Position numbers and translations under genes: made by a program. From Thunnus maccoyii (lineage: Eukaryota > Chordata > Actinopteri > Scombriformes > Scombridae), in contig NC_056544.1 in NCBI RefSeq assembly GCF_910596095.1, forward strand, positions 7,952,655-8,016,654: 64,000 bases of DNA. The letters are read 5' to 3'. The notes beneath the pieces were generated by a model, which did not search any database, was not told the origin of the DNA, and saw only the letters and a list, made by a program, of their open reading frames with translations. Positions within the stretch are counted from its first letter, which is position 1; each line of letters opens with the position of its first letter. Of this stretch, positions 1 through 64,000 are shown piece by piece.

Positions 1-381
1 CTGGCCACCCAGAATATTTATTATTCTTGTCAATAGATATAAAAATAACCTTTGTCTCTCTCAGGCCCGGTGCCAGGATGAAGTGACTGAGGGAGCTGTT
101 AAAAATTGCAAGGTGGCAATTTTTTTCATGAGATAACATGAATTGATTTAACCATGCAATAGCCTCAGGAGGGCTAAATAACAACATAAGGCTACTGTTT
201 AAAAATCAAAGAACACATTTCTTAATCAGAGCAATCCCAAAAATCATTCAAAATCAGCAGGAGGAAGAGTGGCTTTCAGCTCTCTATGTAGTACCACTTA
301 TTTCAGGCTTATCACATCAGGAAGATCTCAGATGAGCAAAAACGAGGAACTTTGGTTGGAATGTATAAAATACAATCCAGT

Positions 382-387
382 TTTATT
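382..387 (-). terminator. Poly(A) signal AATAAA, left CXorf38-like gene
   Basis: TTTATT on the plus strand, about 220 bases beyond the stop of exon 9'. A second one lies at 17-22. Assignment rests on position only. Confidence 0.4.
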
Positions 388-604
388 TAGGTTTTACAGG
401 TTATAAAAAGTAAAATACAAAGATTAAATGTAAAAGTTATAAAAAGGAAAAATATAATTTTAGAGCTAAAAGGAGTCAAAGAGGGATTTGTCCAAAAAAG
501 CCAAAAAAAACCCAAAAGGCAAAAAGCCCCGAGACCTCTTTGGCCCCTACTTTTATATCATTCATTACATCATTGTTAAAAGGTAAAAGATGCAGAGGTG
601 TCAG

Positions 605-660
605 TCAGATGCAGAAATCACAGCTCGCTTCGCAGGCCACATGCTTCCTGCTGTTCATAC
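605..660 (-). CDS. Left CXorf38-like gene, alternative terminal exon 9'
   Basis: The same acceptor and first 11 bases as exon 9, from a duplicated block. It then diverges and codes GMNSRKHVACEASCDFCI with stop TGA at 605-607; 18 codons. A canonical AATAAA (minus strand) lies at 382-387. Either an alternative last exon or a decayed duplicate. Confidence 0.4.
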
Positions 661-3600
661 CTGTAGCAGGGGTGTTAAGTTTGCATTAGAGTTCAGCTGC
701 AGTTCAGGTCAAATTGACAATTTTTCCATCCATGTATTAGTTAGTTAACAATTTTTAATTGAATCATTACAGAAAATTATTTGAGAGGTAGGTTTGGGTG
801 GGGTGTATCTCGGCATAACAGGTGAACACCTTTAACATCCTCTCTTGGCTGAGGTACACTCTGAGCCCTGCAGGAGGATGTTTGTGGTCATTGATGGTGC
901 TGGTCAGGGTAAAAGACTACACACATCTGTAACAAAGGTCTTTGAAACCACGCAGGGATAAACCTCATCCTGTCTACTGCCTGGCCATTTTTACTAGTAG
1001 CCCCTTAACAGCTACCACTGGTGTGACTGTGGTCAGGGATCAGGTATTTGTAATCACCTTACAGACTGAGACTCCATCCATACTACCAAGAGTTACATGA
1101 TCAATTATCCAATTTGTGCCCACAGCTGGATTTGTGCAACTGACATCGCCCTGCCTGTAAAACATCATAAAAGTAAAACAACCAGGTCAGCATTAATCCA
1201 TCTCGGAAAGGTGAGGGTGGGTTTCCTGGTCGTCGAAGGAGTTGGTGTGGTGAGGGAGTAATTCAGAGATGAAGGAGTCCCAGATCTTGAGTCTGGAGAC
1301 TCTAACCACAACTGGGCTGTTCATACCTGTAGCAGGGGTGTTAAGTTTGTATAAGAGTGCAGCTGTAGTTCAAGTCAAACTGAAAATTCTTCCATCCATG
1401 TATTAGTTAGTTGTTAATCTTTAACTGAATCATTACAGAAAATTAATTGAGAGGTAGGTTTGAGTGGGGTGTGTCTTGGGCATAACAGGTGGACACCTTT
1501 AACAGAGTCATGCTGACAGACATCAGTTAAATTAAACATGTTTTTTAGGATATTAACTGTTTTTTTGGTTAAGTTCATAGTCAACACCAGAGCCAGTGTA
1601 ACAAATGTAATTCTTTATAGATTCAAGTCTAAGATGGGTGAGACTCCTGTATTCTGGGGCTGTGGAGTTGAATAAGTTGCCTTCTTTAATTAACGATGAG
1701 TCAAATCCTTCTAGCTTTGAGTCAAAAGCAAAACAACGGCTACTAGCCAGAGATAATATGTCTTACCTAATTTTGGCTGAGCCTTCCCCACCAGAAACTT
1801 CCCCATCTTCATCCAGAAAGATTCACTGGCCTCCTGCTCAACAGCCTGCAGTTAAAGTGTAAAACACATGTTAAATAGTCTGATTGTGAGTGACTGGAAA
1901 CAACATGTATAATGATTGTGAGTTTGATTCATTCATGCTTTCACAACACTTTTCATAAAACTTAATGCTGATCCTGAAATTTCTGCTTTTTCAATAAAAA
2001 TATGTTTACATATTAAATTGTACTGAATACTGAGTTCAATCCATATGTGTTAATGTAGTATAAATGTTGTCAGCAATGCAGAGAAAATGAGAGTAGACGT
2101 CTCTGCTGGAGTCTCATTTATAAAGAGAATGGCAGCAGTATTGAAAACAAAGTTTAAGAGGCTGACAGCTGCAGCAGCTGTTAATGTAATCCTCAGACAC
2201 AAAGATGCACATTGCTGCACAGAGTCAGACAATGGACTGGTAAAGGAACGGGGACACATACATGACACCCAGTGAATCCTGCACCTGATGCATTGTGGAA
2301 TCATCTTTGGCATTTCAGCAGCACTGTGGTGCTCCACAACTGACCATGACTGAATGAGATACCCTACCCTCCAGCTCTGAGGGCTGAGAGTGTGATGGTG
2401 AGCCTGCAGTGCCTTGTGCTCAATATTTCAATGGTAGTTCAAATATAAATCACAGATATAATTGGTTAAAATTTGGGTTGTATGGTGTGATTATGGTTTA
2501 TAGAAGAACCAAGACATGTAACACTGCTGGCCTGAATGTTTATTAGACAATGGATCTGGATAAAACAACGACTGCTAGACAGAGGTCCTGAATGGAATGA
2601 TGGTACCTTGATATTTGCATCTTAACACAGTGTCAACCAACTGTTGTCGTTTATGACATGAGTCTGTTGTGATTTTATGTGGAGAACATTTTAAAAACAT
2701 TTTATTAATTGTTTGTTCTTAGGGTTGAGTTGTCTATGTTCAGTGTCTATGCTTTGGTTTTTTCCTCAACCCTGACTGCTAAAGTCTCATATTAGTGGTG
2801 GTTGAACTTGGACTTGAACTTGAACTTGGAATTCATTTTTGATCAGAATGAGGACTGTGGATTTAGTCCCCCGTCTTTTACAGTAGGAGGGATCACTTAA
2901 CAGCCAGAATGATCACAAGAAATAATTACAGCAACCATCACTTTCAAAGTACTTAGGGGCATGTGAGTATTGTTTAAAAACATACTCCAAAAGACGTGAA
3001 CCTATAAATTAATGTCTTACCAAGAATTCTTGCTGAACCATCTCTCCAATCTTCACCACCATCGTCCCAATATCATCAATGACCTTCTGCTTGACAGCCT
3101 GCAGTTAAAATGTAAAACACATGTTAAATAGTCTGATTGTGAGTGACTGGAAACAACATGTATAATGATTGTGAGTTTGATTCATTCATGCTTTCACAAC
3201 ACTTTTCATAAAACTTAATGCTGATCCTTAAATTTCTGCTTTTTCAATAAGAATGTGTTTACACATGAAATTGAACTGAATACTGAGTTCAATCCATATG
3301 TGTTAATGTAGTATAAATGTTGTTAGCAATGCAGAGAAAATGAGAGTAGACGTCTCTGCTGGAGTCTCATTTATAAAGAGAATGGCAGCAGTATTAAAAA
3401 CAAAGAGGCTGACGGCTGCAGCAGCTGTTAATGAATGCAACTGCAACAGTTATAAAAGGGGCCCTTGGTTTAGAAACATACATTAACAGATTGTTGTCCA
3501 CTCTGAGGCAGCAGAAACAAACTGTAAACACAACATTGATATATTATCACCCTTTAACTTAATTTGGTGACGTCTTAGCGAACAGCTGCAATTTTACACA

Positions 3601-6600
3601 TCCAGCAGCCACAGAGAAACATTAGCATTCATTTGTCTGTCTACCTGATGATGAGAGTTCAATATTTACTCTCCTTTTACCTCCTTTTAGGTTTTCACCA
3701 ACTCTTGACTAAACTATTTGTCTCTTTAGCTGCTAAATGCTCCACTACAGTCACCAGCAAGTTGCTAGCTTTGTCTGTCTGCTGTTTATTGCACAGTGGC
3801 TTTTTACACACAGAATAAGAATGAAAATAAGCCAAAGTTGTAAAAAGAATTTTAAATCCAAATGTGGAACTTGTGTATCTAACAGTATTCATAGCCTCTA
3901 TCATTTTGTCATGCAGAGCAATCATTTTCTGCTGTACCTTCAGCTTTTCTTTGTAGAAGAGATGTAGGGTCTTTATCTCCTCGTCACGCTCAGAGAGGGT
4001 TTTCTCCAGCTCCTCCACCTTCCTCCTGAGTAAGTCCTCAGTTTTCTTTGCTTTTCTGTTGTCCTCCAGAGCAGCCTAAAAAGTAAATGAAACATATATA
4101 CAGAATTAAAATGCTTTTAAAAAAGCATGTTTGAAAATAGAGCATTTAAAAAGTGTTTTTTGTGTCTTACAACAAGTTTATCCTCCAGTTCCTCTTTATT
4201 CTGAGCCTGATTGTCTCGTGCAAACAGGATCAAGTCAAGGTGCTGAATCTGAAAACAGAGAGGTTCACTTTAGTATTGACCTCATGCTGCCCACACATTT
4301 ACTATCCTGTTCCATTTCCAGTTTTGTCTCTTAACTTCTTATGGTGAAAACTTTCAAGAGCTCTGATGCTAAAATGTCAATACAATGATTATTTAAATTA
4401 TTACCAGATTATTAATTATCTCCATTATTTGCATTCTTCACAAACAATCATTAAACCACATTGTTTTTTAAAATTTTATTGGTCTGTTATCTGGTTTATC
4501 AGTGTAAATTAAAACACATCTTTTTGCCCAACTATGTAATATAACACATATCTTATTGATGAATTAGCTTGTTACATAATAAAAAACTGTGCCACAGAAT
4601 ACTGGACCATGTGTAATAGTGTAACAACCCTAATGACTTTCCACTGTGCGTTTTAGCCGAAGAATTGTATTAGCATTAGCATTTGCATTTGACTTCTTCT
4701 GTGGATATATCACATTATTATAAACATGTAATAAAACACAAATACCAACACTAGGCACTAGTCACCATGACTGTTTTAACAGTAACATGGGCAGCTGATC
4801 CTGGTGGTGTGTAGGTATTAGTGCCACTATGAAAATAGTGCTTGATGTTTGTCAGACTGCTGTAGAATAAAGCTATGTCAATCTTTCACGCAGTACGTTA
4901 TTTTATAAATCAGATATTTGCTTAAATGTAGGCACATGATGATCTCAAGAAGCAGATGTCAATGTGCACAATGTGATATCTCCACTTGTGGTGCAGAAAG
5001 GAAGTTAAGAGACAAAATTATGGAGTCGGAGCATTTTCTTGTAGCTGAAATGCATAAAGTCAATAAGTCTTCTTAGTCCAGTTATGTCCTGGATGGAAGT
5101 TTAACAGTACAATCTGTAGTCCAACTGTAAACAAGAACAAACGTTTGTATTTTACAGTTAAAAATCAACTTGACAGTGCTCTCTGGCAGACAAACCAAGA
5201 CACAAATGACCTCAAATCCAGTCTGGCATTTCTGTAATGCTGGTTTTTGTTATTTATCAGCTGACATATACACTATACACTAAATCTGCAATAAGCTTAT
5301 AATAAATACTCACTGGGCACTTAATTAGGAACACCCGTGCAATCGAATGCAATCCAATACAAAAGCTCTATTCTACTTTATGTCTGTCATTGAGGTCTTT
5401 GTGGGTAGTGGTGGTTTACTAGACTGAATTATATTGAGTCCTGTAACAAACACAATCTGTCAGGCTCTACTAATTTGGCCCTTAAGGATGATGCTGCCTT
5501 CTCAAAATTGAACCAAATGTAAGTGATCTTCTCCTTTCAATGATTCGTGTTGGAACCTGCACACAGCCAACAGAATTGTGACTGAGTACTGACTCTTTTT
5601 CCTGACAAACAACTTACATCTCCATCCTCTCTATTATCACATGCGTGTTTACATATTTGTAGGAACTAACTTTATTAGTTAAAAACCATCTCCACATATG
5701 ACATATAAAAATATGCTCTGCTTTGAATAATATTTTGTGTCTGATTTGGTTTTTACTTTTTTTAAAATGATTTAAAAACTATGTAAATATTGTTTATTTG
5801 AAAAGTTAAACTGCTGTACACAAGATATCTGCTACTTCATTGAAAAGTCCAGTCTCAGTGCACTGAAGGTTTCAAACGAAAGAGGTTAATTTCAAGTTAA
5901 ATTTGACACAGCAGTGTGTTTTAAGTAATTAATAAAGAAACTATCACTGGGAGAAATGTAAACTACATATAGAGTTAAATGGGTAATCTAATTTGAGTAC
6001 TTAAATAATATCTTATACTGTGATAAGAACCACTAAGTGCTGTTCCCATCGCAAATACTAGTCAAGAACGACAAAGTATGATACAGTAACTTATTGTTTG
6101 TTTTTGCATTATCCCTTTAAATTAGACAATACACAATAAAACATTATACAATAAAATACACAGTAGAGGAGAAAAATGGGAAAACATGTACCTCATCAAT
6201 TTTTTGAGACAGACTTCCAAAGTTGGGATGATGTTTCACCAGCACCTTACACAGTTTTCTGATCCGTTTCATGTAATTGTCCAAATCCTTTTTCTTCAGC
6301 TGGTAATATGGAGAATGCATGATACTGTTCCGGACAAAGGAAACCTAAAAAAGATAGAGACCTTATTAAGGCTGCAACTAACCATTATTTTCATTATTGA
6401 TAAATCGATTAATCAATAAGCCTATGAATTGTCATAAAATAGTGACAAATGACTGGTAAGTGAAACAGAGGAGATGTATTAAAATGTCTTTTTGTCCGAC
6501 CAACAGTCCAAAACCCAAAGATGTTCATACATAGAAAATAAAAGCATTAAAGCTGGAGCTGGAATCTGAATTTTTGGCATTTTTGCTTAAAAAATGACTA

Positions 6601-9600
6601 AAACAATTAATCGATTATCAAAATAGTTGCAGATTAATTTTCTGTCGATGGATTATTCAATTAATTGTTGCTGAGACGAGGTTCGAGAATTGGCTACATT
6701 ATGTATAAATGCAACCAAACTCACAATATGGTCATTCTTAGTGGCATCATATTTTTCTGTTTTTGCAGTCAGACAACTGAACAAGTATCAATGATTGATT
6801 TAGCTCATGTTACCTGTTAACCAAGAGGGGGCAGCAACACCTGCTGCTGCTGCACTAATAATGTCAATCGTGTTGATATTTCATGCTCTCAAAATGCTAC
6901 GACAACAAAAAGATAAATACAGTTTCATGATAACATCTGTACTACTGTGTGATTGTCTATAGTGACATTTAAAATGAGTGACTGCATAAAAAGTTAGAGG
7001 CAGCAGAAAGTTGACAGTATATGACCATATCTGAGCACACAAATGAAGATGGTGTTTGTATTATTGTCAGTATTGTTTAACCTACTATTTTTATTAATAG
7101 ATGAATTGTATAACACAAAAAAATGTGAAAAAGAATGTTTGGCTTTTTGCATGTGCATCCAACAACATCTGTTTATTATTTTCAAATTTAATTTTAATTC
7201 AATGTGCAATATGTGTGTGTGTGTACAAATAAGCATTTACCTCTTCACACAGCCCTCTGAGCTTAAACTTCTCGAAGTGCTTGCATTGATTCATGAGACA
7301 CAGAAGTGCAGCAATGTCAAAATCACCAAGTGAGTTATGGTTCTTATGGCCATTTGACATGTACACCTGAAAACACAACAAAAAATCATCAATGTGACAC
7401 TTTACTCACAATCAGACCAAACCAACTTGACATAAGAAAACTTGATGGAAGCAAAAATGATTTGCTGCTAAGAGAAAAAGCACCAGACTGGAAACTTACC
7501 TTAGCCACTTCCCATTTATCTTGGGACCACAGGTGAGGTTTACTGTTCGTCCACATCACTTTTCCGTTCTGATTGGAGTGGTGAGTCCGTATCTCATCTC
7601 TCCAAGTAGTGCACACCTCGCAATCAAACAGAGGAATCTGCAATCAGCAACATAAAATTAGAATCACAGTAAAACAAAAGGAAACCAACGGTTAATGGTT
7701 AATAAAGCATTCAAATCCATTCATTATCAGCTTAATAGTAATTACAACGGCAACTATTGTTGACAGATTATTGTATGAATTGTGTAATTCATTACTTATT
7801 AACATTTATAACCGTAGATGAGTTGACAACTTTTGCTGAATATTGAATAGATAGTGAGTATATATTAATTACCAACTAATGATTATAAAAGAGAGCTTTA
7901 CTTCAAACAACGACATGAGAACCTCCTGATTTGTAAAGGGGACGTCAAATGATTTCAGCTCTGCTTTGCTGTTCTATGTTTTTAATATTTAAAGTACTGA
8001 ACATTATTAGAGGTGATTTTTAAAATTCACATCATATTAGATTTTCACAAAGCTTATTGTACTCAGGGCTAAATTTAGGAATAAATGTGTCTCAAAGAAG
8101 GTTTCAGCAGATGTCCAGTCATAGGAGGAAATAAAAATACAAAATTAAAGCTGCAAGCAGCGATGATCGGGCCCTCGCGTCCTTGCGTATGTCGGGGCTC
8201 GGCGCTGGTGAAGGGCTTCTGTCACGGGCATATAGATGTCCCCTGACCTGGGCTGTTTTCAGACATTGCAAGGGGAGATTAACGTCACATCCTCAATCAC
8301 CTACTCTGCATGCTGCAGGGGCTGCTGCATTGAAATGTCGTAGGGGGTGCTATGGAGCCAGTTTTCATCACTGACTGAATATTGCTATTTAGACGTGTTC
8401 AGGCTGGGAGTCTTATCAAACATGAAAAGTTTGGTGTAGACTCGAGCATTTACACTAAACTTATAGGACTTTCACCTGTCATGGCGAAACATCAAAACTC
8501 AACGCCACGCCACGGCCACACGCTTCAATGCTAAGTAAATGTTTTGATAACTTTTGATCACACACTAGTGTAGATGACACACACTGATTTTGAAGTCGTT
8601 ACCATGAATTCTGTAGGAGGAGTTCGTTAAAATACAAGGTATGCGAAATGGTCAAAAAAACGCGAAAAATGACCACTTTTATCAAGATGGCCGACTTCCT
8701 GTAGGACTTACGATATGGCTCCAAGAGGCTTTTTTGTGCGTCTTGACATGATACATAAGCCTCCCGAATTTCATTTTCCTAGGTTAATCTGGAAGGCGGG
8801 GCTACCATTTTGAAATTGTCAAGGGGGCGCTGTTGAGCCATATTGTCACGTCTATGCAAATGACCTATCCAGGATTTTAACTGGTGTCGCTCCAGACATG
8901 TGTGTCAAGTTTTGTGACTGTAAACCCATCCCTTGTCCCTGAAAAACAGTATCGTATTTCTTGGCGAAGGATTTGTCGCCATGGTAACAGCGTTTGGTTT
9001 TGGGTCATGACCTGCCAAATATAGCATCACCAAGGTCTTGTTTATTAGCTGACTTAATTTCAGGTGCATCAGTCAAATTTCCTAGGAGTAATTACACAAA
9101 GTACGACGCATGTTACTTCCTGTTGCCAGTAGGTGGCGATATGACTTTCGCTAAATATGAGACTGAGCATGTGTTCAGACCGGGACTCTTAACAAGCATA
9201 TGAAATTTGGAAAAGATCAGACCACGTGGAGTCAAGATATAAGGCTTTGAAATTTCATGGCGAGACATCGAAATTCGCCGCGTCGCCATGGCAACATCTT
9301 TCAGCGAAAAGTCACCAACTTCATAATGTACGAACTCCAAGGTCTTGAGGCTATTCTGAGTAAATTTGAGGTGGATCCAATCACTGTGCTACCCACAGGG
9401 CGTCGGAGCGTAAAACATGTAACTTCCTGTTGCCAGTAGGTGGCGCTATGACTCAGATCCAATATTGTCACATGGATGTGTTCAGGGCAGGACTCTTAAT
9501 CAATCACAAAAGGTTTGGGTCTCTTGGGATCATGTATGCCGGAGTTATGGCCGTTTCAAATTTCATGGCGAAGGATCGAATTTCACCCCCCAGCCACGCC

Positions 9601-12390
9601 CCCTTGGCAATGACGAAAACTCACCGTTTTGATAACTTTTAATCTCCTATGTCTGTAGATGATACAGACCGAATTCCAAGTGGCTGAGGTCAAATCTCTA
9701 GGAGGAGTTCGTTAAAGTATGCAGGCTGGAAATGACCAAATCGGTGTCAAAATCGCAACTTTGACACAAAATGGCCGACTTCCTGTTGGCGTTAGGGTAT
9801 GTGTCCAAGAGACTTTTTGGTGCGACTGGTCATGATACATATGCATACTGAATTTCGTTCTCCTACGACAATCTGTATCGAGGGGCTCAATTTTCCTAAT
9901 TTCCTAGGGGGCGCTATCGAGCCATTTTGCCCCGCCTTTTTGCGAGACCCATAAAATATCAAATTTTTCACCACTTCTGATGTATGTGCAAAGTTTAACA
10001 ACTTTTCGTGCACGTTTAGGCCCTCAAAAATGCGTTTGTTTCGGAAGAATAATAATAATAGAGAAGAATTCCTTGAATTACAATAGGGCTTCGCACCGGT
10101 AGGTGCTCGGGCCCTAATGAGTGATATCAAAATGATAAATGCAGTATATTTTTCATATCAGGAATCATTCTATTGTCAAACATCAGAGAGTCTATCAATT
10201 TAGACCCTTTTCACCACATTACCACCAGTTAACAAGTGATCTAACAAATTAACCTTTAGCCTTTTCAGGGGAAAGAATATTTCATTTTTCCTATACAGAG
10301 TATAATCCTTCTTTATTTTGCCTTTTGAATCAGGGATGTCTACGAGAAATTTCAATATTTTTATTAAAAAAAGAGAGGCATTTTGGATTATGGATTTCCA
10401 AAGTTTATCTCTGGGGGGCATGAATGAAGATTTCGCAATTAATGAGTTTCTGTAGTGGTTTTTTAATACCTCTCATTTATGTGGATTTGTAGTGTTTTTT
10501 ATGATATATTTTTTATGATATATCTTTCATGATGGAATTTTTAAATGATGTATTATGATTTTTTATTTTTTATCACTTTTTAATTTTTATTTTTATTTTT
10601 TATTTTTAATCAATTTATATTGTTGTACTATGCATCTTTCTGCTCCCTCTATACACAGCACTTTATAAAGCCTGTATGCCATATCTAATTGGCACATTTT
10701 TGGATGAACCCAAGTACCACCCCCTAGTTGCACCTTTCTAGTTAAGGGACCAAATATGGTGTCACCCATGTTCCTTCTTGGACACTCCCCTTGCGTCTGT
10801 TAATCTTGGACAACGATTGGCCTGAAACCATATGACCATATATCCAACCCATCTTTGTAGATGTCCTATTGGCTGATAATATGATTGGTTGTCTTTTATA
10901 TATATATATATATTTTTAACTTTTTTTACATTTACAGTAAAATTTACAACATTCCTATTTAAATCCGTCCCATTAGCAGGTTTGGGAAAAATCACTTTGG
11001 ATTTTTGGTCTATAAGACATTTTTGAATGAAGTCTGTCTTGAACCAGGTATTTGATATAGAGTCAGGATGCGCATACCTACTGTATAAGCACATAATGAG
11101 GAGAAGTTTAAAGAAAATTGAAAGTGAAATTAAAGCTGAATAGAAAGTGAGTATTTATTAATTACCAACTAATGCTTATAAAATAGAGCTTTACTTCAAA
11201 CAATGAAATGAGAACCTCCTGATTTGTAAAGGGGACGTCAAATGATTTCAGCTCTGCTTTGCTGTTCTACGTTTTTAATATTGTAAGTATTTTAAGAAAT
11301 TAGTTCTTTTCACCACATTACCACCAGTTAGCAAGCAATCTAACAAATGCACCTTTAGCCTTTTCAGGGGAAAGAATATTTCATTTTTCCTATACAGAGT
11401 ATAATCCTTCTTTATTTTGCCTTTTGAATCAGGGATGTCTACAAGAAATTTCACTGTTTTTAATAATTACAGTACAGCATATTTTTCACCCAAAAAACTG
11501 ATTGCACATTTACAACATTCATATTTAAATCCGTCCCATTAGCAGGTTTGGGAAAAATCATTTTGTATTTTTGGTCTATAAGACATTTTTGAATGAAGTC
11601 TGTCTTAAACCAGGTATTTGATATGGAGTCAGGATGTGCATACCTACTGTATAAGCACATAATGAGGAGAAGTTTCAAGAAAATTGAAAGTGAAATTAAA
11701 ACTTGTAAGAATTGAGTAATAGCACTGAATCCTAAATAGAGTAGATAAAAAAATATAAATCTGGTGCCTCATTCAGGTCACTATCAGTGATTACAGAGGC
11801 AGAAGTGTATTTAGATGTCAGCTTTGAAATGACTGTTGACACTTTCTGTCTGCTGTTTTCAGAACCATTCACCTGAGAAACATTAACATTATTTTGACAG
11901 TAGACTGTCAGCTGTGAAATGCACATGATGACAGCAGAAACTCGGTGTGATAGCATATAGTGAAGTATAAATATTAATTTAAGTCATATACTGGTAACAA
12001 ATAAACAACAAAGCGTTAACATTTCCTTTTTAACGTAGTTTGGACCACTTGGGAAGCCAGACACAAGTTAGCCATCATAATGACGTTAGTTTTATGGGAA
12101 CTTCCTAGATAATGCAAGGCAGTATGTTAACTGACATAAAATGTAGGCCTACATGCACAGTGGTTAAATTAAGTTCATACCGGTTGGTTATGCGTTGGGT
12201 TCCAGTTTGAAAAATCGCAGTTGTTGGCACACGGAACAGAGCCGCATTGTTCGGTCATTAGTTGGTGGAAAACTGTTATTTCCTCTTCGATGAACGGCTC
12301 CAGATATTCGCGAAGACATCCTAAGATAATAACGCATTTCAAACAATTCATGGTTTCAGACTTTCCATTCAATTCCCGAATGATGTCCAT
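605..12390 (-). CDS. CXorf38-like: Left CXorf38-like (DUF4559) gene, whole coding span
   Basis: Multi-exon gene, product of unknown function related to human CXorf38. Coding exons in order: 12181-12390, 7500-7637, 7241-7366, 6192-6344, 4171-4248, 3884-4075, 3021-3098, 1767-1845, then either 1193-1326 or 605-660. All junctions are phase 0 except the last (phase 1), and all introns read GT/AG. Predicted length is 395 aa, or 369 aa with the alternative end. The family match is seen in exon 1 (a short alpha-helical start ending with paired Cys), exon 2 (C-x2-C, then H-H, N-G, and a W-E-V-A-K end), exon 3 (acidic, A-L-L) and exon 4 (R163-N-S-I-M-H168). Exons 5-6 are charged, coiled-coil-like helix absent from the right paralogue. 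It lies head to tail with the right paralogue, about 1.1 kb away, which suggests tandem duplication. I inferred the exon joins by eye; no transcript was available. Family assignment is firm, the 3' end less so. Confidence 0.72.
651..838. repeat. Duplicated block carrying last-exon acceptor, copy 1
   Basis: About 187 bases repeated at 1317-1503 with roughly 90 percent identity. Both copies hold the same CTACAG acceptor and GTATGAACAGC exon start (minus strand). Confidence 0.85.
1193..1326 (-). CDS. Left CXorf38-like gene, terminal exon 9 (longer option)
   Basis: Acceptor CTACAG|GTATGAACAGC, phase 1. With the G from exon 8 it codes GMNSPVVVRVSRLKIWD and on to HLSEMD, stop TAA at 1193-1195; 44 codons. 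The phase match to exon 8 and an open frame throughout support it. No canonical poly(A) signal lies between this stop and the second terminal exon. Confidence 0.5.
1317..1503. repeat. Duplicated block carrying last-exon acceptor, copy 2
   Basis: Direct repeat of 651-838, offset about 666 bases. Outside the block the two regions differ. Confidence 0.85.
1767..1845 (-). CDS. Left CXorf38-like gene, exon 8 (duplicated exon, copy 2)
   Basis: 79 bases between ACTGCAG|GCT and TTAG|GTAAGA. It enters in phase 0 and leaves in phase 1. Product starts AVEQEASESFW and ends AQPKL. One base longer than its sister exon 7, and this shift fits the phase 1 acceptors of both possible last exons. If read through, the frame closes soon after in a short hydrophobic tail. 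Confidence 0.55.
1841..2186. repeat. Duplicated exon-plus-intron block, copy beside exon 8
   Basis: Direct repeat of 3094-3434. About ten substitutions and one 6-base gap over roughly 335 bases. It covers the acceptor of exon 8 and the adjoining intron. Confidence 0.9.
3021..3098 (-). CDS. Left CXorf38-like gene, exon 7 (duplicated exon, copy 1)
   Basis: Twenty-six codons between ACTGCAG|GCT and TTG|GTAAGA, phase 0 to 0. Product starts AVKQKVIDDIG and ends VQQEFL. The upstream intron is a near-identical copy of the intron upstream of exon 8. Because both ends are phase 0 it can be skipped without loss of frame. Confidence 0.6.
3094..3434. repeat. Duplicated exon-plus-intron block, copy beside exon 7
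   Basis: Sister of 1841-2186, offset about 1.25 kb, same orientation. It carries the acceptor of exon 7. Confidence 0.9.
3565..3800. repeat. Interspersed repeat (family shared with 42630-43045)
   Basis: Shares stretches with 42630-43045 (cagcagacacagagcaacatt-like start, tagctgctaaatgct, cagcaagttgctag). It overlaps the open frame extension after exon 6. Confidence 0.6.
3884..4075 (-). CDS. Left CXorf38-like gene, exon 6 (coiled coil)
   Basis: Sixty-four codons from TTTTAG|GCT to ACT|GTTAGA, phase 0. Strongly charged heptad-like sequence (VEELEKTLSERDEEIKTL and on to MIEAMNT), typical of coiled coil. The open frame runs on to a stop at 3695, but that extension reads into an interspersed repeat (about 3565-3800), so I end the exon at the weak GTTAGA donor. 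An earlier phase 0 donor, AAG|GTACAG, near 3926 is an alternative. Confidence 0.65.
4171..4248 (-). CDS. Left CXorf38-like gene, exon 5
   Basis: Twenty-six codons between TTTCAG|ATT and GTT|GTAAGA, phase 0. Sequence is IQHLDLILFARDN and then a Glu/Lys-rich helix (EELEDKL). It has no counterpart recognised in the right gene; probably the start of the coiled coil. Confidence 0.68.
5305..5460. repeat. Interspersed repeat fragment
   Basis: Contains CACTTAATTAGGAACACC and GCAATCCAATACAA, hallmarks of a repeat seen widely in teleost genomes (recalled, not searched). It lies in intron 4 of the left CXorf38-like gene; the rest of that intron (4249-6191) is AT-rich with nothing I recognise. Confidence 0.5.
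6192..6344 (-). CDS. Left CXorf38-like gene, exon 4 (R-N-x-x-M-H motif)
   Basis: Fifty-one codons, acceptor TTTTAG|GTT and donor GAG|GTACAT. It begins VSFVRNSIMHSPYY. The RNSIMHS stretch matches RNELMHS in the right paralogue and RNEIMHS in human CXorf38. It continues as a Lys-rich helix. R-x4-H of this kind is the active-site signature of HEPN domains; that link is my inference. Confidence 0.8.
6362..6672. repeat. Interspersed repeat (GCTGCAACTAAC type)
   Basis: Starts GGCTGCAACTAACC and ends near CAATTAATTGTTGCTG, with internal GTCCGACCAACAGTCC and CGATTATCAAAATAGTTGCA. A common teleost repeat. The same internal motifs recur in the inverted repeat at 51350-51890. Lies in intron 3. Confidence 0.7.
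7241..7366 (-). CDS. Left CXorf38-like gene, exon 3
   Basis: Forty-two codons, acceptor TTTCAG|GTG and donor GAG|GTAAAT, phase 0. The segment DFDIAALLCLMNQCKHF corresponds to [17 protein letters not shown] in the right paralogue. This is the helix just before the R-N-x-x-M-H exon. Confidence 0.8.
7500..7637 (-). CDS. Left CXorf38-like gene, exon 2
   Basis: Forty-six codons, acceptor TTGCAG|ATT and donor AAG|GTAAGT, phase 0 on both sides. It contains CEVC (C-x2-C), a THH motif, NQNG and the end KWEVAK. Human CXorf38 has the same layout (CQVC, RHH, NRNG, AWEVAK). A Cys present here in the human protein and in the right paralogue is Ser in this copy (WTNS against WDNC), so a metal site, if there is one, may be altered. 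Confidence 0.8.
7902..7973 (-). other. Unassigned exon-like block C, copy 2
   Basis: Seventy-two bases, open in phase 0, between a TAG acceptor and GAA|GTAAAG. Product NSKAELKSFDVPFTNQ and on to LMSLFE. A near-identical copy with the same frame lies at 11195-11266. Not matched to any known protein, and absent from human CXorf38. Could be a cassette exon of the left CXorf38-like gene or a relic of another gene. Confidence 0.35.
8145..10113. repeat. Interspersed element of about 2 kb with internal duplications
   Basis: Begins TTAAAGCTGCAAGCAGCGAT near GGGCCCTCGCG and ends GGTAGGTGCTCGGGCCCTAA. Inside, motifs such as CTTCCTGTTGCCAGTAGGTG (9117 and 9423) and AGGAGGAGTTCGTTAAA (about 8615 and 9700) recur, so it is built from 0.3 and 1.1 kb units. 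No protein is encoded. Teleost elements with these ends are common (recalled). It sits in intron 1 and separates blocks B and C of the exon-like array. Confidence 0.75.
10200..10360 (-). other. Unassigned exon-like block B, copy 2
   Basis: Open frame reading DIPDSKGKIKKDYTLYRKNE, then FFPLKRLKVNLLDHLL, stop at 10200. Near-identical copy at 11302-11442. Few changes between copies and both open. Protein not recognised. Confidence 0.35.
10930..11095 (-). other. Unassigned exon-like block A, copy 2
   Basis: Open frame with YAHPDSISNTWFKTDFIQKC and PKPANGTDLN. Copy 1 at 11505-11680 is nearly the same. A TACAGTAG acceptor-like sequence precedes it. Protein not recognised. Confidence 0.35.
11195..11266 (-). 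other. Unassigned exon-like block C, copy 1
   Basis: Same as 7902-7973 apart from a few bases; frame and GTAAAG donor are kept. Confidence 0.35.
11302..11442 (-). other. Unassigned exon-like block B, copy 1
   Basis: Same frame as 10200-10360, with two amino-acid changes in the last third (N to H, H to C) and no stop until beyond the block. Confidence 0.35.
11505..11680 (-). other. Unassigned exon-like block A, copy 1
   Basis: Open frame with the TWFKTDF and PKPANGTDLN motifs, duplicated at 10930-11095. Order on the minus strand is A-B-C, then A-B-(2 kb element)-C. Confidence 0.35.
11732..11872 (-). other. Possible alternative exon after exon 1
   Basis: Strong acceptor (TTTCTCAG|GTG), then 46 open codons (VNGSENSRQKVSTVISK, TSASVITDSDLNEAPDL) and a TAG stop at 11732. 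Phase 0, so it joins exon 1 in frame and would give a 116-aa short form. No homologue recognised. Confidence 0.35.
12181..12390 (-). CDS. Left CXorf38-like gene, exon 1
   Basis: Seventy codons, ending CCG|GTATGA. The start ATG at 12390 has G at -3 and G at +4. The segment NCLKCVIILGCLREYLEPFI lines up with the exon 1 helix of the right paralogue ([20 protein letters not shown]) and of human CXorf38. It ends in a Cys pair (C-x3-C). It lacks the Lys-Asn-Trp start of that helix seen in the paralogue, so it has drifted. Confidence 0.75.
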
Positions 12391-12421
12391 ACCTTAACAA
12401 ATTTTTTTTTTTACAGGATGA

Positions 12422-12439
12422 TACCTGTACGTACAGGTA
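12422..12439. promoter_or_regulatory. Perfect 18-base palindrome upstream of left gene
   Basis: TACCTGTACGTACAGGTA is its own reverse complement. It lies 32 bases before the start codon of the left CXorf38-like gene, next to a TATATA at 12441-12446. Probably in the core promoter or 5' leader. Confidence 0.5.
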
Positions 12440-12440
12440 A

Positions 12441-12446
12441 TATATA
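12441..12446 (-). promoter_or_regulatory. TATA-like element, left CXorf38-like gene
   Basis: TATATA about 50 bases before the ATG at 12390. Upstream at 12521-12537 (minus strand) is GAAATGAAACCAAAAC, an interferon-response-like run. Position-based call only. Confidence 0.35.
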
Positions 12447-13504
12447 AAGCACACGCCCCTGTGATTGGGTCGCCTCCGCCAATCAGGAGGCTGGAAAGTC
12501 TCACATCGCCTTATGTCTTGGTTTTGGTTTCATTTCAGGAATGTTTGCTTTCCGTTTGTGACTGATTTAGTTTTCATTTTGACCAGATTCTGTACTCCAC
12601 CAAAATTTTGAGCAACGTTTGAACTGTTTTCCTATGTCACACATTTCATAAATAGTTTAAAACACCAACAAAAAGCTTTCATAACTTACACATTTAATAT
12701 AGTTGACCACAACAATGGTTACCAATTTCTCTGCAGACTGTTACTTTTATTGCAGTATTTTTGCAGTGAGGTACTGCTACTTTAACTCAAGTAAATGATC
12801 TGCATAATTCTTCCACCACTGAATGAAGCTTATCAAATGTTTTTCAAGTTTAGAATAAGGTTACAAATGATAAAGTTAGGTTTAGGCTGGAAACACATGA
12901 TTTCAGGTTTCCCAAGAGATTAGGTTATGGTTATGTTTGCATTAGTTTGTGGATGGTTAATGTGAGACATTAGTTGTGGTTAATGTCAATGGTAAGGATC
13001 AGGAAGGGCCTTCCATCTCTTGACCCTAAACGTCTGCAGGATCTGTTTGGTCAGGATCAGGCTGCACCACCAAAGTACCAGCATAGTATCACACTGTGAA
13101 AGTAGTGCATAAAAATCATGACTCTTCTTAAACACCAGAACAGAAATTCCCACAATATCTTGACAATAAAGCGCTGTCCAATAAGACTGAATAGATATGA
13201 GTCTGATTTCCATGATTTAATGGAAACTTAAAGCATCTTCTAGCAAGTTCTGGGCAGGTGCATATACATTATTATTATTTACTTATGGTCTAAACTGTAG
13301 CTTGTTCATGAACATCTGCCAGACAATAAGACAAACAGCAATATATAAACATAATCATGATTACAAATAAAAATAAAACAATGAGTAAAACAAACAAGCA
13401 GAGCAGACAAAGCTAAATGTTATAATCTCTCTTTGACAATGATTCAATATTTTGTGGCTGTATAAGCACTTGGGTCCATTTCTGTTCTGTGCACATTTTT
13501 ATTT
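12447..13504. other. Region between the two CXorf38-like genes
   Basis: Holds the upstream region of the left gene, a tail of an interspersed repeat at about 12738-12825 (ends ATTCTTCCACCACTGAATG) and, near 13505, the 3' end of the right gene (AATAAA at 13498-13503 and ATTAAA at 13216-13221, minus strand). No further gene seen. Confidence 0.5.
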
Positions 13505-13609
13505 TCAGGCCTTCAGTGAGTCGATGGCTTGGAGCTCTGCAGAAAACCTCTCGGCCAGATCTCTGTTGGCCTTCAGGAAACCACCCAGGGTCATCAGCTG
13601 CTCAGCATC
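13505..13609 (-). CDS. Right CXorf38-like gene, exon 6 and stop
   Basis: Thirty-four codons and TGA (13505-13507) after [29 protein letters not shown], a short C-terminal helix like the human EFLRNNEDLR segment. Confidence 0.82.
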   Translation of the reverse strand, partial: DAEQLMTLGGFLKANRDLAERFSAELQAIDSLKA

Positions 13610-16600
13610 CTGAAAAAAGAGAGAGCTGGTTGAAGTCATGTGACATCTTTATATACATCTTTAATATCACGCATTGACTACTGCAGCTCCTTACTGGCAG
13701 GCCTCCCCGCATGTACGTTCAAACCTCTGCAGATGATCTAGAACGTGGCGGTGCGTCTGGTCTTTAACCAGCCCAAAACAGCACATCACCCCGCTGTTGA
13801 TATCTCCCTCCACTGGCTCCAAGTTGCTGCCCGCATCAAATTCCAAACCCTGACATTCGCTTACAAAACAGCGACTAAAACGGCTCCTGTCTACCTAAAC
13901 TCCCTCATTCAGGTCTACACTCCCTCCCCTTCACTAGGCCCTGCCAATGAAAGGCACCTGGTACCACCTTCACAACAGGAGTCGCTAGCTAGACTCTTCT
14001 CCTCTGCAGTTCCCCGGTGGTGGAACAAGTTATCAAACTCTGTTCGATCTGCAGAGTCTCTCTTAATCTTTAAGAAAAGACTAAAGACTCAGTTCTTTTG
14101 CGAACACCTCTGCACTTCATGGACTGAAGGTAGAGAAAAAACAAAAAGACAAAAATTTAAAAAACAAAACAAAACAAAAAAAAACTGCTTCTTTGCAATC
14201 TACGCACTCAATGCATCGCATTGCTTAGTCGTGTTGTTGTCTCCTGACTAGATCCCTGCTTGTGTTGTATCAGTCTCAGATGAAGGTCGCTTTGGATAAA
14301 AGCGTCTGCTAAATGAAATTGTAAGTTGTAATCTGTCTTTTTTATATATTATGTGTATGAGTGCAAGTGCACATGCATATTATACAAATATTCAATCTAA
14401 CATTTATCACTGGTAAGATCACAACTCCATGAAAATCAGATCAGGTCATTCAGCTGCATAAGGGGAGTCTCAACATGAATCCGTGGTTAACAGGAAGCTG
14501 TGCTCTTATCTAGACTATAACTGTTCTCAAAGTGTTGTATAATAAGATACTATGCAAAACCTCATGTGGACCAACTGGTGCAGAATCTGCAGATAAAAAT
14601 TGGTTTCTTGTTTTGGAATAAAGCATGTTTAGGACAGGAAACCCTCTGTGCAATCAACCATCATGTCTGTGTTTGACTATGGAGATATCCTGTACTCTCC
14701 TGTCGCTGACTCCACCTTAATTCATCCCACTGGATAAATTCAAACTTTTAATTTTGAACATTTTTGAAGATGTCTCTGTGTGACTCGCTGTGTTTTGTTG
14801 TCTTATCTCTGTTCTGCTTCTCCTGCTGATCTAACATCTCCCCCTGCTAAACAGCTCTTGATCTAAACAGGACCACCTGTTTGAATAATATATACATATA
14901 TATATATAAAAATTTGTTCTTCGTACCAGTGTCTTTGTATCGTCATCAACAGGAGCAGCAGCAGCATGAAGTAACTCCTGCAGCCTCTCTTGTAGCAACT
15001 CAGCCTCCCATTGACTGATCAAGTCAGCGTTGATCTTCAACTGGCTCGCAGAATCAGACTCTAATCCAACCGAGTCAGCAGAATCCATCTGGTCCTGACC
15101 AGAGGCATATATTGACAAATCAACGCTCAGCATCTGGAAGAAAAACAAAGAAAATGCACGCAAACTGTGACGGAACACAACACTACATTTCAACGGGATC
15201 AGTGAACAAACACAGACAAACATGCTCACATCGTTTATCTGTTGTTCAACTGCTGCCATTTCTGGTACGTTGCTGAACTGTCGCACAAGGTGTGTCAGAG
15301 ACGTCTGGTAGCGCCTCATCCAGTCGTCCCTCACTCGGAAATCACTAGAATGCATCAACTCATTCCTGTATCGTATCACCTGGAACCACACACACACACA
15401 CACACACACGTTACAGAATACCATTTATAACAACAAATTATCACATACTGCAAAAAAAAAAAAAAAAAAAAAGAATCCCGTCCCATTAATATTGACTTCC
15501 AGCGAGATGCCATCTCTCTCTGGGTCAATCTAACAAATACACTCACATCACTCATATCTCTCCATAATTCTTTCTCAGGCCAGTCACAGTCATTTTTCAA
15601 AACTAGGTTTGGGATGCAATATATTTATAATGTGTTTAATTATAAACATATGAAAATAAGGTGTGAGACTGAGTGTAATATACATTTACACTGAGTGCAA
15701 ATTATTTCTTTTAGTCAACACACATAGCAATTTAAATTATGATGTAGTCAAATGTGCATTATAAACTTTATTTTACTGACTGTAGTGTGCTTAATTCTAT
15801 TATTCTCTCTATTCATACTGCTTCTGATGTTTTTCATTGTTTCATCACTTCCTACTGTTTATATCCTTTTCACGTCAACCGTTATCTAGATTATTATTGT
15901 TTACTTCTCTGACATCTTGTTGTGTCAAACAGTGAAAATGGAAATCCAGTTTATGCATGTGCACACTGTCTCACAATGAGAGAGTTTATTTAATAGAACC
16001 ATGCATGCATGTGGCTTTATCGTGCGCATATTTTCACATTTGTGCACACACACACAGAGATTTAGTCTGCTTCTGCTAAAAAAAAAAAGCCATGTGATAA
16101 TTCTCTGACTTAAAGACTTGAGAAGGACTGACCAAAAGTAGCCTTACAGGCCCGTTTTAATAATATATATAATAATATATAAAAGGCATGTGTGTTTACC
16201 TCTTTCACATGTTTTACATCCACACTGAAATAATTACAGTAGTTGATCAGGTTGAGCAGAGCAGAGGCATCGCATTCATGTGCACCCTTCACTTTTACCT
16301 GACCTCGAGGCATATAAGCCTACAGGAAGAGAAAGAGAGAGAGACCTCCATCAGACGCACACGTTCAGGTGAATCTTTAACACCTGCTGCAGACTGCTTG
16401 AAACCTTCAAGTATTTAAGTCATATTTTCCTTTCAACAAGTCAAAAATGCAGCAAGTTTGACTTTACTTGACCATGTGATAAGATCATTTGACAAATTTC
16501 GCTTGATTTTCTGAAACACTCTCTGAACATTCAGTGCAATCTCCGCATCAGCTCGAAGTGAGCAGCGCAGCAACTTCATTGGTCTGGCAAAAGGCCGTCA

Positions 16601-18787
16601 TTCGCTCAGAACGTTTCAGTGAAAAAAAATCAATCAGTGAGTGCACCACTGCCATTAGTGACATTTTCCTCCTTTATCACTGCTTAAGTCAAGACAGTCA
16701 AATGTCAGAACTGTGTCAGTGTGAAATCTGCTGAAATAGATTTCTGCATTTCATTATTCACTGAAACTTACAAAAAACAAAATAAGTGAAAAAATATCAA
16801 TACACAGTTTTATATTTTTTAATTCACAGTTTTAGATATGATTCTGATTTTTTTGTCCTATCCCCCCCCCCAATTAAAAGACCTAGACTGCTTTGAAAGC
16901 AGCTAAAAAATGATCAACTCCAAAGAAAAAAATTCATTTTCTAGGAGCATTGTGACAAATTCTGAACAGACAACACCGAGACAAAAGAGGCATTTATAAA
17001 TATTCTATAGATTGACAAGACTGTGCAAACAAACTACACATAGGAAACTCTCAACAGACCTCAAACATCCTCTATAGCCAATTAAAAAATATAAAAACTA
17101 AATCATGTCACAAATATCATATGAACACCAAAGTCCGTTCAATAGTCGCTGTCAGCGTTCGCCTTGTGTACATTTTCACTTAATGTTGAGAGAAAATTAA
17201 CTACGGAATAGAGAATTGCACAGTGTTTTGAGGATGATGATTTCCATTTGACGGTAAAATGGTATTCATAGCACTGTGTAAGTTGTGGTTTGTAGACTAC
17301 CTTGGCTAGTTCCCAGTGGTCTGTCCTCCAGGAGGGAGGGGAACAGTTGTCCCAGTTCACAGTGGCATCAGGCTGTCTGTGGTGTGAGAGGATCACTGTC
17401 TGCCACAATGAACACGCCCTGCATACCCGGGAAAGCTGGGGACATAGTGACACACACACAGACACACAGACACACACACACATATCAGACTGTCTGTATG
17501 GGTTTAGTTGTTAAATAGACTCATTTTAACTGATACTTTATGCAAGTTACTGTGCAAACAAGTAAGGAATATTAAAGATACAAGTACCTGTCATGGAAAG
17601 TTGGAGTACATTTACTCAAATACTGCACTCAATTTTGAGGAACTTGTAGCTTTACTTGAGTATTTCCATTTGATGCTACATTATACTTCCATTCCACTAC
17701 ATTTCAGAGGGAAATATTGTACTTTCTACTCCACTACATTTATTTGACAGCTTTAGTCACTGTTCAGATGAAGATTTGACACAATAGATAATTTAACAAG
17801 CTTTTAAAATACAACACATTGTTAAAGATGAAACCAGTGGTTTCCAACCTTTTGGACTTTTGATGTCTTACAAAAAGCAGTGTGTAGTCGGGGTCACATT
17901 TCAGATGTCTATGAGTTGTTAACAGCTCCACCAAATAGTGATTTTTCCCTTTAAACTTCTCACATGGTTTGATTTCAATAAATGTTCAAATGATCCAATG
18001 TTTCACCAAATATCATCAAAGATTAGAGAAAAAGTCTAAAAAGATTTGTGTATCAGAACTTTTAATCATCTCATGACCCCTCAGATTTATCTGGTGACCC
18101 TTTAGAGGGGCCTGACCCCTAGGTTGGGAACCACTGGACTAAACTAGCTAACTGTATATAAAGTAGTTGAAACTAGCTTCACCTCCAGTAGCTACAACAG
18201 TAACATGCTGCTCTAACACTGATGCTTCAGTATCAATAATCTAATGATGTCATATATAATAATATATCAGTCAGAGGAACCAAACCACTACTTTTACTGC
18301 AATACTTTAACTCCATCAAGCTCATAATACTTATGTACTTTTATGTACTTTGCATGCAGGACTTTTACTCGTAATGGAGTATTTTTACCTTGCTGTATTG
18401 GTACTTTTACATAAATAAAGGATCTGAATACTTCTTCCACCACTGATAAGTACCATATGTCCACAATAAACTCAGAACATGTCACAGTCACTCTGTAAGG
18501 CGTTATATCTAAATAAAACAGAATGCAAAGGGGATTCAATTGGAAAAAAAAACGAAACCTGAGCAGGATTTACAACTAACCTTATTGGCTCTGAGTTTAC
18601 ATGAAGAAGTCTCACACGGTGTCCGTAGATGAGAGTTTTTATTGAGCAGATCTCTGTGGAAAGCTCGCATCCGGTTGTTGACGAAGGGATGGAGGCCATC
18701 CTTCAGTATAAGCAGACACCGTCCTGCCTTCAGCCAGTTTTTGTACTCTCTGTCGTTGAGTCGGAACTCCAGCTCCCCGTGAACCAT
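13505..18787 (-). CDS. CXorf38-like: Right CXorf38-like (DUF4559) gene, whole coding span
   Basis: Six coding exons: 18581-18787, 17301-17435, 16200-16319, 15230-15379, 14927-15133, 13505-13609. All junctions are GT/AG and phase 0; predicted 307 aa against 319 in human CXorf38. Aligned marks: EYKNWLKAG start helix, CRAC and SHH with [26 protein letters not shown], then R159-N-E-L-M-H164, and a Glu/Gln-rich C-terminal helix ([15 protein letters not shown]). Human CXorf38 has EYKNWVKAG, CQVC, WEVAK, MPRG, ECDAVALLSLIN and RNEIMH at the same places. Function is not established; exons 3-4 look like a HEPN-type helical domain by motif. No frameshift or stop. The start ATG (A at -3, G at +4) is the one that begins the family's conserved N terminus. 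Confidence 0.87.
13665..14335 (+). mobile_element. 5'-truncated LINE 3' end (L2/CR1-like)
   Basis: Reading frame for the C terminus of a fish LINE reverse-transcriptase protein ([53 protein letters not shown]). It is broken by an in-frame TAG at 13739-13741. Ends with the common tail TCGCTTTGGATAAAAGCGTC near 14290. Inserted in intron 5 of the right CXorf38-like gene, opposite strand. Confidence 0.8.
14927..15133 (-). CDS. Right CXorf38-like gene, exon 5
   Basis: Sixty-nine codons between TTCCAG|ATG and CTG|GTACGA. Ser/Asp-rich linker, then amphipathic helix [16 protein letters not shown], matching the IEMQLLKEKLQEIYL helix of human CXorf38. Confidence 0.82.
15230..15379 (-). CDS. Right CXorf38-like gene, exon 4 (R-N-x-x-M-H motif)
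   Basis: Fifty codons between TTCCAG|GTG and [25 protein letters not shown] followed by [13 protein letters not shown] and the NVPEMAAVE end, as in human (NIPEIVAV). Confidence 0.88.
16200..16319 (-). CDS. Right CXorf38-like gene, exon 3
   Basis: Forty codons between CTGTAG|GCT and GAG|GTAAAC. AYMPRG start and [14 protein letters not shown] helix. Confidence 0.87.
17301..17435 (-). CDS. Right CXorf38-like gene, exon 2
   Basis: Forty-five codons between CCCCAG|CTT and AAG|GTAGTC. CRAC (C-x2-C), SHH, NWDNC and HWELAK are the conserved points; Cys and His spacing hints at metal binding together with the exon 1 Cys pair. Confidence 0.87.
17580..18445. repeat. Interspersed repeat interrupted by a MITE
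   Basis: Runs from GAGTACATTTACTCAAATAC to GATCTGAATACTTCTTCCAC in intron 1 of the right gene. Relatives lie at 12738-12825 and 38760-39075. A MITE is inserted at 17835-18136. Confidence 0.7.
17835..18136. mobile_element. hAT-type MITE
   Basis: Ends CAGTGGTTTCCAACC and GGTTGGGAACCACTG form terminal inverted repeats with one mismatch. Flanks GATGAAAC and GACTAAAC agree at 6 of 8 positions, fitting the 8-base target duplication of hAT elements. No transposase inside. Confidence 0.75.
18581..18787 (-). CDS. Right CXorf38-like gene, exon 1
   Basis: Sixty-nine codons, [12 protein letters not shown] to KLRANK, donor AAG|GTTAGT. Contains the YKNWLKAG helix and a C-x4-C pair. Confidence 0.87.
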
Positions 18788-19130
18788 CTTGTCCTGTCTT
18801 CCTGACAGGAAACATAACAAAGGAGCAGCGCAAGTTCAGACAAAGTCCTCGTGTTAAGCTCCACCCAGGCAGTGCAACCGACGCAAAAGCCACAAGGTGG
18901 AGCCATCTACCTTAGAAAGCAAGGCCGTGCTGCTCCCTGTTTACCAGGAGGATTACAGATCCATGAGACAGAGTGTAAATTGTTAGGGTCTGATGGGATG
19001 TGTCCACAGTTTGAGACTTGGCTCTGTGCATGGAATCTCACACAGAGCAGGCTGTTTGAAACAATGTGGTTTCAGCAGCCTTACCTGGCTGAAGTGTAAC
19101 TTGTAGTTTTCCTGTCGAGATTCATGACTA
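18788..19130. other. Upstream region of the right CXorf38-like gene
   Basis: No gene seen. Moderately GC-rich around 18840-18990, expected to hold the promoter; no clear TATA box. Confidence 0.35.
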
Positions 19131-19690
19131 ACTATCTGCCATTTGGTGCTGGGCAGGTTTTTTAAAGACGCTTTTAGAGATAACTCTGCCTTGTGGAGCT
19201 ATGCTATGAGAGCAGTAACCAAAATAGTAAAGCTGCAGACCATAAAACCAAAACAAAGACCTGAAAAACACTAAAACGCTCTGTAGAGCTGAGGGGATCT
19301 GTAGAGTCGCATGATAATTCTCTGTGGGCTCAACACTACTCGAGATCCCTTTAACATTACACATTTGATCATTTGATCCATTGTATAAAAATATTGATTA
19401 TAGCAGCTTTAAACTCCCCCTCCCCTCAAAAATGTGTTTTTCTTCTTGTTCTCTCAGTTGGATGTCTGAGCTTCACTGTGCAGAATGATGTATGTGCAGA
19501 GTTTAACACTAGAAGGATGTTTTCACTTTCACCTGCCAAAAGTGGGAAGTTACTCTGAGCTCATTGAAAATATGATTTTAGTGGCGGGCCTACAAGCATG
19601 ATTTGTGACATCATCACTAGTTTTGGAAGCCAATTGTGGTTCAATATCAATTTAGTGTGATGTGGAAACTTTAAGCCTTATGTGCACAAA
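19131..19690. repeat. Interspersed repeats, two families
   Basis: 19131-19410 matches 42830-43045 (ccatttggtgctggg, taaaaccaaaacaa, ttgattatagcagctttaaa). 19440-19690 matches 39150-39475 in inverse orientation (tgagcttcactgtgcaga). Confidence 0.6.
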
Positions 19691-19995
19691 CAGAGAGAAT
19701 GGACTTTATAATGAAGCAGGAGACATCTTGTGTCCAACGGTTAAACTTCTGATGTGAAATTTGCATATTTATAGCTTCTGTAATTTTTAATGAGAAAGGA
19801 GTAAATGCCATTTTTGGATTTTAACATGATCATTTGAACACATCAGACACATTATTGTTCCAAGCAGAATATTTTTGTATGTCTCAATACATGTCTGACA
19901 GGAAGCTTTTGGTAAATATCTCATAAAACAATAAAAGCTTAAATTACTTGATATTTTGTTTTTAGGAGGTCCACATGACTGACCACATCTGATTC

Positions 19996-20212
19996 CCTAA
20001 CTGGGTGGAGTTGGAGCATTGTGCCACCCTGAGGCAGCCCCCTGTGAGAGGTGGCATCACTAAGGTGCTACATGTGCTGTCTGCTGTGAAGAGGAGGGCT
20101 GGAAAACGCAGAGGAGCCTGACCAGCAGCTGCATGCACAGACGTCCCTGAGGCTGCTCCAGGAGGTGTTCATCAGGGAGGAGCTGGAGTTTCTGACAGAT
20201 ACCATGTATTAA
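19996..20212 (+). pseudogene. Coding-like remnant with one frameshift, unidentified
   Basis: First frame reads PNWVELEHCATLRQPPVRGG and then ITKVLHVLSAVKRRAG. Near 20100 it must shift by one base to read LENAEEPDQQLHAQTSLRLL and then QEVFIREELEFLTDTMY with a TAA stop. Unshifted, the first frame stops soon after. An AATAAA lies at 20527. It looks like the 3' end of a protein gene or a retrocopy; no family recognised. Confidence 0.4.
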
Positions 20213-21054
20213 CTGAGACTATAGGGGCTTGCAGGAGGAGAGAAGATACTAACCATTGCTTTTTCAAGCTTGAGCAGTATGGACAGACATTTTTGAAAGA
20301 AAATACACCCTAAAACACTTCAACTCAAGTGACAGCTATTGAAACTGGACCTTCCATTTATGGGTCTAGTGTGTTGTTTGGTGGTGTATTGTTACAGATA
20401 ACTGTCCAAACTTGGGTGACACTGAGATATTTCCAGCCTAGCTGCATTTTCACAGCACAATAATTTCTAAACTATCTACAACTTCTACAATATCTCCAGT
20501 AAATGTCGGATTTTGGTATCAGAAAGAATAAAACTGCTTCAAAACTGCTTTCCGGAGTTGAATATTTATATTAAATTATAATTATACAAGTGGAGAATTC
20601 ATCATAGAGGAGACTGAGGTACCAGTTTATAAAGCAACACATTGTACATGCACACATACTGTACATACAGAAAGTCAGCAGTTAACAGCTGGTTTTAAGC
20701 TCGTTTTGAGACATGTAGGAAATCATTTACTGAAACTAGAGAAGACAGGAGAGATAGGACCATAACCTTACTGCAGTTTTCAAAATGTACAAAACAATGT
20801 GTGGGATATATAACACATTATAGAGTAAAAGATACAGTATGTTACTATGCAAAAAACAGACGCAGTAGGCTTATAAGTAAAAAGGCCTGTCTCTTACAAG
20901 AAACCATTTTCTAGTCAACAAGTTTTTTAGGAATGGCAATATGTCCACTGTTAGTTGGTCTTTGGTCCCAATTGAAATACTTCTATAATAAGTGGCTGTA
21001 TTGCCAAACAATTTTTCACATAAATTTTTTGTACAGATAAATCTTAACGACTTT
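20213..21054. other. Non-coding stretch
   Basis: AT-rich, AATAAA at 20527-20532 possibly belonging to the remnant at 19996-20212. No gene or clear repeat seen. Confidence 0.4.
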
Positions 21055-21545
21055 AGTTACCCACTTATTTTAACTCTATTGTCACCATGAGGCTGACATT
21101 TGTGGTTGAGAGTGAAATGTCTAGGCAACTATGAGATGGACTTCCATGAAATTTGATTTATGTCCCTCTGAGAATGAACTGTAACAACTTTGGTGATCCC
21201 TTAATTTTTCATCTTGCATCACCAGCAGGTCAAATTTTTAATTTGTCCAATACTAAATACCTGAAAATGTAATGACATGCCCATCAGACTCAATGCTAAC
21301 ATGTTAAACTCAGATGATGAACATGCAGTAGAGCCTTTCAGCAGCTAAGTTCTTTACATAAAACATAAAAGTCATTAAGACAAGATGTAAAAAAAACACA
21401 AGACATTATGGTAAACATTATCCACTACCTGCAAACCATTAGCATGTTAGCATTATAATTGTGAGCATGTTACTATGCTGACATTAGTATTTAGCACAAA
21501 GTAGCCAGAGTGCAGCTTCACAGAGCTAAGAGGTCAAGAGACCTG
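21055..21545. repeat. Interspersed repeat (GTTAGCATG type)
   Basis: Contains CTGACATTTGTGGTTGAG, AACTTTGGTGATCC, GCATGTTAGCATTATA and TTAGCACAAAGTAGCC, marks of a repeat found all over teleost genomes. Opposite-orientation relative at 33890-34315. Confidence 0.7.
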
Positions 21546-22249
21546 CAGTAGTGTGTATACAAGTGTGATCATGCATGTGTACAACATGTCTTTCCTTATA
21601 GGTGGGCAATGATGTAGTTTCTTCTTTCTTTTTCAAAGTAATGAGAGACATACAAGATAAACAGGAGGACTGAAACTAGTATTTGTCTGTCTCTGATAGC
21701 TCTCTGATTGACTACCTTCTGCCTGGTGCATGCTGGGATACGCTCTAGCCCCCGTAACCTCGACTTGGAATAACAATGGAACGATACGAGAAAGAAAGGT
21801 AAGAGTAATAAGTCATTATTCATTTTTTAACTGTTGTACAAGATAACCTAGAAATGCAGCTGTGGAAATAGGGCGAGGTAGTCACAGGATCCCCAATTAA
21901 AACATATTACATTACAATTATGAAAATGAAAAGACATTTGTGTTGTATCAAATAATTTCATCTTTACATGAAAATTTAATTAGTCTTTTAGGATGCACAG
22001 AGAAAAACAAATATTCCTCTATCTTTGTAATTGGATCTCTACGGATTTGACGATAGTTAAAGTAGATTAGACGCCCTGGAGTGTGTGTGTGTGTGTGTGT
22101 GACTGAATGTGTGAGTGTGTGTGCATAAATGAGCCCTGTTCAGCAGTCAGTCGAGGGGACACAACAATATTAATGTGAGTGTGTATGCGCTTGTAGGTAT
22201 GTACGAGTGTGTGCAAGCGTGTGTATAAATACATATATGCATTGGTGTG

Positions 22250-22298
<49 letters not shown>

Positions 22299-24024
22299 CC
22301 ACAATCCCAGCAGGGAGTTTTTTTTTTTAAGCAGAGGAGATCAAAGAGACATTAGTATTCTGAAATAAATCACATGCTCAGGCCTCACTGCGTGGGTCCC
22401 CAAACACATACACAGGAGACACACACACTCCCTCTCTCTCTGTCTCATTCTCTCCGTCTCCTCCTTTTTCTTTCCCCTACCATCTCTCTTCAAAAGACAC
22501 AACCAGCCCACACCTCCACCACCACCAGCGCACCACCCCTCTCCTCCACCCTACCCCCTCCTCTCCCAACTCCACGGCCCCTAGCGGCCTTCAGAGCTAC
22601 TGTATCTGCTTACTGGCTCTGAATCCTTTGTTATATCCTTTCAGTTTCTCACGTTCCAACTTGAGCCCCGTCTCCTCCCTCCGTCTGCAAATAAGCAGGA
22701 AAATGCTTTGTCAGAGAAAACTGTTGTTCATCGCCGAAAAAGTCAGAAACGCAAAGTAGGGGTTTTTGACAAGTATATCCTTGGGGAGAGACCTCTCATT
22801 TTCTCCCCCTCTCTCCATCTTTCTCCTTTTCTTCACCCCCTCTTTCACACCTTTCTTTCACACTGCCTCAATCCAACTCTTCTAAGCTCAGCAGCAGAAT
22901 GATTCTGGGCGATGGTGATTTTTTTTTTTTTTCTTCAGTTTTTGGTGCGGGAATACCTTTTTGGAGGTGTGTGTGCACTTCTAAGACTTTTGACAATGCT
23001 AGGACTTATTTGCAAGTTCTGAAGTAATGGGAGCTGTTCTGCCAGGCGGCAAGCATTAGCCGGACTTCACTTTGCTCTGAAAAATGGTCACTGCTTTTGC
23101 CAGCGGGAAAAAATATGGGAATAGACGAAGAGAAGTGAAAGGCAAAGGAGAAAAATGATTGACATGGTATAGCTGGGAGAGGAAGAAGCTCATTTTTAAC
23201 CACAGAATTATAATGAGAAGCACATAAATGCCCCCTGTAGCTCCCTGACAGTTACAATATCCATGAGATTCAGGGTTTTCTTTGTGCTTTGTTGTGTGTG
23301 TGTGTGTGTATGAGTGTGTGTGTGTGTGTGAATACGCATGTATGTGTGCATGTGGGCACGTGTGTGGGATGGATAAGTTTAGGCCAATGTGTACATGCAT
23401 GTACTTATTTATGTGTGTGCATGTATCTGTGCATGTCTACTTGTGTGTGTGTGTCATTTTGATAGCCACCCACATGAATATGCAGATCAGTTTTAGAGAG
23501 CGTATGTGCTCAGCATTAAAGCCCACTCTCCACTGCTGACCCAATTTCACAGTGCAGTGTATGTGTGTGTGTGTGTATGTGTGCAGGCGTGCACTTGCTT
23601 ATCAATGCATTTCGCCAAGCTTGGAAAAATCGTGCAGCTAAGACGGAGGCGTGTGAGTAGGTGTGTGTGTGTGAGTGTGAGTTAGCCTGTGACTGTTTAT
23701 AGTGTTTATGAAGCAAAAAAAAAAAAAAAAACACACGCGATAAGTCTCATCCACCACTTACACATTCACAGTTGGCTGTGGATAACAAAATTCACATTAA
23801 TACATGCTGACCAACCTGCAGTCCTGTTCTGCTTCTACAACCTGAATCACATTGCTCAGTCATCATTTCTGCATTTCAGACACATTGTTGAGCTGTTTGC
23901 CTCACTTTGACTTAGGTTTTTTCCATATAAAATGTAATATAATTTGTACATTTTACTATATTATGAAGGAAAAGGTTAGAGTGATACCTTGGGCAGAAAG
24001 ATTAATTACTCTCATATCTGTAGG
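21546..24024. other. Gene-free, microsatellite-rich stretch
   Basis: Holds GT runs at 22082-22102, 22251-22298, 23293-23330 and 23560-23580, a CT-rich stretch (22420-22560, 22800-22870) and short poly(T) runs. Open frames here are translated dinucleotide repeats. No gene. Confidence 0.55.
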
Positions 24025-24385
24025 ATAAATATGAGGCTAGAGCCAGTGCTCAGCCAGGTTAGCTTAGCTTAGCATAAGTGGAAACAGGAGGAAACAGCTA
24101 GCCTAGCTCTGTCCAAACATAAAATTATGCAGCTGCCAGCACCACTAAATCTCGTGAAATACCATGTTATATCTTGTTTGTTTAATGCGTACAAAGACTG
24201 AAGTGTAAACGTGACAAGTTGTGCTCTTACATAAGTACATTTCTTGCCTAAGTGCAGCAATTTCCACCTGCTTCTAGTGCCTCCAGTGTTTATTCTAAGC
24301 TAACATGTCTCCTGTTTCCTGGCTGTAGCTTCATATTTAATTAAATACTTCGACTTTCTGAGAGATAGAAGAATGATTTCTCTTT
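24025..24385. repeat. Interspersed repeat, copy 1
   Basis: AGCTTAGCTTAGCATAA, GCAGCTGCCAGCACC, CCTGTTTCCTGGCTGTAGCT and TCATATTTAATTAAATA are marks of a widespread teleost repeat. Confidence 0.65.
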
Positions 24386-24399
24386 CATGTCTTTTACTC

Positions 24400-24710
24400 T
24401 AAATATGAGGCAAAAACAGCAGCTGATTAGCTTAGCATAAAGGCTGGAAAAAAGGAACAGCTATTCTGGCTCTTTCCAAAGGTAAAAATATCAGGTTACC
24501 AGCACCTTTAACGCTCACTGGTTAACACATCTGGTTTCATTAACCAGTACAAAAACTGATATGCAAAAATGACAGGTTATGTTAAGCTAAGCTAACTCAA
24601 TCTCCTGGTGGTAGCTAGCGCCATATTTACTGGACAGACATGAGAATTGATCTTCTCATCTAACTCTCCGTATGTTCCCTCAAACTATTCCTTTAAGCAG
24701 AAATGGCAAA
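24400..24710. repeat. Interspersed repeat, copy 2
   Basis: Second, adjacent copy of the 24025-24385 family (ATTAGCTTAGCATAAAGGCT, GTTAAGCTAAGCTAAC, CGCCATATTTACTGGACA). Confidence 0.65.
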
Positions 24711-26087
24711 ATATCTATGTTGATGTCATAACAAGAAACAAACATGACATGAATGAGGATAACATGAGGATTCAGGATTAATTTATCTTCCATGAGGTGT
24801 GGATTTTGTAATCATGCTTTATAATTTATCAAACTGATCAAACAACAACCTTTCCATTCAGAAGTAACAGCTCCACTTGTCAATAGAAATGTGTCTGTAT
24901 CGGCTAATCTCTGACAAGTTTAAACCTTTTGCTTGGAAATGATATGAAATGCAGCAACTTTACCTTTTTTTAAAAGTGTGGAGTTTATTGAATTACAACA
25001 GACATTATATCAACAGTCTTCAATGTTGTCAACTCAGCAGTGCCAGTCAGCAGAAACATCCAGGACAAGCCGACGGTTCGTCAAGCCACCGGTAGATGGA
25101 GACGTTGAGAGGAGAGAGGCCCAGTGGCAGAGCTGAGGTAATGGCTCTCTGGTCTTTTGTTCCCTGTATTCATCCTCACCCTCCACCCTCTCCTTCTGCC
25201 TTCCAGTCTAAACTCCCCCTCATGGACTTCAAAGGAAAGGAAGGAACTAGAAAATAAGGTGAATTAATTTGCGCCCCCCCCCCATTCCATGCCTACATGT
25301 TGCAGCGGATATGCTTTTTAATTGCTTGTGCTAAATACATAACCTATTTTTGTATCCTTTACAAAAGCCTAAATGATGATCTGGGTAGAATCTATGCAAA
25401 TGCTAGAAGCCCTCATAAAACATTAAAATTACTTCACAAGTAAAGCACCTTGAAAACAAGTTACAAGAAAAAAAAAGGACACTGTAAGCTCGGCCAGCGT
25501 ATGGCTTAATAAGATCTGGCACCCAGTGCTGCAAACTCTGACAGACATTCCTCGGCATCTTTAACCCTCAACTCAGAAGCCTCAGTGCAGACTGAACTCT
25601 GTGAAGTAGATCAATGGGAGGATTATCGCAGGACCAAGATGCCAGTTATAGAGCAGCTCTGTGCTGCCTCAGTGAGGGGAGAAGATTGAGAGGCTTTCCT
25701 TTGATCTTGTGCTGGCGCATCTGAGAGGGGCCGCTGCTGATGATAATGATGCTGAGGCCCATTGCAACGCCAGGCTGGGGCTCGGTCCCACTCTCACTCC
25801 CATTCCTGTACTGGAGATATAAAAGGCTGGTCTGTGGAGGGTTGAACGGGACAAACGGATTTAGTCGGAAGGATTGTGGCTTCGTGTGAATTTATCCCAA
25901 CAAATGTTTTTGTTTTTGTTTTTTTCTGAAAAGGAATGTTATTGATGCAACAGTGGTGTGTGTGTGTGTGCTCCAGTTGTTTCCTCCATCACATTAGATC
26001 CAGCTGAACACCTCTGTCCTCTTTCAAGGACACCCCTCCCTCCTCCGTGTCTCCGTCCCTCAGCTTCTCTCTCTGTCTCACTCTCTC

Positions 26088-26121
<34 letters not shown>

Positions 26122-27270
26122 GCGCACACTTCACACACCATCGCACTTTCTCTCTCTCTCACTCTGTGTGACAGGCCACGGTGCTGGAGATGGCTGCTGA
26201 CATTCTGGACAGTAAAAGGCTTAAGGTGGAGTGTGTGTGTGTGTGTTTGTGTGTGTGCAGAAGCAGATAGAGGAACCTCACAATCCTTCCTTTGGTGTAT
26301 CTCTGCGTTTTATCTGAGTGAGCGCTGTTGTCACACACAGAATCTCTAACAGTACACCAGCGCTGGCGTCTGATTCTTGACCATTTCTGTCATTTTATTG
26401 ACTCCTGTTTCTGTTTGACTGTGTGCCAAAACCCGATGATTATGATAATAGGATGTGAGGTCAATAATCTCTTCATTAGTGCTAAATGGGAATTAGATTA
26501 GACTTTTGTTCATTTCAGAAACAGCTCTAGTTAACCAGATTAGCGCAGTGCGGATTAGGTCCAGGATGAGGACGGAGCAGTGGAGGTTAGAGAGGGAAAG
26601 GCTGACATGTCGGCCTCAGGTCACTACCAGGATGACCAGGAACACGTCATCTGATTGGCTGCCAGTCATGTTTGGTGAAAGGTGTTGGGACGGATTATTG
26701 GCTACTGACCAGGGACAACAGCGTGTGATTGGCTGGCGGGTAAAACAGTTTGACAATGCAGTGACACAAGACAAAATCTTGGTGTCTGAGGACGTTTTCG
26801 TTACTTCTTTGTGTGCGTGTGTGTGTGTATGCGTGTATTATGATCTCGAGCTAACTCCCAGAGCCTATCTAACACCTCTCTCACACATGCTATCCTTTCT
26901 CCTCCACTGTTCTGTTATTTCTTTACCCTCCTCTCTTTCTCATCCCTTTGCTCCTAAAGAGCTTTTCTGTTCAACTGACCTCCTATCCACTTCATTTGAT
27001 GGGCCCCCGCTAAGAGGACTCCATCCCCTCTCCCTCTCTCTCCCACCCTTTCCCTCGTCTTCCTCCCTCTTACTCTTTTCTCTCCGTCTTTGCACTCTCT
27101 TTCTCTCTCCCTCTCATCATCATCCTCCCCGCCTTCCTTCCCTCGCTACCCCCTGTCTATTCTGTGGCCCAGCGTGGGTGGCTGAGTTTAATGAATTCTC
27201 TTTTCTCTCTGCAGCCAGGCGCTGATTTCTGATTGTGAAGAAGTGTGTATGTGTGTGTGTGTGTGTGTTC
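24711..27270. other. Gene-free stretch
   Basis: CA run at 26092-26118, GT runs at 25957-25970 and 26231-26258, a pyrimidine-rich tract at 26920-27130. 25490-25850 is free of simple repeats and could be a conserved element. A 239-codon frame at 26506-27225 is mostly pyrimidine tract and GT repeat and is not credible. Confidence 0.45.
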
Positions 27271-27274
27271 TGAG

Positions 27275-27490
27275 TGTTTTTAAATTTGAATTTATTGAAA
27301 GGATAGCCCCTTGAGATGGAGCATCTCATTTTCTAGGGGGTCCCATTGACAACAAATGCAAAATTATAAAACACATACAAACCAAAACAGCATTACATAA
27401 CAAACATACACTGCAAATACACAGATACAGACAACTCGTTCACCCTCTCCCACCCAAACCCCCAGCCCTCAGCTGCTGTACAAGGAAAAT
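27275..27490 (-). mobile_element. LINE 3' tail fragment
   Basis: AAATTTGAATTTATTGAAAG followed by GCCCCTTGAGATGGAGCATC is the reverse of a common fish LINE 3' tail. Only the tail remains. Clade not assigned. Confidence 0.45.
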
Positions 27491-28270
27491 TGGATACAAT
27501 GACCCGGATAATAAATCAATTACATCAGCATAAAGAGCAATTGAAGCACTTTGTCTTCAGTTTATTTGTAGCACAGATAAACTAAAGATTGTAAGTGCAC
27601 ACAAATTGTGTGTGTATATGAATGAGCGAAACACACATTTTTTACTTACGCACTTTCACTAGCATGGCTGTGATTGTTTTATAAGTCTAAATAAATCTCA
27701 GCCTTTGTCCTGATCAAGGTTTCAGGTTGCACTTCCTCTTCCTTACAGGAGAAAGTCACCATCTGTCAGCTTTAAAATAGATCTGCCCCGGGATGTGTCT
27801 GTTGTTGTGAACACTACCTGCTGTCTCCTGCAGCCAGAAACATGAGTCAAGAGTCTGTTTTGTCCTCTGCCTGTGTGATGTCTTACTAATGCACAGAAAA
27901 ACAGTAAATGACTGCAGAAAGTGTGTGTGTGACAGGACCCTGAATGATTTTTAGTCGACCAGATTGTTTTATTGTTCAGACTTAATAGCACCAGTCTGAC
28001 GGAAAAGTTGTTTGGTCAACAGAATTTCATTCAGGCTTCCTATGTGTGCACAAAAGTCAATCTGCTGTTTGGTACCAATGAAGCATCCACAGCAGATTTT
28101 AAGTCAGTGTTAAAGTGCTAGAGTGGAGCTATAGCTTTCTGTACTGCATTGTGGTCCACTTATATTGCCTATAGCCTGTAACACGGTGGCTAATGCTAGT
28201 TTGTCAATCTGTACTATTGACTGTTTTTGGTGGGATCATTAGGCACAGTTAGATGGCTTTGAAATGTTGT
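27491..28270. other. Gene-free stretch
   Basis: AT-rich single-copy-looking DNA, no gene or strong repeat seen. Confidence 0.35.
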
Positions 28271-28274
28271 TTTA

Positions 28275-28470
28275 AATCTTTAAGGGGACATATTATGCAC
28301 ATTTACAGGTCGATATTTTAAATCTGGGGCTCTACTGGAATATCTTTGCATGATTTACAGTTCAAAGAACTCTTTTTTTAAAGCATACTGGCCCTTTAAG
28401 CAGCCCCTCAGTTCAGCCTCTGTCTGAAACAGGCTGTTTAGGTGTTCTGATTGGCCAGCTTCTGGAAGCT
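28275..28470. repeat. Interspersed repeat fragment
   Basis: GGGGACATATTATGCACATT, TCTACTGGAATATCTTTGCA and GCAGCCCCTCAGTTCAGCCT are marks of a common teleost repeat. Confidence 0.6.
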
Positions 28471-30002
28471 GCATCTTGGCAGATATCCATGCATCAAACT
28501 ATAGTAGTTTGATTTTGCTACTTTTTCTCATCATGTCTCATCATTTCAATACATCCAAACATGTTTGAGCTGGAATCCAATCCAAAATATAAGAGTGGAA
28601 AACACAAATAGCACATGGAAAAACCTTAGCAACAACTTTAGTAAGAGTGACTAAGGAATGGACGATGTCGGCAAGGTAGAAAAACGAAGTGTTCAGGGCA
28701 CTCCAGGTCCATTTACTCACTTGCAGCTTGCTGCACATCAGCAGCTTGAGTTTGCTTTTACTCAGTTGCCATGGAGCTGTAGGTTTGCAACTTTTCATGA
28801 GTTTCATGGAGTCTGTTTGCCACCATTATCATCCGCTGTCCTCCCTTGCCTTAGTTTAAGTTAATGTTGATCCCTGCTGTTCCTTGGTGTCCTTCATCAG
28901 TGTATGCCAGTGTGTTACATACTTTTTTGATGGTTCACTGCACATTTCATTCAAGAATCAAGGTAAGTCATAGTCTGAAAATTATGGTGTGATTACTTTG
29001 CAATTATAGTGGACTACAGGGCAAAATGGTTACCCCTTCATTTTGAGACTTCTTATTTCATTCCACTGTAACTACATTATTGTACCAGGTAATTATTTTG
29101 TAAGTGGCCCATAGTTGGAAAATGAAAAACTGTGCCCAAAGGTAGTGTCTACAACGTCATTATTAACAAACACAATCCTGAGTGCAGTATAAGGTGATAT
29201 TATTTTCCCAGTACAGGCTGACTGTGCTATTTTTACTCTGCAGCCCAAAAGTTTCAGATGTGGGAATGTTGCTGGTTCAAATCTCTGCACTGGCTCGGCA
29301 AATGTGGCTTGAGAACCCCTGAATGAAAACTGTCTTTTGAGGAGCAGCAGGTAAAATACCCAAGTGACTTCATATTACTCCTGAGGCCAGCCGTTAAAGA
29401 TCATGATGGCACTGCAGCACCAAAGAGTGAATCTCCTGTTTAAAAATGATGCTGAACTCTGCTTGGAAAGTAAAGTGGGGAGTTATGTAGAGCTCAATCA
29501 ACTTTCCCCATAAACATGAAAAGTAGAATTTGAAAACTGGGTTGCATTCCCCTTTCCATGCCAAATACGAGACTTCAAAAGGATGAAACAATCCTCCCTC
29601 AAATCTGAACAGCAAAGCTGAAAGTGGATCATCTCCACATCTCCACATCTGTCTGAGGTCACCGCCAGGGAGCAGGTGCTGCTGCCTCTGTCCTGCCTGC
29701 TGATTGGACAGATGGATTAGCTGCTTAACGAGTGGAATTTGTTTAATCTGATAATTGTCTCGGCGATGAAAACATATTCAGTAATTCTCTGTGGACTCTG
29801 TTTTCCTGTCCTCCTGATTAAAGACACTTTCATTCTGGCACACACAGACAAATAATGGAACAGTTGTTGTTATGACCAGAAGACAATGCTCTGAGGTGCG
29901 CTGGCACACACACATACATACACAGACACACACAGTCCCCTGTGTGTAGCCCCGCTGTGGTATGGTAATGAGCTGCTAATCTCTCTGGTTTACACAGCCA
30001 GA

Positions 30003-30044
<42 letters not shown>

Positions 30045-31285
30045 ATTAAGGTGCAGTGTGGAAAAGCCCGAGGAATTCTCTGAGGCCGTCAACCTTCTGC
30101 TCTCACTTGGGCGCAGGCTGTCAACACATTAAATAGTGGAATCTATGTGTGTGTGTGAGAGAGAGAGAGACAGAGGGAGAGAAATAGAAAGTGAAAAGTT
30201 GACAAAAACACACTGTAAAGGCAAAAAAAAAGAAAGAAAAAGAGGAAATTAGGGTAGAAACAGAAAGCAACAGTGTGGATCAGGCAGTATCAGCACGTTT
30301 GTTTACTTCCCTTGTAAAAGTAAGCTTTCTTCATCTGATCTGTAAATCCTGACTCTCCTCTTACTCTCTCTTCTGTGTTCTTTTTTGTGTTTTGATGCTG
30401 CATTGGTGTGTGTGTGTGTGTGTGTGTGTGAGCGTGCACGCGAGTGTGCGTGTTTATTTATTATGCCGAAGTCACATCACTAATTAGTCCCTGGGAGAAG
30501 CCTGAGGCCATTTGCAAAATCCCACTGATTAAAAACAAGTCCAAATCCAACTTGTGTTGTTGTGTTGCATATGCGAGCACACACACACACACATACAGTC
30601 AGACACACAGAGGCACATACTGTATACAATTTGCACTCACACACACACTCACATCCACACAGCCATGTATGCTGAGGAAAGCTACTTACTGTCAAGGCTG
30701 GAACACATGTGGGCGAGTGTTTGCGAATGGGGGGCTTGTGCATGCATGTTGAACGGCTGCTGAACGGGTGTTAGAGAGCTGTCAGTTGTTAAGGCCAGTT
30801 TAATATTTAAACTCGCCGTCTAAAGTTATCATTACCCCGGGGTGGCTCCTGTCACATAGGAAACACATGCGCACACTAGGGGCACACACATACGCACATA
30901 CACACACACTCTCAAAGCCTTCAGGAGCTTCAGCTTGTCACAAATCACACTCAAGATGACAAGGGCATCGTGCATTAGCAAGTGTGACAGACAGAGGCAG
31001 AGAGAGAGGGAGAGAGACAGACACATACAAGACAGAAAAAGAGAGAGTGTGTCTCCGCAATATTTCATCTTCATTTGGAATTGTATTTACATTTTTTTTT
31101 TTTTTTTACAAAAAAAAAAGTCATACAGATTAATCCTATTTGAATTTTAATTCAAGTCTGAGCCAAAGAGGGAGAGCAGAGGTGACGGATGGAGACAGAG
31201 ACTGGAAGGAAGAGAAGACACGTACACAGGGAAACACCAACAAATACATGTAGAGCAGAATTAGCAACTGATAATTAACATTCAA
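28471..31285. other. Gene-free, microsatellite-rich stretch
   Basis: GT runs at 30003-30040 and 30406-30431, CA runs at 30580-30595 and 30640-30650. 29640-29880 lacks simple repeats. No gene found. Confidence 0.45.
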
Positions 31286-31289
31286 AAGA

Positions 31290-32185
31290 GAGCACTCAAA
31301 TTGTTTAATCACTTTAAATCCAGCCTCATAGACACCCTCCATTCCAAAGCCCTCCAAACCCAAGAGCTGAGCCCAGAAAAGAGTCCTTTATGTCAGCTGG
31401 TGCTGAGACTAACTGCCCCTTCTCAGTCACATTCTGACCAGTCTCACACCGACACTGCTTTCCAGACACAAATCAGAGTAAACCAAATTATAACATAATG
31501 TGAAGAAACCTATTTGAAACATTGGACAGACAAAACTAAAAGCCAGAGTAGATTAGCATGTTATCTGGCCCTAAAGAGAGATTATGAATATCTCTCTACT
31601 GTCAGAGACAGAAAGCAGAGACAGATCCTCACCAAGTACAGGCTCAGTGACCACAAACTGGCAACTGAAAAAGGAAAACACAAAAAACCATGGCAACCAG
31701 AAGAAAACAGAATATGTGGTCACTGTTCGACAGGTGAGGCTGAGACAGAGATGCACGTCCTTCTACAGTGTAAAACATTCAATGAAATAATGAACATTTA
31801 CTTTAACAAGTTCAACTCTGTAATTTCAGATTTCAAAGAGTTTAATGACCTCTTAAAATTAAAAATACTCCTCGGAGAAGGAGACAGAGCATATCTCACT
31901 GCCCAATATGTATTAACATGTCACAACCTGAGGGACAGTGAATGACCTACACACACACACACACAAATACATGCATAGGCAATACTGTATATATATATAT
32001 ATATATATGTGTGTATATATGTATATAATATATATCAATCTTAATGTTGTGTTAATGTTCATATTACTGTTATTGTGAACTGTCCAAATATTTGGACAAA
32101 TTGTACTTTGATGCTTTGGCAACATTGTTCTTGAGACCTACATGCCAATAAAGCCATTTGAATGGACTTGACTTGAATTGAGGAG
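31290..32185 (+). mobile_element. 5'-truncated non-LTR retrotransposon, C-terminal ORF part
   Basis: One frame from 31301 to 31945 with a single in-frame stop at 31496-31498. After it come RLACYLALKRDYEYL, KYRLSDHKLA and a C-x2-C-x10-H-x4-C cluster (ICGHC to HVLLQC), the zinc-binding motif that follows reverse transcriptase in several LINE clades. Then CA and TA microsatellites and the tail TTTGGCAACATTGT with ATGCCAATAAAGCCATTTGA near 32145. Dead by truncation and the stop. Clade not assigned. Confidence 0.75.
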
Positions 32186-32811
32186 ACGGTGACAGCATGG
32201 GGAGAAGGAGGAGGGAGTGAGGGATGATGGGAGACGCAGAGAGGAGGAGGGAGATAGTGATAAATTGCTTTGAACTTTAATGGACGTCTCAGATGCTCCT
32301 CTAGTGATGTGTTCGGACAATACACAACATTACTGGCACACGTGAGTGCTGATTGTAGCTGACAGCCAAAGAGGCCTGTCCCCATCGACCTAGAACACAC
32401 ACACACACACAGACATGTGCACATGATGCGCAATAGCTTTCCAAAAGTCAGCTAAAGGAAGAAGGCAGGGAGACAACTTCTTAGCAGAAAGTGCAGACAA
32501 GAAAGGGGAGGAAGGGGCCAGATGAACTGTGTGGGTGAAGGAGAAAAAAAAGAAGGGATGTTGTGGGAGAAAAGAAAGAGAAGGAGAAGTGTAAAGTCCA
32601 GAGGGAGAACGAGGGAGAAGGAGGAAAGAGGAGAAGAAAAGTGGAAGGGAGGAAGAGGAGTGAGCAGGGGAAGGTGTTGACATATGGTCAGGGTTGGGTT
32701 CAGACAAATAAAATGTTGCCTTCTCTCCACAGTGGTTAACTACACACAAATGAATCAGTAATGGAGCACTCATTCACAGTGACAAACCCATAGACACACA
32801 CACTCATGCTT

Positions 32812-32848
<37 letters not shown>

Positions 32849-32957
32849 CACAATGGCTGACATGTGAATGAAACTCAAAGACATTCACACAGAAGGAGCA
32901 ATAAATGTTGACGGAGGTGGGCGGGCGGGGTGGGAAGTACGGAGGGTTGTTTGTGAG

Positions 32958-32992
<35 letters not shown>

Positions 32993-33166
32993 GCAGTGTA
33001 TCGTTGGAACCGCCCCACATCCCTTCCACCCGGCTGCCTCTCTGTGAGTGTGTTAGTGTGTGTGTGCTGGCCTGGTCTTTGTATCTGTTTGAATGGGGGG
33101 TTTGTCCCTCAATCTGTGCCCCTCTACTTCGCCAGATTTCTAATGATTTTCCAATGATGATTTAGG

Positions 33167-33200
<34 letters not shown>

Positions 33201-33889
33201 AAGTGCTCATTCAACCTTGCTCTCTCCATTCTCTGCCCAGCTATTCTTCACAGTGCTGTTTCATGGTTCCTTTCTGAGTGTGTGTCTCTACAACACTAAT
33301 ATGAATATCATGTGAGTTAGCAACAGTGTATCTATGTATCTGTGTATGTATGTATGTATGTATGTATCTATCTATCTTCCTTCCTTCCTTCCTTCCTTCC
33401 ACTTGGCAGTCATGATTAGATCTCAAATGCTTAAGCTCACAAACTACAAATGTATACAGTATTTTCTGTTCCTTTTCCCGCTGATCATTTCCTAAAGTTT
33501 ACTGTAAGATTTGAGATTCATTTCCTACCTTCCGGACAGCTGTTGTTTTCCATTCATTTCACTGCATGATGGAAATTCAGCTTGCACAGACTTACCAGCT
33601 TGAAATAGTTGAAGTTATCACTGGAAACACTTTGTTACCCTTATTTTTCGGATAATTTTGAAAACTTTTCTTTGGTGGCTCTTTCAAGGTTGCACCAGCA
33701 TCCAAAATGCATTTAGTTGTCTCACAAAAAGCGTTGCATTCATGTTGTTGGAAAATCAGACCTAGGACAAACAATGAGCAGCCTTGGGCGCTGCAAAAAA
33801 GAATGAAGTGGATCGGATCATTTTTTGAAATAAAAAAGTGAGTACAGCAACAGTGAATGCTTTGAGCCACATGGTGTAGCTCTAAGGAT
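32186..33889. other. Gene-free, microsatellite-rich stretch
   Basis: Purine tract at 32500-32670, CA run at 32815-32846, GT runs at 32961-32988 and 33168-33198, GTAT, ATCT and TTCC runs at 33341-33400. No gene. Confidence 0.5.
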
Positions 33890-34315
33890 GGCAATATCAG
33901 TCTGTTGCTTGGTCCACACTGAGATGTCTCAACAACTTGATGAATGGCCCAGAAATTTTGTACAGACATTCACATCCCCAGAGATTTGATTTACTCTGAA
34001 ATGTGTCAACAACTGTTGGATGGATTGCCATGAAATTAGAATGAATTCTGGATAAAATGCAATAACTTTGGTGATCTATCTCCATCATCAAGAATTTCAC
34101 TTTGTCCAATTGCTTATGACTTGATGAAAGATTCCAATCATCCTCAGCTGCACTTTGTTTTTAGTGCTAATTACCAAATGTTAGCATGATAAAAAACTTA
34201 AGTAAGATGGTGGACTTGGTAAACAAACCTGCTAAACATCAGCATGCTGATTTTAGCTCAAAGCACCGCTGTGTACAGTTTCACGGAGCCGCTGGCATGG
34301 CCGTAGACTCTTAGT
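33890..34315. repeat. Interspersed repeat (GTTAGCATG type)
   Basis: TGGATGGATTGCCATGAAAT, TTGTTTTTAGTGCTAATTAC and AAACATCAGCATGCTGATTT identify the family of 21055-21545, reverse orientation. Confidence 0.7.
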
Positions 34316-35990
34316 GTTATTTACTTTACAACTTGTGTTAACTTTGACACAAAATAAAAGCAACAAAATGTTAATTGTGATCTCAGGGAATTCTTTGAAG
34401 GTTCATTTTCATACTGGAGTGAAACGACTGGAAGCCAGTGGCTGCCTTGAAGGTAGGAAATCAATCTGCAAACTTGCGGCTTCATTTTGAAAATGGAAAG
34501 CAGTAATGAAAAGTTTATGCCTTTTGTTGTTAATGGAATAAAACATGCAAAACCACTGGCACAGTCCTTTATTGGAATGCATGAAGTAACAGTGGACATC
34601 TCTGTGGCTCTGTTAAGTAGGTCAAAGTAGGTTTTTTCCCTCCAAAAAGCCAATAAGACATGTTAGGGAGTTAGCAGGACATGTGTCGAGGCGGAGGTGG
34701 CAGACGAGCCCCCAAAGCTTCTACCATAAAGTGAATGTTTAGTCCATGTGAATAGAGGATGAGTGCCGAGAGCGTGTATCAGTCTGAACAAGAACCTGAA
34801 TGTTTCATAGCCAGACAATGGGGATATATTTGTGTTAATGTTTCATAACCGTGCGTTTATCAAGGCGTGAAGCCCCCTGCGTATGTCTGTGTGAGTGCAC
34901 GCAGGTGTGCACAGTTTTAATGTTTAATGAAGGTTTGAGGTTTGAGGAGGGAGGTGTTTTGTGGTTGTTTATGCCTCGATGCGTTCTCTTTGGGTTTATT
35001 CACAGGAGGATGACCTGTGAGCTCCAACACGAGGCTGGCATTTCTATCTATGTGTGTGTGTGTGCATTAGAGTGTGTGTGGGCTTTCGGGTGGGGGGGGG
35101 GGGCGAGGGAGCCATAAAAGATTCAGCTCCTCTGGCTGTATTGTTGTGGAGATAACAAATGTTTCCATTTAGTGATCATGCATGAGTTATAACTCCCAGG
35201 ACATAGCTTATGCTGTTTGGGTGTGTGTGTCTGGGGTTGTGTGTCCTCACATTTTCACAGCCTCCATATAGCTAATGAGCGGTCAGACCCTGGCAAAATG
35301 AACTCAGCGGAGTTAGACCATTGTGTAGTTCGAGTACAAATTTTTATGTCTCAGGTGAGCACAAAGACAAATTTCTGCCTCGCGTATCAGAGAGTTCAGT
35401 CCGATTCTTCACACTCAGCTCTATTCTTCACACACAGATGTACAGACACAGATAGGCAGATAAAACACAGATGCGCATACACACATGTACAGACACACAC
35501 ACACACACACACACACACAGCTCTATTATGCAGTAGACCTCTCCATCCAATTGATCACAGACATGAATTTCAGAACAAAAGGGAAATATTCCACCTCAAA
35601 GAGCAGAGAATTTCTAACAGAATGCCTAAACGCGGTGCACACTGTCCTCACCGTATACTTCTGAAGCCTTTGTAACACTGAATGAGTTATAAAGACAGTG
35701 TGAAACAATGTGCGTGCAGGCGTGTGTGTGTGTGTGTGTGTGAGCGCATGCACATCCACAAGGGTAAGCCGCTGAGCACTTCAAACCAAGGGCCTAATCA
35801 GCACCCCATAGCCCACCCACACAACCTCTCTCTGTATCTCTCCCTCCTCTGCTCATCTTATTTTCATTCCCTCTCCCCCTCCCACGGACTCGCCTCTTCG
35901 TTCTTCCGCTCTCCCCTCCTTCCAGCCCTCGTTTTGTCCCCTTCTCCTCTTCCTGCTCCTCCCTCGAGATGGCAGTGGTGGTTGTGAAGA
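34316..35990. other. Gene-free stretch
   Basis: G run at 35091-35103, CA run at 35494-35518, GT run at 35718-35742, pyrimidine-rich 35820-35960. No gene. Confidence 0.45.
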
Positions 35991-36250
35991 TGGGGGTGAT
36001 GGGAGGTCCGGTGGTGGTGGCGGTGGTGGTGAGGGGTGGGGTTGGGGAGGGGGGGACTCCTGGGAATGCTGGGCACGGCGCGAGCTCAGCTCCGAGGTCA
36101 GCCGAGTGCTCTCCCTGTCCTGGTGGTGATGTTGGAGGGTGAGGACAAGCTGGGCTGATCTAGGATCTGTGTCCCCGGGGAGAGGCGGTGACAAGGCCGC
36201 CGGCGAATGCTATGACGCTGCTGAAATATTAAAGCTAATGGATGGCGGCG
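35990..36250. promoter_or_regulatory. GC-rich island, candidate regulatory element
   Basis: GGTGGT-rich start (G-quadruplex prone) then CpG-containing, non-repetitive sequence up to GCTGAAATATTAAAGCTAAT. Its composition differs from the microsatellite-rich surroundings. Function inferred only from that contrast. Confidence 0.3.
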
Positions 36251-36420
36251 GTGCGTGCCTGCATGTGTGTGTGCATGTGTGTGTCTGCGTGAGCGTGTGT
36301 TGCTCATGAGTTGCAGCTACTTGAAGTGAAGTGGAGTGAACAAAGTGGAATGGAGATGGATAATGCATTACACTCTAAACAATGGCACGGAAGAGAGATC
36401 TTAGGCCGTAATAGAACAAA

Positions 36421-36725
36421 CCCTACTTCTGAGCATGAAAAATGGTGGAGGAGAGAAGTGATAGGGAGAGAGGAGAGGAAATGAGATGAGAGGAGATAGA
36501 AGGAGAGGAGATGAGTTAGGAAGAGAGGAAATGAGATAGGAAAAGAGGAGATAAGAGGAGAGGAAAAGAGAGAGAAGGAGAGGAGATAGGAAGAGAGGGG
36601 AGGAGTGGAGATGAGTAAGAAAGAGAGGAGCTGAGAGGAGGCGAGTTAGGAGGAGAGGAGAGGAAAGAAAGGAAGAGGAGGAAGAGGAGGAGAGGAAATG
36701 AGAGGAGAGAAAATAGAAAGACGAT
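36421..36725. repeat. Purine (GA-rich) tract of about 300 bases
   Basis: Degenerate GAGAGGAGATGAG units, almost no pyrimidines on the plus strand. Triplex-prone. Confidence 0.85.
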
Positions 36726-36791
36726 GAGCACATAAAAATTAGAAAAAATGAGAGACTGTTAAGATCCCTCAGCTGCCAATAAGTAGACACA

Positions 36792-36793
<2 letters not shown>

Positions 36794-36849
<56 letters not shown>
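36794..36849. repeat. CA microsatellite, about 28 units
   Basis: Uninterrupted CA run. Confidence 0.95.
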
Positions 36850-37032
36850 GGCTTCAAGCTATCATACATATCGCCTGGAGCACAATACAGCTCGTTAGTG
36901 GGTACATGCTCAAAATGAGTCCCTCTCCCTCTCTCAACCCCTCCATCTCTCAAGCAGTTGTCAATGTTATTATTTCCAAATGAATACACACAAATGCACT
37001 ACATTGTCTGACAGAATATGCTATAAATACAC

Positions 37033-37065
<33 letters not shown>

Positions 37066-37193
37066 ATGCCATATGACAAACACACAGAGTAAAAGAAAGG
37101 GAGAGTGCAACACTGCAAACACTGAACTCTATGATGCTATATGTTTGGGGGAGGGAGAACATGAACAACAATTAAAAATACAGTAGTAGGTTG

Positions 37194-37198
<5 letters not shown>

Positions 37199-37261
<63 letters not shown>
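37199..37261. repeat. TG microsatellite, about 31 units
   Basis: Uninterrupted TG run. Confidence 0.95.
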
Positions 37262-37429
37262 ACGCGTTAGAAAACACCCACAGCAACACTTGTTCATATG
37301 AGACCTGAGAGAAGCGTGTTGAAATCAGTGTTGCTCTGTGCAGCTCGTGGGCATTCGGTTAAATTATGGATTTCAGTTCTGTGTCTCTGTCACCAACCCC
37401 CCCACCCCACCCCTCCCTCCCCCCACATT

Positions 37430-37465
<36 letters not shown>

Positions 37466-37589
37466 GTATATACATGTATATATACACACACACAGAAGGC
37501 GGATGTGGGATCTCGTTGCTGTAAGATATAGACAGAGTGCTGTTTTATCACCACGACTGTGATGTTAATTAAAATCAGACAGACGTTCG

Positions 37590-38120
37590 CAAAGAAATAA
37601 GTTGAGCTCATTTCCATTCTGTGTGAGAGCGGGGGAAAGTAGGCCACGCTTTGGAGGCGCGCCACCTTCGCTGTCCTACGGATGAGAAATGACTGACAAG
37701 CCGGTAGAGGAGAGGAGAGGACAGGAGAAGGAGAAAGAGACGGCCCCCCTTGTTTGTTATCCCCCTGACAATCCACACAAACAGCAGACTGCCATGCCAA
37801 TGTGTCACACACTCTGGTTGTCACCTATCAAGTCTCTAAAGGCCAGAACTGGGCCACAGACTTGACTGTTGCTAATTCTTTCCACCTCATCCTCAGGCTC
37901 AGCAGGGCCCTCTGTGTCTCCTCACATAAGGCCCATTGACTTGTATAATAGGTATGAACGCTGCTGCTCAGCCCTGATGGTGCACTGTGCCTTGTTAGTC
38001 CCGGGTAAAACACTGGTGGAGCTGCACATTAAAACTCTGCGTGAGGCATCGCCGTCGTCCCTCGAGTTGGTCACACGAGCTCATATGCATAAGCTGCCTT
38101 TTATTTAAACGACACGCATA
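37590..38120. promoter_or_regulatory. Non-repetitive CpG-containing island, candidate regulatory element
   Basis: No simple repeat, with GGCGCGCC, TTGTATAATAGGTATGAACG and CATATGCATAAGC motifs. Stands out between microsatellites. Inference only. Confidence 0.3.
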
Positions 38121-38759
38121 CATGTAGCCACCTACAGCAAACGCACATATGCACATGCAAGCCTCCCATCAGCCCTCGGGGAGATATACACACACACAGA
38201 GACACACGCACATACACCTAATTTCCCAAAACCCACCCTGTATGTGCCTGCTGAGATGCAAGGATTTAAGGGAATTTGCCTGCCAAAGGGAACCGTGCTG
38301 GATTTCATCATTCAAATATGTTATTCCTACGCCTTAGGGCAATTTGCCGTGTATTAGTGAACATTCACGACTGGTTTCCTTTGCCAGGAACAAGATAGTA
38401 AAGTTTTCCGCTGCCAAGCATCTGTGAATTCACATTGATGCCGGAAAATAAGAAATTAAAGTGGAAAAGGTCACTGGCAATATGAAAAAGGATTTTTCTG
38501 CATGGTAACAGTGCATTTTCTGGTTCAGAAGTGACAGATGATGTAAATTTGGATGAAAAGATATTCTGTTATTCTACCATTTAGTGTCTCCCATACTTTA
38601 TAAGGGATGTGGCTTTGTGGTTTGTACCAGAAGCTCAGTTTCTGTAGTTTCTGGGTTTGGCAGAGAACTGTTCATATTCACACAAAATTGATTGGACATG
38701 AAGGCTGCTGTGAATTAGGGATTTAGGTGAAATGTTCCTGTTGAGATGAATGTTATAAC

Positions 38760-39075
38760 TGGATAGCGCCTCAGTACTTCAAGTACTGTACAAGTCTGAG
38801 GTACTTTACTTGATTATTTCCGTTTCATACATCAACTTCACTACCAATCAGAGGTTTTATTTTACAAATATTGTAGTTTTACCTCCACTGCATTTGTTTG
38901 ACAGTACAGATTTTACATACAAAACATAGCTAAATAAGTGCTTTCACTTCTGATACTTAAAGTAGATTTTGCTGATAATTCTGTCTATTTAAGTAAAATG
39001 ATCAATGCAGTATGAAGGTAGTAGCTGTGCTTGTAACTGAGTATTTTGACAGTGTGGTGTTGCTACTTTTACTGA
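38760..39075. repeat. Interspersed repeat fragment
   Basis: GAGGTACTTTACTTGATTAT, TACCTCCACTGCATTTGTTT and GACAGTACAG place it with the 17580-18445 family. Confidence 0.6.
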
Positions 39076-39149
39076 AGTCCTGAATATTAGGGAACATGGG
39101 ATTAAGAGTTCTGTTATTTACTGAAAAATCCAGAAGCTATTGAAGCTGC

Positions 39150-39475
39150 TACTGGACACAAAATGTTTCCTACTTTACTGTAAAGTCCATTCTCAGTGTG
39201 TGCTGGAGGCTTCAAGTTTCGACACCACACATGACCGGCTTCTAACCTTGCTGTGATGTCACAAAATTATCTTGAACACGTCTTGAACTGAGATTTAAGG
39301 TGAGCTCTGAGAAGTTTTCCAACTTCAGTAGATGACTGTGGAAACAGCTGTCTGGTGTCAAACTCTGCACAGTGAAGCTCAAACATCCAAGTGAGGGAAC
39401 AATATGCAAGACAGATTTTTGAATGGAGGCGGACTTTAAAGTTCTATAGAAATGTATATATGACTGGACAGCCAC
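39150..39475. repeat. Interspersed repeat fragment
   Basis: Inverse-orientation relative of 19440-19690 (AACTCTGCACAGTGAAGCTC, CTTTAAAGT). Confidence 0.55.
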
Positions 39476-40845
39476 ATCACTGAGCCAGTGTTGTAGTCGA
39501 GTCACTATATCTCCAGTCTGAGTCGAGTCTCCAGTCGTCAAGGTTGAGTCTGAGTCGAGTTCCAAGATGGGCTCCAGTGCTCCACTTTGGCACAAAGAGC
39601 TGACACACCAATAAAAAAGGTCTGCAATAAACAAAAATGACATAGCTGTCACCGTTACATATTAATATCAATGATGAACCGATTGCAATTTTCTTGGCCG
39701 ATTCTGATTTCCAATTTTTTAAAAGTCTGACCCACTGATTCCGATTTTCCGATCTTTCTTTATAAGAATTAAATAAGATTTTTGGGATTTTTGGACTTAA
39801 AGGTATAACAAATTGTGAGCTTTGTGTCCTCTTCACTCACACTAAGAACTTCTACACCAACGACATGTTGTGTGCGTGTTGTGTCCCCTTTGTAGGACAT
39901 GACCATACCTGTAGGCCTAGTTGTTTCAGATAGTTGGTCATAACTGTGAGATACATAACTCATAATTATGACTCACTATGTCAAATCCTATGTCACCAGA
40001 TGCCCATAAGATGCTTGTTTTTATCATCCCTTTAATTATTGACTTTAATAGATTTCCATACTGATATGACTGCTTTTCCAGAAGATGCAGACCACGTATT
40101 TGCATTCCGGCCAATAGTAGACGTTTCATCTGTCTCGTTAGAGTCTAAACTCGTAAGACTTGGCTGGTTAGCCTGGTGCAGTCTGCAGGGGTTTGCGGCT
40201 ACAATATAACTCCCGCTGCTGGACCCATTCTGCACCGTTTAGCGAGGAAAACTCTCTGATGGCTTTTGTCTAGTATGGACTAATGGTAGAATAGCTCAGC
40301 ACGACTCTTCTTTGATGCTTTTGATGCGCCTCATTAACAGTTTAAATTTACACCTGCCTCATGCATTCCTGCGGGATCCCCCCTCACATGTGAGTGGGAA
40401 TGTTTGTTCTGTATAACGAGCCTCGTGAACATCTCTGATGTCTTAATGATGTTGCAGCTTATTGGTTTTTAACATTTTTTTTGCATATGCAGTATATAAA
40501 TGGAGTAGTTGTCCATGTGAAACACCATGTGTGCCTTAATAACCCTAATAGGCTAAAATATTCCCGCTGTGGCTTCTGACATTTGTATTTAACAGCCTGC
40601 TGTAATTCATTTTCTTTGATATTATTGACCTGCAGCATCCCTTTTATAAGAAGAGAGGGTTTGTGGATGTTAATTAGACTTGATTGACGTAAATATAGAC
40701 TGGTCTAAACTAAGATACAAAACTGAAGGTAATTTCAAACACGTCAAACATTCAACCCAAAGGGAAAACTGTGGGTTCACGGCCGGGAGCTATTATCCTT
40801 AGTTAATAAATGCAAACATTTGTTCCTGATGGCTCACTTAACCTC
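39476..40845. other. Gene-free stretch
   Basis: No protein or RNA gene seen. 39480-39600 has GAGTCGAGTC-like short repeats; 40130-40400 and 40600-40840 are non-repetitive. Confidence 0.35.
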
Positions 40846-40849
40846 TTAA

Positions 40850-41430
40850 TTTATGTATGACCACCAGAGCCCTATTCAGGCGAGAGCCATCGGTCAAACA
40901 GGCCTTCACAGAGAGGCACCGCATGGCCTCTTTCCCTCTTTCATCTCCGCTGTAATCGCTGCGTGTTTCACGCAGCAGCGAGCGCCGCTCCGCAGCCAGA
41001 ACTGGCGCTCAAACGCGCCTAATTGTCCTTCGTATTGACGAGTCGGTTCCGGTGCATTACTGATTTTCCACTGCTTCGTGACGGCGCTCTGGCTGAGTTT
41101 GGGACATCTGTGGGGGGTCAGGGGTGAGGGCAGCCCCGGAGCTGCGTCCATCTGCCCAACAAATACCCACGTCTCTTCAGACACAAGCCTGCTAAACACC
41201 TCTAATAGCCTGTCTAACATTTGCATTATTAGCCCTAATGAGCGAGCTAACGTGAATAGAGAGTAAGCCTATTACATTATCAATGAAATACCGCCTATAA
41301 TAAATGATTGCTACAGAGTAAGATGAAAATAATGACACAGTGCAAATTCTCCCCATTATCCTGGCCCAAAGCAGCACAGCCAGAGTGTCTTTCTTTTGCA
41401 ATCAAAAGGATATCAAGCTGAATCTAGGAC
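40850..41430. promoter_or_regulatory. Candidate conserved regulatory element
   Basis: Microsatellite-free, CpG-containing, with an 8-base-arm inverted repeat GCTGCGTG/CACGCAGC (40958-40976) and several homeodomain TAAT cores (41225-41330, as in CATTATTAGCCCTAATGAGC). Likely developmental enhancer for pcdh8 or a distant gene; inference. Confidence 0.35.
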
Positions 41431-42629
41431 ACAGACATGAAACAGCAACTTCGAGATGGTTTCCTAATCCTCTAATCTTTTTTAGGAGGACAACTCTGAG
41501 ATATGTCCTTAAACTCAGTGGATTTTGAAAGAATATTCAGATCCACTGCTTTGTGGAATTACTGCCACCCTTAAAAAATATAAAAGCAGAGAAAAATAAA
41601 CACTTCATTTAAATGGCTCCACTCTATATACTTCATCTTAATCCAATGAATCACATTTTTATGGATCTACAAGTGACCCATAAAGTTGAGGGTGTAAATT
41701 TAAAAAGATGGAGATCATTGAAATTCATGTAGGCTGTGTTATCTGATTAACATGCTAATAATAAAAGCTCATCACTCATTATATATAGCCTCTCATCATA
41801 CACCTGCAGTGGGTTCTGTGTTTTAAATTTAAGATGATAATACCATGATAGGAATATATATGAGGACAGATGGCATGCCATTTATTTGTAAGTTGCAATA
41901 TCATTACATGTGATGTGCTTTTCCTGCTTTACAGAAAACTGACCTTTAGAAATGACGAACATCACAGATCATGTGGACTGTGTACGGTGGCCTGACAAAA
42001 AAACAATATATATTGTAATAAATCTTGCTTTAGGTATGAATGTTAAATAACTGGACTGGCTGAAAAACTATTTCTGCCTCCACCTTTTTCCTAGCATGGT
42101 CCAGTGAGATCTGAGAACACCACACACTTACAACGATATACAGATAATATATAGACTCTTTATTTTACAAAGATTCATCAGACAACAGCATATTCTTAGT
42201 AAGACTAGCCAAGCTATAACATACCCCCATCAGACAGTGGCTTAGACGGGCAGACAACCCACGATGTGCATCAAGCACCGCTCCCCAGAACACAGTCCCA
42301 CTCTCTCGGCTCTCTTTTACCAGTTCACCATCTCAACGATCAAGGCCAGCTGAGAATGATCAACTCACAGAGTCTCTCTCTGTGGTGACAGTTCAAATCA
42401 GGTGAAACCCATTAGTATTTGATTAGTTGTAGAGCCTTCACAGAAAAATTACAACCCAACTTCACTACAATATCACATTTTCACAATCAAAATGAGTGTG
42501 TGCCAATGAATGAGAACAGATCTCAAAGTAAACATTTAAATCTAAGGTGATTTTTTGGCCATTTGTGTTGATCCAGTTGAGACACGTTGTAGGCTCAACA
42601 ATGACATGAGCTAATAAAGTTAGCAAACA
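41431..42629. other. Gene-free stretch
   Basis: AT-rich; nothing identified. Confidence 0.3.
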
Positions 42630-43045
42630 GTTAGCTATTTACACATACAGCAGACACAGAGCAACATTCAGCTGGAGTCGTGTTTGTGTTAAGCTGATGA
42701 ATGTCATTTTTTACTCTTCTTTTCACCCTGTTTCAGTCTCTACCATGTGCTGAGGAAAATATCTGTCTCTGTAACTGCTAGATGCTACATTATGTTCATC
42801 AGCTAGTTGCTAACTTCACACATTTGGTGCTGGGAAGGTATCATACAGCTTGTTTGTTTATGTGGATTTATTTAGCTGAAAATAGCTGTGAGATTGAAAC
42901 AAACCATAAAGTTACAGGCGGTAAAACCAAAACAATGAGCTAAAAGAGGCTAAAATGTTCAGTAGAGCTAAAACACTACAAGTTACTCCTTTACAGTACA
43001 CTTACTCCTGTGATCCATTGTTAATATATTGATTACAGCAGCTTT
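42630..43045. repeat. Interspersed repeat
   Basis: Fullest copy in the window of the family also at 3565-3800 and 19131-19410; ends TTGATTACAGCAGCTTTAAA. Confidence 0.65.
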
Positions 43046-45797
43046 AAAGGATCATTCTGGTGTATAAAAAAAATTGAATGATCCTTTAATATACCACCAT
43101 AAAAGATAGTGGGCTGGAAGTGAGTTCTCAGAAGTCTCAGCAGGAGATAAAGAACTCAGTCAGTCATTGTTTTTGAAGTATTAGGGTTCCTTTGTGCCGC
43201 AGTGTGGGAAAATAATGTGACATATGCACCTGTAGTACTTTTCACGTCACAGTACATCAATCTGGGTCTCTGCAGTGATGTAACCAACTGGATTAGCTCA
43301 TTTAAGGACAAGTGGAACTTGAAATCCTACAGGGTTTCTTATGTAGTCCATTACATACACACTCTTCCTAATATAGGCTGCTCGGCTGTGGTGAAATCCA
43401 GGTTTTGAAGGGCCCGCCTGGCCCCTGTACCCCAGCCAACCACACCCACCAAACACAGACAAAAAGGCCCTTGCTCTGGCGGAACGAACCGAGTTTGGCC
43501 CACTCATTGCGTTTGTTAGCCCCACAGAGACCCTGAATATAGAACAGCTATTCTATCTAATGAGGCAGAACTTCATGGCTGCCTCTATAAAACTGTCAGC
43601 CTTCTGTTCTCTGGCAACAAAGCCTGAATTTTTTAAAGTTTCACTCATTTTTTTTCCCAGTGACACACAAACTGTTAAGATGAATCGAACGCGGGCTTTT
43701 TCCTCTCGGTGACGCGAGACAAGTGTTGCAAACAAAGATGACTATGTGGAGAAATAGGGCGCTTAGACTGGAGGAGCGATCAAGAATAACGCCTCCGCAG
43801 GGAGAGCTTTTGATGACATGGGGTTGTAGTTTTATGAAATAGCCTACATTTGGCTTTGTGTCGAGGGTCTGTGAGGAATTGTGAGTGAGGATGTTTTCCT
43901 CCTCTTTTTATATTCTAATCTATGAAGATACTTCCTAGACCCAATACTAATTTGACTATTTCTCATTTATTGTGAGCGGAGATAATTGGGTGTTGCCTGC
44001 TGTGTGTGTTTGTGTGCCTGCAAGAATCTCTGTGTTTACATAGCTTGTTTTTTTTTTATCTTTGATGGCAATGGAGACTCAAAATGTAGCACGCTGACAG
44101 CGTTTCATAACTTTATCACTTGAAATTATAGTCCTGCAACCATAACACTTTTTATTTCTGCATTTTATAACACAGTGTGGAGTCAAAAGATTCTCTGTGC
44201 TGAATGCAGCTCTGGGATCAAAGATTTAACATCACATTTAGGGACTGTAGGAAAATTATTGAGGTGGTAAGGGAGTGTGACCGCTATGTTTCACTTTGTA
44301 AAAAAAAAAAAGCAAGTCATCCCCCAGGGTTTCATGTTTTCTTTAAACTCTCCACTTGACTGAGAGAGAAAAACTGCAAAAACCTCCCCACAACATGTCA
44401 GAATAATATGAGTGTTAAAAAAGTATAACTTGCCAATGTCCACATTAAAAAGCCCTGATTTATAGTCAGGAGTGTTGCACCTTTAAGAACCATTTTTGAT
44501 GTATTTATGTAACTATTAACGGTGTTGTAGAAGTCTTGAGTTTGCTAATTCAGAAACTCAGAGAGATACGGATATCTTAAGCAAAGATATTTACTGACAA
44601 ACACAAACTTGATCAATCAAGGAGAGAACAGTTACATATCAAAGTGCCGGTGTGGACACAGTGAAATGCCACATCAAGTCTGAAGGAGAGTTGTCTGCAT
44701 GCCTAGTTAAACCTCTCGCCCCATCCAGATTAGGATTCCTGCGTCGGCCTTGGCCCAAATCACAACACGTAGAACCCTCGCCATACTTGAACACCCGCTC
44801 CCCCTGGCAACAGCCTTGTGGAGAGACTGAGAGAGGTACGATTTGACCCAAGAAAGGACAACTGTCTGCCTTTTCTCTGTTTCATTTTCATAATCCTATG
44901 TATGAAAATTCTGTCAAAAACTGTATTGCAAAGGAGGGCCGCAATGAAATATAAATTTAGGACATGGAAAAAAATAAAAGACCCTATGCAGCTCTCCCAA
45001 AAAAGTCTGTCTAACCCACCGTCAAAATAATAATACCCTTCCCCTTTTCCAACCTCTACCCTCCTCTAACAATGTTCATACATTCCTTTATGTCTTTTTA
45101 AATATTTAAACTCAAATGACTACAAAAAAAGACACCATATGACTAAAGGGCAACGTCTCTTTGTGGTTGACTAAACTTTGATTGAAACTTCCTTATTTGG
45201 GGTCATCCATCAAGAGTGGTTTATTTGCATACCACGTTCCGCACATAAAATACAATTCAAAGTGCGCCGACAACAAACACAATATGAGGCGCGAGGACTT
45301 TGACACACCAGATCAGAGGGAAACACATCTGTGCTCTCTTTGACAGATATGCCTACTCATAAGTTGTCATGCAGCTGAATGTCTCGAGTGGTTCACTTCA
45401 GTAGCGTCTCATACTGGGCAGAGTGCGACTGATCCAGGAGATCTGAAACATAATTTTGTCCTTTAGTAGATAGCCTACTTTGTTGAGCACATTGTCTTTG
45501 CAACTTCGCCTCATTAGCCCTCTCATGGCCTGCATGAGCAATCAAGGCTGGGCTGCTGAAATATTGATTAGCTCTATAGTGAGCGGAGAGATATTTCAGT
45601 TTTTGTTTTTTTTGGTGTGAGGCGTTTTGGTGCATATAGACTATTTGTTGAATATAGTTATTTGTCTTCTGTGGTTGTTTACTCCTAAGGGAAAACAATG
45701 CCTTCCCTTCAAAGTCTCTCTGGCACATGCAGAGAGGACACACTGATCTCATAATGCTGTGGTTGTGCGCATGTACGCTGCAGCCTGCCTTCTGTGT

Positions 45798-45839
<42 letters not shown>

Positions 45840-45993
45840 AGCCTGTGCGCTGTATGGGTGTGTGTGTGTGCGTGGTGTCCCCTCATATTTTGCATTGTTT
45901 TATATGAGGCATGTGCTGTAACGTTCAAAGAGAATTATATAGTATTGTTTATGGAGGGTGAGTGCATAAACAGGGGAGCTTTAATGCTTTAAT
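43046..45993. other. Gene-free stretch
   Basis: Contains a GT run at 45798-45834. No gene or strong repeat recognised. 44640-44850 is open on both strands in short frames with no family resemblance. Confidence 0.35.
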
Positions 45994-46235
45994 GGGGTGG
46001 CTGTGGCTCAGAAGGTAGAGTGGGTTGTCCACTAATCAGAAGAGCGGCGGTTCGATCCCCGGCTCTTCCAGTCCATAAGGGGTGTCGAAGTGTCCTCGGG
46101 CAAGAACCCCAAATTGCTCCCAAAGGCTGTGCCATCAGTGTATGTGCGAATGAGTGAATGTTGACATGTAATGTAAGGTGCTTTGAGTGGTTGGAAGACT
46201 ACAAAAGCACCATAAAAATGCAGTTCATTTACCAT
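45994..46235 (+). mobile_element. tRNA-derived SINE
   Basis: tRNA-like head with box A (TGGCTCAGAAGG, 46004-46015) and box B (GGTTCGATCCC, 46049-46059), then a body CGAAGTGTCCTCGGGCAAGA and tail AAGGTGCTTTGAGTGGTTGG. A common teleost SINE layout. Not a functional tRNA gene. Confidence 0.85.
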
Positions 46236-47639
46236 CTGTGAGCTGGACTTGTGTCACCTGTACAGTCCTATTTAGTCACATTAATATAGCTCTCTGTCAC
46301 ACTCAGTGCAGTAACGCTGCAGGGACTTGAAACAGAAAGAAAGTAGAGAAAGATAGACATATAAGGTAAGATTGGAGAGGAGTGGGAGAGGAGATAAGAG
46401 AGAGGAATTACAAAGTGAGTGCAGAGTGGGAGTTCTGTTGCCTATCAAACAAGCAAGTTTAAGAAGCATTTCCACCTTGGCTGCTAATGCACTCGGTGAT
46501 TGTCTTGTGTGACTCATAGACTCTATAAAGTAGGTTAGTGGGTTATTGCTTAAAGTTAAAGAGCTAATAAGCCTCAAAATGTTTTTACTCATGATGGGAA
46601 TCATTCAGCAGTAAAGAAGTCTGTCGTAAAGTTTGTCTATGATAATGAAATGTATCATTAAAAATAAAATGTTATAAGCCCACAGAGCAAAAAAAGGCTT
46701 ATTTATTTGTCAGACTGCAGACCAAATCCTTTGATCTCATCAGGAGGAGTCATTTAGGCATTTTACCTCTCTGATCAGTATAAAGAAGACATCTGAGCAA
46801 AGCAGCGCCTGGAATTTTGACACATGACGGCGGATCTAACACCAGACCAGTAACGAGTGAAATAACAAAACACACATATCGTTATCATGTGACAGTTCCA
46901 TCCTGAGCCATCTCCATTTGATGAATGAAGACTATCATATGTGGTTGGTTGAAAGCTCAAGTTCAAGAATAAACTTCCATGCTCAAATATACTGTAAAAT
47001 TGTTGTAATAATTGTGTAAACAAAACTTTTTTTTTGATTGGCAGTGACTGTCTAACACTTGTCAGCTTTAAATAACTGTGTGTGATAGAGCTGTGGAGCA
47101 TCTGTTAAAAGTGTTTCTGATATAAACACTGCCCTAATGTTGATGATTTGACTGTCTTGCCACCTTTCTTGGTAATGCTATGTGTTATGCATCTGTTAAG
47201 GATGTATCTAATTCCTCATCTCAAGTATGTAAGGGACTGTATAAAAAAGATTAGGATGGAGTGGGTGCCTGATGTTTCACAAAAGCAAATCACTCCCCAG
47301 AGTTGTTAGTGTTCACTTTGGGCTTAGAATAAAGTGCAATTATTGGTACAACTCAGTTGATCCTTATTTAAACAAAAATGTCTCAATGCAACAACTATAA
47401 AGCCCCCAATACCTAATTAGAAGTGACATTTTGAGAAAAAAGACACAATAGGTTGCAAATGCTAGTAGTCCAAAACTACCAATATGTATGTTTGATTGAC
47501 AGATGTCATCAACTGTAGGAATTATGACAAAATTTGCATTTGGAGGAGGTTGGGGTGAATAACTGACTTAACAAAACAGAGGACTTTGCAACAGGAGACC
47601 GCTGTTTCGAGCTGTGAGTTTCACATTTCCAACTGCGAG
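46236..47639. other. Gene-free stretch
   Basis: AT-rich; no gene recognised. Confidence 0.3.
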
Positions 47640-49310
47640 TCAAGTCAAGTTTATTTATATAGCACATTTCATACGACAGGCGTAAACTCAATGTGCTTAA
47701 ACACAAAAGCAAAAAAAAAGATCACACATGACAAAAACATATAACATTATATTAACATTACATATATAAAACATGTAAGACAATATATAAAATTAGCAGG
47801 TAAGAAGGTATTACAATAAGGAGAGTATGATGAGAAGGTATTCTTCTTATTAATATTAAAAAGGAATAACAATAATAATACTGATTCTAAAATGAAGATT
47901 TTACCTGTTAACCACACACTTCAAACCTAACTAAAAGCTTGCGAAAAAATATGTTTTTAGTCTGCTTTTAAAAGAAGACACTGTTGTAGCAGACCAGAGC
48001 CCATGTGATAGAGAATTCCAGAGCGTAGGACCACAATGACTGAAGGCATTATGAGCTGATTCAGAGTTTATTCTCGGTATAGTGAGGAGACCTTTATTTG
48101 ATGATCTCAGGGGTCTGTCTGGTGTATATTCAGAGAGCATGTCAATGACGTAGGAGGGAGCTATGTCGTTCATAGCTTTAAAAATAATAAGAAGTATTTT
48201 AAAATTAATTCTTTGTTTTACTGGGAGCCAGTGAAGAGAAGTTCAAATAGGAATGATGTGTTCACACCGAATGGTTTTAGTTAATACTCTGGCTGCTGGA
48301 GTTTATTTAAAACCTGCTTTGCCGTTCTGGCAAAAAGTGCATTACAATAATCTAGTCGACTGGAAATAAAATAATAATTTATTAATAATAATAATGCACA
48401 AACCAACTTTCCTGAATCTGACTGTGATAGGAAAGATCTAACTTTAGATATATTTCAAAGATGATAAAAAAGCAGAGAGCACAGAGAGCTACGATCAGCA
48501 TCCAAAATCACACCCAGGTTTTTTTTACATGCTCACAGGGTTTTACTGACAGGGGAGTTAACACAGAGCAAATCTGGTGCCTCAAAGCCTTTGGACCTGC
48601 TAAAAGAATCTTTGTTTTGTCTTCATTTAGCTGTAAGCAAATTTTGGCCATCCTATATTTGACATCAGTAATGCACTGGATGAGATCATTCACTGGGTTA
48701 AAGTGGTTGGCAGAAACAGATATGTATAACTGTGTGTTGTCAGCATAGGAGTGATATGATATGTTGTATTGTTGAGTGATGGACTCAAGTGGGAACATAT
48801 ATAAATTAAACAGCAGAGGACCAAGAATTGACCCTTGAGGGACCCCATATGGAATGCTGACTTCATCTGATTCAAAGTTACCAAGAGAAACAGAGAAAGA
48901 TCTACCAGTAAGGTATGAAGAAAGCCAGTTAAGAACAGTGCCTCTAAGGCCTAAACAGTGTTCAAGGCGCTGAAGGAGAATTACATGGTCAACTGTATTG
49001 AAGGCAGCACTGAGGTCGAGAAGTACCACAACAGAAACTTTATGGTTGTCAGAGCTAATTTTAAGATCATTCACAACTCTGACCAGGACAGTTTCTGTAC
49101 TGTGGTTGACTCTAAAACCATACTGGTGAACATCAAATAAATTGTTATGTGACAGATTTATGTGCAATTGTTGATATACAACATTTTCAAGAATTTTTCC
49201 ATGGAATGGTAGGTTTGAGATTGGTCTATAGTTCTCAGGGACAAATGGATCAAGATTGCTCTTCTTTAACAACAGTGTTATGATACCATGTTTGAGAACT
49301 GTAGGGAAGA
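47640..49310 (-). mobile_element. 5'-truncated L2-type LINE
   Basis: Minus strand. 49272-48508 is a reverse-transcriptase core: NYRPISNLPF, HSTETVLVRVVNDL, VVLLDLSAAFNTVDH, GVPQGSILGPLLFNLYM. The active-site motif reads YADN instead of YADD, so the enzyme is dead. 48173-47931 holds the C-terminal NAFSHCGPTLWNSL and SSFKSRLKTYFF. The 3' end is the typical AAGTCAAGTTTATTTATATA (plus strand, 47640). Frames are broken between the parts. Confidence 0.88.
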
Positions 49311-49540
49311 GTCAAAACTCGTCCCCTAACCTTAACCACATTATTATTACTGTAACCATGATGACGAAGGTCGTCTTACCTTAAGGAGGTAGTAAGTTCA
49401 ACCCAAACCACGTTTCCCTTTGTGTCCCATTTGGGAAACCTACCCTTATCTTTCCCTAAACCTAACCAAGTGGTTTTTGTGCCTAAACCTAACAAGACCT
49501 TAACCACAGCGTTGTCACACCATAAAACATTGTTATTTTA
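49311..49540. repeat. CCTAAACCTAACC-type repeat region
   Basis: CCTAAACCTAACCAAGTGGT with CCTAAACCTAAC again, a degenerate repeat common in fish DNA. Confidence 0.5.
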
Positions 49541-49923
49541 TAACAGTGATTTGTAAATTTGGAAAACACAGAGAAATGATGTCCTGCTGATAACTGCCAA
49601 AAGAGATTAGAAAATGCTATTATGTGTTGTTTTAGACAGCTTGGAAAAACAACTTATTTGGTCATTTAATTTGGAGGACCTGACATTTCAATACTGATGG
49701 CAATATTTTTAGTGAAAGTAAAAATTACCCTCACCCTTTTCTGTCCCGCCTTCCCCTACTATAATTTTGTTACACTTCTCTGTCTTCCCTATAGATCACT
49801 ATAAGCCCCAGACAATGTCCAATTGATTGACAGATTATCAGAGGCATTTATGGCTACCAAACTGCATTTGGCTACACATCAACTCCACACAACTAATGGA
49901 GCTCATCTGCATGCTGGTGCCTA

Positions 49924-49950
49924 TTTTTTTTTTTTTTTTTTTTTTTTTTT
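49924..49950. repeat. Poly(T) run
   Basis: About 27 consecutive T. Confidence 0.95.
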
Positions 49951-50120
49951 GAATACACACGCAGGACCTTGCAAAGAGGAGAGAAGAAGGGGAGACATAA
50001 CTTCACATGAGTGATATCCAGACGTCTGCCATTCCCTCCCTCCATGCTTCTCTTAACTCATCCACCCCCATCTGTTCATCCAAGGCACAGCGCAATCTGG
50101 CTCCCTGCAACCATCAGGTG

Positions 50121-50230
<110 letters not shown>

Positions 50231-50559
50231 TACACACGAACAGCCCCAAGCCTTTCATTAGCGCACACTCTAACTTTTAGTTCATGTTTGTTTTTAAAGT
50301 AAGGAAATAAGGATGTGGTAGAAACTTGTTTTCACAAAACATCTTCAAACCAGATACAATCATCTAATTCTTTGCCTCAGGATCTCCAACTAGACTTAAG
50401 CAGGGGCAAAGTTGGTCCAATGTTACTCCCCATATATCGTCCCTTTATTCGGACTTGATGTGTGAATCTTTATGTGCGCTCCTCCTGACCTCCCCTGAAT
50501 CTTGCTCCAGAATGCCAGTGATGGAAACAGCTCTAGACAAAAGCGGATAAGATTCAAAA

Positions 50560-50780
50560 GCAGTGAAAGGAAGAATGAGAGGGGAAGGTGGGGGAAGTTC
50601 GGAGGGAAAGGGGCCGTGCGAGCTTTTAAATCATCATTGGAAAGTCATTAGAAAGCTGGCGGGGCCGGGCGGAGACGGCCGCACAGATTGCGCGCTCCCG
50701 AGCACAATACTGGTAATGAAGTGGAAGCGAAGAGGGAGTGTCCCAGGACAGATTTCTTTGCACTAGTTACTCTACTGGCC
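50560..50780. promoter_or_regulatory. GC-rich candidate regulatory element
   Basis: CpG-containing, non-repetitive (AGCTTTTAAATCATCATTGG, GGGCGGAGACGG). Inference from composition only. Confidence 0.28.
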
Positions 50781-51349
50781 CTAAAGTTTCCCCACAATCT
50801 GTGTGTGGGGTGTAAAACGCTGCATTCATGAGATGTTAACCGTTTTGTTTGTCGGGAGGAATTTATTCAAAGTGTTGCAGCAATCAGCGACAGATGGGCT
50901 GGAAGGTGATGGATCAGAGCAGGAGTTAACTAAGAGAAAAGGAGATGGAGAAAAGAGAATAAATGTTTAATGTAACTGGACGTTATCAATCTGGTGGCAC
51001 TCTGGTGCCAGTCCATGCCTGCTGCTCCATTCAGATCTGGCCCACTTCGGTTCACTGCCTGTTGCAGTGTAGACTATTGGCCCCCTGTTGAATGTCCATC
51101 CCATTACTTTATTCTTACTTAATGTTGATTTCCTCATATTTCCAATGCAGTTTCACCTGATGGTCATTAAACAATCTTATTTCACTTATTTAGGGACTGT
51201 AAGAAAATGATCAGAGCAGGAGAGGGGATCAGAAAAGGGCCATGTTGTTGTACTTTATCTACAGATGAATCTACAGATTAAGATGGACTGCATGATTAAA
51301 CAAGTTGAATCAATGTGACTTATATTATTCTGACATGATAGACATTGAC

Positions 51350-51560
51350 AAACATTGACTGGTTCCAGTTTGCCCTGTAAGAGAATTTGCTGCTTTTCTT
51401 TGTCTTAGTTAACTATAGCTGCAGCATTTCTTTAGGTTTTGGACTGTTGGACAGACAAAACAAGACATTTTAGATGTCTCCATGGACTCTGGGAAGTTGT
51501 GAATGGATAGATAGATAGATAGATTGATACTTAATCAATCCTGGAGAGAAATTAATAAAG

Positions 51561-51632
<72 letters not shown>

Positions 51633-51788
51633 CATTCACAACTTCCCAGAGTCCATGGAGACATCTAAAATGTCTTGTTTTGTCTGACCAACAGTCCAAG
51701 ACCTAAAGAAATGCTGCAGCTATAGTTAACTAAGACAAAGAAAAGCAGCAAATTCTCTTACAGGACATACTGGAACCAGTCAATGTTT
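51350..51788. repeat. Long inverted repeat with tetranucleotide core
   Basis: Arms 51350-51527 and about 51611-51788 are reverse complements with about four mismatches in 178 bases. The centre holds GATA/TATC tetranucleotides (about 18 TATC units, 51561-51632) and TTAATCAATCCTGGAGAGAA. Arms contain pieces of the repeat family at 6362-6672. Confidence 0.9.
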
Positions 51789-51899
51789 GGCATTTTGCCT
51801 AAAAATGACTCAATTGATGAATCAATCAAAATAGTTGCAGATTATTTATTTATTTATTTGTCAATCAACTAATGGTTTAATCATTTCAGCTCCAGAAAA

Positions 51900-52230
51900 C
51901 ATAATAGCCCCCAGGGAGAGCTTTTTTTTTTTTTTTTTTTAACATTCAACCCCCTTTTACACCCTGTTAATTTTTGTGCAGTCCCTTAAAGTTAGTTACA
52001 GAGAAACTTTTTGTCACTTTGAGCCTATTAAAAATAACTATAGCAACTTAACAATTCACTATTTAAAGTGGATCTTTCACTGTGAACTGTTATGACCCTA
52101 ACAGACTCGTAGTCTCAGCCTTCAATCTTTATTCTTTACCGTGTAGGGGCCACACACAAGGGTCTGATTAACCTGCACACCACTTTATCATGTATTCCAT
52201 TTCGATACGAGTTTAGGAATAATACAGGTT
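51900..52230. other. Gene-free stretch
   Basis: Poly(T) at 51921-51940; otherwise nothing seen. Confidence 0.35.
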
Positions 52231-52500
52231 GAATGAGCGCATCTACCCACTATAAGTGAAGTGCCATCCTCTCTTTAAGACCTCTATACAGGGCCGTGAC
52301 ACAAGTTCCTCAAGTGTCGCGCTCTCGAGCTGATGGGCGCACTCATTCCTAATCATTTTCATCAATAGTGTAGAGGATGAGGCCATCACCCAGACGAGCC
52401 CTGGAGATCTCCGGTGGAGAGGCGATAATTGGATAATTAGTGCTGGGAACCAATTAGGACTATGCGCTTGTGATGGCACGCGAGTTAAGCAAAGGTTAGC
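52231..52500. promoter_or_regulatory. Candidate conserved regulatory element
   Basis: No simple repeats. CpG-containing, and three homeodomain-type TAATT/AATTA cores within 52424-52458 (GATAATTGGATAATTAG, CCAATTAGG). About 3.3 kb upstream of the pcdh8 promoter. Inference. Confidence 0.35.
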
Positions 52501-52506
52501 TGAGGA

Positions 52507-52566
52507 GGGGGGGGGGGATGGGGCGGGGGAGTAAAGGGGGTTCAGCGCTCTGATCGATTATCTTAG

Positions 52567-52621
<55 letters not shown>

Positions 52622-52625
52622 ACAC
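52507..52625. repeat. G11, C40 and CA runs
   Basis: Eleven G at 52507-52517, forty C at 52568-52607, then CA units to 52625. Confidence 0.95.
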
Positions 52626-52679
52626 GTACATCTTCTCTTTCTCACCCTCCTGCTCTGTCTCCCCACTTTCTCCTTCAAC

Positions 52680-54329
52680 CGCTTATCTGGTGGACAAAAG
52701 ACACCAAATCGCCTATTTCCATCTCAATGAGTTAAGCCCCAACAAGAGGCAGGGATCGGGCGACCAGCTTCAGACCCCAAATACCCGGCGATCACTAGAG
52801 CAAATGGGACCACAATGCTGAAGAAAAGAAAGAAAGAGGGAGAGGGAGGGAGAGAAGGGGGGGTCCTCAAAAGATATATTTATATATGTTAAAGAAAATG
52901 CTAATATGGCCCGTGAAGAATAGAGGGGGTTTCAGAGACTCTCTCTAATTCTACTATTGTTGAACTCGCGTGCAGACGGGCGAGATTGACACGGTGATCA
53001 CGTGAGAGAATTATTTTTTTTTTTAGGTGTATGTGTCCTTCAACTGACAGCTTTGCTTTGGGGGCTGAGGATGCAAAAGCCTGTCCAACATTGTCTTTGT
53101 AACGCACGCGCACATGCACGTGCGTAAAGTTTAATCCGCGAGGCGAGACTCAACATAGTGTAATTTGCTTTTGATTGCATGTGTCTTTCTGTGTCTGTGT
53201 GTGTGTGTATGTGTGTGTTTGAGTTAGAGAATGCTGTATTAGCGGTATTAGAGTCCGGTGTGCTCTAAACACATAAAGAAATGAGAAGAAACAGGAGGAA
53301 TAAAAACAGCCCCGCAGTCAGCACATTATTACTGTGCCTCAGTATATCCTCTCTGCCTTCAGAATAGGCTCTTCACAAAGCTTTTGACTGAATAAAGGAT
53401 CTTCTGGATCCGACTTAATGTTGCTGCTGAAACAAATTCAGAGTTACATTATCTTCATATTATAATTGACATTTCAGTATTACTTTGCTCCCTTTGTAAT
53501 ATTGTGACTAATAGTTTATTCATGGCAATAAATCATTAACTAGCTCAGTTACAAGACATTAATTAGAACACATTTTAGGATGCTAGGTTGTGAAAATCAC
53601 TATAGCTGGTGTTTCTTTGTTCCTTCCTTCTATGTTCCTTTCTATTATGTAATAACGCAGTTATAAATGATAGTAGTCCATTAATAAATGCTTAACACGT
53701 TGTTAATAAATGGATTCTTCCAGTATGTAAGTGGTCATACAGTCCAATATGAGTTCACAACCTGGCAACCCAAAAGTTGCAGTTATTATTATACAGATCT
53801 ATAAAGCTAGAGTAAATGATTAGCCTAATTAATTATTAATAAAGCCTTTATGAGGAATCTCTTATTAGAAGGCAGATATCACTCCCATGAAGACTTGGCT
53901 GTGATTTATGTCTTATAAGTGACCTATAAAGTTGTATTATGGTGTATTAACCTTATTTAAAGCCGTTAGTTACAACATATAAAGCTAAAGGGTGCCTTAA
54001 TGGAAAGGAATATTTCTCTTAACACTCTAGAGTTTTGCTGTGGTGTCCTTAATTACTCACAGGATGATAACTCCTTATCGTTTAGGACAGGCCTGACTGT
54101 GTCTAACTATGCAAGCTGCTTGACTGGATGTTGTCCATTCAGGTGTCTCCTATTTGACTTTCTGTGGCAGATGGGTTCTTTATAGAACATGCCAACTGAT
54201 ATTAGCTTCTACTGCAAGGCAAGTGTTGCCCCTGAAAAAGGTGGTTGTGTGCGTGCGAGGGGAGGAGAGGAGGAGGAGGAGGGGGGATGAATGTGGAGGA
54301 GAGGGGAAAGAGAGAAAGAGAGACTGAGT
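52680..54329. other. Gene-free stretch upstream of pcdh8
   Basis: 52690-52820 is non-repetitive with CpG (GGCAGGGATCGGGCGACCAG) and could be regulatory. The rest is AT-rich with short GT runs at 53198-53218. No gene. Confidence 0.35.
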
Positions 54330-54600
54330 CCAATGGGAAGAATGAGAAAATCTCTTAAAGAGCCGTGACGGGGCCCCGGCCGCTCTCTAAATGTATTTTA
54401 ATAGGAGAGACCCTGATGTCCAGGGCAATTCATCTCCCATCTCCATGTAATGAAAGGAGCCGTGGCCGGGACCGGGGCAGGTCTGAGGAAGGGGGGAGAG
54501 TGGGGATGGAGGGATGGTACAAAGGCTGCATGTGGCTTTGCCTCATTATGCTGCAGTTAGGCGGAGGACTGCATGGAGGCAGCGGGGGTTAGGGTCCCCA
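54330..54600. promoter_or_regulatory. GC-rich candidate regulatory element
   Basis: AAATCTCTTAAAGAGCCGTG, CCCCGGCCGCTCTCTAAATG and GGAGCCGTGGCCGGGACCGG lie within 150 bases, unlike the surroundings. Inference. Confidence 0.3.
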
Positions 54601-55800
54601 CAGACCGGCTCAGGGGCCACAATACCGGCGTGGACGGCTGCAAAGGGAGACCCTACCATGCCATTATCCCGCCGCTACTAACGAGGGCTTCATACGCCTT
54701 TGATATAATCTCACTATTGAAATCCTGATAAATCCCCCCTGCGTTTACAGCCAAATCCCATTTGTAACGGGTTCGTGGAAGGCTGTGTGAGTGCGTGCGT
54801 GACCGTGTAGTGTGTGTATGTGTGTGTATGTGTGTGTGTGTGTGAGAGTGTGTGTGTGTGAGTGTGTGTGTGTGTAGTTTTCACCTGCACCTCTCTGTTC
54901 TGGCAGGCGAGGCCAAGGAGAGTCACATGTTAAACCGGGCCGTTACACTGGCTTTAATTAAAAAATCCCCTCTCTCGCGCACAAGACATCTCGTGAGCCG
55001 ATCTGAGCTGAGACCAAATTAGAATAAAATCAATGTTTAAGTGGATATAGTCCTTTTCCTGCCTCAGATATGATCTGATAGGCAAACAATTACTGGATTA
55101 CAACACACTAGGGGGATGAATAATAGAAGGCTGAGCAAATTTATGGAATTTATTAATGAGAATAAAATGTGCACTAAATTGATGCTATTACCACCAGTTA
55201 CACCACATTTTTTTTCTGAATGTCTGGTCCTGCCATTATTCAGCATGTTAAGCTGTCTCAGCATTATGAGTCTATCAAAGGTGCATTATATGAAATCTTA
55301 TCTGTCTGGGTGAGTGGATCAGGGCACTCTGAGATTGAGTAAAGGACAAATCATGTCGTATTATTGCATGCTTGAAGTTATTTTCCTACATCGGAAGGGG
55401 AGAGGTCACTAGGACAACTCAGCCTGCCAGTGACTGTTGTTACTCCAGTGGTTTACACGGGACACGTGCGTGGGGATCCAACTGAACAGTGTTTAAGCAT
55501 AAATCTCTTTACACTGAAAGTGCGCCTATAGGGTATAGCATCCTGAACAGACACTGCTATTCAAATGCTTTGTCCTCTAGCTCAGGGACACTGCGCATCT
55601 CTGTGCTCCCCCATGTGTTGGTGCGCAGACTCATTTAACAGCCCGAGGAACATAAACAAGCAACGGAAACTATAGCTGTATTAAATCAAGCCCCGCGTTT
55701 AGCCCACATATTGGGTGCCAAGTTTCTCGCACAGTCCAGGAATCTCTAAACAGGGTTTAGAGGTCTTTCAGAAGTCCCCCTTTTTTTCCCCTCTCAGAGC
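54601..55800. other. Gene-free stretch upstream of pcdh8
   Basis: GT run at 54808-54875; otherwise non-repetitive. Distal promoter region of pcdh8. Confidence 0.35.
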
Positions 55801-55803
55801 CCG

Positions 55804-55870
55804 GATTGGTCACAGTGCGGCTCATTTGCATGCCTCGCCGTATAAACCCTCCTGCAGACACTGCAGCCCT
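55804..55870 (+). promoter_or_regulatory. pcdh8: pcdh8 core promoter
   Basis: ATTGG (reverse CCAAT) at 55804-55808, octamer ATTTGCAT at 55824-55831, TATAAA at 55841-55846. Transcription start expected near 55870, giving a leader of about 240 bases. A CCG|GTGAGT at 55987 and TTTCAG at 56078-56083 could bound a very short leader intron. Confidence 0.65.
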
Positions 55871-56108
55871 CTTGCGCTGAGAGAGCAGCACACCTCCAGT
55901 AGAGAGAGAGCGGAGCGCATCCAGAGTGCGCATTGAAAGACATATGGAATATTTATTACATGCTTTATACTAAAAAAACAGCCCCGGTGAGTCGACAAGT
56001 GCGGGGAAGGAATAGTTTTTTTGTAGGTGCGTTTTGTTTAAACTCTAAATTGGACTCAGTTGTGACAGTTTGCTGAATTTCAGATTATTTTGGAGTGAAG
56101 GTGTCAAG

Positions 56109-58565
56109 ATGGGAGAAACAGGGTGGAACGGGTTGTTGTTGCTAATGTGCGTCTCTTTGGCGAGCCTGGCTGCTGTCACATATGCAAAGACTGTGAAATA
56201 TCAGACATTTGAGGAAGACGCACCAGGGACAGTGATTGGAAACTTAGCCAAGGACATCTCCTCCACTCCCTCTTCCTCGGGGGGCTCCCGGACCAATTTC
56301 AGGATGATGAAACAGTTCAACTCCTCTTTCATCCGTCTGAGGGAGAGCGACGGGCAGCTGACCATAGGAGAGAGGATAGACAGGGAGCGCATCTGCAAAC
56401 ACACCCTGCACTGCCTCATCGCTTTCGACGTGGTCAGCTTCTCCAAAGAGCAGTTCAAACTCATCCACGTCGAGGTGGAGGTCAAGGACATCAACGATAA
56501 CTCCCCCGAGTTCCCCCGGAAAGAGTCGAGTCTGGAGATCTCCGAGAACACAGCGGTGGGCACGCGGATCCCACTGGACTTTGCCGTGGATGAGGATGTT
56601 GGGGTGAACTACATCCAAAGCTACCAGATCTCCGTCAACAGCCACTTTTCAATTGACGTGCTCAGCAGGGCCGACGGGGTTAAATATGCGGAGCTGGTGC
56701 TCATGAAGGAGCTGGACCGGGAGACGCAGGCTTCTTACGCGCTGGAGCTGGTCGCTATGGACGGTGGTAACCCGTCCCGCACCGGAACAACGCGCATCAA
56801 CGTCAAGGTGAAAGATTACAATGACAACAGTCCGGTGTTCGACAGGAACAGCTTCTCCGTGGACCTGCCCGAGGACGCACCAGTGGGCTCCCTCTTGTTG
56901 GACCTGAACGCAGAGGACCCGGACGAGGGGCTGAACGGCGAGGTGGTGTACGGGTTCGGTAACCAGGTGCCCTCAGAAATACGGCAACTCTTCAGAGTGG
57001 ACAGAAAGACCGGACGGCTCACACTGGAGAGCCCGATTGACTTTGAAAGTAAGAACACGTACGAGTTTGACGTCCAGGCCACCGACTTGGGTCCGAACCC
57101 GAGCCCGGCCATATGCAAAATTGTAGTGCAGGTGCAGGACGTTAACGACAACGCACCGGAGATCTCCATCACTCCCATGACGTCCATAACGGCGGGGATA
57201 GCGTACATCACCGAGGCTGCGGCCAGAGAGAGTTTCGTGGCTCTGGTCAGCACCTCGGACAGAGACTCCGGCGCTAATGGGCAGGTGCACTGCACGCTCT
57301 ACGGACACGATCACTTCAGACTGCAGCAAGCGTACGAGGACAGCTTCATGATTGTGAGTACCAACCCATTAGACCGGGAGAAAATCCCTGAATATAACCT
57401 CACAGTGGTGGCTGAGGATCTGGGTTCCCCTCCCTTCAGGACCATCACTCAGTACACCATCCGGCTGACGGACGAGAACGACAACGCTCCGGTGTTCAGT
57501 AAACCGGTGTATGAGGTGGCTGTGGTGGAGAACAACGCACCTGGCGCATATATCACCACGGTCGTAGCGCGGGACATGGACATGGGGTCAAACGGGAAGG
57601 TCAGCTACAAACTGGCGGACACCTACTTTATGGGCTCCCCTATCTCCACCTTCGTGTCACTGGACCCAGCCAGCGGCTCGCTTTACGCGCTCCGGAGCTT
57701 CAACTATGAGGTGATGAAACAGCTGGAGCTCCGAATCACGGCCAGCGACGGCGGCTCCCCTCCCCTGTCCGGCAGCGCAAATGTGTATGTGAGGATAGTG
57801 GACCAGAACGATAACGCACCGGCCATCACTCATCCTGCGCTCAATAACGGCTCCGCTGAAGTCCTCCTGCCCCGGGACGCACCGACCGGCTACGTCATCA
57901 CCCGGGTGGAGGCACGGGATGCGGATGAAGGCGTGAACTCGGAGCTGTCCTACGGGCTGGCCACAGGTGAACCCTCCGTGTTCTCCGTTAACAAAGCCAC
58001 CGGGGAGATCTACCTCAACCAGGTGCTCAGCCACGACGTGGACGAAACCCTGAGCGTGACCGTCACGGTGAGCGACAACGGGAGGCCCGCGCTCACCTCC
58101 ACCGCCACGCTCCACTTCCTCATCATCGCGGGCTCCCCACCGAGCGACAGGACAGTGTACCAGTCAGGCGGCGGAGACGAGGTACACGCGCAGTGGGACC
58201 TGTCGGTGGTGATTATCGTTGTCCTCGCGGGGAGCTGCACGCTCCTGCTGCTCGCCATCATCCTCATCGCCACCACCTGCAACCGGCGCAAACGGGACAA
58301 AAGCGGAGAAGACAGCGACTCGTACGGAGAGAAGGGCACGCTGGAGCGGGGCAGGAGCCACGTGGTGGACAACCCGCTTCTGCCTCTCCACGGCGCCGGG
58401 GGAGAAGCAGGCTTTGAGGGACACTCCTACAGCAGCCAGCCCGGTGGGTTCACCTCGGCTCACCCCGGGGGCAGCGACATGTGCTCGGCCTCAGAGGACG
58501 GCAGCGAGGTCCCTTGCGTGTATGACTCAGACAGCAACAGCAAGCCCAGAGGGAATAAACACGAG
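56109..58565 (+). CDS. pcdh8: pcdh8 exon 1 (ectodomain, membrane span, start of tail)
   Basis: 819 codons without an intron, as usual for delta protocadherins. Donor GAG|GTGAGG, phase 0. GC-rich compared with the flanks. Confidence 0.95.
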
Positions 58566-59383
58566 GTGAGGATGCACCTCTGGGACATGTGTGCATAGGG
58601 ATGGGTGAGGGGACGTGTAGAGTGGCACACAACAATAAGAAATCTGCATTGTGTTCATCCAGCAGACACTAACCACTGCTTTTCTCTCTTATCTCATCTT
58701 GCAGGGTTACTCCACTCTGCCTGGCTATGGGAATGGTAAGGAAGCTGTGAGGCCCATCACCATCTGGAAGGGCAACTCTTACACCACCATCTCTGCCAGG
58801 GACCCAGCCTTCAGTGGCAAAGACAGTGGCAAGGGGGACAGCGACTTCAATGACAGTGACAGTGATGTGAGTGGAGACACCGGCCTGAAGAAAGATGGAG
58901 CAGTGGTTCCTCCCATGGGTGGCCAAAATGGTAAGGGCATGAAAATTGGAAAATTTTGAGTGGATTCATGATAGGAGATCAATTATTGGCTCAGAATCTA
59001 ACTCCTCTTTCTTATCTCTTCTTCTCTCAGGTCTATGGGCTTGCACCAGTGAGTGTAAGGTCCTGGGTCACTCGGATCGCTGCTGGAGCCCCTCAGCAGT
59101 AAGAGCCAACGCAGCACCCTCCCCAGCCCCAACTCTTTCCTCCTTCAGCAACCTCTCCAAGACGGCCTCCCTGCCCCGGGACCCCCACCGCAGGGACAAC
59201 TACTACCAGGCCCACATCCCTAAAACAGTGGGGCTGCAGAGTGTGTATGAGAAGGTGCTGCACAGAGAGTACGACTACGTCCTGGTCACCCCTCCCAGGC
59301 CTGTGAGGGTCCAGGAGATCAGTGATATAACCATCCCTGTTTACACGCCCACTCCAACACACTGCCCCAACAATGACATCTAA
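56109..59383 (+). CDS. pcdh8: Protocadherin-8 (paraxial protocadherin), whole coding span
   Basis: Homophilic cell-adhesion receptor of the delta-2 protocadherin group; PAPC in fish and frog acts in gastrulation movements and somite boundaries, and mammalian PCDH8/arcadlin at synapses (established knowledge). Coding exons 56109-58565, 58705-58930, 59031-59383; 1011 aa against about 1070 in human. Signal peptide about 1-26 ([19 protein letters not shown]). Six cadherin repeats, separated by DINDN (about 127), DYNDN (235), DVNDN (343), DENDN (454) and DQNDN (564). One transmembrane helix about 700-722 followed by NRRKRDK. Cytoplasmic tail about 289 aa. I start at ATG 56109 (A at -3, G at +4); the frame extends upstream only to a TTG. 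Name supported by the [12 protein letters not shown] start and by cnmd next door. Confidence 0.95.
58705..58930 (+). CDS. pcdh8: pcdh8 exon 2 (cytoplasmic tail)
   Basis: 226 bases, TTGCAG|GGT to AATG|GTAAGG, phase 0 in and 1 out. Codes [20 protein letters not shown] and a Ser/Asp-rich stretch. Confidence 0.93.
59031..59383 (+). CDS. pcdh8: pcdh8 exon 3 (C terminus)
   Basis: TCTCAG|GTCTATGG, phase 1. [20 protein letters not shown] to HCPNNDI, stop TAA at 59381-59383. The W-x3-C-x3-C and H-S-D-x-C-W-S-P elements are typical of delta-2 protocadherin tails. Confidence 0.93.
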
Positions 59384-59884
59384 AAAAAGACATTGTATAC
59401 ACACACATACACACATACATCTACGCTCACTCTCAAAGAAATGTATATTGTACTCAAAAATTTTAATTTATGAATCACTGACAATGAGAATAATGTAAAC
59501 AAGTTATTTGTTGCTGTGGAGAGTGTGCATATATACGTTTATATCCTAATATTTGTGCATTTTTGTTCTATTGTAAAAGTCACATTTGAAGTCCATCCAG
59601 TCACTTTGAGAAATTTTGTTGGACATGAAGTGTATCATATGCAAGTTTTGTACATATACAGAGATTTTATTTTTTATAAAAAGTAATAATTAAGTGAAGA
59701 TATGTAAATACAAATTGTAATTATTGATCTTTAAGCATGCTTCTATTTAAAATGGCCCCAGAAACTGTTGAGTTTGAGGGTCGGTGACACACAATGTATC
59801 AAATTGAACTGATGTATGAAATTATTTGAATGCAATAATAAGTCATTGTACAGATTTTTTTATCATCACAATATTCTGACAGAA

Positions 59885-59890
59885 AATAAA
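59885..59890 (+). terminator. pcdh8: pcdh8 poly(A) signal
   Basis: AATAAA about 500 bases after the stop. The 3' UTR from 59384 is AT-rich with ATTTA-like motifs. Confidence 0.75.
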
Positions 59891-59910
59891 CTTTGAAATA
59901 CTGTTCTTGA

Positions 59911-61303
59911 AAATGTGACTCCTGTGTTTGTTGGAAAGATAATGATCCAGGTGAGCAGGGTGTTTGTGAATGCCTTGCAGGAATATCAGTCAGGCCAGTC
60001 ACTTATAAAAGCCAACAGGCGTCGCTGTTATTGCAGCAGTGAGCCTCCGTCCTTGCAGCGCTCTGAAGAAGGTCAGTTTAATTTTTTTTTTCTTTTGTGA
60101 ATACGACTTTGTTGGTAAAATGCCAGAGCAGGCGCCGATGATTCACTCTGTCGCCTCAAGAATACCAAGAACAAAACCCTCACTTGTTGTTATTTTGTCA
60201 TTTTCAATGACTTCATAACTGAATTTCAAGTTATGCTCAGGTTGTCATCACATAAATCAATCACCGCCCCCTGAAATGTGCGTATGGAGGTGATACACAC
60301 AATGAGAACGACTGTGCGTAAAAGTGCATTTACTTGTCTCCAAAACACGAGGGGAGTCAAAATTTAAGTTTAACACCACATACAGACATTCAAATATATG
60401 TACTCTTTGTCAAAGAACATTAAGTCCTTGTGAGCAAATCTCCCTGCTCCACAGCATCCTGTCACGATGTTTTTTGTCTATCTGCCAAATGCGCACGGTG
60501 CGCCCTTACGTAATCCCCCATTATCATTCATGGATTCAGGGCATTTTTAATAGCGGCAACGGCAGCTCTGGACTCAGTTAAAGAGGGTACACTCGGTGCA
60601 ACAAGCGTCCGCTTTTGCGCACTGTCCTGTAAAACATAAAGTGTCCGAGCTGGAGAAAACATGCGACATTCCGGCAATGTCACCTCTGACCTGCAACAGT
60701 CTGCGGAGGCAAATGAGTGAGAAAGAAAAGGAAGGAGAGGAGTGGCGTACAAAGGTGATTTGAGGAGACATCCTCACCCACCCTTCATCTTGTTAATTGC
60801 TGAATAGATCTTGGTCTATCCACAGAGGTTGTCATAAAGCTTAATGATCTGAAATTCTGAGGATCATAGCAGGAATCAAACTCATGTAAGTTACATGAGC
60901 GGCCTATATGATCTTCAAAGGGAAAAAATGATTAATGCTTTTCTTTTTGAGAGCATAACTTCTTGCTTAAATTAGTGGTCTCTCACGGTGTGGCGATCAT
61001 CAGCTGAAGGTTATACTTTACCTTTTTTTTTAAAGTCACAGAACTTGAAATTTTATGCACAGTTTAAGTGTTGCTGGGGTCACAGAGGGAAATGTACAGT
61101 AGCTCTGCATAGGCGACTCTGTGGTTGTTCTGCTTCCTCAGCTGGTAATTAAACACGACCTGTATGAATGAGCAGGAGGGTCCACCCTCCTCCTCCTCCT
61201 CCTCCCTCTCCACGAGAGAGGGAGAGGGAGAGGGAGAGGGAGAAAGAGGAGGGGAGAGAGGGGAGTTAGTGGACTCGGTTTCTTCAGGTGTTTGACTCCA
61301 GTC
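59911..61303. other. Region between pcdh8 and cnmd
   Basis: 60440-60770 is microsatellite-free and CpG-containing (GCGCACGGTGCGCCC, TTACGTAATC) and may be a shared regulatory element. 61185-61262 is a pyrimidine-then-purine stretch right before the cnmd start. No gene. Confidence 0.4.
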
Positions 61304-61375
61304 ATGGCTGGGAACTCAGAGAAAGTACCGATCGCCTCGGCGGGACCGGAGGACCTGCAGCAGTTCATGCCTCCG
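61304..61375 (+). CDS. cnmd: cnmd exon 1
   Basis: Twenty-four codons from ATG (MAGNSEKVPIASAG to QQFMPP), donor CCG|GTGAGT. Confidence 0.92.
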
Positions 61376-63482
61376 GTGAGTGTTTGTATAGGCCGGTGCA
61401 GGTCAATGGTTCAGTTATATTGTGATATAGCATACAGCTCAAAAAAGTTGGGGATCAGTGAAGGGCCAAAGTATAATATTATGCAAGACTGTGTCCTGTC
61501 ATTTACCTTCCATATATGCCTGATAGACTAGACTTCATACCGTAATTTATGTGTAATGTGTATGTGATGAATCTGTCATCATATAGGCCTATAAGCCTAA
61601 TTGGGCTATAAAAAGTTGCTTGTGTTAAGGCTCCAGTTATCTGTATATGTAACAGGGTGATATACGGTAAAGATGTGGAGATTTTGTAACTTTTGGGGTT
61701 TGTATGTTTTTACCGGAGGCCTACTCCGCCGTGGCTGTGAAGCCCGCCGCCACCGGCCGCCTGCTGAAGGCCGGGATCGCGGTGCTGATCGCCGGAGCCC
61801 TGCTGCTGCTGCTGGGAGCCGTCGGAGCTTTCTACTTCTGGAACAACAATGAAAAACACGTAAGACTGGTGTTTCTGTGACGTCTGGTATTCATGTGTGT
61901 GAGCGCAGATCATGAAATTGCAAACATTTTTTTTGGGTTGATTTTATAAGACAGTCAATCAAGTATTCAGTCTGATCAGCTGGTTCAAAAGCAGCTTTAC
62001 TTGACTTCTAAAACTTTCTTTAGATAAGTTGCACAACCAGAACACAGCCCACACTATTCCTACTCCATTAAATCAATGTCATTTGATTGAAGAAATTGTT
62101 GAAATAAGTCGTATTGAATTGGAAACAAGTGGTAGATTTTCTTTACTTGTTTGAATTAAAGAGAGAAGACTCAATACTACACTCAAGCAGTTTTTCAAGA
62201 TGGGTTTTTTCAGTGTAGGCAAACACTAAAATGTAAATGAAACACTCCAGTTCCATCGTGCAGTCTGAGGCAGAGCTCAGTGAATGGAGGCGTTGTGTGT
62301 ATGTGGTGTGTGTTGGAAGATCTGGCAGGGTGGAGTGGGGTGGGGGGCCCCTCTGGTCCGGCTGATGCTCCAGGGGCAAGAGGTGCAAGAGAGGAGAGGG
62401 TATAATGCAGTTTTCTGAGTGTTTTTTTTCTATTATGAAGTTAGAAAATGCTATTAAAGCAGTAAAGACATGATAAAGGAGGCTATGCAGAAGGTTCATC
62501 ATCAAAGAGCACTGTAAGGATTGTATTCTTCTCACCAAATCTGAACAAATGTCTGAAAGAGAAATTGAGGAAAGAGAGGTTGTATGTGTGAGGAAAAGTC
62601 ACGAGGTGAGATTGGAGAAGGAGGGTGAGTGTTGAAAGAGAGAGGGCTGGGGGTGGGGTGACTCTCAGGACTCTCATACCTTACATGCCAGTCTGAAACC
62701 TTGTGTGTGTGCAGGTCTACAATGTCCACTACAGCATGAGCATCAATGGCAAAGTGGAGGATGGTGCAATGGAGATTGATACAGCCAATAATATGGAGAG
62801 ATTCAGCACCGGCAGCGGGGCAGACGAGGCTGTGGAGGTCCATGACTTTGAGATTGTGAGTTACAGACTTAAAAATAATTAAAAACTTCAGGAAACTCAG
62901 GTAGAAGCAGAAAACCACATTCATCAGCACTCCCCGAGCAATTTGGAGCCACTAAAACTTTAAAAACCCTTGTGGGGACATTGGTTCAATGCAGAGAAAT
63001 TAAATAGACATGTTTTCCCCTGTTAGGCCAATCAGTGTCAAGCTGCATCGTCCCTCCAATTTTCATTAAATTCGGACTAGTGGTTTTTGACTTTTAATTA
63101 AAGCACCCCAATCAGGCCAATCAGACTAGGGAAGCAGCTGTTTTGACCTTTTAGCTATTAAAATTTTGACCTTTAATCATAGCATCCTCATGGGTTTAAT
63201 TTCTTGAAATATAGTGCCAAAATACATCATCAAAATCAGACATATCTGCAGTGATGTTATTTCATATGGATCTGAAGTCCCAGACACCTGCAGACACAGC
63301 TAAAGAATTTATATGGTCTAACTTTTTGTTTGTCCCCTATCCTTCCTGACATCCACCGACTTCTCCAGGGGATCACAGGGATCCGGTTTTCAGGAGGAGA
63401 GAAGTGCTACATCAAGACTCAGGTGAAGGCTCGTCTGCCTGACGTGGAGAATCTGAACAAGGACTCAATGACGTTCGACCTG
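61304..63482 (+). CDS. cnmd: Chondromodulin, N-terminal part (cut by window end)
   Basis: Cartilage-matrix type II membrane protein whose C-terminal part is cleaved off and blocks angiogenesis (established for CNMD/LECT1). Exons here: 61304-61375, 61719-61859, 62715-62855, 63369-63482, all phase 0, 156 aa of an expected 330 or so. Markers: NSEKVPIA start, transmembrane helix LLKAGIAVLIAGALLLLLGA in exon 2, FYFW, YNVHYSMSINGK, GITGIRFSGGEKCYIK of the BRICHOS-region start. Human CNMD has NSDKVPIA, GAFYFW, YNVHYTMSINGK and GITGIRFAGGEKCYIK. The furin site, rest of BRICHOS and Cys-rich domain lie beyond 64000. Confidence 0.95.
61719..61859 (+). CDS. cnmd: cnmd exon 2 (membrane span)
   Basis: Forty-seven codons, acceptor CCGGAG|GCC, donor CAC|GTAAGA. 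AYSAVAVKP, then the hydrophobic helix and GAFYFWNNNEKH. The acceptor has a modest pyrimidine tract. Confidence 0.9.
62715..62855 (+). CDS. cnmd: cnmd exon 3
   Basis: Forty-seven codons, GTGCAG|GTC to ATT|GTGAGT. VYNVHYSMSINGKVEDG and VHDFEI. Confidence 0.93.
63369..63482 (+). CDS. cnmd: cnmd exon 4
   Basis: Thirty-eight codons, CTCCAG|GGG to CTG|GTGGGT. GITGIRFSGGEKCYIKTQVK. The remaining 63483-64000 is intron. Confidence 0.92.
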
Positions 63483-64000
63483 GTGGGTTGGTCTTGTCTG
63501 ACTTACAGTATATGTGCGAGACAGCATGTTCTCTCCATGCTGTGATGTGGTTTTCAAAGAATTTACAGATAGCCTTTTTCCGCCACAGGAACCTAAAAGG
63601 CCCATAATGAGAACTTTTAAGAACAATGTGAGGCTTTGATACAAGATTCTTTCTTGTGTTTCCACTGTGTTTGTACAAATGGGGACATTTCAGCTTTCAG
63701 TAGGAAAAGGGTCGACAGCACAGAACTAGCTTTGAGCACAGGTCACTTACTGAGCGGTGTCCAAATTTAGTCACAGGAACTCATCTCTGAGGCAGGCATG
63801 GAAAGAAAAGTGGAAAGAAAAGCAGAAGTTGCAACCACAGCTACACTTCATTAAGTTCCTGCAGTGAAAAACATCTTGGTGTCTGGACAGTCATCTCTTT
63901 GGTACTTATCTGTTAAGCAATCACAACATAAACACCAACATCATCTGCATATATTCCCGTTCCATACTCAAACTACTTTCTAATGAGGAATACTTCATAA

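Follow-up and report, generated by a model that had tools for sequence, protein, structure and literature searches.

Near-identical introns beside strongly diverged candidate exons in an inverted pair of CXorf38-like genes of Thunnus maccoyii

The window, a stretch of 64,000 nucleotides of Thunnus maccoyii, carries a gene (gene 1) on the minus strand of positions 1-12,400. The assembled exons of gene 1 match the Pfam family DUF4559 (CXorf38 family; HEPN-type). The match to the curated model PF15112 reached 186.5 bits (E 1e-54) against a cut-off of 27; the protein used for this comparison included an exon, D, that has since been withdrawn. Exon 4 encodes RNSIMH (R-x4-H), which we take to be the HEPN motif. 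Gene 1 resembles the CXorf38/DUF4559 HEPN family in both the Pfam match and RNSIMH. However, the Pfam match stops at residue 279, within exon 6, and candidate exons B and A lie beyond that point. In a passage of a HEPN protein survey, CXorf38 is counted as one of the HEPN families, with a suggested role in defence against RNA viruses (PMC3710099). Among the literature matches listed for CXorf38, DUF4559, exon/intron conversion, and exon duplication, the locus was not described, and a search for relatives in viral contigs, genome contigs, and plasmids found none. The features are as follows.

12178..12390, minus strand: exon 1 of gene 1, end approximate, 53.5% identical in amino acids to its counterpart in the inverted paralogue
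7500..7637, minus strand: exon 2, CxxC part of the DUF4559 domain, approximate ends
7241..7366, minus strand: exon 3, approximate ends
6192..6344, minus strand: exon 4, with RNSIMH
4171..4248, minus strand: exon 5, 78 nt
3884..4075, minus strand: exon 6, coiled-coil-like, weak donor GTTAGA
3099..3433, minus strand: intron block I1 before exon B, 10/335 mismatches with the A copy and 5/335 with the gene 0 copy
3021..3098, minus strand: candidate exon B, 78 nt, phase 0 in and out, AVKQKVIDDIGTMVVKIGEMVQQEFL, donor GTAAGACATT
1846..2186, minus strand: intron block I1 before exon A, aligned to the B copy
2125..2186, minus strand: outer ~62 nt of the A block, a dispersed repeat to which 24 of 29 genome matches are confined
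1767..1845, minus strand: candidate exon A, 79 nt, phase 0 in and phase 1 out, AVEQEASESFWMKMGKFLVGKAQPKL+G, donor GTAAGACATA
2588..8147, no strand assigned: the part of a large inverted duplication that lies in the window; gene 0 forms its second arm, at C12:7939358-7945902
C12:7937036 to ~7946000 (L009, L010), outside the window: gene 0, the inverted paralogue

The putative boundaries of exons A and B were placed by splice consensus and open reading frames. Exons 4, 5, 6, and B each contain a whole number of codons. Exon 6 could be the final exon of gene 1 because its donor (GTTAGA) is weak and its reading frame is open as far as 3698. Exon 5, which has the length of B and a similar donor, had no detectable relation to A or B (P 0.63 and 0.64), while the start of exon 6 compared with A gave P 0.04, one of six comparisons. 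The copies at 650-837 and 1316-1504 (90% identical) had been drawn as two alternative last exons, C and D, and end 11 nt past an AG that resembles an acceptor. We withdrew these exons because the copies are a dispersed repeat found at 22 further places in the genome and homology beyond the repeat was not demonstrated (P 0.05-0.21 and 0.06).

A second, older CXorf38-like gene is located at 14834-18835 on the minus strand and has YRNELMH instead of VRNSIMH. Farther along the window, 51346-51792 matches itself on the opposite strand in the manner of a palindrome (88% over 454 columns). An open frame at 48511-49311 on the minus strand resembles a LINE reverse transcriptase, and an 849-codon open frame at 56049-58595 on the plus strand carries what we take to be cadherin-type repeats, probably of a protocadherin.

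The first-pass annotation had placed an exon and intron duplication at exons A and B, and its coordinates were borne out. Its count of about ten differences in the block agrees with ours: the A and B copies of I1 differ by 10 mismatches in 335 aligned bases and by one 6-base indel (97.0% identity). The candidate exons share A-V-x-Q at their start, as it had reported, and diverge strongly thereafter. Their identity, previously put at ~58%, was 55% ungapped and 68% with the best single-codon gap in our recount. At 24 of the 75 aligned codon sites the exons differ, against 10/335 in the intron (Fisher P 2e-12), which upholds the earlier claim that the exons have diverged more than the intron beside them. 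By maximum likelihood, the change in rate falls 5 nt inside the exon, with a 1.92-unit support interval of 0 to +5. Exons A and B are homologous over their full length (51/78 matches, codon-shuffle P 5e-5), and P remained 5e-5 when the first 4 or 6 codons were removed. Similarity between A and B was not found to extend more than 9 nt beyond the donor (P 0.92), nor into the sequence upstream of the block (P 0.12). Synonymous sites also exceed the intron, with 3 of ~14 differing against 10/335 (P 0.012). The ratio of transitions to transversions was 11:13 in the exon and 7:3 in the intron, with no difference between them (P 0.27). Since the exit phases differ (phase 0 for B, 78 nt; phase 1 for A, 79 nt), A and B would not be interchangeable, mutually exclusive cassettes.

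Gene 0 lies upstream of the window, tail to tail with gene 1. A genome search with the HEPN part returned seven matches, namely, three exons of gene 1, three of gene 0, and one in the older paralogue at ~17.3 kb. From exon 2 to exon B, the non-exon sequence of the two genes is ~98% identical; over 5,511 aligned columns, 33/764 exon sites and 83/4747 non-exon sites differ. The exon excess (exons 2-6 and B) gave P 3e-5 by Fisher tests, which ignore clustering in this comparison, and P 0.045 when tested by circular shift, a procedure that takes it into account (0.083 without exon B). Synonymous sites (9/146; 146.3 before rounding) differ more often than non-exon sites (83/4747, P 0.0015), as do nonsynonymous sites (22/588.7, P 0.0025), with no difference between synonymous and nonsynonymous (P 0.25). 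In exons 2-5 alone, nonsynonymous divergence was 2.0%, one third of the synonymous value of 6.1%, and appears to be that of a constrained protein.

Exon 1 differs between gene 0 and gene 1 at 60/201 sites (synonymous 16.5/38.7, nonsynonymous 43.5/162.3). Intron 1 aligns in four collinear pieces, in which 36/927 sites differ (P 6e-25 against exon 1 as a whole and P 7e-12 against its synonymous sites). This step from exon 1 to intron 1 indicates that the gene pair is old and that its introns have been made alike. Intron 1 is itself more diverged than the non-exon sequence downstream (83/4747, P 1e-4). The sequence upstream of exon 1 gave no alignment between the two genes; therefore, exon 1 may mark the border of the homogenised stretch instead of forming an island within it. 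The age of the pair and the likeness of its introns hold in both cases. Divergence peaks in two places, exon 6 and a stretch made up of exon B and up to 80 nt of the following intron. Divergent patches also occur in introns away from exons, with 7/50 differences at 4888, 4/50 at 4688, and 4/50 at 6788. Exon 6 of gene 0 has a one-base frameshift that would truncate the protein before the counterpart of B. Within intron 1 of gene 1, pieces at 7844-7996, 10207-10384, 10942-11137, and 11137-11703 are repeated at 94-96% identity in changed order and contain open frames, and related pieces are present in intron 1 of gene 0.

Gene 0 holds B0, the counterpart of B, and a second exon copy, X0. B and B0 differ at 6/78 sites, all within the last 44 bases. 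The patch continues into the intron behind the exon, where the first 80 bases contain 12 differences and the sequence from there to column 141 contains none, so it extends beyond the exon. X0 agrees with B0 at 5 of these 12 intron sites and with B at 6, and we therefore name no donor for the patch. X0 and A share a codon absent from B as well as the bases following the donor. Among the exon sites, 13 group A with X0, 12 group A with B, and 6 group B with X0, which weakly suggests that A belongs with X0. Among the copies of I1, those of B and B0 form the closest pair, with 5 differences, and that of A stands apart, with 10 and 13; A and B were accordingly not exchanged very recently. X0 lacks the usual acceptor and is open in frame with a shifted one; as drawn, all four exon copies are open in frame and keep GTAAGA donors. 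The downstream intron is related in B and X0, with 20/125 differences, including 8 within the first 20 bases. Against this yardstick, the upstream intron of A and B has too few differences (10/335, P 3e-6), whereas the exons have too many (A/B 24/76, P 0.013; B/X0 30/66, P 2e-5).

One option raised by the first-pass annotation was that a mobile intron block, equipped with an acceptor, had been placed ahead of unrelated sequence. We searched a 429-base query against the 782 Mb genome; all counts are lower bounds. At least 29 matches were obtained, four of them in or adjoining the locus (three over the whole query, one over 136 bases); two of these copies lie in the window, and a full and a partial copy, both belonging to gene 0, lie ~6.6-7.6 kb upstream of it. 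Among the other matches, at least 24 fall wholly in the outer ~62 nt and one of 78 bases lies elsewhere. The dispersed repeat in the outer ~62 nt fits a mobile block. However, no full copy of the block core was found at unrelated loci in this lower-bound search, no tRNA-like head was found in 1-13000, no Rfam match was found within the window, and inverted pairs in and around the blocks are just 10-17 nt long. Moreover, homology between the exons reaches the donor, and an exon homologous over its full length is not foreign sequence behind a mobile acceptor. We regard a mobile block as extremely unlikely, and the earlier proviso that the block might prove to be a high-copy repeat does not hold for its core. 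The low divergence across 335 nt would also suit a block kept as a functional regulatory RNA or DNA element. However, the RNA fold of the A copy is ordinary (z-score 0.15) and low divergence between gene 1 and gene 0 extends over kilobases of other introns, which makes a functional element very improbable.

Diversifying selection alone would involve a recent block duplication (3%), after which change in the exons ran many times faster than neutral. In favour of such selection, 21/24 changes between A and B are nonsynonymous (dN 0.46, dS 0.25), as are 6/6 between B and B0, and HEPN/CXorf38 proteins are proposed in a part of the HEPN survey for host-pathogen conflict (PMC3710099). However, synonymous sites are raised too, codon positions 1 and 2 (19/50) did not differ from third positions (5/25, P 0.19), and B0 has changed although the frameshift in gene 0 would end the protein before it. 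We simulated exon divergence with the intron rate as the neutral rate, except where 0.055 was set, and kept runs with 21-27 exon changes. A recent duplicate needed ~16-20 times the neutral nonsynonymous rate to reach 24 changes, and at least three synonymous changes then arose in 6-7% of kept runs. When the neutral rate was set to 0.055, 8-12 times sufficed, with at least three synonymous changes in 13-19% of kept runs. A neutral older exon (rates 0.3-0.6) gave equally few synonymous changes as observed in 8-13% of kept runs, and purifying selection at an omega of 0.3 did so in 0/1,617. By these simulations, purifying selection did not constrain the divergence of A and B; selection and neutral drift are not separated. 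Diversifying selection on A and B is possible, with contrasts of nonsynonymous and synonymous change that are not significant, and neutral decay was not rejected (P 0.08-0.13). We consider selection alone unlikely. A combined account, in which a palindromic pair of HEPN immune RNases undergoes intron conversion while strong selection diversifies a tandem C-terminal exon tail against pathogens, is in our view quite unlikely. The main rival is that A, and perhaps B, are untranslated relics that drifted neutrally while conversion reset the introns only, and it has the conversion step in common with the explanation that we favour. Relic exons would agree with the neutral rates above, the unlike exit phases of A and B, the loss of the usual acceptor in X0, the frameshift in gene 0, and the weak donor of exon 6 with the open frame beyond it. 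However, all four copies remain open in frame, X0 by its shifted acceptor, with GTAAGA donors kept, and the exons exceed the yardstick intron, which plain drift does not predict. We hold the relic reading to be a tentative possibility.

We favour gene conversion of introns over an old tandem exon duplication, with the exons escaping, as the probable explanation, to which selection on the tails may add. An A-type and a B-type exon would have arisen by tandem duplication inside a HEPN gene of the CXorf38 type, which forms one arm of an inverted pair of genes. Repeated conversion among the copies would then homogenise introns, while exon stretches escape and retain their older divergence, which for A and B would have built up without detectable purifying selection. 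The exons may be spared either through selection against converted exons or through conversion tracts that stop at them; we infer both conversion as the homogenising process and the cause of the escape. This explanation is favoured because high exon divergence, low intron divergence, and raised synonymous divergence together are what conversion with spared exons would leave. Of the earlier interpretation, intron homogenisation is supported by synonymous exon sites that exceed introns in all three comparisons (P 0.012, 0.0015, and 7e-12), and the mobile acceptor is not supported. All copy comparisons were made within one genome. Several observations speak against this explanation. The step between A and B, no more than 5 nt from the splice site, is sharper than the ends of conversion tracts need be, and the exon excess between gene 0 and gene 1 reaches only P 0.045 in the circular-shift test, with divergent patches in introns as well. 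The spread of the B/B0 patch into the intron, the possible position of exon 1 outside the homogenised stretch, the weak grouping of A with X0, and the distance of the A copy of I1 from those of B and B0 also count against it.

A similar contrast has been described in primate L/M opsin genes. In a portion of a study on gibbons, introns are less diverged than exons at synonymous and nonsynonymous sites alike, a contrast considered unlikely to be due to divergent selection on the protein (PMC3213168), and, for opsin exon 5, a section of a review reports a peak in divergence under conversion (PMC3924837). As far as these portions describe the opsins, the present locus is like them in having introns less diverged than exons, raised synonymous divergence, and a peak at an exon. 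In contrast to the opsins, the copies here are tandem exons in one gene plus an inverted second gene, and the exons are far more diverged and are candidate exons without a known functional difference. In venom toxin genes, an excerpt reporting Deshimaru 1996 states that the mature coding sequence is less conserved than the untranslated and signal-peptide parts (PMC8078745). Here, too, the candidate exons are less conserved than the adjoining noncoding sequence; however, positive selection is given for 16 sites in that excerpt, whereas it was not significant in the present case.

The pattern is ordinary in kind and unusual in setting. If the combined account of intron conversion and selection on a C-terminal tail were the true reading, exon divergence would be decoupled from intron divergence across the locus. 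If the favoured explanation is right, one gene and its mirror copy would provide a compact case in which old exon divergence is kept while introns are reset, and a warning against dating exon duplications by intron identity. It would also point to rapid C-terminal change in a little-studied HEPN family proposed for antiviral defence.
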